The notes under the pieces: generated by a model | Database searches by the model: none | What the model saw: the letters and a program-made list of their open reading frames with translations, nothing else | Told to the model about the DNA's origin: nothing | Shown: piece after piece, positions 1 to 36,743 of the stretch | Position numbering within the stretch: the first letter of the stretch is position 1 | How the letters are laid out: each line of letters opens with the position of its first letter | NCBI GenBank assembly: GCA_900315765.1 | Contig: ONAK01000055.1 | Location: 1 to 36,743, forward strand | Source of the DNA: an uncultured Prevotella sp. | GTDB taxonomy: Bacteria; Bacteroidota; Bacteroidia; Bacteroidales; Bacteroidaceae | Direction of reading: 5' to 3' | DNA: 36,743 nucleotides | Made by a program: the position numbers and the translations under genes

Positions 1-1
1 A

Positions 2-277
2 TCTTTCTGTGTCATTGAGCAGGATGATGTTCAGCCGGAGAAGTACACAACTTTCTTCCGTAGCGTGATTGCTTTCGGCAGAATCCACATCATCGAGGAC
101 GAACACGAGAAGTTGGAAGCAGCCCGAATGCTCGGCAACCGCTACAATCCGAATCAGGATGAAGCCCTGCAGAAAGAGATAGAAAGCGGTCTGTCTCGTA
201 TGCTGGCCATCCGCTTTGACATCGAGCATCTGGCAGGTAAAGAAGCAATAGAGTTGGTAAGACAGCATCAGAAATGA
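2..277 (+). CDS. Pyridoxamine 5'-phosphate oxidase-like (Nim-like) flavin-binding protein, C-terminal part
   Basis: The frame is open from the window edge, so the gene begins upstream and only about 91 C-terminal residues are visible. The stretch TTFFRSVIAFGRIHIIEDEH followed by KLEAARMLGNRYNP matches the late beta-strand and helix of the split-barrel FMN-binding family that includes the Nim 5-nitroimidazole reductases common in Bacteroidales. An internal GTG at 65 could look like a start but lies inside the conserved strand, so it is not the real one. The TGA stop overlaps the ATG of the next gene (ATGA at 274-277), suggesting coupled translation. The family fold is fairly clear. The substrate cannot be told from this fragment. 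Confidence 0.7.
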   Translation, partial: SFCVIEQDDVQPEKYTTFFRSVIAFGRIHIIEDEHEKLEAARMLGNRYNPNQDEALQKEIESGLSRMLAIRFDIEHLAGKEAIELVRQHQK

Positions 278-582
278 CATTGCCCAAGTTCATAATAACA
301 ATGGATGGCTACTTCCGTCTTGGCATGGTGAACCAGCATAAGCACCTGCTGAAGCATGGTGACCAGTGCATAGGTGGTGGATATTATACCTTCGACTTCG
401 TTTCAAACCGCATTATCCTTGACAGGGAATCATACGATTTTGGACGTCCCAAATGGCATCTGCTGGATACGCTGAAAGTCCCCTCAACCTACCGAGGTCT
501 TCGGATTGTGTACAAGTATGATAACGGTTTCCATGATGATTTTAACGTCAGTGAAGAACTGAAAATAGAATATTATGACTAA
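274..582 (+). CDS. Hypothetical protein, 102 aa
   Basis: A 102-residue soluble protein I do not recognise. It has no signal peptide, membrane segment or cysteine cluster. It is rich in aromatic residues, with a GGGYYTFDF stretch near residue 30 and a C-terminus of mixed charged and aromatic residues (ELKIEYYD). Its ATG overlaps the upstream stop by 4 bp and its TAA at 580-582 overlaps the start of the acetyltransferase gene at 575, so all three genes are almost certainly one transcript. The tight coupling supports it being a real gene. No function is proposed. Confidence 0.6.
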   Translation: MTLPKFIITMDGYFRLGMVNQHKHLLKHGDQCIGGGYYTFDFVSNRIILDRESYDFGRPKWHLLDTLKVPSTYRGLRIVYKYDNGFHDDFNVSEELKIEYYD

Positions 583-1141
583 GCATATGACAGAGAAAGA
601 GAAGATGTTGGCGGGTGAGGTTTATTCTGCCATTGACCCGGAACTGATAGAGGAACTGATGGCGACAAGAGAAGTTCTTTACGAATACAATTCCCTGCGT
701 CCGTCTCAAACCCAGCGTATGAAGGAAATCCTGAAGGGTTTGCTTGGTCATGTTGCAGATGATGACTTTCTCATCAACCAGCCGTTTCACTGCGACTATG
801 GCAAACAGATAAGCATAGGCAGGCGATTCTTTGCTAATTTCAACTTCACCGTCCTCGATGAAGCCCGTGTCACCATTGGCAACGACTGTTTCATCGGTCC
901 TAATGTCAGCATCTATACGGCCTGTCATAGTACCGATCCTGTAGAGCGCAACAGCCGTCAGGAATGGGCAAAGCCTGTCACCATTGGTAATAACGTATGG
1001 ATTGGAGGTAGCGTGACCATTCTTCCAGGAGTAACCATCGGCGATAATGTCACTATCGGAGCCGGCTCCGTCGTGGTTGGTGATATTCCGTCAAATACCG
1101 TTGCCGTAGGAAACCCTTGTAAGGTCATAAAGAATCTATGA
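575..1141 (+). CDS. Sugar O-acetyltransferase (maltose/galactoside acetyltransferase family)
   Basis: A 188-residue left-handed beta-helix acetyltransferase of the Maa/LacA/NodL type, which moves acetyl from acetyl-CoA to a sugar hydroxyl in the cytoplasm. The N-terminal helical cap (EKMLAGEVYSAIDPEL) is the family's maltose acetyltransferase signature. Hexapeptide repeats run through IGRRFFANFNFTVLDEARVT and IGNNVWIGGSVTILPGVTIG to the usual end AVGNPCKVI. The expected catalytic histidine is about residue 118 in TACHSTDP. Length is typical for the family. The start overlaps the previous gene; a second ATG 12 bases downstream (587) is also possible. The sugar substrate cannot be assigned. Confidence 0.9.
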   Translation: MTKHMTEKEKMLAGEVYSAIDPELIEELMATREVLYEYNSLRPSQTQRMKEILKGLLGHVADDDFLINQPFHCDYGKQISIGRRFFANFNFTVLDEARVTIGNDCFIGPNVSIYTACHSTDPVERNSRQEWAKPVTIGNNVWIGGSVTILPGVTIGDNVTIGAGSVVVGDIPSNTVAVGNPCKVIKNL

Positions 1142-1450
1142 AAGACTATGATTCCATTTGGCGCACTCAGGATGAAGTGATGGAGCAGCGAGAGCAAAGC
1201 CAAACTTGTTTGAGCTTTGCCGAGTCGTGACAGAACTCGACAAAGTCAGATCAGGACGGTGGTCGATGCTGTTCTGGGAGAATGTATCTGGAACCTGAGC
1301 TATAATGAGCGACGGATGACCATTGAATTGGAGTTGACCAAGTATCTGGATTTAACTGCGTCCGCGCTGGAGCGTGGTGATGTACTACGGGCTTGTGTAT
1401 TTTACTTTTTATTACGTCTGTATCAGCCTTACTTTGCGGCGATTCCCTGA
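1138..1450 (+). pseudogene. Probable gene remnant broken by a small palindrome
   Basis: An ATG at 1138 overlaps the acetyltransferase stop (ATGA) and opens a 30-codon frame starting MKDYDSIWRTQDEVMEQREQ that stops at 1228-1230. The frame ends just after an inverted repeat at about 1194-1220 (GCAAAGC, then nested AAAC/GTTT, then GCTTTGC). Further on, another frame (about 1231-1450) reads as plausible protein, including VLGECIWNLSYNERRMTIEL and FYFLLRLYQPYF. The simplest reading is a decayed gene, formerly coupled to the acetyltransferase, interrupted by a palindromic insertion. Whether the two parts belonged to one gene is uncertain, and I recognise no family. The end overlaps the M15 gene on the other strand. 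Confidence 0.35.
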
Positions 1451-2059
1451 GGGGCGAACGGCGAAGTGAAGCCATATCGCGCCATGCTTATTCTTGGACG
1501 AGCCAAGCGGCGAAGCCGAGCGGCGCTCAATCAGCAGTTCGTCAAAGTCCTGCTTTGTATCGTTGCTGATGTCCAGCAGGATAGCCGCATAGCGGATGAG
1601 TTGCTCCATATCCTCCACACGAATATCCGCTGCACAACCCGTCAAGTGATTGCTATTACTCACCCCACCAATTGCCCGATTCAACTGCGGCGAGCGATAA
1701 CCAGAGTTGAGCCTGATAGGCTCTTCAGAGATCTCTCCACGCGCTACGCTTGGTCGAGATGACAAAGGGGGTGGAAGGAAACTTGGTCGAGATGACAGGG
1801 AGGGGAATGTCATGTCGAGCGCACTCCCCCCACCTGTCATGTCGAGCGTAGTCGAGACATCTCCTTTAACAACAACATACTTGTCGTTGTACCGCTTCCG
1901 CAATTCCTCTAGCCACACGCAGAGCCGCTTTAGGTTCGCAATCGCCTCGTGGCTGGGGATGTTATACACTTCGGGATGACTCCCGCTCCGGGTGAACTCC
2001 CCGAGCGTAAAGTGCTCGGAGAGTTTGGTGTTACTATTCAATTGTACTATTTCTTCCAT
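1412..2059 (-). CDS. Peptidase M15-like protein with in-frame palindromic-repeat insertions
   Basis: A 215-residue protein related to the M15 (D-Ala-D-Ala carboxypeptidase-like) family that accompanies DUF3987 and HU-like genes in Bacteroidales. The N-terminal part (LSEHFTLGEFTRSGSHPEVY) resembles a wall-binding or cap segment. The zinc ligands appear to be H138 and D145 in SNHLTGCAADI and H198 in WLHFAV. Two segments do not look like native protein: residues about 65-111 translate the palindromic repeat family (DVSTTLDMTGGG..., SSRPS twice), and residues about 180-190 (RSASPLGSSKN) translate a second repeat type. Both keep the frame, so the enzyme may still fold. It is probably last in the DUF3987 operon. 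A shorter relative at 33807-34103 is truncated by the same repeat at the same codon. Confidence 0.75.
   Translation of the reverse strand: MEEIVQLNSNTKLSEHFTLGEFTRSGSHPEVYNIPSHEAIANLKRLCVWLEELRKRYNDKYVVVKGDVSTTLDMTGGGSALDMTFPSLSSRPSFLPPPLSSRPSVARGEISEEPIRLNSGYRSPQLNRAIGGVSNSNHLTGCAADIRVEDMEQLIRYAAILLDISNDTKQDFDELLIERRSASPLGSSKNKHGAIWLHFAVRPSGNRRKVRLIQT
1725..1866. repeat. Palindromic repeat cluster inside the M15 gene
   Basis: Three adjacent units of one family: TGTCATGTCGAGCGTAGTCG with GAGACATCTCC near 1839-1866; a partial unit with TCGAGATGACAGGG near 1783-1825; and GAGATCTCTCCACGCGC followed by TACGCTTGGTCGAGATGACA near 1725-1765. Related units occur at 2085-2175, 14479-14597, 33830-33895 and 36100-36245, and I see none in the housekeeping part of the window. 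This one lies wholly inside an open reading frame and adds about 47 codons. Confidence 0.7.
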
Positions 2060-2084
2060 TTTTTTGTTTTAATTATTCGCCACC

Positions 2085-2175
2085 CGCCCCTTGTCATGTC
2101 GAGCGTAGTCGAGACATCTCTTTCAGAGATCCATGAGATCTCTCCACTCACTACGTTCGGTCGAGACGACAATGA
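2085..2175. repeat. Palindromic repeat unit upstream of the M15 gene
   Basis: A long imperfect palindrome: TTGTCATGTCGAGCGTAGTC and GAGACATCTCTTTCAGAGAT face ATCTCTCCACTCACTACG and GGTCGAGACGACAATGA. It belongs to the same family as the cluster inside the neighbouring M15 gene and sits between that gene and the 122-residue gene upstream of it. A transcript crossing it would form a stable hairpin. Confidence 0.7.
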
Positions 2176-2179
2176 TGGG

Positions 2180-2548
2180 TTATTGACGTTTCTTTTTGTT
2201 TACGTTAATTGATGTACTGTTAGGGAATGCTATGCTGTAGGCCGCATCGAGGGCTTTCAGATTGATTTTCCAAAAGCTGATGCCCGTTTTTACGGCTACG
2301 ATAGCACGCAAGAGTTCGCGGTGATTGCGAGGGTAAAGACTGGGCAGAGGCAACTCGTTCCAGCCTTCCTGCTCGCTCAGATGGCACACCTCCCAGATAA
2401 AATCATCGTTGGCCTCAACGCCGAACCACGACTTCAACACGTTGCGAATGCAGAATCGCTTATACTGACCTCCGAAGAGGCGCCTTGTGCGCTCTAGCCT
2501 GCGCCAGAGCTGCACAAAGCATTCTTGATTATTCTCTATGTTCATCAT
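2180..2548 (-). CDS. Hypothetical protein of the DUF3987 operon, about 122 aa
   Basis: A soluble, tryptophan-rich protein of 121-122 residues starting (M)MNIENNQECFVQLW, with the core RLERTRRLFGGQYKRF and WFGVEANDDFIWEVCHLSEQ. I do not recognise the family. The frame is open further upstream, but that extension would run through the 32-bp repeat at 2557-2588 and the end of the DUF3987 gene, so one of the two ATGs at 2545-2548 is the likely start. It follows the DUF3987 gene by 43 bp in the same direction and is probably co-transcribed with it. No signal peptide or membrane segment. Confidence 0.6.
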   Translation of the reverse strand: MMNIENNQECFVQLWRRLERTRRLFGGQYKRFCIRNVLKSWFGVEANDDFIWEVCHLSEQEGWNELPLPSLYPRNHRELLRAIVAVKTGISFWKINLKALDAAYSIAFPNSTSINVNKKKRQ

Positions 2549-2556
2549 ATTAAATT

Positions 2557-2588
2557 GAAAATGACCAAATGACCTTGACCAAATGACC
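2557..2588 (-). repeat. 32-bp repeat identical to the left arm of the island A dyad
   Basis: On the minus strand it reads GGTCATTTGGTCAAGG followed by TCATTTGGTCATTTTC. All 32 bases recur at 13594-13625 on the plus strand, in the left arm of the dyad upstream of the HU-like gene. It fills the short gap between the DUF3987 stop codon (2592) and the next gene, with GGTCA units suggesting a protein-binding array. The two copies are inverted relative to each other and flank the interval holding cas12a. Confidence 0.75.
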
Positions 2589-2591
2589 GCG

Positions 2592-4994
2592 TTACAACTT
2601 ACGATAATTTCCGTCCTCTTCCAACACCACAAGCCCCTGCTTGCGCCAGTTCTTCAGCATCTGGCGAACGGTGTTGTAGTTCACTTTGGCACCTTTCACG
2701 GCTACCGAGTGCTGCATAGCCTGCTCGAACGAGAACTGGATATCCAGTCGCTCAAAGATAGAGTCATTCTTACCGCGTTTCTGCCGCTCACCATACATAC
2801 CACTTGCATAGTCACGACTAAGGAAAGCGTTCTCTATACGGTCGCGGAAGAAGTAAAGGGCGTTCTCAAGCAGCGAGTCGGCTATCACGTCATAGGCCTC
2901 CAGCATTGTAGGTGTCTGTGCTTTCAGCAAGAGTTCCTTCCATAGTCCAGGCTGCTGCTTCAACTTGGCCTCAGCACCGGTAAGTCCGTGCTTCTGAATC
3001 AACCCCTCGCACACTTTGCAGAGCATCATACAGCACGTCATTCGCTGAGCTGTTACGCACACACGGAAACGCTGACGGGCACGTGTACGATCGTCGTTCT
3101 TCATCGTCTCCAGTCGAATACGCTCTACCCATTCGCGGCCTTTGGCTTCGAGTTTCGGCAGCACCACCTCGCCGTACATCAGCGGCAGCAGGTGGGCTAT
3201 CTGCTGTATGCGGTCGCGCTGGCGATCGGTCATCACTGGCGGTATATCCTCAAGCTTCGCAAATGTATTGTCGGGCGTGCGGGCTACGGCGATACGGCTC
3301 TGAAATCCGTCGGTGTAGTTGTTTACCACGCGGTAAAGCGCATCGGGTGTGCCACACATTGTTACGTTCCACAACAGGTGCTTGATGTGCACATTTACAG
3401 CATCCACGCTTTTGGCTCGGCGTTCATACTTAGAGCCATCGTAGCTTTGACGCAGCATAACAGAGAAGTCGCTCATAGTCGATTTCCACTTCTGCGCTAC
3501 TGTGTCGGCCTCAGGCGTAAACGAGAAGGCGTGCTTACCCTCGGTATTAGCCAGCTGTTGAGCCAGATTAGCTACGGTGTTATTCAACGTAAGGTTACGT
3601 ATGGGTAGCATAGGTTCCTCAGGCTGGTCTTTCTTGTTTACCGATGCCTTTTTCTTTTTGCGCCATTCGTCCTCCTGCTGCGTGTACATATCGTCCAGCG
3701 CCTGCACCTCGCTCATCCAAGCCTCAACTACCGGATCAATACCTCCTTTACCCGAAGCAAAGTCACCGGCGATATATGAGATAAGATTCAGTCCGCGCTT
3801 AGTGCCGTGAACATCGAGCATTACACCCGTTGCTAGCGCGCCGATGCAAGGGCAGATAGCCGTAACAACCGGCATTGTCAAAGCAGGGCCTACGGCATCT
3901 ATCGAATCGCGAATGCCTTGTGGAAGTTTCTTGGTTGTCCATTGAACATTTGCGATTGAACAATCATCCTCGGCATCCGATTCTTGAACCACATCTTCCC
4001 TCTTACCTATTCCATCTGGCATCTGTAGTGCATTCAGCACATTCCTCAGTCGCGTAGGAAATCCGTTATACTCCGAACTCAGCGCGCTCTTAATCTTCTC
4101 GCGCTTCTCTTCGGGCGTAAAACCATCGTAGCAAGGTATCACCTTATCCAGCCAATCTGCATTCTTACCGCAGATGTGGCGCAGGTCGCAGGCCAACTGA
4201 TAGGTCAGCGTGTCTCGGTCGCCAATAGTAGGTTCAAACCCTTGATTGTTCACCTCCCAGTACTTTGCGATGATGTCCTTGAAGGGAATGCCGTGATAAG
4301 CATCGGGGTAATTTTTTGCTAGGACTACAGGACTTAAGGACTCAGTTTCTTCATTTTCAACAACCGAATCAGTCCTGTTAGTCCTGTAGTCCGTTGCTAA
4401 AAGAATCTCATCCTTCACACTCTCGCTTACGCTCTCTTCAAACAGTCGCTTGTCGGGGCCATAGAGCACGTAGCTTCTCGGCACTGCGAACGACCCTCGA
4501 GCCAGGTCCTTTGTCTTCGAATCGTCGGTTACACCAAGCTGAGCAGCCAACCATTGTTTCGACTGGTCTATGCGCTCTGTTGGTTTCAGATGCCCGAACT
4601 CACTCGGTATGATATAAACGATGCGCAATCCCTTACCCGAACAGCTCACGTGTACCAATACTATCAGATGCTCCAGCTCCAGCAAGATTAGCGTCTGCAC
4701 CAGACGCTTCCACACCTCGCGCGGGTCTTCGCCGTTCAGCTCGTCAAGGTCAAGATAGGCCATATTAGTGGGCACAGCGCTCTTAGCGTGTCGGTGCCCG
4801 TCGGTGTAGTTGGCCATAAACATCAGCAGCGGCAGTCTCTGTTTCAGTGTCTTTGCCTCGTCGCTATCATGGTCAACGGTGGTCAACTTCTGGCACACCT
4901 CAGCAACCTCTGGCGAGTCCAGAATCTCGTTCAGCTTATCCTGAGGGCAAGCCAGCACTTGTGCCGACTTGCCATTCTTGCAGTACGATATCAT
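2592..4994 (-). CDS. DUF3987 protein with VirE/BT4734-like primase-type N-terminal domain
   Basis: An 800-residue protein. The N-terminal region (about 1-190) resembles the BT4734/VirE-N domain, related to archaeo-eukaryotic primase folds: YLDLDEL at about 80-86 supplies an acidic pair and SCSGKGLRIVYII at 117-129 is the following core strand. The C-terminal region (about 360-720) matches DUF3987, with a P-loop-like ASGKGG near residue 412. Such proteins are common in Bacteroidales mobile and repetitive loci and are thought to act in DNA replication or helicase-primase steps; the exact role is not established. The ATG overlaps the stop of the upstream gene by 4 bp (4991-4994). It is the core of a minus-strand operon running from the OB-like gene to M15. 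Confidence 0.85.
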   Translation of the reverse strand: MISYCKNGKSAQVLACPQDKLNEILDSPEVAEVCQKLTTVDHDSDEAKTLKQRLPLLMFMANYTDGHRHAKSAVPTNMAYLDLDELNGEDPREVWKRLVQTLILLELEHLIVLVHVSCSGKGLRIVYIIPSEFGHLKPTERIDQSKQWLAAQLGVTDDSKTKDLARGSFAVPRSYVLYGPDKRLFEESVSESVKDEILLATDYRTNRTDSVVENEETESLSPVVLAKNYPDAYHGIPFKDIIAKYWEVNNQGFEPTIGDRDTLTYQLACDLRHICGKNADWLDKVIPCYDGFTPEEKREKIKSALSSEYNGFPTRLRNVLNALQMPDGIGKREDVVQESDAEDDCSIANVQWTTKKLPQGIRDSIDAVGPALTMPVVTAICPCIGALATGVMLDVHGTKRGLNLISYIAGDFASGKGGIDPVVEAWMSEVQALDDMYTQQEDEWRKKKKASVNKKDQPEEPMLPIRNLTLNNTVANLAQQLANTEGKHAFSFTPEADTVAQKWKSTMSDFSVMLRQSYDGSKYERRAKSVDAVNVHIKHLLWNVTMCGTPDALYRVVNNYTDGFQSRIAVARTPDNTFAKLEDIPPVMTDRQRDRIQQIAHLLPLMYGEVVLPKLEAKGREWVERIRLETMKNDDRTRARQRFRVCVTAQRMTCCMMLCKVCEGLIQKHGLTGAEAKLKQQPGLWKELLLKAQTPTMLEAYDVIADSLLENALYFFRDRIENAFLSRDYASGMYGERQKRGKNDSIFERLDIQFSFEQAMQHSVAVKGAKVNYNTVRQMLKNWRKQGLVVLEEDGNYRKL

Positions 4995-5377
4995 AGTCTG
5001 TACCCCCTTCCTTTAATCAGTTCGCGAATCACCTTCTGCGCTATCGCACTCGCCTGATGCACCAACTTCTCGGGCAACTGCTCCAGCTGATCCTCGTCGA
5101 GCGAGAAGTAGAAGTACCAGCGCTTGTTATGCCCTTGCGAAAGCGATGCGTTATCGTCGCGGAAGATAGGCTTATTGCGTCTGCGCTTCGGTTTCTCGGT
5201 CATATACACGTTTCCGTCGTGCTTGCCCTCCACCTTGAAAGTTCCTGAGAACGCCTCCATCTTAACATCCTCGCAGCACATAAAGTCTGCAGTCTTGAGT
5301 CCGTTCTCCAACATGCCGATGGTCAGCAGACCGTCGAGCGATACCTGTCTCTCTGTAGAAATATAGATTTTTTCCAT
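4991..5377 (-). CDS. Hypothetical protein upstream of DUF3987, 128 aa
   Basis: A 128-residue soluble protein beginning MEKIYISTERQVSLDGLLTI. It has a basic patch EKPKRRRNKPIFR near the middle and a C-terminal helix rich in Gln, Glu and Lys. The basic patch and setting suggest nucleic-acid contact, but no family is recognised. The open frame extends 25 codons further upstream; I prefer the ATG at 5377 because that extension reads like untranslated sequence (SKWPKNPKLLLAKQFKE). The stop overlaps the DUF3987 start, so translation is probably coupled. Confidence 0.6.
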   Translation of the reverse strand: MEKIYISTERQVSLDGLLTIGMLENGLKTADFMCCEDVKMEAFSGTFKVEGKHDGNVYMTEKPKRRRNKPIFRDDNASLSQGHNKRWYFYFSLDEDQLEQLPEKLVHQASAIAQKVIRELIKGRGYRL

Positions 5378-5464
5378 TTCTTTGAATTGTTTAGCGAGAA
5401 GAAGTTTCGGATTCTTTGGCCATTTACTCGAGAATATCCTCCTCGTCTTCAACTCAAAGATTAA

Positions 5465-5746
5465 TTATCTGTTCAATTTCACAATATCAGTAGCCAAAAC
5501 CTCTTGGAATACTTGGTTTTGATACTCGTGTGTAGAGAAACGAAGTGTGGCCACCACCACATCACCTTCGTAGAACCTGCACGCCGCCAGAGAGCCCAGC
5601 ATAGCGCACACAAACTCATTCTCAAACTTACCGCCCAGCTCCTTCAGCACAATGTTGCACTTCTGAATCTGGCCAGCCTCAGCCTTAGCCGACTGTACGC
5701 TGAAGGCCTCGCCCTGGCGTACCACTTTTAGGATTCTTGTATCCAT
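5465..5746 (-). CDS. Small OB-fold-like protein (DUF3127-like), 93 aa
   Basis: A 93-residue protein whose alternating strand pattern (QKCNIVLKELGGKFENEFVC, then GDVVVATLRFSTHEYQNQVF, then LATDIVKLN) resembles DUF3127, a compact OB-fold family in Bacteroidota related to single-stranded DNA-binding proteins. The match is by eye and not certain. It is the first gene of the operon that continues with the 128-residue protein, DUF3987, the 122-residue protein and M15. An ssDNA-binding protein next to a primase-like protein would make sense. The leader has a small hairpin at 5768-5787 and the likely promoter is at 6017-6024. Confidence 0.55.
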   Translation of the reverse strand: MDTRILKVVRQGEAFSVQSAKAEAGQIQKCNIVLKELGGKFENEFVCAMLGSLAACRFYEGDVVVATLRFSTHEYQNQVFQEVLATDIVKLNR

Positions 5747-5767
5747 TTACCTTGTTATTTATTTTAC

Positions 5768-5787
5768 GTCGCACCCTTGTATGCGAC
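5768..5787 (-). other. Short hairpin in the 5' leader of the DUF3987 operon
   Basis: GTCGCA and TGCGAC form a perfect 6-bp stem around an 8-base loop, 22 bases upstream of the OB-like gene's start. A second possible stem (ACTGCC with GGCAGT, about 5818-5856) lies further up the leader. The remaining sequence between 5857 and 6016 is AT-rich with no gene that I can see. These may be leader structures; no known riboswitch class is recognised. Confidence 0.35.
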
Positions 5788-6016
5788 CTTTAAGATTGAA
5801 AAATAGTCTTATTGAAAAACTGCCGTGCTGTCTCAGCAGAGCAGGCTTGTGGCAGTTCGCTAACCGCCTGAATGCAAAATTACGTTCTACCTAAAAAATT
5901 ATGAAAACAAAATGAAGTTTAACAAAAACTATAATCACAAAATCTGTATTTATATTATTGTATGAAAACCATTTCAAACAGCACCGTCAAATCCCCGTTT
6001 CCGTTCGTTGACGATG

Positions 6017-6024
6017 CAAAGGTA
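6017..6024 (-). promoter_or_regulatory. Probable promoter -7 box (TACCTTTG) for the DUF3987 operon
   Basis: The minus strand reads TACCTTTGCATCG, matching the Bacteroidota TAnnTTTG -7 consensus. It lies about 270 bp upstream of the OB-like gene, giving a long leader. No clear TTTG -33 element is present at the right distance, which fits an activator-dependent promoter. The phased ATCCCG array lies 40-100 bp upstream. Confidence 0.5.
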
Positions 6025-6063
6025 CGAACTATTATCTTCGGATTTATGGTTTTTAAAGTGCCC

Positions 6064-6119
6064 ATCCCGTACTTTCCCGTGATATCCCGAATTATCCCGT
6101 GATATCCCGAAATATCCCA
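6064..6119. repeat. Six ATCCCG units at exact 10-bp spacing
   Basis: ATCCCG or a one-base variant starts at 6064, 6074 (TTCCCG), 6084, 6094, 6104 and 6114 (ATCCCA). The strict 10-bp period places all six on nearly the same face of the helix. The array lies in the non-coding gap between two minus-strand operons, 40-100 bp upstream of the TACCTTTG box at 6017-6024. It looks like a multi-site protein-binding array, either activator sites or replication-type iterons. Confidence 0.65.
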
Positions 6120-6142
6120 TCAAGTACCTTTGGGAAAGGCAC

Positions 6143-6173
6143 AAAAAAAGCACCAGAAGATTATTCTGATGCT
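6143..6173 (-). terminator. Rho-independent terminator of the alpha-CTD-like operon
   Basis: On the minus strand AGCATCAGAA pairs with TTCTGGTGCT (one G-U pair) around a 5-base loop and is followed by seven T. It lies 25 bp past the stop of the 151-residue gene and ends the operon beginning at the promoter near 8490. Confidence 0.8.
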
Positions 6174-6197
6174 TACAAACTTCAACTATGAAGTATC

Positions 6198-6653
6198 TTA
6201 TTTCGTATAAATATTACTGAAGTGCTTTTCGCTATAACCCTCACTTGTTGGCATTCCCAATCGTACTAACTCCTTATACATAGCAGCCGAAGCAGAAGGC
6301 AACAAAGCCTTTCTCTTCTGCTTTAATTCCTTCAGGTACGCACATATTTCAGGCACCTTCTGGTGAGCCACAAGCCGCTTTACGGCATCGTGAATACGCC
6401 AAGCCTCATCATCATCAATCTCTGGATGAACAAAGTGAAACCTCTCTTCGTTTCGCTCATGAGGCTTGCAGGTGGGCTGCTCATCAGTGTTTACAGGGGC
6501 TGGCTGCAGAGTTTCTTCTTTTATTTCTTCATAATCTGCCTCCTCAGCATCAGCAGTATGCCAGAACCCATTCTTATCTTGCACCAACGTCAACTTTCCA
6601 CCAGCGTTAACCTCGACGTTTGGTCCGTAATTATTCTTAATATTGAATCCCAT
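6198..6653 (-). CDS. Hypothetical protein with N-terminal NYGPN motif, 151 aa
   Basis: A 151-residue acidic protein, family not recognised. It starts MGFNIKNNYGPNVEVNAGGK and continues LTLVQDKNGFWHTADAEEAD; the C-terminal half (EAWRIHDAVKRLVAHQKVPEI, then LKELKQKRKALLPSASAAMY) is predicted helical. The NYGPNVEVNAGGKLTL segment repeats, with changes, at the C-terminus of the protein encoded immediately upstream (NYGPNIDLTDGGLLRL). The gap to that gene is 11 bp, so they are one transcript. No signal peptide or membrane segment. The gene is followed by a good terminator. Confidence 0.65.
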   Translation of the reverse strand: MGFNIKNNYGPNVEVNAGGKLTLVQDKNGFWHTADAEEADYEEIKEETLQPAPVNTDEQPTCKPHERNEERFHFVHPEIDDDEAWRIHDAVKRLVAHQKVPEICAYLKELKQKRKALLPSASAAMYKELVRLGMPTSEGYSEKHFSNIYTK

Positions 6654-6664
6654 TTCGCTTAAAT

Positions 6665-7477
6665 TTACTCTTTATTATTCAGTCTCAGCAAACCTCCATC
6701 AGTTAGATCGATATTGGGTCCATAGTTTTGGTCTATGTTTGTTTCTTTATTCTGAACAATTTCAAGATGACAATTAACCTTTGGAGTCTCCGCTATCTTC
6801 ATCATCGCCTCTGTCAATTCCTTACGCTGCTCTATAGGTCCAAACAGGCGCTCGCGATATTTCTTTAATAAATCCGGAAAGTGGTCACGCCACGCTTTCT
6901 GCACACAGATAATAGGATTTGCATTGAGGTCTCTCAACATATCCCAAGCCGTACCAGCAGGATATAGCTCTAACTCAGCATCAACATCTTCAATTGGGAT
7001 AGACGCAAGCACCATCTCTTCGAGTTTTTCTTTAGTCTTATCCAACTCCTTACGAGTCCGACTTGTTTGGTCTTTCAGCTGCTGGATAAGTTCTTCTTTC
7101 TTATGGTTATCGTCCAAAATCTCATTATAGCTAGGTGGGCGATGCTCGCGAAGTAAACGCTGAAAATCCTCGGGGAATATGGTGTCGCACAAAGGATAAA
7201 GCAGCTCGGATGGTTCACATCTTTGCATCTCCTCGCACATAAGAGATATGGTTCTATCCGTCGCAATCTTTTCTTTCTTAGTCATTTTCAACTCGTCAAC
7301 ACAATCCAATAGTCCACAATAGAAAATGTGCATATGCGGTTTGAACGACTGACTTGAGTGCATAACAGTCTCTGCTACTTTATAAAAATTCGTCCACTTC
7401 ACGCCTATAATGTGCCTAATCATGACAGAATAGTAATGCTTTAAGAAAAGCCAATGTTGGTAAAGCAGATCCAGCAT
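6665..7477 (-). CDS. Downstream part of a gene split by an in-frame TAA; coiled-coil and NYGPN tail
   Basis: 270 residues from ATG 7477. There is a helical first half, a coiled coil around residues 125-155 (KKEELIQQLKDQTSRTRKEL, then DKTKEKLEEM), and a C-terminal NYGPNIDLTDGGLLRL tail. The frame is open upstream through nine sense codons (DWTKERKKE) back to the TAA that ends the 183-residue gene at 7505, so both open frames are in register and probably come from one 462-residue gene with a nonsense codon. Initiation at 7477 is possible because the purine-rich codons upstream resemble a Shine-Dalgarno sequence. The family is not recognised. Confidence 0.55.
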   Translation of the reverse strand: MLDLLYQHWLFLKHYYSVMIRHIIGVKWTNFYKVAETVMHSSQSFKPHMHIFYCGLLDCVDELKMTKKEKIATDRTISLMCEEMQRCEPSELLYPLCDTIFPEDFQRLLREHRPPSYNEILDDNHKKEELIQQLKDQTSRTRKELDKTKEKLEEMVLASIPIEDVDAELELYPAGTAWDMLRDLNANPIICVQKAWRDHFPDLLKKYRERLFGPIEQRKELTEAMMKIAETPKVNCHLEIVQNKETNIDQNYGPNIDLTDGGLLRLNNKE

Positions 7478-7504
7478 TTCCTTCTTCCTCTCCTTAGTCC
7501 AGTC

Positions 7505-8056
7505 TTATTGCATTATCATTGTGAAAGCATGCAGTACACACAGCACCTCGTCGGTCTTATAATCGTAACACGCCTCATGAGTAAAGAGCATCTTCTGAAG
7601 TTCATCAGACAATTTACTCCATTCTTGTTGGCAATCATACTCCAAAAGCAACTCCAGCACATGAAAGAATCGATAGATACGCTTAGCCTCTTTCTCATAG
7701 CGTTTCAAGTTATCGCCCCAACATTCTGCCGCATAAATCAAGTTCTTTTCTGATGCCCATTTGCCAAACTGATCATCATACTTAATGATGTATTCCATTT
7801 TGCGCCTTATAAACTCTAGCCGGTCACCAGCGCAACAGAGCTTTGTATCGCCGTTAAGATACAATTCATAGTAAGGCACCATCACATCATGCAGCATACT
7901 CTTATAATTTGGATCATACTTGGGACTGTAACCTTGCCAGTAATACTTTTCATACAAGTTTACTGTTGGTTCTCCACTCTCCCCCTTCATTAGTCGCTCC
8001 AATGGATTGGTCACGGCGTCTCGGATGTATTCTTTAGTTTTGTCTATATTGTACAT
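7505..8056 (-). CDS. Upstream part of the split gene, 183 aa
   Basis: A helical protein beginning MYNIDKTKEYIRDAVTNPLE, with several aromatic pairs (KYYWQGYSPKYDP). I prefer the ATG at 8056, preceded by an AAAAGG-type sequence, over a start 14 codons further up. It ends ...FTMIMQ at TAA 7505-7507, and the next nine codons plus the downstream 270-codon frame continue in the same register. One base change at that codon would restore a continuous protein. It follows the alpha-CTD-like gene by about 64 bp, probably in the same operon. No domain recognised. Confidence 0.55.
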   Translation of the reverse strand: MYNIDKTKEYIRDAVTNPLERLMKGESGEPTVNLYEKYYWQGYSPKYDPNYKSMLHDVMVPYYELYLNGDTKLCCAGDRLEFIRRKMEYIIKYDDQFGKWASEKNLIYAAECWGDNLKRYEKEAKRIYRFFHVLELLLEYDCQQEWSKLSDELQKMLFTHEACYDYKTDEVLCVLHAFTMIMQ

Positions 8057-8120
8057 TATCTTTTTACCTTTTGTTATCGGTTTATTTCTCTGAAACAATC
8101 TTCTTGGATTCCATTTCTGG

Positions 8121-8456
8121 TTATTTCCATTCTACATCATACTCCCTAAATATAAATTGCTGAACTTGTTCAATACATTTTTTGCCCAGATCTCTGTATC
8201 TTGCCACTTCGCTTGGTCTTCTTTTAAGAAGATCACCAAGTGTTTCAATTTCACCGTACCCATTATTTCTGCAAACAGTATGGAATCTTGTTGTTAGGGC
8301 TTTAGTTCCTAACTGTATTTCAGAAATTGAGATGTCGTCATATTGACTATAATATGCATCTCTACTGAATGTTTCAATCTCGCTGATAATCTCTTTGGCT
8401 TCGGAAACAATCTCATTTAGCCGGCTTAATTTTCTAAGTAATTCTTCTTTTTCCAT
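8121..8456 (-). CDS. Small protein with RNA polymerase alpha-CTD-like domain, 111 aa
   Basis: Residues 1-40 (MEKEELLRKLSRLNEIVSEA...) form a likely coiled coil. Residues about 45-108 resemble the C-terminal domain of the RNA polymerase alpha subunit: an LGTKALT helix, ETLGDLLKRRPSEV, then RYRDLGKKCIEQVQQFI, corresponding to the alpha-CTD pattern (IGDLVQRT, then NLGKKSLTEIK). That fold is a helix-hairpin-helix that binds UP-element DNA and activators. With no alpha N-terminal domain it cannot be a core subunit; it could be an accessory DNA-binding protein or an alpha mimic. The ATG at 8456 is chosen because the promoter box at 8486-8493 lies just upstream, ruling out the longer frame from 8528. 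It is the first gene of its operon. Confidence 0.65.
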   Translation of the reverse strand: MEKEELLRKLSRLNEIVSEAKEIISEIETFSRDAYYSQYDDISISEIQLGTKALTTRFHTVCRNNGYGEIETLGDLLKRRPSEVARYRDLGKKCIEQVQQFIFREYDVEWK

Positions 8457-8485
8457 TATTGATAATCCTATTTTGAAAACGGTTG

Positions 8486-8493
8486 CAAAGATA
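8486..8493 (-). promoter_or_regulatory. Probable promoter -7 box (TATCTTTG) of the alpha-CTD-like operon
   Basis: The minus strand reads TATCTTTGCAACCG, a full match to TAnnTTTG, 30 bp upstream of the ATG at 8456. The preceding terminator hairpin (8495-8542) overlaps the expected -33 region, where no TTTG is visible. Confidence 0.65.
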
Positions 8494-8494
8494 C

Positions 8495-8542
8495 TAAAAA
8501 TCCCCCACACTCCAGCACATTTATGCATGAAATATGGGGGAT
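8495..8542 (-). terminator. Terminator-like hairpin after the zinc-ribbon gene
   Basis: On the minus strand ATCCCCCA pairs with TGGGGGAT across a 27-base loop that has inner pairing potential, and the stem is followed by five T. It separates the zinc-ribbon gene (stop at 8569) from the alpha-CTD-like promoter. Confidence 0.6.
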
Positions 8543-8568
8543 GTGAACAAAAATATATATGATTAACA

Positions 8569-8742
8569 CTAGTCTATCATAATGACAGCACCAGTTTCTT
8601 TCATTTCGCCACCGCATTTAGGACATTTCTTTGGAACTTTAGTCGTTTCTATTTCTCCTGACATCACTACGGTACGACCTTTCCTTGTGCCAGTTACGGT
8701 ATAACCACAACCGCCGCATTTATACTCTTTTAATGTTCCCAT
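8569..8742 (-). CDS. Zinc-ribbon microprotein, 57 aa
   Basis: A short frame reading MGTLKEYKCGGCGYTVTGTR and ending KETGAVIMID. It has two CxxC knuckles, CGGC at residues 9-12 and CPKC about 30 residues later (KVPKKCPKCGGEM), the layout of a rubredoxin-like zinc ribbon. Such small ribbons occur as stand-alone nucleic-acid or protein adaptors; no role can be assigned here. It starts 3 bp after the stop of the broken DUF6794-like gene, so the two formed an operon, and it is followed by a hairpin with a T run. The clean CxxC pair makes a real gene likely despite its size. Confidence 0.75.
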   Translation of the reverse strand: MGTLKEYKCGGCGYTVTGTRKGRTVVMSGEIETTKVPKKCPKCGGEMKETGAVIMID

Positions 8743-8745
8743 AAT

Positions 8746-9028
8746 CTATAACCCTTTCCGCTTTAAATATCTCTGATAATACTCGATAATCTTTCCAGAC
8801 AAGCCATCCGGATCAAAGACTATATAATCCATCCTAAACGCTTTTGCCAAACGAGTGACATCCTCCTCTTTCTGCTCATAGATCCAATTGTTTCGAATCC
8901 ACATACCTAATGAGAAGTGAAAACTCTACGGCATCACCTTTTACTAACTCATTCTTCTCCTTCTCACTCAGTATCTCGTCCAACTGAGCAAAGGCTTCTT
9001 GCTTTGTTTTAGGTATTTTTGTTTCCAT
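8746..9028 (-). pseudogene. DUF6794-like protein gene with a +1 frameshift
   Basis: From ATG 9028 the frame reads METKIPKTKQEAFAQLDEIL and SEKEKNELVKGDAVEF, then goes out of register and stops after about 50 codons. Removing one base from the four-T run (AAAA at 8920-8923 on the plus strand) restores EFHFSLGMWIRNNWIYEQKE followed by a sensible C-terminus down to the TAG at 8746-8748 (FDPDGLSGKIIEYYQRYLKR, then KGL). The opening segment and the MWIRNNW motif are typical of DUF6794-like small proteins in Bacteroidales, of unknown function. It is either a real frameshift or a homopolymer error. The intact protein would have about 93 residues. Confidence 0.6.
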
Positions 9029-9071
9029 ATTACTTTATACATTGATTCTACTTTGCCGATAACGAAAAAGT

Positions 9072-9107
9072 ATCGGTGATAACGATCATTTATCAATGGA
9101 ACCGACC
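9072..9107 (-). repeat. Possible decayed ninth CRISPR repeat
   Basis: This 36-base segment matches the consensus repeat at 20 of 36 aligned positions without gaps, including ATC at one end, an ATTT core, ATGG and the final ACC. It lies 35 bases beyond the last recognisable repeat, at the leader-distal end where repeats are already degenerate; the true spacers are 28-30 bases. The spacing and identity are suggestive only. The segment also overlaps a small hairpin (CCGATA/TATCGG at 9055-9076). Confidence 0.25.
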
Positions 9108-9142
9108 TACATGATTTCCAAAAACGAGGACGACTTCCAGGA

Positions 9143-9635
9143 ATCTGCGATAGCAGAAATTTTACTATGGTTACACCGACGCCGCGACAAGGACATGGAC
9201 GACTGATCTGCAATAGCAGAAATTTCAACTCGGTTTTCACCTGAAATATTATGAGTCTTACAAATCCAAAATCTGCAACAGCAGAAATTACACTATGGTT
9301 TACACCTCTGTGATGGCTACCCCCGCTGACCCAACGATCTGCAATAGCAGAAATTTAACTAGGGTTTACACCTTCAGCAGGCTTCTGCTCACCTTGCTTT
9401 TATCTGCAATAGCAGAAATTTTACTATGGTTTACACCGGTGCCATATACGATATATGCACGTCTTAGATCTGCAATAGCAGAAATTTTACTATGGTTTAC
9501 ACCTCGCTCTATCTGCACCATGTCGAGGTAGTCATCTGCAATAGCAGAAATTTTACTATGGTTTACACCGCAGCCCGCACCGATAGCGGTAAGCGATACA
9601 TCTGCAATAGCAGAAATTTTACTATGGTTTACACC
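9143..9635 (-). CRISPR. Type V-A CRISPR array, 8 repeats and 7 spacers
   Basis: Repeats of 36 bp (the last one 35) begin at 9143, 9206, 9271, 9337, 9402, 9468, 9534 and 9600, with spacers of 28-30 bp. On the minus strand each repeat starts GGTGTAAACCATAG and ends AATTTCTGCTATTGCAGAT, the Cas12a crRNA handle with stem TCTGC/GCAGA. The array is read in the same direction as cas12a and begins 56 bp after its stop codon. The four leader-proximal repeats (9402-9635) are identical. Those at 9143, 9206, 9271 and 9337 carry changes, mostly in the 5' part removed during processing, so the old end is at 9143. A probable promoter lies at 9645-9675. Confidence 0.97.
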
Positions 9636-9644
9636 ATTTGTTTG

Positions 9645-9675
9645 CAAAAGTAATGATTCTCAATCATTTATGCAA
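9645..9675 (-). promoter_or_regulatory. Probable promoter of the CRISPR array
   Basis: The minus strand has TACTTTTG (9652-9645), a match to TAnnTTTG, with TTG (9675-9673) about 20 bases upstream as a -33 element. The first repeat begins 9 bases past the box, so the transcript would start at or just before it. Between the two boxes lies the perfect inverted repeat ATGATT-CTC-AATCAT (9653-9667), which could be an operator or a weak stop for cas12a transcription. Confidence 0.55.
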
Positions 9676-9691
9676 GTTTTTAGGTGACAAA

Positions 9692-12600
9692 TTACTCCAA
9701 ATATGGTTTCTCAACCATAAACTGGAACCATTTTTCGTTTTCTATTTTCTTCGTTTCAGGGTTTCGGAGCAGATAAAGTCCCTTCAAAGCGATGTGATAT
9801 GCGCCATTTGCATCTGCATCTACAGGTAGCCTTGATACCCAGTTGCCCTGCGCATCTCTGCCTTTGTTTGCCTCATCAGTGCTGCAGAAGTGATGCCCAT
9901 CTTTTGCTACAGGTGAAAGGATGAAATCTTCTTCCGTTAAAGCATTGCTGTTACGCATCTGTAGAGTCTTTTGGAATGCATAGAGCAGCGTGCCAAAGAA
10001 GCCTGCATTAGTAGCATTGGCCTCAACATCTGCAATGAGCGCCTTTAAATCAGAACCCTCAGACAACAGGATGCCTTTGTTCTTAAAGGCATAAATAATA
10101 TCGTTTGTTGGTTCGTAATCCACCATCTTTTTATATCCTTTTTCGTCTATTCGCATCACAATTCGTTTTCCGAAAGTACTTACGGTCCAAACGTTTTGAT
10201 AGTCTGTCTGGTAAGTCTTAAACTTACGATAGTCGAATGTAAATTCTATATATCCATTCTTCATCTCAATGCGCTCCATCTTCATCAAGAAGTCTTTTCG
10301 CTTTTCTGCATTGGTGATATCGTTGAAGTTGAAATGATTTACAAAGCCTGTCACAGGGTCTATCTTGGAGGTATAAGCTGCAGGAATATAGAACAAGAAA
10401 CCACTCTGTTTACCTAATCTCTGGAAACTAACAAACTTCTGTGCCATCTGGTAACCTCTAAGTATACCTCCTTCTTCGCCTACCTCACGATCCTTAAATG
10501 ACAGATAATTCAGCTTATCTATCAGCATTTTCTCGAACTTCTGATATACCTGACGCTCCACTTTAAAACGACCACGTTTGAAACCAAAGTTCAAATCCTC
10601 AAGAACCACGATGGCATTGTTTTCAATCATCATCTTAGTTATCTCATGGATAACGGCAGAAAGAAAGCCTTCTTTCAAATCCTTTATTTTACCAACACTA
10701 TCCCAACTTTTACGAGCCTCGTCGCGTTCTTTTTCTCGCTGTTCCAACTTGACCTGATAGTTGTAATTATTCACAATGTTAAAAGTCTTCTGCTTTATGA
10801 TTTCTCCACGCTGATTAATCAATGTGAGGTAAATCAGATGACGTTCACCACGGTCAATACCTATGATATTCACGTCAGGATTATACTTCAGATAGTTCAG
10901 CACTTGCTCATTAATATACTCATTACCATCAGCATTGGCATTTAACGTCAGAGGTACATGGAAGAAGTATTCTTGCCTGGTGTATCTGCGGTCTTTAATG
11001 ATTTCGTGGGTAACATCCTTCACTATCACCTGATCCATATACTGCTTTTCTGCAGTTGTTAGCTCACTCTCTTTCTTCTTACCATTATAGAACTGATACA
11101 AACTGCGATAGATATTTTCTGGTATGGGCATACCGCTCTTATCCCTACGATTCAGCATCTTCGAACCAATCTTATGCGACACAGGCTTCTTGATACTCTG
11201 AGGACGGCAGAACAATTCTGCCTGACCATTTAGTTTCAGAACCAGATTACTCAAATTCTCATCAGTAAAAAGATTCTCCCAATAGAGTGTATGCAGATTC
11301 TTTCGTCCATGAGCCCCTTCTGCATAATCCTTATTATACAGCTGGAACAGATACAACTGACCATTATCAACCCACTCGTTCACCTGAGACTCTGTTATAT
11401 CAGTAAAACGAATCTTGTAAGCCTGCTTCTTGATTTCACTAAAGAAGGCACCAATATCCTCATACGACTCCGTTGGAGAATACTGGAAGTTGAACTTGCT
11501 CCAATCAGGATCAATAGCAATTGCCGCCTTGTAGAAATCTATAAAGTCATGAAGGAACTTCTTGTCAAAATTTGGTCCTTTCTTGTATTTACCCAATTCC
11601 CTTCCTTCTAAGATATACTCTGATGGCTTGTAGAAATCAAGATTACCCTTAGCGAATAACTTATGGGGCAGATCCTTTGACGGATCAGACAGAAGTTTGT
11701 AAATCATTTTTTTATATGAAGAAGATGACGCATCGCCCTTGGCATCTTTTATCTTTGCTTTGTTCTTGGCATTTAAAACACCTAAATACGATTTACCATC
11801 CTTGAAAAGAAGAATCGCGTTATTCTTCATTTCCTTATTCTGGTCCCATCCACTTGCCAATGAAGGCGACTCAAAATTTAGTTTAAACTTCTTAACGTCA
11901 GATGGTTTTCGAGTGAGGTAATTCCTTACCTTATTATATAACAGGAAGAGTGTATCAAGTTCCTCATAGAGGGGTATGAATTCGTTATAGAAACTCTTGT
12001 CAACCTCGTACTCTTCTGGCATTACCAAGACTGCGCTCTTATGGTATAGCTCCATCATTGCATCTAACAGACACTTCACCACTTCAGTACCCATTGGGTT
12101 ATTAAGGAACTTCTGTTTTTCATCACTCCTACACCATTCGTTAAACTGCATCCAATAGCCATTAATAGCATTGAGCATTTGTGGTAATTCAGAGTAATAG
12201 CGTGAGAAACTGACAACCTCGTCAAAACACAAATCAGACAAGCAATAGGCTTTACGTGAAAGATATGCATCTACTTTCTTCTTATTCTTGGCTACAGAGA
12301 TGTCACCATACTGCATGATAGCCTTTTCTTTCAGTTTCTCTTCGATAATGCTCCACTTGCCATATACCTTCTGAGATATGTCTGTCAGTTTGCTGGCTGA
12401 TATACATATACCATCAGGATTATATGAGTCTATATTCCCCAGCACAGCCACCAATTCTGATAGCACATTGACCGTTTTTCCATCCCGCTCGAAGTGGGTA
12501 ATATGCTCATAGAATTGTTTGATAGAAGATACTAGCTCATCTTCTGATTCTATCTGTACAGGAATGTATGACAAAGTTTCACGATCAGACAAAATCTGTT

Positions 12601-13450
12601 TGAAAAGAGGTATCATCGTCATAGCCTTCTTGGAGGCTGCAAGATCTTTGTGCTGTTGACGATAGAGATTTGAGAACTCGTTGATTCCACGATATTTCTG
12701 TTTACCTTCTTCGCTCACACCACCAATTACACGGTTATAGAAATCTATTCCGTCCTGAGTCAATAGAGAATTATAGAAATCAAGTGAAAATATATCGTCG
12801 ATCATTACCCCTTCTAAAAAAGGCTGTAACTCTTCTGATGCCTGCTTGATAACTTCTGGGCATACAGACCTGATTCTGTCATAGACCTCCTGGTTAGAAA
12901 GGAACTTAGGAAAGTTATCATGTACTATTCTATAAGGAACTCCCGTACTGATGGATTCCTGACTATAGATATTAATTCTGTTCTCTTGAAACCCGCTGAA
13001 ATAGGTAGCAAAGCCACGGAAAGACATCAATGAGTCATCATCGCTGAATTCAGGAAGGACTGAGGTAATCAAATCGCTGGGGGTTGCAGCTGTTAACTCC
13101 TTGAAATGCTTGAAATCCTTGATTGCAGCAGCAATCTGTTTACGCATGATGGTCTGCTCTGCCTCAAGTCGTTTCTTGGACTCGTCACTCTTGGTCTTTT
13201 GAAAAATGACAATAGCTTCTTTCAAAGGAGCCCAATCAAAGTGAACGTTTTTTAAAGAGTCATGAATACAAATTTTATGGTACTCATCAATAAGCTTCTT
13301 GACCGTAGGATAATCTGCGGCTTTCTGTACATCACCTTCTAAAACCTTATTAATTTCTATCCATTCTTGTGTCTTACCAATAGGTCTCAACTCAAAGCGC
13401 AAGGTCTTTGAAACAGGATATATGCCGATAAATTGTTTTAAGTTGTTCAT
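9692..13450 (-). CDS. cas12a: CRISPR-associated endonuclease Cas12a (Cpf1)
   Basis: A 1252-residue type V-A effector that processes its own crRNA and cuts double-stranded DNA with one RuvC site. It starts MNNLKQFIGIYPVSKTLRFE, the usual WED-I opening, followed by REC lobes. The PAM-side segment YKKGPNFDKKFLHDFIDF is present. Pre-crRNA processing residues appear conserved: H759 (VSHKIGSKML) and K819/R822 (HEIIKDRRYT), with Arg768 where AsCas12a has Lys. Catalytic residues are D866 (GIDRGERHL), E951 (VVLEDLNFGF), R1166 (LQMRNSN) in the Nuc domain and D1213 (DADANGAYH). All key residues are present, so the enzyme should be active. ATG 13450 is chosen over the in-frame upstream start at 13525 because the promoter box lies at 13484-13491. 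No cas1, cas2 or cas4 is in the window. Confidence 0.98.
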   Translation of the reverse strand: MNNLKQFIGIYPVSKTLRFELRPIGKTQEWIEINKVLEGDVQKAADYPTVKKLIDEYHKICIHDSLKNVHFDWAPLKEAIVIFQKTKSDESKKRLEAEQTIMRKQIAAAIKDFKHFKELTAATPSDLITSVLPEFSDDDSLMSFRGFATYFSGFQENRINIYSQESISTGVPYRIVHDNFPKFLSNQEVYDRIRSVCPEVIKQASEELQPFLEGVMIDDIFSLDFYNSLLTQDGIDFYNRVIGGVSEEGKQKYRGINEFSNLYRQQHKDLAASKKAMTMIPLFKQILSDRETLSYIPVQIESEDELVSSIKQFYEHITHFERDGKTVNVLSELVAVLGNIDSYNPDGICISASKLTDISQKVYGKWSIIEEKLKEKAIMQYGDISVAKNKKKVDAYLSRKAYCLSDLCFDEVVSFSRYYSELPQMLNAINGYWMQFNEWCRSDEKQKFLNNPMGTEVVKCLLDAMMELYHKSAVLVMPEEYEVDKSFYNEFIPLYEELDTLFLLYNKVRNYLTRKPSDVKKFKLNFESPSLASGWDQNKEMKNNAILLFKDGKSYLGVLNAKNKAKIKDAKGDASSSSYKKMIYKLLSDPSKDLPHKLFAKGNLDFYKPSEYILEGRELGKYKKGPNFDKKFLHDFIDFYKAAIAIDPDWSKFNFQYSPTESYEDIGAFFSEIKKQAYKIRFTDITESQVNEWVDNGQLYLFQLYNKDYAEGAHGRKNLHTLYWENLFTDENLSNLVLKLNGQAELFCRPQSIKKPVSHKIGSKMLNRRDKSGMPIPENIYRSLYQFYNGKKKESELTTAEKQYMDQVIVKDVTHEIIKDRRYTRQEYFFHVPLTLNANADGNEYINEQVLNYLKYNPDVNIIGIDRGERHLIYLTLINQRGEIIKQKTFNIVNNYNYQVKLEQREKERDEARKSWDSVGKIKDLKEGFLSAVIHEITKMMIENNAIVVLEDLNFGFKRGRFKVERQVYQKFEKMLIDKLNYLSFKDREVGEEGGILRGYQMAQKFVSFQRLGKQSGFLFYIPAAYTSKIDPVTGFVNHFNFNDITNAEKRKDFLMKMERIEMKNGYIEFTFDYRKFKTYQTDYQNVWTVSTFGKRIVMRIDEKGYKKMVDYEPTNDIIYAFKNKGILLSEGSDLKALIADVEANATNAGFFGTLLYAFQKTLQMRNSNALTEEDFILSPVAKDGHHFCSTDEANKGRDAQGNWVSRLPVDADANGAYHIALKGLYLLRNPETKKIENEKWFQFMVEKPYLE

Positions 13451-13483
13451 TGTAATAGGTTTTAAATATTCATTATCTTGCCA

Positions 13484-13491
13484 CAAAGATA
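13484..13491 (-). promoter_or_regulatory. Probable promoter -7 box of cas12a (TATCTTTG)
   Basis: The minus strand reads TATCTTTGTGGC 34 bp upstream of the cas12a ATG. A TTTG at 13517-13514 lies 22 bases upstream, slightly more than the usual 19-21. No Shine-Dalgarno sequence is visible before the ATG, as is common in Bacteroidota. Confidence 0.6.
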
Positions 13492-13593
13492 CAAAATAAA
13501 ATAGATAATAATTCAAATTGAGCATTTTTTTGCATTATAATTAAATAACAGCAGGCTATTTATGCAGGTGTAGTATCTTATTCTTTACCAAGT

Positions 13594-13740
13594 GGTCATT
13601 TGGTCAAGGTCATTTGGTCATTTTCGAATCGGGAACGCGGTTATTTACTCACTATAATATAAATATAAATATTTATATTATAGTGGCGGATTTTGACAGT
13701 GTGTTTTCGATTTTGACAAATGACAAATGACCAGATGACC
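13594..13740. other. 147-bp dyad element with A/T palindrome (island A)
   Basis: Two arms of about 72 bases face each other. The left arm starts GGTCATTTGGTCAAGG and the right arm, read from 13740 on the minus strand, starts GGTCATCTGGTCATTTGTC; each holds four GGTCA/GTCA units. The centre (13650-13685) is a perfect 36-bp palindrome: CACTATAATATAAATAT, AA, then its complement. The midpoint of the arms and the centre of the palindrome agree within one base. It lies 223 bp upstream of the HU-like gene. The layout suggests a protein-bound origin, partition or recombination site. The rest of the 13492-13962 gap holds the HU promoter and nothing else I recognise. Confidence 0.7.
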
Positions 13741-13817
13741 ACGCCTCCGAAAATAATAATCCCAGAAAACGCATAATTTTCTTCCGCCAGCATTCGTGAA
13801 CCGCAATGCCAATGTTG

Positions 13818-13825
13818 TACTTTTG
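13818..13825 (+). promoter_or_regulatory. Probable promoter -7 box for the HU-like gene (TACTTTTG)
   Basis: TACTTTTGCAG matches TAnnTTTG and lies 138 bp upstream of the ATG at 13963, giving a long leader with GC-rich stretches (GGGCCCACGGGGGAGG near 13876). No clear -33 TTTG is seen. Confidence 0.45.
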
Positions 13826-13962
13826 CAGTGTCAAATTGAGAGAGATAATTTGCTCGCCCACGAGAAAAATTTTACGGGCCCACGGGGGAGGCGGATTTTT
13901 GATTGAAATGCGACAAGGAAAATTTAAAAATGTAACAATTTAAAAATTAAAAAATTAAGATT

Positions 13963-14475
13963 ATGGCATTAAAAGTAAAAGCTAAGGAACAGTATCAGAA
14001 CATCGGCAAGTATGCTGGTAAGTATCGTTACGTGATGATGCCGGAGCTCTATACGGCTCTGACTCAGGACAAGGTGATTAAGGAGGCGGCTCTGCGCAGC
14101 GGAGTGAGTAAGGGAATCATGCAGGCATGCTGGGATGCAGCCGGCGAGGTGATCAAGGCGTGGGCCACTGAGGGTCACTCGGTAGCGCTGCCAGGATTGG
14201 GCACCATGCGATTCGGACTGCGCGCCAAGAGCGTGGAGAAGGTAGACGAGGTGAAGGCCGGTCTGATTTCGAGTCGTCGCATCATCTTTACGCCAGACAG
14301 CGACCTGAAGGAGGAGCTCTCGAAGACTGCCGTGCAGATTACCTGTTTCGACCGCACCGGCAAAGAGGTGAAGCGCGTTACCAGCACCGACAGCGGTGAC
14401 ATCGAGGACAACGAGAACACCCAGCCAAGCAATGGTGGCGGTACAGGTCATGGCAACCCAGGTGAAGGAGATTAA
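13963..14475 (+). CDS. HU-like DNA-binding protein (Bacteroidota histone-like family), copy A
   Basis: A 170-residue protein of the HU-related family that is frequent in Bacteroidales (DNA-binding, histone-like). The N-terminal helical part includes ELYTALTQDKVIKEAALRSG and is followed by the beta-arm start VALPGLGTMRFGLRAKSVE. A longer beta region (SRRIIFTPDSDLKEELSK) and an acidic, Gly-rich tail (SNGGGTGHGNPGEGD) go beyond canonical HU (about 90 residues). It should bend or coat DNA. Its last nine residues, GHGNPGEGD, are identical in the copy at 35560. It is followed by palindromic repeats and a smalltalk gene, probably in the same transcript. The dyad at 13594-13740 is a candidate target. 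Confidence 0.85.
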   Translation: MALKVKAKEQYQNIGKYAGKYRYVMMPELYTALTQDKVIKEAALRSGVSKGIMQACWDAAGEVIKAWATEGHSVALPGLGTMRFGLRAKSVEKVDEVKAGLISSRRIIFTPDSDLKEELSKTAVQITCFDRTGKEVKRVTSTDSGDIEDNENTQPSNGGGTGHGNPGEGD

Positions 14476-14478
14476 ACA

Positions 14479-14597
14479 CCTCCCCTCATGTCATCTCGAC
14501 TAAGCGTAGCGCATGGAGAGATCTTCGATCTCAGAATGAGATTTCTTGGACAAGCCAAGCGGCAACAGGGAGGATGGAGGCTCGGAATGACAATGAG
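14479..14597. repeat. Palindromic repeat cluster between HU-like and smalltalk genes (A)
   Basis: Units CTCATGTCATCTCGACTAAG, GCGTAGCGCATGGAGAGATC, TTCTTGGACAAGCCAAGCGG and CTCGGAATGACAATGAGAG belong to the palindromic families found in the M15 gene and in the matching gap of island B (36100-36245). The TTGGACAAGCCAAGCGGC unit recurs, with one change, inside the M15 gene near 1494-1512. Confidence 0.65.
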
Positions 14598-14646
14598 AGT
14601 TTTAACCACTAAAATTACCACTAACCACTTAAAAATAAAACCAACT

Positions 14647-14748
14647 ATGACAAAGAAAGAAACAGCAAAGTTTATTGTTCAGTTGATTGCTTCGATTGCA
14701 TCGGCGATACTGACGGCACTGGGGGCTACCTCGTGCATGGGTATGTAA
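14647..14748 (+). CDS. Smalltalk protein, 33 aa, copy A
   Basis: Reads MTKKETAKFIVQLIASIASA and ILTALGATSCMGM. It belongs to the short 'smalltalk' family found beside HU-like genes in Bacteroidales; its function is unknown to me. A lysine-rich start, one hydrophobic helix and a terminal ATSC-MGM give it the shape of a type II (lipoprotein) signal peptide with almost no mature part. The frame is open further upstream, but that part crosses the palindromic repeat, so ATG 14647 is chosen; it also matches the start of copy B (27 of 33 residues identical or similar). A strong hairpin follows at 14781-14820. Confidence 0.8.
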   Translation: MTKKETAKFIVQLIASIASAILTALGATSCMGM

Positions 14749-14780
14749 ACGTTCTATACACAGAACGTACAGAAAAAGGA

Positions 14781-14820
14781 AAGAGCGCAGCTCCGAAAAA
14801 AAGGGGGAGGCTGCGCTCTT
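14781..14820 (+). terminator. Hairpin after the smalltalk gene
   Basis: AAGAGCGCAGC pairs perfectly with GCTGCGCTCTT over an 18-base A/G-rich loop, 33 bp past the stop codon. There is no T run after it, so it is either a terminator of the kind often seen in Bacteroidota or an RNA 3' end stabiliser. Confidence 0.6.
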
Positions 14821-14955
14821 GGGTGCCCTGATGAGCGACGGCTATTATTGGTTTTAACATTAATTAGGTATCAGCGATACAAGAAATGGGTAGGCAGCGC
14901 ATTATAGTGGTAGTAAACTCAATTATATAATCATTATTTTAAAAAGTACAAAACA

Positions 14956-15558
14956 ATGAAGAAACTGAAATTAGTAACAATGGCATGCTGCGTGGCAGCA
15001 ATGGGTTTAACATCATGTATGAACGATAGCGACAGTTCTGGCAGCGAGCTGACCAAAGAGGAGCTGGCTTACTGTCTGAACACCGTTAAGGGCACCTATC
15101 AGGGCGACCTGATTTATATAGCCAAGAACGTGAAGGACATCAGCGACAAGACCGACACGCTGAAAATCAGCTGGAACATTGCCAACGACAGCACGATGAC
15201 CATCAAGGACTTCCCTACCCGACTGCTGACGGCAAACATATCCGACGCGAAGCTGAAAGCTGCACTGGAAGAGGCTCCGAATCAGGACATCGAATGCCGC
15301 ATCGGCTTTATCAATGCATCGCCCGTGCAGTATCTTATCAACCCCAAGGCGCCAAGCTACAACATCAACCACGATGGAAAAGAGCACAAGATACAGGTGG
15401 CATTCTACGCTAACAGCACCAACTCGTTTGGCAGTTTCAACCAAACAAAGAAGGTGCTGTATATGCAGATAGTAGAGGGGGCCATCTATATGGACGGCAA
15501 GCAGACGGCTTACCTTACCGACGCCATCCCCTTTGCTTTCGAGGCGAAAAAAGAATAA
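14956..15558 (+). CDS. Lipoprotein, 200 aa (DUF4840-like)
   Basis: Residues 1-21 form a lipoprotein signal peptide: MKKLKLVTMACCVAAMGLTSC with the lipobox LTSC, so C21 is the lipidated residue. The mature part begins with a Ser/Asp/Gly-rich linker, then LAYCLNTVKGTYQGDLIYIA and a beta-rich body, resembling DUF4840 proteins of gut Bacteroidales. The family's function is not known. It is a single gene, 207 bp past the smalltalk stop, with no partner on its strand. It ends 2 bp before the convergent SDR gene. Confidence 0.75.
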   Translation: MKKLKLVTMACCVAAMGLTSCMNDSDSSGSELTKEELAYCLNTVKGTYQGDLIYIAKNVKDISDKTDTLKISWNIANDSTMTIKDFPTRLLTANISDAKLKAALEEAPNQDIECRIGFINASPVQYLINPKAPSYNINHDGKEHKIQVAFYANSTNSFGSFNQTKKVLYMQIVEGAIYMDGKQTAYLTDAIPFAFEAKKE

Positions 15559-15560
15559 TT

Positions 15561-16316
15561 TTACTTGCGAACGATAACGCTACCGCTGGCCTGATGGGTG
15601 GCGAGGATAAGCACCTCGGCTATCTGGACGTGAGCGGGAGCATTTGAGGCATACACTGCTACATCGGCAATATCATCGCCTGTGAGTGGTTGTATGCCTT
15701 TATATACGTTAGCAGCACGCTCGTTATCGCCGTGGAAACGAACATTGCTGAAGTTAGTCTCAACAAGTCCTGGCTTGAGGTTTGTGACGCGGATGGCTGT
15801 ATTAGCCACATCGATACGCAAACCATCGCTCAGCGCCTTTACGGCAGCCTTTGTGGCGCAATAGACATTTCCGCCAGCATAAGCTGCATCGCCTGCTACC
15901 GAACCTACATTAATAATATGTCCGCTGTTGCGAGCCACCATTCCTGGAACAATCAGTCGGGTCATAGTGAGCAAACCCTTTATGTTGGTATCAATCATAC
16001 CATCCCAATCATCGAAACTGCCCTCGTACTCGGGCTCAAGACCTAATGCCAGACCGGCATTGTTAACCAGCACGTCGATATTTTTCCAAGCCTCTGGCAA
16101 ACCCTCGATAGCCTCTACGGCAGCCTCACGGTTGCGAACATCGAACTTCAGGGTATAGACGTCGGTTCCCTGAGCCTTGAGCTCACCAGATATCTCGCTC
16201 AAACGGGTGGCATTACGTCCTGTAAGAATCAACTTGTCGCCATTAGCGGCAAACTTGCGGGCGCACGCCATTCCGATACCGCTGGTAGCGCCTGTAATCA
16301 AAACAATCTTGTTCAT
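15561..16316 (-). CDS. SDR-family NAD(P)-dependent oxidoreductase (YdfG-like)
   Basis: A 251-residue classical short-chain dehydrogenase. The Rossmann motif is ITGATSGIG at 7-15, NNAG lies at 85-88, and the catalytic triad is S139, Y152 and K156 (NVGSVAG, then VYCATK). Length and the C-terminus (GDDIADVAVYASNAPAHVQI, then EVLILATHQASGSVI) match the YdfG group, cytosolic NADP-dependent 3-hydroxy acid (serine/allothreonine) dehydrogenases. The exact substrate is inferred from the family only. It is encoded just downstream of greA on the same strand and may share its transcript. Confidence 0.9.
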   Translation of the reverse strand: MNKIVLITGATSGIGMACARKFAANGDKLILTGRNATRLSEISGELKAQGTDVYTLKFDVRNREAAVEAIEGLPEAWKNIDVLVNNAGLALGLEPEYEGSFDDWDGMIDTNIKGLLTMTRLIVPGMVARNSGHIINVGSVAGDAAYAGGNVYCATKAAVKALSDGLRIDVANTAIRVTNLKPGLVETNFSNVRFHGDNERAANVYKGIQPLTGDDIADVAVYASNAPAHVQIAEVLILATHQASGSVIVRK

Positions 16317-16342
16317 AATTTTTGTGCTAAAAACTATTTTGT

Positions 16343-16807
16343 TTATAATGTTATACTGTCAATACGTAGTTTCACCATACCTGCGGGTACTCTCACCTCA
16401 ACAACATCGCCCACCTTCTTATTAAGCAGGGCCTGAGCAATAGGCGACTTAATAGAAATCTTACCCTCGCGCAGGTTAGCCTCGTGAGGACTGGCGATGG
16501 TATAAGTCATCTTGGCATTGTTATTTAAATTGGTCATCTCAACCTTACTCAGCAATCCCACACAGTCTTTGCCCAGCAGTCCGGTATCAATCACACGAGC
16601 GTTCTCGAGCACCTTCTGGAGGAAACTGATGCGGCCCAGCAAGCGGCCCTGTTCGCGCTTGGCAGCATGATACTCAAAGTTCTCGCTGAGGTCGCCTTTA
16701 TCGCGCGCCTCAGCGATGGCATCCTTACATGCGGGCAGTTCAACACTCTCCAGATGTTTGAGTTCATTTACGAGCTTATCCCAGCCCTCTTGTGACATAT
16801 ATTCCAT
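16343..16807 (-). CDS. greA: Transcription elongation factor GreA
   Basis: A 154-residue protein of standard GreA length. The N-terminal coiled coil (MEYMSQEGWDKLVNELKHLE, then IAEARDKGDLSENFEYHAAK) carries the acidic tip DLSEN used to stimulate transcript cleavage in backtracked RNA polymerase. The C-terminal FKBP-like domain includes VGDVVEVRVPAGMVKLRI. It rescues arrested elongation complexes. The start is 125 bp from the divergent purU gene. Confidence 0.95.
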   Translation of the reverse strand: MEYMSQEGWDKLVNELKHLESVELPACKDAIAEARDKGDLSENFEYHAAKREQGRLLGRISFLQKVLENARVIDTGLLGKDCVGLLSKVEMTNLNNNAKMTYTIASPHEANLREGKISIKSPIAQALLNKKVGDVVEVRVPAGMVKLRIDSITL

Positions 16808-16887
16808 AAATATGCAATAATTCTATTAATTCGGCTGCAAAATTAGCACTTTTTTCCGAATATGTGCAGTTTTACATTCTTTTTTTG

Positions 16888-16895
16888 TATCTTTG
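16888..16895 (+). promoter_or_regulatory. Probable promoter -7 box for purU (TATCTTTG)
   Basis: TATCTTTGCGCC matches TAnnTTTG and lies 37 bp upstream of the purU ATG. It is likely to start the long co-directional run of genes downstream. No TTTG at exact -33 spacing is seen. Confidence 0.6.
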
Positions 16896-16931
16896 CGCCT
16901 TGAAATTAAGGTAAAATAAGATAAAGTAGAG

Positions 16932-17795
16932 ATGGAAACAACAGCAATTCTGCTATTGCACTGCCCCGATCAGCAGGGAATTATTTCGGAAGTAACCAAG
17001 TTTATCACCGATAATAAGGGTAATATCGTGTACCTTGATCAGTATGTAGACAAGGTGGATGGTATGTTTTTTATGCGAATAGAGTGGGAACTGGAAGGAT
17101 TTCTGATTCCACGCGACAAGATTTACGACTACATCACCACCCTCTATGCCCAGCGCTACCAGATGAAGTTCAGTCTGTACTACAGCGACAAGCGCCCACG
17201 TATGGCCATTTTCGTATCGAAGATGAGTCACTGTCTGTACGATTTGCTGGCACGCTGGAAGGCGGGCGAGTTTAACTGCGATATTCCCTGCATCGTCTCG
17301 AACCACGAAGACCTTCGCTATGTGGCCGATCAGTTCGGAATACCCTACTACGTTTGGAGCATCAAGAAAGACCACTCTAATAAGGAGGAGGTTGAGAAGG
17401 CAGAGATGGAACTGCTGAAGAAGGAGGACATCTCGTTTATCGTGCTGGCTCGCTACATGCAGATTATCAGCGATGAGATGATAGCCGAGTATCCTCACCA
17501 CATCATCAACATCCACCACTCGTTCCTGCCAGCATTCATCGGTGCCAAGCCTTATCATCAGGCTTACGAGCGCGGTGTGAAGATTATAGGTGCCACCAGC
17601 CACTACGTAACTGCCGAGCTGGATGCAGGACCAATCATCGAGCAGGATGTTACCCGCATCACTCATAAGGACACCCCCGAGAGCCTTGTGCTTAAGGGAA
17701 AAGACCTTGAGAAGATTGTGCTCTCGCACGCTGTGAGCAAGCACATCCAGCGCAAGATTCTCACCTACAAGAACAAGACGATTATATTCAGTTAA
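16932..17795 (+). CDS. purU: Formyltetrahydrofolate deformylase
   Basis: A 287-residue protein that hydrolyses 10-formyl-THF to formate and THF. An N-terminal ACT domain (about 1-85: TTAILLLHCPDQQGIISEVT) is the regulatory part. The C-terminal formyltransferase-like domain has IVSNHEDLRYVADQFGIPYY and the catalytic region IINIHHSFLPAFIGAKPYHQ, followed by GATSHYVTAELDAGPIIEQD, which supplies His and Asp. Length is typical of PurU. It is the first gene of the run leading into hisH. Formate from PurU can feed folate-independent purine synthesis (PurT), and histidine synthesis shares the intermediate AICAR with that pathway, so the neighbourhood is sensible. Confidence 0.95.
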   Translation: METTAILLLHCPDQQGIISEVTKFITDNKGNIVYLDQYVDKVDGMFFMRIEWELEGFLIPRDKIYDYITTLYAQRYQMKFSLYYSDKRPRMAIFVSKMSHCLYDLLARWKAGEFNCDIPCIVSNHEDLRYVADQFGIPYYVWSIKKDHSNKEEVEKAEMELLKKEDISFIVLARYMQIISDEMIAEYPHHIINIHHSFLPAFIGAKPYHQAYERGVKIIGATSHYVTAELDAGPIIEQDVTRITHKDTPESLVLKGKDLEKIVLSHAVSKHIQRKILTYKNKTIIFS

Positions 17796-17800
17796 AAACA

Positions 17801-17875
17801 AACACAGAGAAACAAAGGCTCAGAGAACCACTAAGAAATAAGGATAAAAACTCTGTATCTCTGTACCTCTGTGTT
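17801..17875. repeat. ACACAGAG inverted-repeat element, copy 1
   Basis: Starts AACACAGAGAAACAAAGG and ends CTCTGTACCTCTGTGTT, with ACACAGAG (17802-17809) and CTCTGTGT (17867-17874) as terminal inverted repeats and CTCTGTATCTCTGTACCTCT repeated inside. A close relative lies between hisF and hisIE at 20011-20101. It fills the purU-hisH gap. Confidence 0.7.
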
Positions 17876-17889
17876 ATAAAAAGAAAAGA

Positions 17890-18489
17890 ATGCAAGTAGC
17901 AATAGTAAAATATAACGCAGGGAATATCTATTCAGTGGTGAATGCACTGAGGCGATTGGGCATTGAGCCCACGCTGACCGATGATGCCGAGCTGCTGAAG
18001 AAGGCCGACAAGGTGCTGTTTCCCGGACAAGGGCACGCTGGCGAGGCTATGGACTACCTGAGAGCCCACAAGCTCGACGAGGTTATCCGCGACCTCAAGC
18101 AACCCGTCTTCGGTATCTGCGTGGGGCAGCAGCTTCTGTGCAAGCACTCCGAAGAGGGCGACACCGAGTGCATCGGAATATTCGATGCCGATGTGAAGCG
18201 ATTCCAGCCTCAGCGCCACGAAGAGAAAGTGCCCTGCATGGGGTGGAATCTTCTAGAGGTTAGAGATTACCAGATTAATCCGATTTTGAAGGGACTGGGC
18301 GAGAACCCTTACGTCTACTTCGTGCACTCTTATTATGTACCTGTTTGCGCTGAGACCATCGCAACGGCAGACTACATACTACCCTACTCGGCCTCGATGC
18401 ATAAAGATAATTTTTACACCTGCCAGTTCCACCCAGAAAAGAGTGGTAAGGTGGGCGAACGTATATTAAAGAACTTTTTGGACCTATGA
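17890..18489 (+). CDS. hisH: Imidazole glycerol phosphate synthase, glutaminase subunit
   Basis: A 199-residue class I glutamine amidotransferase that supplies ammonia to HisF for histidine synthesis. The nucleophile is C77 (FGICVGQQ, a variant of the usual GICLGMQ), with H181 and E183 (FHPEKSG) completing the triad. The start motif MQVAIVKYNAGNIYSV is typical. It overlaps hisA by 4 bp (ATGA at 18486-18489), so translation is coupled. Length is normal. Confidence 0.96.
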   Translation: MQVAIVKYNAGNIYSVVNALRRLGIEPTLTDDAELLKKADKVLFPGQGHAGEAMDYLRAHKLDEVIRDLKQPVFGICVGQQLLCKHSEEGDTECIGIFDADVKRFQPQRHEEKVPCMGWNLLEVRDYQINPILKGLGENPYVYFVHSYYVPVCAETIATADYILPYSASMHKDNFYTCQFHPEKSGKVGERILKNFLDL

Positions 18490-19217
18490 AAATTGAACTA
18501 ATACCAGCAATTGACATTATTGGTGGGCAGTGTGTACGACTCACCAAGGGAGATTATGATCAGAAGACAGTGTATGGCAAGCCGCTTGATATGGCTAAGG
18601 AGTTTGAACGCATCGGGTTCAATCGCCTGCATGTGGTCGACCTCGACGGCGCAAAAAACCGTCACATTGTGAACGATGCCATACTGCGCGAGATTACCAG
18701 CAACACCAAACTAACAGTAGACTTTGGAGGTGGTATTAAGAGTCACGAGGATGTAGATGCAGCCTTCAGCGCAGGCGCCCAGATGGTTACCATCGGCTCG
18801 GTTGCCGTTACCCATCCACAGCTGTTCACCTGGTGGTTGCAGAAATACGGGCCCGATCGCATTATACTGGGTGCCGACGTGCGCAACGGAAAAATCAGCA
18901 TCAACGGATGGAAAGAGGATTCTACCGAAGACCTGCTGCCATTCCTGAAGAAATATGTAGACGCAGGCGTAAAGAGCGTGCTGTGCACAGAGATTTCTAA
19001 AGACGGAACACTGGGTGGCCCCGCCATCGACCTCTATCGCGAAGTACTGAATACATACCCCGGACTGCATCTCATCGCTAGCGGAGGTGTATCATCGATT
19101 GACGACATCAGAGCCCTCGACAAGGCAGGAATACCTGCCGTAGTCTTCGGAAAGGCCATCTACGAAGGTAGAATAGACCTTGAAGACTTGTGGAGAGCCG
19201 GACAAAAGAACAACTAA
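18486..19217 (+). CDS. hisA: ProFAR isomerase
   Basis: A 243-residue TIM barrel (1-(5-phosphoribosyl)-5-[(5-phosphoribosylamino)methylideneamino]imidazole-4-carboxamide isomerase) that produces the HisF substrate. D10 in [15 protein letters not shown] is the expected catalytic aspartate. Phosphate-binding motifs [11 protein letters not shown] and SGGVSSIDD follow. It overlaps hisH by 4 bp and is followed by hisF after 4 bp. Confidence 0.96.
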
Positions 19218-19221
19218 GAAA

Positions 19222-20010
19222 ATGAGTTTAGCAAAAAGAATAATACCCTGTCTGGATGTGAAGGATGGCGAGACCGTTAAGGGCACCAACTTCGTTAACC
19301 TGCGCTCTGCTGGCGACCCGGTAGCTCTGGGAAAAGCCTACAGCGAGCAAGGTGCCGACGAGTTGTGCTTTCTCGACATCACTGCCAGCTTCGAAGGTCG
19401 CAAAACGTTTACCGATATGGTGACGCGCGTGGCTCAGGAGATTAACATCCCCTTCACCGTAGGCGGAGGAATAAACGAGCTTGCCGATGTAGAGCGCCTG
19501 CTGTTTGCGGGAGCCGACAAGGTGAGTGTGAACAGCGCAGCCATCCGCCGCCCTGAGCTTATCGACGAGATAACAAGTCGCTTTGGCTCGCAGGTATGCG
19601 TGTGTGCCATCGATGCCCGATTTGATGCCGACGGCATTCCCGCTGGCGCGCCTACCCGTGGCCTTTGGCACTGCTACCTGAAAGGTGGGCGCGAGCGTAC
19701 CGAGCGCGGACTATTTGAGTGGGCTCACGAGGCGCAGGAGCGCGGTGCTGGCGAGATTCTCTTCACATCGATGGATCACGACGGTGTGAAAGAGGGTTAT
19801 GCCAACGAGGCACTTCGCGAACTTGCCGACAACCTCTCAATCCCCATCATCGCCAGCGGTGGTGCAGGAAAGAAGGAGCACTTCCGCGACACATTCATCG
19901 AGGGCCACGCTGATGCAGCTCTCGCAGCGAGTGTGTTCCACTTTGGCGAGATTCCCATCCCCGAGCTGAAACAGTACCTCAAGGCTGAGGGCATTAACGT
20001 TAGAATATAA
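19222..20010 (+). CDS. hisF: Imidazole glycerol phosphate synthase, cyclase subunit
   Basis: A 262-residue TIM barrel. With HisH it makes imidazole glycerol phosphate and AICAR. D12 in [19 protein letters not shown] and the second catalytic Asp in the [14 protein letters not shown] region are present. I chose ATG 19222 because the 14 codons above it belong to the hisA end and are not conserved. hisG, hisD, hisC and hisB are not in this window, so the pathway is split over several loci. Confidence 0.96.
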
Positions 20011-20101
20011 ACACAGAGAAAACAAAGACACAAAGAACCACAGAGGATAAGGGAAAAACAAAGAGAAAAAGAAAAAACTCTGTATCTCTGTACCTCTGTG
20101 T
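20011..20101. repeat. ACACAGAG inverted-repeat element, copy 2
   Basis: Begins directly after the hisF stop with ACACAGAGAAAACAAAGACA and ends ACTCTGTATCTCTGTACC then TCTGTGTT. The last 25 or so bases are identical to those of the copy at 17801-17875. The terminal repeats ACACAGAG (20011-20018) and CTCTGTGT (20094-20101) are kept, while the middle differs and is longer. Confidence 0.7.
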
Positions 20102-20126
20102 TATATATAAAGAAAATACAAATAAC

Positions 20127-20771
20127 ATGAAAATAGATTTTGAAAAAGGTGGCGGGCTGGTTCCCGCTATTATACAGGACGCCAAGACCAAGAACGTACT
20201 GATGCTTGGCTACATGAATCAGGAGGCCTACGATAAGACCATCAAAACAGGCAAAGTAACCTTCTGGAGTCGCAGTCGTAACTGCCTTTGGACCAAAGGC
20301 GAAACCAGCGGCAACTTCCTGCATCTGGTTGACATCATCGTTGACTGCGACAACGACACACTGCTGGTAAAAGCCACACCCGATGGTCCCACATGCCACA
20401 CAGGCACCGACACCTGCTGGGGCGAGGAGAACAATAGCGGAGTGACATTCCTTACTGAGCTGCAGAACTTTATCAATATGCGCCACGAGCAGATGCCCGA
20501 GGGCAGCTACACCACCAAACTCTTTAAGGATGGTATCAACAAGATAGCCCAGAAGGTTGGCGAAGAGGCCCTCGAAACAGTTATCGAGGCCACCAACGGC
20601 ACCAACGAGCATCTGGTTTACGAGGCCAGCGATTTGCTGTATCACCTCATCGTACTGCTCGCCAGCAAGGGCTTGCGCATAGAGCAGGTGGCCGATGAGC
20701 TCCACAAGCGCCACGACCCCAACTGGGACAAGCAGCGCCGCGCAGCCAAAGCCGCCGGAAAGATGAAATAG
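20127..20771 (+). CDS. hisI: Bifunctional phosphoribosyl-AMP cyclohydrolase / phosphoribosyl-ATP pyrophosphatase
   Basis: A 214-residue HisIE fusion for steps 2 and 3 of histidine synthesis. The HisI part (about 1-110) contains FWSRSRNCLWTKGETSGNF and the metal-binding DCDNDTLL and GPTCHTGTDTCW. The HisE part (about 115-205) contains KLFKDGINKIAQKVGEEALE and VYEASDLLYHLIVLL with its acidic metal ligands. Size and domain order are standard for Bacteroidota. Confidence 0.95.
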   Translation: MKIDFEKGGGLVPAIIQDAKTKNVLMLGYMNQEAYDKTIKTGKVTFWSRSRNCLWTKGETSGNFLHLVDIIVDCDNDTLLVKATPDGPTCHTGTDTCWGEENNSGVTFLTELQNFINMRHEQMPEGSYTTKLFKDGINKIAQKVGEEALETVIEATNGTNEHLVYEASDLLYHLIVLLASKGLRIEQVADELHKRHDPNWDKQRRAAKAAGKMK

Positions 20772-20804
20772 TTAATATAGCAACGGACAAAAAATAAAAA
20801 CAGA

Positions 20805-21512
20805 ATGCTGATTAATTATAAGAACGCGAATATCTACCAGAGGCACGGCATTGAGGTGCTGCATGGTGTGAACTTCGAGGTTGACGAAGGCGAGATGGTG
20901 TATATCATCGGCCGTGTAGGTTCTGGAAAGAGCACACTTCTGAAAACCATCTATTGCGACCTCGATATCGACGAGGCCGACGAGGCTAAGGTTCTTGAAT
21001 ACGACCTGCTGACCATCCGTCGCAAACAGATTCCTGATTTGCGTCGCGAGGTGGGCGTTGTGTTTCAGGACTTCCAGTTGCTTGGCGATCGCACGGTTTA
21101 CAAGAATCTCGACTTTGTGCTCAAGGCCACAGGCTGGCGCGACAAGGAGCGCCGCGACGACCGCATCATAGAAGTTCTGACGATGGTTGGACTTGAGGAT
21201 AAAGCCGACAAGATGCCTAACGAGCTTTCGGGTGGCGAGCAGCAGCGTGTGGCCATCGCCCGTTCTATACTCAACCGCCCAGAGATCATCATTGCCGACG
21301 AGCCAACAGGTAATCTCGACAAGGAGACAGCCGACAACATCATGCAACTGCTGAAGAGCATTGCCGACAAAGGCACTGCAGTCATCATGTCGACCCACAA
21401 CATCGCGCTGGTCAACAAGTATCCAGGTAAAGCGTTCCAGTGCCAGGATGGCAAAATGGAGCAAGTGATTATCCGCAAGGCGGAGCCAAAGGCCGAAGAG
21501 GTAAAAGAGTAA
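20805..21512 (+). CDS. ftsE: ABC transporter ATPase, FtsE type (cell division)
   Basis: A 235-residue ABC ATPase with Walker [10 protein letters not shown] (about 38-46), Q-loop VVFQDFQLL, signature [14 protein letters not shown], Walker [14 protein letters not shown] and a switch His in STHNIAL. The DEPTGNLD and DFQLL pattern, with a short C-terminal tail, matches the FtsE branch that works with FtsX to control peptidoglycan hydrolases during division. ftsX is not adjacent, which is common in Bacteroidota; a LolD-like role cannot be fully excluded. It sits between hisIE and lysC in a co-directional run. Confidence 0.85.
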
Positions 21513-21547
21513 AAAAGTAAAAAGGTAAAAAATTTAAATCAAGGCAT

Positions 21548-22867
21548 ATGAAAGTAATGAAATTCGGCGGTACTTCCGTCGGCACACCACAGAGAATGAA
21601 GGAGGTGACAGCACTTGTCACCAAGTTTAACGAACCCGTTTTCGTAGTGCTCTCAGCTATGTCGGGCACCACAAACAGTCTTGTAGAGATATCAGACTAC
21701 CTCTATAAGAAGAACCCCGATGGCGCTAACGAGGTTATCAACCGCTTGGAGCAGAAGTACGACAAGCACGTTGATGAGCTCTATACCAAGGACGAGACAA
21801 AGGCCGCTACCCGCGAGTTCCTGCGCAGCGAGTTCGACTACCTGCGTTCGTTCACCAAGGAGCTCTTTACTTCTTTCGAGGAGAAGAGCATTGTGGCTCA
21901 GGGCGAGATTATCTCAACCAACATGGTGGTTAACTACATGAACGAGATTGGCATCAAGGCCGTGCTGCTGAATGCACTCGACTTTATGCGTACCGATAAG
22001 AATGCTGAGCCCGATCCTGTTTACATCAAGGAGAAGCTGGCTGCGCTGATGAAGGAGAACGAGGGTGCACAGGTTTACCTCACTCAGGGTTTCATCTGCC
22101 GCAATGCATACGGCGAGATCGACAATCTGCAGCGTGGAGGTAGCGACTATACTGCATCGCTGATTGGTGCTGCTATCTCAGCCGACGAGATCCAGATCTG
22201 GACCGACATCGATGGTATGCACAACAACGACCCACGCGTGGTTGACGGCACAGAGCCCGTTCACCAGCTGCACTTCGAAGAGGCAGCCGAGTTGGCTTAC
22301 TTCGGTGCTAAGATTCTGCACCCCACATGCGTTCAGCCAGCCAAGTATGCAGGTATCCCTGTTCGCCTGTTGAACACAATGGATCCTGATGCAGAGGGAA
22401 CCACCATCAGCAACAAGACCGAGTACGGCAAGATTAAAGCCATCGCTGCCAAAGACAACATCACAGCTATCAAGATCAAGTCGAGCCGCATGCTGCTGGC
22501 TACAGGATTCCTGCGCAAGGTATTCGAGATTTTCGAGAGCTACCAGACTCCTATCGATATGGTTTGCACCTCAGAGGTTGGCGTATCAATGAGCATCGAC
22601 AACTCAGCACATCTGGGCGAGATTGTTGACGAGCTCAAGAAGTACGGCACCGTCACCGTTGATACCAACATGTGTATCATCTGCGTAGTGGGCGACCTCG
22701 ACTGGAGCAACGTAGGTTTCGAGACTATCGCACTCGATGCGCTGAAGGATATCCCCGTACGTATGGTTAGCTACGGAGGTTCAAACTACAACATCTCATT
22801 CCTGATTCGCGAGGAAGACAAGAAGCGTGCTCTCCAGAAGCTGAGCGACACCATTTTTAAAAAGTAA
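21548..22867 (+). CDS. lysC: Aspartate kinase
   Basis: A 439-residue monofunctional aspartokinase, the first step for lysine, threonine and methionine. The N-terminal kinase domain starts MKVMKFGGTSVGTPQRM and has LQRGGSDYTASLIGAAI with the substrate-binding residues. Two C-terminal ACT domains (from about residue 300: ITAIKIKSSRMLLATGFLRK) form the feedback site. No homoserine dehydrogenase part is fused. lysA directly downstream suggests control by lysine, but the effector cannot be read from the sequence. Confidence 0.94.
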   Translation: MKVMKFGGTSVGTPQRMKEVTALVTKFNEPVFVVLSAMSGTTNSLVEISDYLYKKNPDGANEVINRLEQKYDKHVDELYTKDETKAATREFLRSEFDYLRSFTKELFTSFEEKSIVAQGEIISTNMVVNYMNEIGIKAVLLNALDFMRTDKNAEPDPVYIKEKLAALMKENEGAQVYLTQGFICRNAYGEIDNLQRGGSDYTASLIGAAISADEIQIWTDIDGMHNNDPRVVDGTEPVHQLHFEEAAELAYFGAKILHPTCVQPAKYAGIPVRLLNTMDPDAEGTTISNKTEYGKIKAIAAKDNITAIKIKSSRMLLATGFLRKVFEIFESYQTPIDMVCTSEVGVSMSIDNSAHLGEIVDELKKYGTVTVDTNMCIICVVGDLDWSNVGFETIALDALKDIPVRMVSYGGSNYNISFLIREEDKKRALQKLSDTIFKK

Positions 22868-22920
22868 AAAGGTAAAAAAAATAAAAAAATAAAAAAGTAA
22901 AAAAATAAAAAAATAAGAAA
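22863..22920. repeat. A-rich low-complexity spacer between lysC and lysA
   Basis: Repeats of TAAAAAA/GTAAAAAA units (AAAAAGTAAAAAGGTAAAA, then AATAAAAAAATAAAAAAGTA) fill the gap. Shorter relatives occur after ftsE (21512-21540) and after lysA (24099-24125). This kind of run is prone to length change. Confidence 0.6.
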
Positions 22921-22935
22921 AAGACGAACAAGACA

Positions 22936-24096
22936 ATGACTAAAGGAAATTTCCCAGTAGAGAAGTTTGAGTCGATTGAGACTCCCTTCTACTACTATGA
23001 CGCCGAACTATTGCGCCAGACTCTGAAGACTATCAACGAGGAGGCAAGCAAGCACGAGGGCTTTGTGGTTCACTACGCCATTAAGGCCAACGCTAATCCT
23101 CGTGTGCTCCGCATTATCCGCGAGGCTGGTCTTGGAGCCGATTGCGTTAGTGGCGGCGAGGTAGAAGCATCGCTCAAAGCGGGCTTCCCAAACAACAAGA
23201 TTGTTTATGCAGGTGTAGGCAAGAGCGATTGGGAAATCAATCTTGGCCTCGATAACGACATTTTCTGCTTCAATGTAGAAAGCATTCCCGAACTCGAGGT
23301 GATTAACGAGCTGGCAGCAGCTAAGGGCAAGGTGGCTCGCGTAGCATTCCGCCTGAACCCCAACGTGGGTGCTCACACTCACGCCAACATCACCACCGGT
23401 TTGGCTGAGAACAAATTTGGTATCGCCATGCGCGATATGGTTACGGTCATCCGCAAGGCCGAAGAACTTCAGAACGTAAAGTTTGTAGGTCTGCACTTCC
23501 ACATTGGCTCACAGATTCTCGACATGGGCGACTTCGAGGCACTCTGCAATCGCGTAAACGAGCTGCAGCAGGAGCTTATCAGCCATCGCATTCGTGTTGA
23601 GCACATCAACGTGGGTGGTGGTCTTGGCATCGATTATTCGCACCCCAACCGTGTGCCCATTCCCGATTTCAAGGCCTACTTCGACACTTACGCCAAGAAA
23701 CTTAAGCTGCAACCCGGACAGACGCTCCACTTCGAGCTGGGTCGCGCCGTTGTAGCTCAGTGCGGCTCTCTTATCACGCGTACCTTATATATAAAGGAGG
23801 GCGCTGTTAAGAAGTTCGCTATTGTTGATGCCGGATTCACCGACCTGATTCGCCCCGCCCTCTATCAGGCCTACCACAAGATCGAGAATATCACCAGCGA
23901 CGCTGAGCCCGAGACCTACGATGTTGTAGGTCCTATCTGCGAGAGCACCGATGTGTTTGCCAAGCAGATTGACCTCAACAAGTCAAAGCGTGGCGATTTG
24001 CTGGCCATCCGATCTGCTGGCGCCTACGGCGAGATTATGGCGTCGCAGTATAATTGTCGCCGTCTGCCCAAGGGGTATATGAGCGATGAGCTGTAA
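22936..24096 (+). CDS. lysA: Diaminopimelate decarboxylase
   Basis: A 386-residue fold type III PLP enzyme converting meso-diaminopimelate to lysine. The PLP lysine is K50 in VVHYAIKANANPRVL. The phosphate-binding GGGLGID (near 235) and the substrate loop GPICESTDVF with its catalytic Cys (near 335) are present. It ends with the family-typical RSAGAYGEIMAS region. It is co-directional with lysC, forming a lysine pair. Confidence 0.95.
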   Translation: MTKGNFPVEKFESIETPFYYYDAELLRQTLKTINEEASKHEGFVVHYAIKANANPRVLRIIREAGLGADCVSGGEVEASLKAGFPNNKIVYAGVGKSDWEINLGLDNDIFCFNVESIPELEVINELAAAKGKVARVAFRLNPNVGAHTHANITTGLAENKFGIAMRDMVTVIRKAEELQNVKFVGLHFHIGSQILDMGDFEALCNRVNELQQELISHRIRVEHINVGGGLGIDYSHPNRVPIPDFKAYFDTYAKKLKLQPGQTLHFELGRAVVAQCGSLITRTLYIKEGAVKKFAIVDAGFTDLIRPALYQAYHKIENITSDAEPETYDVVGPICESTDVFAKQIDLNKSKRGDLLAIRSAGAYGEIMASQYNCRRLPKGYMSDEL

Positions 24097-24125
24097 GGCA
24101 AAATGTAAAATGTAATAATTATAAA

Positions 24126-24794
24126 ATGAGTAAAGACTCTCGAGGATTCTCAATCATTATGACCGCGTACGATCAGGCTCACGAGCTTGAGGAAAACCTT
24201 CCCGTTTACCTCACTCAGCAATACGAGCCTGGCTACGAGGTCATTGTGGTTGACGAGTCTTCATCCGATGAGACTTCAGACGTACTGAAGCTTCTCAAAA
24301 ACGAATACCCCAACCTCTATACCACCTTCCTGCCTAAGCCCGACTGCAACAAGAAACGCAAGATGCAGGCCTACAATCTGGGCATCAAGGCGGCTAAGAA
24401 CGATTGGCTCATCTTTTCTAATATCAGTAACAAACCCGTTAGCAGCGACATCCTTCAGGCCATCAGCGACACCATGAATACCACTTCCGACCTTACGCTG
24501 GGCTACCTCTACAAAAAGGGTATCAAACTGCAGACTTTCGACTCCTATCTCGAAGCTCAGGACCACATTACCCGCATAGAGCGCCAGCTGCACAAGGTGA
24601 GAAACCGCAAATACAAGAAGTTCAGCATGGGGCGCTACGATTTCATCATCGTGCGCAAGGATGTGGCTTTCGATGTCATTAAGTTCTTCGAGCTTAATCC
24701 ATCGTTCATCGAGCGCCAGTGCCTGCGTTGGCGCATATTCTGGAAGAACCTGATGAGTAGCTATGAACGTATTACATATCTACCCCAAGAATAG
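24126..24794 (+). CDS. Glycosyltransferase family 2 protein, 222 aa
   Basis: A GT-A type glycosyltransferase. FSIIMTAYDQAHELEENLPV opens the nucleotide-binding fold, VIVVDESSSDETSDVLKLL follows, and NLGIKAAKNDWLIFSNISNK replaces the usual DxD region, so the metal-binding motif is not canonical. It ends without membrane segments. It overlaps the following glycosyltransferase by 32 bp, a strong sign that the two work together, probably in an envelope glycan step. The acceptor and sugar cannot be assigned. Confidence 0.85.
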   Translation: MSKDSRGFSIIMTAYDQAHELEENLPVYLTQQYEPGYEVIVVDESSSDETSDVLKLLKNEYPNLYTTFLPKPDCNKKRKMQAYNLGIKAAKNDWLIFSNISNKPVSSDILQAISDTMNTTSDLTLGYLYKKGIKLQTFDSYLEAQDHITRIERQLHKVRNRKYKKFSMGRYDFIIVRKDVAFDVIKFFELNPSFIERQCLRWRIFWKNLMSSYERITYLPQE

Positions 24795-25836
24795 CGAGCT
24801 GATACACCAACATGTATCGCTGCTGGTAGAGGGATTAAGGCAGAGCGCCTACGTACAGGTGGCCGACAACAACAAATCCTTCTACACGCAAGCACGCGAC
24901 ATGCAGGCCGACATCATACACATTCATGGTGTGAACTCGATGCTGCAAACCAAAGCGATGCGGTGCGCACAAAAGTTGGGCATACGCTATGTGGCAACCC
25001 TGCACGGACAGTTAGAACCCTGGGCCATCAGCTTTCAGAGGGCTAATCAGCGGCTGGGACTTCTTATCGCCCAGAAAGACTATGTGGCCAAAGCCTATGC
25101 CGTCATCTCGTTTGGCAAGGTCGAGACTTCGGCATTCAAAACGCTCGGCTGGAATCCGCGTATCGAGGAAATACGCAATGCCGTCATCACCAACACCCTC
25201 ACCCAGGCAGAGATGGCAGCACAAACGTTTGCCGTTTATCAGAAGGTGCAGGATTCTAACACTCTGGAAAAAATGGATGCCAACACCCTGGCGGCCCTCA
25301 AGGCTATTATCAAGGTGGGCATTATGGGCGACAAGCGATGGGTTGACACCAGCACCATCGACCCTCGTCTTATCAACTGGCGACACCTGATGGTCTACGC
25401 CGAGCACGAGAACATCGTAAACTACACCGACTACGGCATACGTCTGCTCAACCTCTCAGCGCCACTCATCGACACACAGAAGATAGCCGCTTTCTTCCCC
25501 AAGAGCTACACGCGCCCCAAGCCCATAAAGGAGATTGTGGGCGATTATCAAGGCGACCAGACCGACTATCTCCTGCGCATCATCCGCCAGGTAATCAAGG
25601 CCCCTACTCTGCTGGGTGCTATGGAGCTAACGCGAGAATTGTATCGCGACAATGTTGACGACGACCAGCTTGCCGAGAAACTCGAAGATGCAGGCCTCAC
25701 CAAGAGTGCCGCCCGACTGATTCAGGTGCTCAGTGAGTTTGTGATGCTCGACGAGGGCTATATGCCCATTGATCCTATCGACGACAAGCTTACCGATAAA
25801 CTTCGCAATCATCTTAAAAACCATCTTAAGATATGA
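24763..25836 (+). CDS. Glycosyltransferase family 4-like protein, 357 aa
   Basis: The N-terminal half resembles the GT-B acceptor domain of family 4: MNVLHIYPKNSELIHQHVSL, ADIIHIHGVNSMLQTKAMRC, and YVATLHGQLEPWAISF, a recognisable variant of the GT4 TLHGMLDPWA motif. The C-terminal half does not show a usual donor domain; it contains helices such as DYLLRIIRQVIKAPTLLGAM and VSAL-like segments I cannot place. It overlaps the GT2 gene upstream by 32 bp and the fbp gene downstream by 4 bp, so all three are translationally coupled. The function is likely glycan transfer, with moderate doubt about whether it is active. Confidence 0.7.
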   Translation: MNVLHIYPKNSELIHQHVSLLVEGLRQSAYVQVADNNKSFYTQARDMQADIIHIHGVNSMLQTKAMRCAQKLGIRYVATLHGQLEPWAISFQRANQRLGLLIAQKDYVAKAYAVISFGKVETSAFKTLGWNPRIEEIRNAVITNTLTQAEMAAQTFAVYQKVQDSNTLEKMDANTLAALKAIIKVGIMGDKRWVDTSTIDPRLINWRHLMVYAEHENIVNYTDYGIRLLNLSAPLIDTQKIAAFFPKSYTRPKPIKEIVGDYQGDQTDYLLRIIRQVIKAPTLLGAMELTRELYRDNVDDDQLAEKLEDAGLTKSAARLIQVLSEFVMLDEGYMPIDPIDDKLTDKLRNHLKNHLKI

Positions 25837-27806
25837 AACACCTTTCCAGTAATGATACCGATTTGCATTACCTGCAGTTGCTGTCGCAATCGTTCCCAAC
25901 GGTTGCCGATGCCTCTACCGAGATTATAAACCTCGAGGCCATCATGGCTCTGCCTAAGGGCACCGAGCACTTTCTGGCCGATATCCACGGCGAGAGCGAG
26001 GCCTTCCGCCACATACTCAAAAACGCCTCAGGTAACATCAAGCGAAAAGTAAACGAACTCTTTGGCAACGATATCCGCGAGAGCGAGAAGAAGGAGCTGT
26101 GCACCCTCATCTACTATCCCGAGGAGAAACTCGAGCTGATAAAAGCTCAGGAGAAAGATTTAGAAGACTGGTACCGCATCACCATCCACCAGCTGGTAAA
26201 GGTGTGCCGCGATGTCAGCAGCAAGTACACCCGCTCAAAGGTGCGCAAGTCGCTGCCTCAGGACTTTGCCTATATCATCGAGGAACTGCTGCACGAGAGT
26301 CTCAGCGATAACGATAAGGCAGCCTATGTCAGCGTCATCGTCAACACCATCATATCTACAGGGCGTGCCGATGATTTCATCTGCGCCATCTGTAACGTCA
26401 TCCAGCGCCTGGCCATCGACCAGCTGCATATTCTTGGCGACATCTACGATCGTGGTCCTGGTGCCCATAAAATCATGGACACCCTGCGCCAATACCACTC
26501 GTGGGACATACAGTGGGGCAATCACGATGTGCTGTGGATGGGTGCTGCTGCCGGCAACGATGCCTGTATCTGCAACGTGCTGCGCCTTTGTTTGCGCTAT
26601 GCCAACCTCAGCACCATCGAGGAGTACGGCATCAACCTTGTTCCGCTGGCCACCTTTGCACTCGATGTGTATGGCAACGACCCCTGCCTGGAGTTCCAGC
26701 CCAAGCTGCTGCCAGGCAACACGATGGACGAGAAGACCCAACAGCTCACGGCCAAGATGCACAAAGCCATCGCCATACTGCAGTTCAAGACCGAGGCCGA
26801 GATATTCGGCCGTCGCCCCGAGTGGCAGATGCAGGATCGCTGCATGCTCAGTAGGGTTGATTACGAGAGGGGCAACTGCACCATTGATGGCAAGGAGTAC
26901 GAGATGAAGAGTTGCAACTTCCCCACCGTTGATCCCGCGCATCCCTTCAAGCTTACCGCCGAGGAGGCCGACCTGATGCACAAGCTGCACCACTCGTTCC
27001 GCATCAGCGAAAAGCTGCACAAGCATATCAACACGCTGCTCTCTCACGGCTGCATGTACACCATCAGCAACAGCAACCTGCTGTTCCACGCCGCCATCCC
27101 GCTGAACGACGACGGCTCGCTCAAGGAGGTTGAGATTTATCCTGGCAAGCGCTTTGCCGGTAAGGACCTGATGCACAATATCGGCATGATGATCCGCGAG
27201 GCCTTCCAGAACGATTCGGATGATAAGGATTACGCCCGCGACTATTTCCTGTATCTGTGGTGCGGTAAGGATTCGCCCCTGTTCTGCAAGTCGAAGATGG
27301 CCACTTTCGAGCGTTATTTTCTGGTTGATAAGGATACCTATAAGGAGGAGAAAGGCAACTACTTCAAGCTGCGCGACAGCGAGGAGGTTTGCGACCGCAT
27401 ACTTGATGCCTTCGGCGTAAAGGGCACCAACCGCCATATTATCAACGGTCACGTGCCCGTACATGCCGGTAGCGGCGAGAACCCCATCAAGGCAGGCGGC
27501 AAGCTGATGGTGATCGATGGTGGATTCAGCGAGGCCTATCACAAGGAGACGGGTATTGCCGGCTACACGCTGGTATATCACTCACGCGGCTTCCAACTGG
27601 TTCAGCACGAACCGTTCACCTCTGCCCGCGATGCCATTATGCGCGAGATCGACATTAAGTCAACCACCCAGATCATCGAGATGTCGGCCCATCGCATGCT
27701 GGTGGCCGATACTGATAAGGGCGAAGAGCTGCGCTCGCAGATTGCCGACCTCAAAGAGCTGCTCTATGCCTATCGTCATGGAATCATCACCGAACGTAGA
27801 AGGTAA
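25833..27806 (+). CDS. fbp: Fructose-1,6-bisphosphatase, class III
   Basis: A 657-residue class III FBPase of the Bacteroidota/Firmicutes type, unrelated to the E. coli enzyme. It hydrolyses fructose 1,6-bisphosphate for gluconeogenesis. Calcineurin-like metal-binding motifs are present: FLADIHGESEAF (about 47-58), LGDIYDRGPGAHKIMD (about 205-220) and QWGNHDVLWMG (about 228-238). NGHVPVHAG near 550 supplies further ligands. Length and motif order match the family. The start overlaps the GT4 stop (ATGA). Confidence 0.95.
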   Translation: MKHLSSNDTDLHYLQLLSQSFPTVADASTEIINLEAIMALPKGTEHFLADIHGESEAFRHILKNASGNIKRKVNELFGNDIRESEKKELCTLIYYPEEKLELIKAQEKDLEDWYRITIHQLVKVCRDVSSKYTRSKVRKSLPQDFAYIIEELLHESLSDNDKAAYVSVIVNTIISTGRADDFICAICNVIQRLAIDQLHILGDIYDRGPGAHKIMDTLRQYHSWDIQWGNHDVLWMGAAAGNDACICNVLRLCLRYANLSTIEEYGINLVPLATFALDVYGNDPCLEFQPKLLPGNTMDEKTQQLTAKMHKAIAILQFKTEAEIFGRRPEWQMQDRCMLSRVDYERGNCTIDGKEYEMKSCNFPTVDPAHPFKLTAEEADLMHKLHHSFRISEKLHKHINTLLSHGCMYTISNSNLLFHAAIPLNDDGSLKEVEIYPGKRFAGKDLMHNIGMMIREAFQNDSDDKDYARDYFLYLWCGKDSPLFCKSKMATFERYFLVDKDTYKEEKGNYFKLRDSEEVCDRILDAFGVKGTNRHIINGHVPVHAGSGENPIKAGGKLMVIDGGFSEAYHKETGIAGYTLVYHSRGFQLVQHEPFTSARDAIMREIDIKSTTQIIEMSAHRMLVADTDKGEELRSQIADLKELLYAYRHGIITERRR

Positions 27807-27810
27807 AAAG

Positions 27811-29025
27811 GTGAAAAGGGTTATTCTAAGTTTCCTTTGGGGGCTTGCGGCCATAGCGGCCTTTGCCGAAAGCCGTATCAACCACCCCGATGTAAAGTCG
27901 CTGCAGGTGGTGGTTAACGGCAACTGGCTGGCTCCGGCCATCATGCGCCTCAACTCGAACGATGTGCTTCACGTGTCGTTCGACGAGCTCTCGCACGATT
28001 ACCACCGATACATTTATAGGCTTGAGCATTGTGAGGCCGACTGGACGCCCTCTGAGGGTATCTTTGAGAGCGACTGGCTCTCGGGATTCAACGGCAACAC
28101 CATCGACGACTACGAGCACTCCAGCAACACCATCATCCCCTACACCCACTATCAGCTGCAACTGCCAAACCCGCGCTGCCGTCTGAAGCTTAGCGGCAAC
28201 TACCGCCTGCATGTGCTCGACGAGGACGATGACAACCGCGAGGTGCTGGTGGCCGAGTTTATGGTCACCGAGCAGAGCATGAAGCTGAACATGACAGCCT
28301 CAGGCAATACTGATATCGATACCCACCAGAGTCACCAGCAGGTGTCTATGCAGCTCGACTACGGCTCACTGCCCGTCACCAATCCCGATGAACAGATTTA
28401 TGCGGTGGTGATGCAGAACAATCAGGAGCGCTCCATACGTCGTGGCGTCAAGCCCAACATCACCACCTTCAAAGGCTTGGAATGGCGCCACAATCTCCAG
28501 CTGGTGTTCGATGCCGGCAACGAGTATCGCAAGTTCGAGGTACTCGATGTGTCGCACCCCACGATGGGCATCGACTACATCATGTGGGACGGCGAGAACT
28601 ATCAGGCCTACCCCTTTGTCGATGAGCCCCGCCCCAACTACCTCTACGACGAGGATGCCAATGGCTCGTTCTGCATCCGCAATAGCGACAACTACCAGAA
28701 CGACACCCACAGCGAGTATGTGTGGGTTAACTACCGCCTGCATTCCGATATCGGGCAACAGATTTACATCAGCGGGCGCTGGACCGTAGAGGATGCCGAC
28801 ACCTATCGCATGCTTTACGACCCCGCCAACCACCTTTACACCGCCAGCATACTGCAGAAGCAGGGCTACTACTCCTATCAGTATCTCTGCGACGACAATC
28901 AGTTGCTACCCAGCGAGGGCAGCTTCTATCAGACAGAGAATCGTTATCAGTGCTTAATCTACTACAAGGGCACCAGCGACCGCACCTGGCGACTTACCGC
29001 TTTTTGCGATACGCCTGTGGAGTAA
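27811..29025 (+). CDS. DUF5103 protein, type IX secretion plug-like
   Basis: About 404 residues. From GTG 27811 it begins (M)KRVILSFLWGLAAIAAFAES, a clear signal peptide, preceded by AGAAGG. An alternative ATG at 27778, inside the fbp end, would add 11 polar residues before the signal peptide and is less likely. The body (SRINHPDVKSLQVVVNGNWL, then HVSFDELSHDYHRYIYRLEH) matches DUF5103, beta-rich proteins that include the 'plug' of the type IX secretion translocon, acting at the outer membrane. No other T9SS gene is in the window. The last 32 bp overlap the 3' end of the convergent regulator gene. Confidence 0.85.
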   Translation: MKRVILSFLWGLAAIAAFAESRINHPDVKSLQVVVNGNWLAPAIMRLNSNDVLHVSFDELSHDYHRYIYRLEHCEADWTPSEGIFESDWLSGFNGNTIDDYEHSSNTIIPYTHYQLQLPNPRCRLKLSGNYRLHVLDEDDDNREVLVAEFMVTEQSMKLNMTASGNTDIDTHQSHQQVSMQLDYGSLPVTNPDEQIYAVVMQNNQERSIRRGVKPNITTFKGLEWRHNLQLVFDAGNEYRKFEVLDVSHPTMGIDYIMWDGENYQAYPFVDEPRPNYLYDEDANGSFCIRNSDNYQNDTHSEYVWVNYRLHSDIGQQIYISGRWTVEDADTYRMLYDPANHLYTASILQKQGYYSYQYLCDDNQLLPSEGSFYQTENRYQCLIYYKGTSDRTWRLTAFCDTPVE

Positions 29026-31447
29026 CCTTGTATTTCTGGTAGAATGAGGCTATGAAGTAGTTGGTCGATACAAAGCCGCATTCTTTGCTTATCTCCTCTA
29101 TCGTTGCCTTTGTATTGCGCAGCATCTTCTCGGCCTTATCCACTCTGGCCTGCTTGATCAGTGTGCGCGGACTCTTGAAGATGTTGTCCATAATCAGCTG
29201 GTAGAACTCCTTACCGCCAATACCTGCAGCATTGCTCAGTCGGCGCATCGTCATCTTTTTCTTCTTCCTTTCGGTCATCACCAGCATCGTCACCTTACCG
29301 ATAGCCTTCACAAACTTGGGGTCGAGGTCGTTCATCGCCGAAGTTTCTGCCGAGCTGTATTCATCGGCAGCAGGCTCAATAATCTCCGACTGGCCTTCAA
29401 TACGGTCTACAAAGGCGTAGATACGGTTCACCAGCATCACCTCCTCGCTGTTGCGCTGGGCTCTCAGGTTGGCGTTCTTCATATAGTAGAACACGTTAGC
29501 CAGAATCAGAGCTGTAATCAGCAGTCCGAAGAGTGCAAAGATACCCGTTGTTCGCCACCAGGGTTCGTTAATGTCAATCGTCCACACATAAGGTCTTGTG
29601 TCCCAGTCGTCGGGCATCATCGAAGCCTGAATCTCCACCTCATAGTGGCCTGGTCGCAGCGATATCAGCGGCAGATGCAGCAGTCCGTGCCCGTCAATCA
29701 TGCCGTTGCTGTCGTATGGAGTCAGTATGCGCCACTCATCGTCCAGACCTACCACTCTCACGCGATAGAAAGTCTGCTGCGGACGGAAATAGTTCAAGGC
29801 CGAGAACACCATTGTGATCGAGTTCTCGCTGTAGTCCAGATCTACTCCCCACAAGCGGCTCAACGCTCTGTCGAGCACCTTTCTGCCACCAAGCACGGTG
29901 TTGGTGTTCACCTCGATACCGTTCACAAACAGCTGTATCAGCTTGGGGTAAATCTCGAACGTATATTTGTTGTAGAGCGTTGTGAAGTCGGTAGGGGTAA
30001 ACTCAACCACGTGTTCAAGCGCCTGCATCGCTATCGTTCCGTCGGGCATTCGTATCGCTTTTCCGTTTACAAACACCTCGTTAGGCACATGGTCGTACTC
30101 GTTGTAGCTGTTAATACGGTACACGCGCCCGTCGGCATTAAACAGCACCGCCGATATGCCGTAGCTTGTGCCCACCCAGATGTTGTGCCTCTGGTCTTCC
30201 ACTATCGAGTGTACGATGTTGTTAAACAGTCCGTCCTTGGTGGTATACACCTGTGGCAGCATGTCGCTCTCTTTGCGGTACACCTGCAGTCCCTGCGATG
30301 TTCCTACCCAAGTCCATCCGCGCGAATCCTTATACACACAGTTCACAGGGCGCTCACGGAATGTGGGGTGCTCGTCAACGTCGTTCATCAATGCGCCGTA
30401 GTGATCGGCTATCGGGTTGCCCCACGGATACACTCTGAATGGCGGTTTGAATGGGCGCGAGTAAAGAATACCTCTATTCTCGGTACCAAGCCACAAGCCA
30501 CCCTGACGGTCGAACACCATCACGTTCACATCGGTAGCCATCGTCCGCCCCGATTCCAGCATCATGGCCTCAAAGTGCTTGCTATCGCCCGTATGCGTGT
30601 TAACCACCCAGTATCCGTACTCGCAAGGCACATAGAGCATCGAGTCCTTCAGCTCCATATTGTTCAGATGGTAAGGCGTGCGCAGCAGTTCTGCCCAATC
30701 GTTCGTTTTCAGGTCGTACTTCATCAGTATGGCCTCTTTCTTTCCGTTTCGCAGCTGATACACCACGTCCTTGCCCATCGTCACCAGGCTCGACTGGTCG
30801 TATCTCTGTCCGTCAACATCGGTATATGCTCTTGTTTCACGCGCCTTCTTACCTGTGGTCTGGTCGTACATCTCCATCAGTCCGTTGTTGTAGAACAGCA
30901 TCACGTACTTGTTCTGGCACACCTCCACATCCTGCAGATTCAGCTTAGCACGCGTTCTGATGTTAACTTTACTTTTTACATTGTACAGCCCCTCGCGCAT
31001 CAGCAACCATACCACACCGGTACTGTCTACAAACAGGTCGTTCACTTTTTCAGTAACCCCAAACTTGCTGAACTCGTCTTCTATCGATATAGCAAAGCGC
31101 TCAACCGTAAGGTCAACACACGATACGGTGTGCGTGTTCTTCAGCCACATGTGGTGGAAACGGTCAAAGTACAGGTGGTAGTTACCACTATATTCCGACA
31201 GCGGATATTGGTTCTCCTCAATGGGGTCGATATACGAGAATTTCGCACCATCGAAGAAGTTGATCTGTCCGGCTGTAGTAATCACCAGTCGGCCAGTCTT
31301 TGTACATTTGATGGTCTGTGCACTGTTGTCGGCCAGTCCATCGGCAGCCGTATAGTTATGGAAGAGACGTGACGACACTTCGGCTCCCGCCGTCAATACC
31401 GACAGTAGCCACATCATAGTCAACAACGTTAATAGTCTTCTTCTCAT
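28994..31447 (-). CDS. Membrane-spanning beta-propeller/Y_Y_Y regulator with C-terminal AraC domain, no kinase
   Basis: An 817-residue protein. The signal peptide is MRRRLLTLLTMMWLLSVLTA. Two-component regulator propeller repeats follow (GTENRGILYSRPF, VGTSQGLQVYR, VGTSYGISAVLF), then a Y_Y_Y-like domain (about 530-620), one membrane helix (about 630-652, GIFALFGLLITALILANVFY) and a C-terminal AraC helix-turn-helix (about 715-815: MTMRRLSNAAGIGGKEFYQL, then EISKECGFVSTNYFIASFYQ). Bacteroidota hybrid sensors of this kind normally carry a histidine kinase and receiver between the helix and AraC; here they are absent, so signalling would pass straight through the membrane. The target genes are unknown. 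The ligand is possibly a glycan. Confidence 0.88.
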   Translation of the reverse strand: MRRRLLTLLTMMWLLSVLTAGAEVSSRLFHNYTAADGLADNSAQTIKCTKTGRLVITTAGQINFFDGAKFSYIDPIEENQYPLSEYSGNYHLYFDRFHHMWLKNTHTVSCVDLTVERFAISIEDEFSKFGVTEKVNDLFVDSTGVVWLLMREGLYNVKSKVNIRTRAKLNLQDVEVCQNKYVMLFYNNGLMEMYDQTTGKKARETRAYTDVDGQRYDQSSLVTMGKDVVYQLRNGKKEAILMKYDLKTNDWAELLRTPYHLNNMELKDSMLYVPCEYGYWVVNTHTGDSKHFEAMMLESGRTMATDVNVMVFDRQGGLWLGTENRGILYSRPFKPPFRVYPWGNPIADHYGALMNDVDEHPTFRERPVNCVYKDSRGWTWVGTSQGLQVYRKESDMLPQVYTTKDGLFNNIVHSIVEDQRHNIWVGTSYGISAVLFNADGRVYRINSYNEYDHVPNEVFVNGKAIRMPDGTIAMQALEHVVEFTPTDFTTLYNKYTFEIYPKLIQLFVNGIEVNTNTVLGGRKVLDRALSRLWGVDLDYSENSITMVFSALNYFRPQQTFYRVRVVGLDDEWRILTPYDSNGMIDGHGLLHLPLISLRPGHYEVEIQASMMPDDWDTRPYVWTIDINEPWWRTTGIFALFGLLITALILANVFYYMKNANLRAQRNSEEVMLVNRIYAFVDRIEGQSEIIEPAADEYSSAETSAMNDLDPKFVKAIGKVTMLVMTERKKKKMTMRRLSNAAGIGGKEFYQLIMDNIFKSPRTLIKQARVDKAEKMLRNTKATIEEISKECGFVSTNYFIASFYQKYKVTPQAYRKKR

Positions 31448-31488
31448 AACTTATAGTTTTAAATTTTTTCGTCAGCCCTTTATCGGAC

Positions 31489-31529
31489 CATACGGATTGG
31501 ATTAATTAATAATCCGTAAAATCCGTATG
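31489..31529. terminator. Inverted repeat downstream of the acyl-CoA ligase remnant
   Basis: CATACGGATT (31489-31498) pairs perfectly with AATCCGTATG (31520-31529), with further pairing inside (GGATTA and TAATCC). It lies in the 100-bp gap between the ligase stop and the regulator start, both on the minus strand. It may end the ligase transcript or act as an operator for the regulator. There is no T run on the minus strand after it. Confidence 0.4.
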
Positions 31530-31546
31530 ATCCTTAGGCTCAAATA

Positions 31547-33103
31547 TTATACAACTTCAATACCCTGCTCCTCGCAGAGTTTCAGGCTCATCTCCTTCAG
31601 TTTGAACTTCTGGATCTTGCCCGAGCCAGTCAGCGGGAACTGGTCGATAAAGAATACGTACTTAGGAATCTTGTAGCGAGCTATCTTGCCTCGGCAGAAC
31701 AGCTGCACATCCTCAGCAGTCATCTTTGCCCCCTCTTCCAGAATGATGAAGGCACCCACGGCCTCACCATACTTCTTCGAAGGCACAGCAGCCACCTGCA
31801 CGTCGCGAGGTCGCCAGAGTGCAGATATCCGTTCTTGTCTATCACCTCAGCCGTTGCGGTGGGGTTCTTGTAGTAACCCTTCATCACATTGAATCCCTTA
31901 CAGCACATCTCTCCCTGCACGCCTACGGGGCACTCCTCGCCTGTTTCTGGGTCGAGCACCTTCACGTCGACGAATGGGAAGTCGCGACCTACGGTGGTGC
32001 AACGCTGCTCGAAGGTATCGTTCAGGCAGGTCTGCGTCATACCGGGCGACGACTCTGTAAGTCCGTAAACGCTGGTGATGGTCATAAACATCTTTTCGCT
32101 TACCTGCTTCATCAGCTCTATCGGGCACAGACTTCCTGCCATGATACCCGTACGCAGACAACTCAGGTCGAACATATCGAACATCGGGTGATTCAGCTCG
32201 GCTATGAACATCGTTGGCACACCGTACACGGCTGTGCATCGCTCTTTGTGAATCGATGCCAGCACCACCAGCGGGTCGAATTTCTCAACCATCACCTCGG
32301 TACATCCGTGCGTCAGGCAGTTCATGGTAGCCAGCACCACACCGAAGCAGTGGAACAGCGGCACGCACACACAGAGCTTGTCGTCCTGGGTAAATCCCAT
32401 GTTCTCACCCGTAAAGTATCCATCGTTGGCAATGCCGTAGTGAGTCAGCATCACACCCTTGGGGAAACCGGTTGTTCCACTGGTGTACTGCATGTTGCAC
32501 ACATCGTAGCAGTTCACCTTCGATTTCATCTCTGTCAGTTTCTCGTCCTCCACGTTCTGTCCCAGCAGCAGCAACTCGGCGGTGTTGAACATGCCGCGAT
32601 ACTTCTCCATACCTATATAAACCACGTTCTTCAGATATGGGAATCGCTCTGAGTTCAGGTGTCCGCGCTCGCAAGTCTTCAGCTCGGGCAGCATCGTATA
32701 GGTCATATCCACGTAGTTACAGTCCCATGTACCGTCGGTGATACACAGCGTGTGCATATCCGAGTCCTTACACAGATACTCCAACTCGTTCTGTTTGTAG
32801 TTAGTGCCAGTCGGGCACGTTTGTAGCCCAGATACCCACGTTCGAACCCTTCTCCACGCCGATGGCAATAAGACCTTTTGCCAGATTGTCGACGCGCTCA
32901 TTGAATTTACTCCAGGTAAATCTCAGGTCGCGGTCACTATATACAATATATTCCTTATCAGGAGTTTTTTCAGCCCAGTATTCCAGCCACTGTCCAAGCG
33001 TGCGCTCGTACAGCTGGTAGCCTTCGCTTCCAGTCTCAGCAGGATAAGTCCTATCAGGCAGCGGACGTCCCGCCATATCGTATTTTACATCACTCATCTT
33101 CAA
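31547..33103 (-). pseudogene. AMP-dependent acyl-CoA synthetase (long-chain fatty acid ligase type) with two internal deletions
   Basis: Three frames together form one adenylating enzyme. Fragment 1 (33103 to about 32808) runs from [20 protein letters not shown] to [10 protein letters not shown]. Fragment 2 (about 32806-31808) starts [11 protein letters not shown] and has the AMP-binding motif [16 protein letters not shown] and YGLTESSP. Fragment 3 (about 31806-31547) starts [19 protein letters not shown] and has the end motif [16 protein letters not shown]. At junction 1 about 18 family residues (expected after PDW) are missing, and at junction 2 (YLHSGDL) about 40, including the hinge GR-IKDMI region. 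Both cause frameshifts. The gene is probably inactive, unless the junctions are assembly errors. It lies 18 bp behind the XRE-cupin gene. Confidence 0.8.
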
Positions 33104-33121
33104 TTTTTTAATTTTTAAATT

Positions 33122-33703
33122 TTAGAATGGAATGTAAACTACTGCGAGAATCTTTGCGCTCTTGCCTGGTGCTCCGTGCACGTGGTGCTTCACAATGCTG
33201 TCGTAGAAAATCGAGTCACCCTCGTTCAGGTGGTAAGTCTCCTTACCATACACTATCTCTACCTCGCCCTGCATCACGTAGATAAACTCCTCACCCTCGT
33301 GGGCACTCAGTTGGAATTCGGGAGTCTCCTCAGGGTTTATGTCAATCACGAATGGCTCCATGTGGCGTCCAGCCTTCTGCTGAGCCAGCGGATGATACTC
33401 CATGTGTTTGCGAGCATCGGTGGCACCATTGCTGAAGCTGATACTGCTGTCGGCCTCACGATCCTTAGCACGGGTTACAATAGGCCCCAGATCGTCGTTG
33501 TCATCCATGAATGTACCCAATCTCACGCCCAGTGCACGGGCTATTTTAATCAGCGGACCCAGCGATGGCAGGTTTACATCGTTTTCGATACTGTTAATCT
33601 GGTCTACGGTCAGTCCGCTGCGCTCAGCAATCTCTTCGATGCTGAGATTTTTAGTCTCTCTGATGCCTTTAATTTTGGCACCTACTACTGAATGATTATT
33701 CAT
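33122..33703 (-). CDS. XRE-family transcriptional regulator with cupin domain
   Basis: A 193-residue protein. It has an N-terminal helix-turn-helix (about 8-62: VGAKIKGIRETKNLSIEEIA, then RSGLTVDQINSIENDVNLPS) and a C-terminal cupin barrel (about 115-190) with SAHEGEEFIYVMQGEVEIVY and EGDSIFYDSIVKHHVHGAPG. Proteins of this type usually bind a small ligand in the cupin and repress neighbouring genes. It is directly upstream of the acyl-CoA ligase remnant on the same strand (18 bp), so it was probably the ligase's own regulator. The protein itself looks intact. Confidence 0.9.
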   Translation of the reverse strand: MNNHSVVGAKIKGIRETKNLSIEEIAERSGLTVDQINSIENDVNLPSLGPLIKIARALGVRLGTFMDDNDDLGPIVTRAKDREADSSISFSNGATDARKHMEYHPLAQQKAGRHMEPFVIDINPEETPEFQLSAHEGEEFIYVMQGEVEIVYGKETYHLNEGDSIFYDSIVKHHVHGAPGKSAKILAVVYIPF

Positions 33704-33742
33704 CTTCTTTTCAATTATAATATACTCCTAAAATTCCAAGGG

Positions 33743-33750
33743 CAAAAGTA
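33743..33750 (-). promoter_or_regulatory. Probable promoter -7 box (TACTTTTG) of the XRE-cupin/ligase operon
   Basis: The minus strand reads TACTTTTGCCC, a TAnnTTTG match, 40 bp upstream of the ATG at 33703. A small hairpin (CCGCA/TGCGG near 33769-33785) lies just upstream of it and could be an operator. Confidence 0.55.
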
Positions 33751-33806
33751 CATAAATTCATCTAAAAATCCGCACATTTTGCGGGTTTTAATAGATTTTA
33801 ACAACA

Positions 33807-34103
33807 TTATTTAACAATCCCCCCTTCCCTCCCTGTCATGTCGTGCCTCCCCCCACCTGTCATTCCGAGCGAAGTCGAGACATCTCCTTTCACAACGACA
33901 TACTTGTCGTTGTACCGCTTCCTCAATTCCTCCAGCCAGGTGCATAATCGCTTCAGGTTTGCTATCGCCTCGTGACTTGGGATATTATATATTTCAGGAT
34001 GACTCCCGCTCTTCGTGAACTCCCCGAGCGTAAAGTTAGGCGATAAGTGAGAGCCATCGAGCTTGTTCGAATGGCCGAGCGCAGCCTCACTCGGCTGAAC
34101 CAT
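33807..34103 (-). pseudogene. M15-like peptidase remnant truncated by a palindromic repeat
   Basis: Residues NFTLGEFTKSGSHPEIYNIP to LEELRKRYNDKYVVVKGD are almost identical to the first part of the M15 gene at 1412-2059. After VVVKGDVSTSLGMTGGG the frame runs through the palindromic repeat and stops at 33807, before the zinc-binding core, so no peptidase can be made. The repeat enters at the same codon as in the other copy. The N-terminal segment (VQPSEAALGHSNKLDGSH) also translates a palindrome (GCCGAGCGCAG...CTCGGC). The 5' limit is uncertain. Confidence 0.7.
33830..33895. repeat. Palindromic repeat that truncates the M15 remnant
   Basis: Units CCTGTCATGTCGTGCC and CCTGTCATTCCGAGCGAAGT, CGAGACATCTCC, of the same family as those at 1725-1866 and 36100-36245. 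It extends through the coding end of the M15 remnant. Beyond it (33786-33829) I see no gene. Confidence 0.65.
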
Positions 34104-34587
34104 TAATCGCAGCCAGGGTGTGAGCCTCATTACAATCACGGCCCCATTGTATCACCTCTCCTTCTGCAAGTATCCATGGCTCAAGGCACAGCGTTATTCC
34201 GCTATCTTTATACACCCAGTTAAGAGCACCTTCCACCATATTGGCCACCACGTCTATACTTTCAAATACATCAGAGCAATCTACTATCGCAACGTAGGGC
34301 TCATATCTCAGTTTGCTGTAGTTGATATATACCATTGCGCCTACGATGCCATACTCTCTTTTCACTCCTATTATTATCTTTGCGACGTCGCCTCTGAACA
34401 CCCACTCGTATTGTCTTTTATACCGTTTACCTTTATAAGTAAAAGGTATCTCTTTCATCTTCAGGAAGTCCCTAGCAAACACGTTGTCAAGCACTTCCTT
34501 ACCTAGTAAACAACAATGCTCATCAAAAATATCTCCTACCATACTAGTATGGCGGATTTTAAACAATCTATAAACTATCTTGTTCAT
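34087..34587 (-). CDS. Hypothetical protein, 166 aa (island B)
   Basis: A soluble 166-residue protein starting MNKIVYRLFKIRHTSMVGDI, with a beta-strand-rich middle (KRQYEWVFRGDVAKIIIGVK, then GAMVYINYSKLRYEPYVAIV). I do not recognise the family. It ends near the M15 remnant with a slight overlap whose extent depends on where that remnant starts. No signal peptide or membrane segment. The 34588-34750 gap behind it contains a weak hairpin (about 34695-34732, GTAGA/TCTAC with ACCTCCT/AGGTGGT) and nothing else I recognise. Confidence 0.5.
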   Translation of the reverse strand: MNKIVYRLFKIRHTSMVGDIFDEHCCLLGKEVLDNVFARDFLKMKEIPFTYKGKRYKRQYEWVFRGDVAKIIIGVKREYGIVGAMVYINYSKLRYEPYVAIVDCSDVFESIDVVANMVEGALNWVYKDSGITLCLEPWILAEGEVIQWGRDCNEAHTLAAINGSAE

Positions 34588-34750
34588 TGTTAGAAAAAGG
34601 TTTTAGGGTAAATTACCCATTAGTTATTGTTATGGTTTCAAAATGGCAGAAAACAGTTTTCTTTTCCGCCCAAATAATTAAGCGAAAACACTATGTAGAC
34701 ATATAGACCTCCTCTCTTTTAGGTGGTTCTACAAGTTGACTATCCCATAG

Positions 34751-34981
34751 CTAGCACCTTCTTGGGCCAGCATTTTTGCCCACTTCCCATTTTTGGCGGG
34801 TGTGAACCTTCTCTGCTCTACCATAGTAAATATTGCCCCCAACTAAATGTCTCTCATGAGGTATTTCTTCAAGTTCGGCAGCAATACCTTCCAATTTTCT
34901 CTTGGTGTAATAGTTGATATTTCCTGTTATCTTGAAGCCGTTAGGCATAACAAATTCTTTATTGTCTTTATTATTATTCAT
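34751..34981 (-). CDS. Small hypothetical protein, 76 aa (island B)
   Basis: MNNNKDNKEFVMPNGFKITG, then NINYYTKRKLEGIAAELEEI, ending in a basic, cysteine-terminated tail. It is a charged, soluble microprotein of no known family. A strong promoter (TTTG at 35042-35039, 19-base spacer, TATCTTTG at 35019-35012 on the minus strand) lies 31 bp upstream of the ATG, and a Gly-Ile-containing core supports real coding. It is divergent from the small transcript and dyad at 35090-35329. Confidence 0.55.
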   Translation of the reverse strand: MNNNKDNKEFVMPNGFKITGNINYYTKRKLEGIAAELEEIPHERHLVGGNIYYGRAEKVHTRQKWEVGKNAGPRRC

Positions 34982-35011
34982 ATTATAGGTTTATTGTTTT
35001 GAATCGGAGCG

Positions 35012-35042
35012 CAAAGATAGTGCTTTTCCACAAGACTACAAA
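35012..35042 (-). promoter_or_regulatory. Promoter of the 76-residue gene, overlapped by a DnaA-box-like repeat
   Basis: On the minus strand, TTTG (35042-35039), 19 bases, then TATCTTTG (35019-35012), the full Bacteroidota consensus. The 12-mer GCTTTTCCACAA lies at 35022-35033, inside the spacer, and again at 35044-35055, 22 bp away (two helical turns). TTTTCCACA fits the relaxed DnaA-box consensus TT(A/T)TNCACA. Confidence 0.65.
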
Positions 35043-35089
35043 GGCTTTTCCACAAAAATTTAATAGCTTAAAACTTTTATCCCAAAAGG

Positions 35090-35121
35090 TTTGGTATTCT
35101 CAAAAAAGCGTTTTATCTTTG
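35090..35121 (+). promoter_or_regulatory. Consensus promoter reading into the island B dyad
   Basis: TTTG (35090-35093), 20 bases, TATCTTTG (35114-35121). The transcript would begin near 35128 and cross the left arm of the dyad, where the only frame is a 13-codon one (ATG at 35139, MHNMHNICKMRSN). It may make a short regulatory RNA or act as a replication transcript. Confidence 0.6.
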
Positions 35122-35141
35122 CAGTCTAAAACACATACCAT

Positions 35142-35329
35142 GCATAACATGCATAACATCTGCAAAATGAGAAGTAACTAATTGGAGCAACAAGTGCGGC
35201 GGAGTAGAGAATTATATTAATATAATATATACTAAATATTATATATATTATAATATATATAATATCATAATACACCCTAATAGCTCAAATTATGCACATC
35301 CGAGTACGGACATGTTATGCATGTTATGC
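35142..35329. other. 188-bp dyad element with A/T centre (island B)
   Basis: The 18-bp arm GCATAACATGCATAACAT (35142-35159) recurs perfectly inverted at 35312-35329. Each arm is two GCATAACAT units. The centre, 35210-35271, is 62 bp with only two non-A/T bases. The right arm ends 231 bp upstream of the HU-like gene, compared with 223 bp in island A. The rest of the 34982-35559 gap holds promoters and, from 35330, a GC-rich stretch (GCCCTCCACGCGGCGGCAC). Confidence 0.7.
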
Positions 35330-35488
35330 TGTTATGCCCTCCACGCGGCGGCACTTCTTTGCCCATGAAATTACGTTTATCTGGTCATGAAATTACGGTT
35401 CGTAGGCCATGAAGTGGTACACCATTTTAATTAACAACATTTAACAAAAACAATTCGAAAATAATTTTTTAGTTAGACTTTATATTCG

Positions 35489-35496
35489 TACCTTTG
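35489..35496 (+). promoter_or_regulatory. Probable promoter -7 box of HU-like copy B (TACCTTTG)
   Basis: TTCGTACCTTTGTACCG, 64 bp upstream of the HU-like ATG. A TTTAG-like sequence stands where the -33 element would be expected. The leader is A-rich with repeated CATTAA segments. Confidence 0.55.
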
Positions 35497-35559
35497 TACC
35501 GTCAATCATGAGAGACATAAACATTAAAACATTAACCATTAAAAATTACAAAACGCATT

Positions 35560-36072
35560 ATGGCAAAGATTTTTTATTTACTGAAACAAAACAAGGCACA
35601 GGGTTCTAAAATTTTCGGCAAGTGGTTTGCTCATGGCAAAACCATCGAGACTCTGAACACACGAAAGATGGCTAACCACATCAGCGAGCACGGCTCTATC
35701 TACACACCTGACGTGGTGTTTGGTGTGCTGGAGAAGTTCCGCAGTTGTCTGCTGGAGATGCTTCTGAATTCGAAGCGTGTGAAGATTGACGGTCTGGGAA
35801 TCTTCTACACCACTCTCGAGAACGAGAAAGGTGGTGCAGACAAGAAGGACGACTTCAGCCCAACCAAGAACCTGAAGGCTCTGCACATCCGATTCTTGCC
35901 CGATCAGGAGGCTGAGACAAACATCAGCTCGCGAGAGTTTATCAAGAAAGCCGAGTTCGTTAATGCAGAGGCATTGGCAGGTCAGCTGCTAGAGAGTGGC
36001 TCAGGAGACAGCCCAAGTGGCAACGGCGGCGGCAACGGCGGCGGCCATGGCAACCCTGGCGAGGGAGATTAA
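35560..36072 (+). CDS. HU-like DNA-binding protein, copy B
   Basis: A 170-residue member of the same HU-related family as the gene at 13963, the same length but only distantly similar over the body. HU-type helices (LNTRKMANHISEHGSIYTPD, then VFGVLEKFRSCLLEMLLNSK) lead to VKIDGLGIFYTTLENEKGG, the arm start. The Gly-rich end (GNGGGNGGGHGNPGEGD) has the same last nine residues as copy A (GHGNPGEGD). A hairpin directly overlapping the stop (AAGCGATTGGGGC-ATTA-GCCCCAACGCTT, 36071-36099) separates it from the repeat cluster and the smalltalk gene. Confidence 0.82.
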   Translation: MAKIFYLLKQNKAQGSKIFGKWFAHGKTIETLNTRKMANHISEHGSIYTPDVVFGVLEKFRSCLLEMLLNSKRVKIDGLGIFYTTLENEKGGADKKDDFSPTKNLKALHIRFLPDQEAETNISSREFIKKAEFVNAEALAGQLLESGSGDSPSGNGGGNGGGHGNPGEGD

Positions 36073-36245
36073 GCGATTGGGGCATTAGCCCCAACGCTTC
36101 CTCCCCCCCTGTCATGTCGAGCAAGCGTTCCTTCTACCCACCTTGTCATTCCGAGCGTAGTCGAGGAATCTTTGCGGCTTTAGCCGCTTGCGCCTTTGGG
36201 CGCATTTATGAGATGTCTCCACGCGCTTCGCTTGGTCGAGAATGA
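36071..36245. repeat. Hairpin and palindromic repeat cluster between HU-like and smalltalk genes (B)
   Basis: Starts with the hairpin TTGGGGC-ATTA-GCCCCAA, then CCTGTCATGTCGAGC, then CTTGTCATTCCGAGCGTAGT, then two short hairpins GCGGC-TTTA-GCCGC and TGCGCC-TTT-GGGCGCA (36173-36206), and ends GAGATGTCTCCACGCGCTTC, GGTCGAGAATGACA. It occupies the same position as the cluster at 14479-14597. Confidence 0.7.
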
Positions 36246-36294
36246 CAATGGGAGGGTAACCACAAAATTAGTATCAACCTAAAAATTACCAACT

Positions 36295-36396
36295 ATGACA
36301 AAGAAAGAAACCATTAAATTCATCGTACAGATGATTGCAAGTATCGCAACCGCGATTGTTACAGCCCTCGGCGCTACGAGCTGCATGGGTATGTAG
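36295..36396 (+). CDS. Smalltalk protein, 33 aa, copy B
   Basis: MTKKETIKFIVQMIASIATA and IVTALGATSCMGM, differing from copy A at about six positions, all in or beside the hydrophobic segment and mostly conservative. As in copy A, a basic start, one hydrophobic helix and terminal ATSC-MGM give the outline of a lipoprotein signal peptide. It lies 222 bp past the HU-like gene with a palindromic cluster between, and is followed within 2 bp by a strong terminator. Confidence 0.8.
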   Translation: MTKKETIKFIVQMIASIATAIVTALGATSCMGM

Positions 36397-36397
36397 A

Positions 36398-36433
36398 AAA
36401 AAAAAGAGCCACTTGAAAGGTGGCTCTTTTTTA
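36398..36433. terminator. Bidirectional rho-independent terminator
   Basis: AAAAAAGAGCCAC pairs with GTGGCTCTTTTTT around a 7-base loop, with A and T runs on both sides. It ends the smalltalk transcript on the plus strand and the M13 peptidase gene on the minus strand. Confidence 0.9.
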
Positions 36434-36438
36434 GTATA

Positions 36439-36743
36439 TCACCAGATCTGCACGCGCTTCTCTGGTGCGAGATAGAGTTTCCCGTCAGTCACGTTGAAGA
36501 GTCTGTACCAGTCGTCGAAGAGTGTCACGATGACATTGACGCGGTTTTGGGGGATTGAATGGACGTCAAGGTACAACTCCTTCTTTTGGTCAAGGGTGGG
36601 ATAATCCAGCCACAGTTTTGCATAGTGCAGGAAGAACTCCTGGTAGGCATAGTCGAGGGCAGCCCCCTGAAGCCCCTCATCTATTTTCTTCTGCTTGAAG
36701 AGTGAGTAGGCCAGCGTCATGCCGCCGTAGTCGGCCATGTTCT
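36439..36743 (-). CDS. M13-family metallopeptidase, C-terminal part
   Basis: The frame is open to the window edge, so the start is outside. The visible 101 residues begin with the NMADYGGMTLAY region (the conserved ENVADYGGL that carries a zinc-ligand Glu in neprilysin-like enzymes) and continue to LDVHSIPQNRVNVIVTLFDD and a terminal APEKRVQIW, matching the M13 ending with the substrate-binding RVN. The HExxH motif lies upstream, beyond the window. These Bacteroidota enzymes are periplasmic or surface oligopeptidases. The end is 5 bp from a shared terminator. Confidence 0.9.
   Translation of the reverse strand, partial: NMADYGGMTLAYSLFKQKKIDEGLQGAALDYAYQEFFLHYAKLWLDYPTLDQKKELYLDVHSIPQNRVNVIVTLFDDWYRLFNVTDGKLYLAPEKRVQIW

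Follow-up and report, generated by a model that had tools for sequence, protein, structure and literature searches.

Organization of the locus

The window, that is, the whole stretch of 36,743 nucleotides from an uncultured Prevotella sp. that was analysed here, contains two units of like layout, in which an inverted repeat with an A/T-rich centre precedes an HU-HIG gene and a smalltalk gene (Table 1). In window B, the dyad arms (35142–35159 and 35312–35329) are complementary at 18 of 18 bp and hold two GCATAACAT units each, exactly as the earlier note on this DNA had described them, and the A/T-rich centre that it placed between them is also present. The arms of island A (13608–13623 and 13725–13740), composed of GGTCATTT units, are complementary at 15 of 16 bp. 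We calculated duplex stability using nearest-neighbour energies; with these values, the minimum for 50 bp anywhere in the 36.7-kb window falls at positions 35215–35264 (–39.2, compared with a mean of –67.9 and an sd of 5.6), and the dyad centre of island A has the fifth lowest stability among non-overlapping 50-bp stretches. The right arm lies 230 bp from the HU ATG (35560) in window B and 222 bp in island A; the similar layout had been recognized before, with distances of 231 and 223 bp, figures that presumably include one base more. The gene order reported to follow the dyad, namely HU, repeat cluster and smalltalk, is indeed common to both units. The repeat cluster in window B (36090–36250) is of the GTCATTCCGAGCG type, and alike repeats were seen upstream of other HU genes (L001, L007). 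We take TAnnTTTG to be the –7 promoter consensus, and TACCTTTG was called a candidate element of the HU promoter on this basis.

Table 1. Coordinates of the features of island A and window B
Feature	Position	Strand	Remark
Peptidoglycan-peptidase-like gene, downstream of island A initiator	1412..2059	-	Weak MepK match under cut-off
Island A putative initiator, BT4734-like N-terminal domain and DUF3987	2592..4994	-	Weak MCM/Cch-like fold matches
Predicted C-terminal winged helix of island A initiator	2595..2771	-	Residues 742–800; part covarying with iterons
Island A cargo, between initiator and putative origin	4991..13525	-	Includes CRISPR array and Cas12a (9692–13525)
Island A dyad, GGTCATTT iterons	13608..13740	.	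Around AT palindrome 13650–13685
Island A HU-HIG gene	13963..14475	+	
Island A smalltalk	14647..14748	+	
Window B left iteron array, GCATAACAT units	35134..35159	+	First unit degenerate (CATACCATG); outer end is the homology stop for most copies at unrelated sites
Window B A/T centre	35210..35272	.	61/63 A/T; perfect 30-bp palindrome 35236–35265; proposed melting element
Window B right iteron array	35312..35337	-	18 bp perfect complement of left, plus partial third unit
TACCTTTG, candidate –7 element of HU promoter	35489..35496	+	Match to TAnnTTTG
Window B HU-HIG gene	35560..36072	+	PF18291; TIGR01201 score under its cut-off
Window B smalltalk, 33 aa	36295..36396	+	NF033879; PF20096 in genome search; shared homology of dispersed copies stops at or just past stop codon
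Terminator-like hairpin	36400..36432	.	Varies from copy to copy

Recurrence and design of the dyad

Enrichment of such dyads had been proposed as a check by the earlier note, and it was found. We scanned 600 bp upstream of relatives of the window B HU gene, most of the named ones from rumen Prevotella and Xylanibacter, for inverted arms with an A/T run of at least 20 in the centre, using 59 of 76 fetched loci (the other 17 had <600 bp upstream of the match). Such dyads were present at 31 of 59 loci, whereas none occurred in 354 random 600-bp windows taken from these loci or in 177 dinucleotide shuffles. The corresponding numbers were 33/59, 5/354 and 0/177 when the A/T condition was dropped, and 29/59, 0/354 and 0/177 when it was combined with an arm score of at least 18. 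One locus scored as lacking a dyad (L065) carries one slightly further upstream. The dyad is thus a real and recurrent cis element, beyond chance. A search of the open-access literature, covering titles and the beginnings of abstracts, found no earlier description of it.

The further claim that the dyad is general to HU/smalltalk units was not borne out, since 28 of the 59 close relatives lacked it by the criteria above. Within the family, 72 of 151 genomes have the smalltalk gene itself. In three other genera, none of 21 smalltalk loci (L277–L297) had an A/T-centred dyad, and the A/T run never exceeded 23 within 2.6 kb upstream; at one of these loci (L279, 6495–6840), 7-bp words form inverted arrays upstream of smalltalk but enclose no A/T centre, and another (L297) has a different inverted repeat there. 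Among eight smalltalk loci (L298–L305) from five other genomes of the genus of the window, one had the dyad. By eye, we recognized it at 4 of 70 smalltalk loci, some of them overlapping (L301, L310, L311 and L316, the first of which belongs to the genus of the window).

Where the dyad is present, its design is common: inverted arms of tandem 7–9 bp words, mostly of 8 bp, flank an A/T stretch, and the word varies among islands. When the period of whole arms was scored at 75% identity in 82 merged dyads, a few of which are probably spurious (e.g. L084, L087 and L338), it was 8 in 29, 7 in 8, 9 in 3 and 10 in 1, with 41 unscored, compared with 81 of 82 unscored for shuffled arms. Many centres have the palindromic core ATATATTATAATATAT in common, and the words disagree between groups. 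As in iteron-type origins, tandem short repeats adjoin an A/T-rich stretch that is, by calculation, easily melted. Some variants were also seen. Two tandem dyads with unlike words (CGGTTACG and CATAACAA) precede a single HU gene in L129 (1161–1601), and a dyad of GC-rich words in L133 (1395–1584) is apparently without an HU gene directly after it. Three islands with TATTCA words (L058, L060 and L061) have in common a gene of ~351 aa with no assigned function to the left of the dyad.

Covariation of the iteron words with the initiator

In full islands, the dyad is followed leftwards by cargo and then by a protein of the BT4734/DUF3987 type, the putative initiator. As the partner of each initiator we took the dyad that scored best in the 16 kb upstream of it, a procedure by which some pairs may be wrong, and compared word similarity (shared 5-mers) with protein identity for each segment. 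Dyads were found for 24 of 44 initiators in a first set and 14 of 40 in a second, or for 16 of 22 and 13 of 21, respectively, where at least 9 kb upstream was covered. For the 22 pairs of set 1, r was 0.18, 0.50, 0.63, 0.63 and 0.72 for residues 1–200, 200–400, 400–600, 600–700 and 700–800 of the window initiator; L037 and L338 had been removed by hand for their weak A/T palindromes and the equally weak L348 retained, and a rerun with nothing dropped agrees. The partial correlation was 0.44 for the C-terminus given the helicase (0/2000 permutations) and –0.17 for the helicase given the C-terminus. Set 2 is a second clade of 14 pairs, found via an initiator remnant beside CATAACAT arms, and its initiators, like those of L059 and L061, were recognized by BLAST likeness only. 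Here, r was 0.675 for the last 60 aa (0/2000 permutations), but only 0.26 for the first segment, 0.08 for the middle one and 0.11 for the late one. When all 39 pairs were combined with nothing dropped, the last 60 aa gave 0.55 and a partial correlation of 0.45 (0/1000 permutations); L061, whose initiator lies on the opposite side of smalltalk, had been omitted from a separate combined set.

The permutation tests ignore kinship, which is addressed by the partial correlations and by mosaic proteins. For example, the initiators of L387 and L401 are 78% and 85% identical over the first two thirds and their iterons are unrelated, whereas L401 and L416 have iterons in common, and the last 60 aa of their initiators agree at 98%. 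The nearest neighbour by the last 60 aa has common iterons (similarity of at least 0.3) in 18 of 35 cases, compared with 5, 7 and 8 of 35 for the other segments. Among initiators like that of island A (about 50–70% identical), all nine with a paired dyad have GTCA in their words. Ten further ones, five of them with >3 kb upstream, had no dyad in the available sequence; for one of these (L324), an adjacent stretch (L364) holds a GTCATT dyad ~18.6 kb from the gene, an expectation that was not recorded beforehand. An additional observation is that the N-terminal third of initiators is swapped between otherwise alike proteins.

Word similarity therefore follows the last 60 residues of the initiator, the predicted winged helix, and the correlation with the helicase that was seen in set 1 vanishes once the tail is allowed for. 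The suggestion that arm families track with DUF3987 or HU sequence groups accordingly holds for DUF3987, specifically its C-terminal part, and hardly for HU: in 17 islands with a recognized HU gene, r was 0.16 with HU, compared with 0.63 with the initiator. HU as the reader of the arms was rejected on this value and because identical arms occur with two HU families. The covariation shows that iterons and winged helix form a matched pair, a signal that a transcriptional operator would also yield.

We examined the tail in a structure predicted for the window initiator (pTM 0.50, mean pLDDT 76), in which residues 742–800 fold into three helices plus two strands. When this tail was modelled together with only the region before it, its residues scored 80 to 95, and it matched winged helices from IclR, Fur and DpnI, with no E value below 0.03. 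For the whole model, the best match among MCM helicases had an E of 4e-5 (TM 0.21 when scaled to the query length), ORC/Cdc6 and SCCmec Cch (5dgk; E 0.025, probability 0.90–0.97) were matched as well, and a sequence-profile search with the initiator found no helicase of solved structure. The helicase likeness of the modelled protein is thus weak and relies on what has been predicted in print for DUF3987 (PMC5862659).

A putative replication origin

Because facing arrays of words, a centre of least stability and a primase-helicase tail that follows the words all fit, we consider it likely that the dyad is the replication origin of an integrated mobile island, of the iteron type found in SaPI and SCC elements, read by the C-terminal winged helix of the initiator. 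In such an origin, the two inverted arrays of 7–9 bp iterons would be bound by the winged helix of the BT4734/DUF3987-type primase-helicase, and two initiator rings would assemble face to face over the A/T palindrome. The palindrome could then serve as the melting element, where the duplex would open and be primed, and HU may help shape the origin complex. Since iteron and winged helix change together, each island would have its own specificity, a private lock and key.

The main rival to an origin is an operator read by the same tail, in which the DUF3987 winged helix would bind the iterons to control divergent operons (cargo and initiator leftwards, HU and smalltalk rightwards) without any start of replication. 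We regard this as rather unlikely, although the dyad does separate divergent genes, with candidate promoter elements on either side, and the covariation would look identical. However, an operator has no need of a long palindrome made almost entirely of A/T, which has the lowest calculated stability in the window, and the reader of the words is of the primase-helicase type. The leftward operon is, moreover, absent from stripped units that have kept the dyad, and SaPI and SCC helicases recognize their origins through C-terminal domains (PMC7581432).

A dispersed unit of ~1.26 kb

Copies of the CATAACAT class at unrelated sites are 83–92% identical, and the match between them ends sharply. The left limit is mostly the outer end of the left word array (35134), and the right limit lies at or shortly past the smalltalk stop codon (36396; BLAST ends at 36395–36439); one pair, window B and L099, has ~90 bp of extra common sequence on the left. 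From these sharp limits, we assign the window B dyad to a dispersed origin-HU-smalltalk unit of ~1.26 kb (35134–36396). The terminator-like hairpin beyond it differs among copies and is therefore probably a property of the site, not of the unit. In the source genome, the dyad of window B also precedes a different HU family (C49), so that CATAACAT arms adjoin two HU families, and in another contig (C126) the match to window B spans the interval between A/T centre and HU start and leaves out the arms; judged from these alignments, the parts of the unit recombine. Same-arm copies (window B, C135 and C49) are integrated together in this genome. The proposal of the earlier note that the arm words form recognition groups, as expected of replicons, is supported; strict incompatibility was not seen, though the copies concerned are integrated ones.

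The source genome has 20 smalltalk genes and 23 matches to the HU-HIG model, which also matches in 9 of 14 control genomes, so that its counts include ordinary HU. Among the 40 genomes searched, 17 contained smalltalk; besides the source genome, three had 14, 10 and 7 copies, and the remainder had 0–4. In searches for empty sites, relatives on the cupin side match to about 33711–33756 at most and then diverge, and an M13 peptidase search reached 51% at best, a 25-residue fragment set aside, and so gave no close orthologue. A glutaminase search for the same purpose matched six genomes.

Sharp limits at unrelated sites and the high smalltalk copy number in a few genomes (20, 14, 10 and 7) would also be expected if the arms were terminal inverted repeats or recombination sites of a miniature transposon or cassette of ~1.26 kb. 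This is improbable, because both arms lie in the left ~200 bp of the unit rather than at its two ends, unlike those of a MITE, and because arm words that are wholly unlike between otherwise alike units follow the primase-helicase; an unsystematic look, in addition, revealed neither a transposase nor a target duplication. Invertible promoters of Bacteroidales carry inverted repeats of comparable size and spacing, but an invertible promoter segment is highly improbable here, as the asymmetric inner spacer has one orientation in 6 of 6 related copies (window B, C135, L043, L045, L070 and L099) and the iterons and A/T palindrome would be left unexplained. A transcript folding into a long regulatory hairpin, for which one could cite the TATCTTTG element at 35114 just upstream of the left arm, is equally hard to credit, given that the iterons go with a predicted DNA-binding domain and that no Rfam family reached its gathering score (of two matches far below it, one lay over the A/T centre).

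If the dyad is a replication origin, as we prefer, the window B unit would need an initiator from elsewhere or be a relic. No initiator is in view beside it or beside the other stripped units seen. In L045 and L099, CATAACAT arms adjoin initiator remnants with identities of 100% over 51 aa and 98% over 82 aa to a protein of the source genome (C22), and a second matching initiator of that genome, on contig C99, is 82% and 90% identical to them. An intact initiator beside a CATAACAT dyad was not found, and the C22 and C99 genes both run off contig ends. It is therefore possible that the window B unit is either a relic or a non-autonomous unit that the C22 and C99 initiators would serve in trans.

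Cargo and mobile-element context

We compared the cargo with genes beyond smalltalk. The cargo set consisted of 48 ORFs of at least 240 aa, from 109 of at least 90 aa in 21 islands, and the control set of 48 of 60 ORFs beyond smalltalk, with the eight longest and four shortest left out. The cargo matched 375 PADLOC models and the controls 45, where the figures count models, not proteins, and include 15 Cas12a models on one protein, many methyltransferase models and many near-duplicates. Among the Pfam matches listed for the 48 cargo ORFs (25 of 43 families) were several restriction-modification types, Cas12a, RloB and phage antirepressor domains, plus non-defence families, and no integrase. 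By eye, we named Cas3, Cas7, HsdR and HsdS genes beside L068, L108, L049 and L055. In island A, the interval from the initiator to the putative origin contains a CRISPR array of ~8 repeats (counted by eye) and the Cas12a gene (9146–13525).

Downstream of initiators, amidase, DUF5675-like and P5-like cell-wall genes were named by eye. In about 14 of 21 islands, again by eye, the gene after the initiator is of cell-wall-lytic appearance and comes from one of several families (e.g. 1412–2059 in the window, L323, L327 and L357).

Phage and plasmid homes of the unit were considered and rejected. No HU relative was confirmed in viral contigs, there was no phage DNA match, and the CATAACAT dyad pattern had no exact match in viral contigs. 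HU relatives occurred in six plasmid or secondary-chromosome records, at 27–36% identity, and the window initiator had no plasmid match. Three viral contigs with distant initiators (25–26%), two of which extend only ~1.3 kb upstream of the gene, contained no inverted repeat of the kind sought. An initiator relative (62% over 71% of the query) is encoded on an unverified human faecal record of 4.1 kb that is labelled as phage (L431, MT839699.1); by eye, a small gene precedes it and a DUF5675-like gene follows. This record represents either packaged island DNA or contamination.

Implications

These results lead us to a tentative proposal, which we hold with less confidence than the origin itself: Prevotella-lineage genomes may house many related islands that replicate and often carry defence cargo, in which a private origin word and winged helix are exchanged as a module, together with spreading, non-autonomous origin-HU-smalltalk units of ~1.26 kb that could be fired in trans by any initiator with a matching helix. 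A little-known set of Bacteroidales genes (DUF3987, HU-HIG and smalltalk) would thereby gain a concrete and testable role, and the 39 natural initiator-origin pairs are a possible source for working out the code by which the winged helix reads its words. A slot with defence genes (Cas12a, restriction-modification) would be tied to a predicted replicon, which bears on the spread of defence genes among gut and rumen bacteria.

Comparison with known systems

SCC elements carry a ccr recombinase and insert at rlmH/orfX. The islands described here resemble SCCmec in being resident cassettes with cargo, in the weak fold match to Cch (5dgk), and in that the C-terminal domain of Cch is described as binding direct-repeat iterons. 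However, the iterons of Cch2 are 5-nt direct repeats, deletion of the inverted repeats there left binding unaffected, and the helicase family differs from that found here.

In SaPI, likewise an integrated island, the C-terminal domain of the helicase reads short origin iterons; both SaPI Rep and SCC Cch2 recognize iterons in this manner, and two Rep hexamers have been proposed for SaPI (PMC7581432). The SaPI origin lies just downstream of rep, whereas the putative origin here is upstream of the initiator, past the cargo and adjoining HU. The islands further differ from SaPI in their BT4734/DUF3987-type initiator, in iterons arranged as two inverted arrays around an A/T palindrome, and in that no integrase or packaging genes were recognized in the parts of them that were scanned.

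A role as the replicative helicase of mobile elements has been predicted for DUF3987, with a C-terminal winged helix suggested for origin recognition, and the PrimQH-type archaeo-eukaryotic primase-helicases resemble the present initiator in both respects (PMC5862659). That paper names BT4734-like proteins as a separate primase family and is not known to describe an origin for them. A final likeness is to the RepA_N origin of PLE, a satellite with an iteron-binding initiator (PMC7145576).
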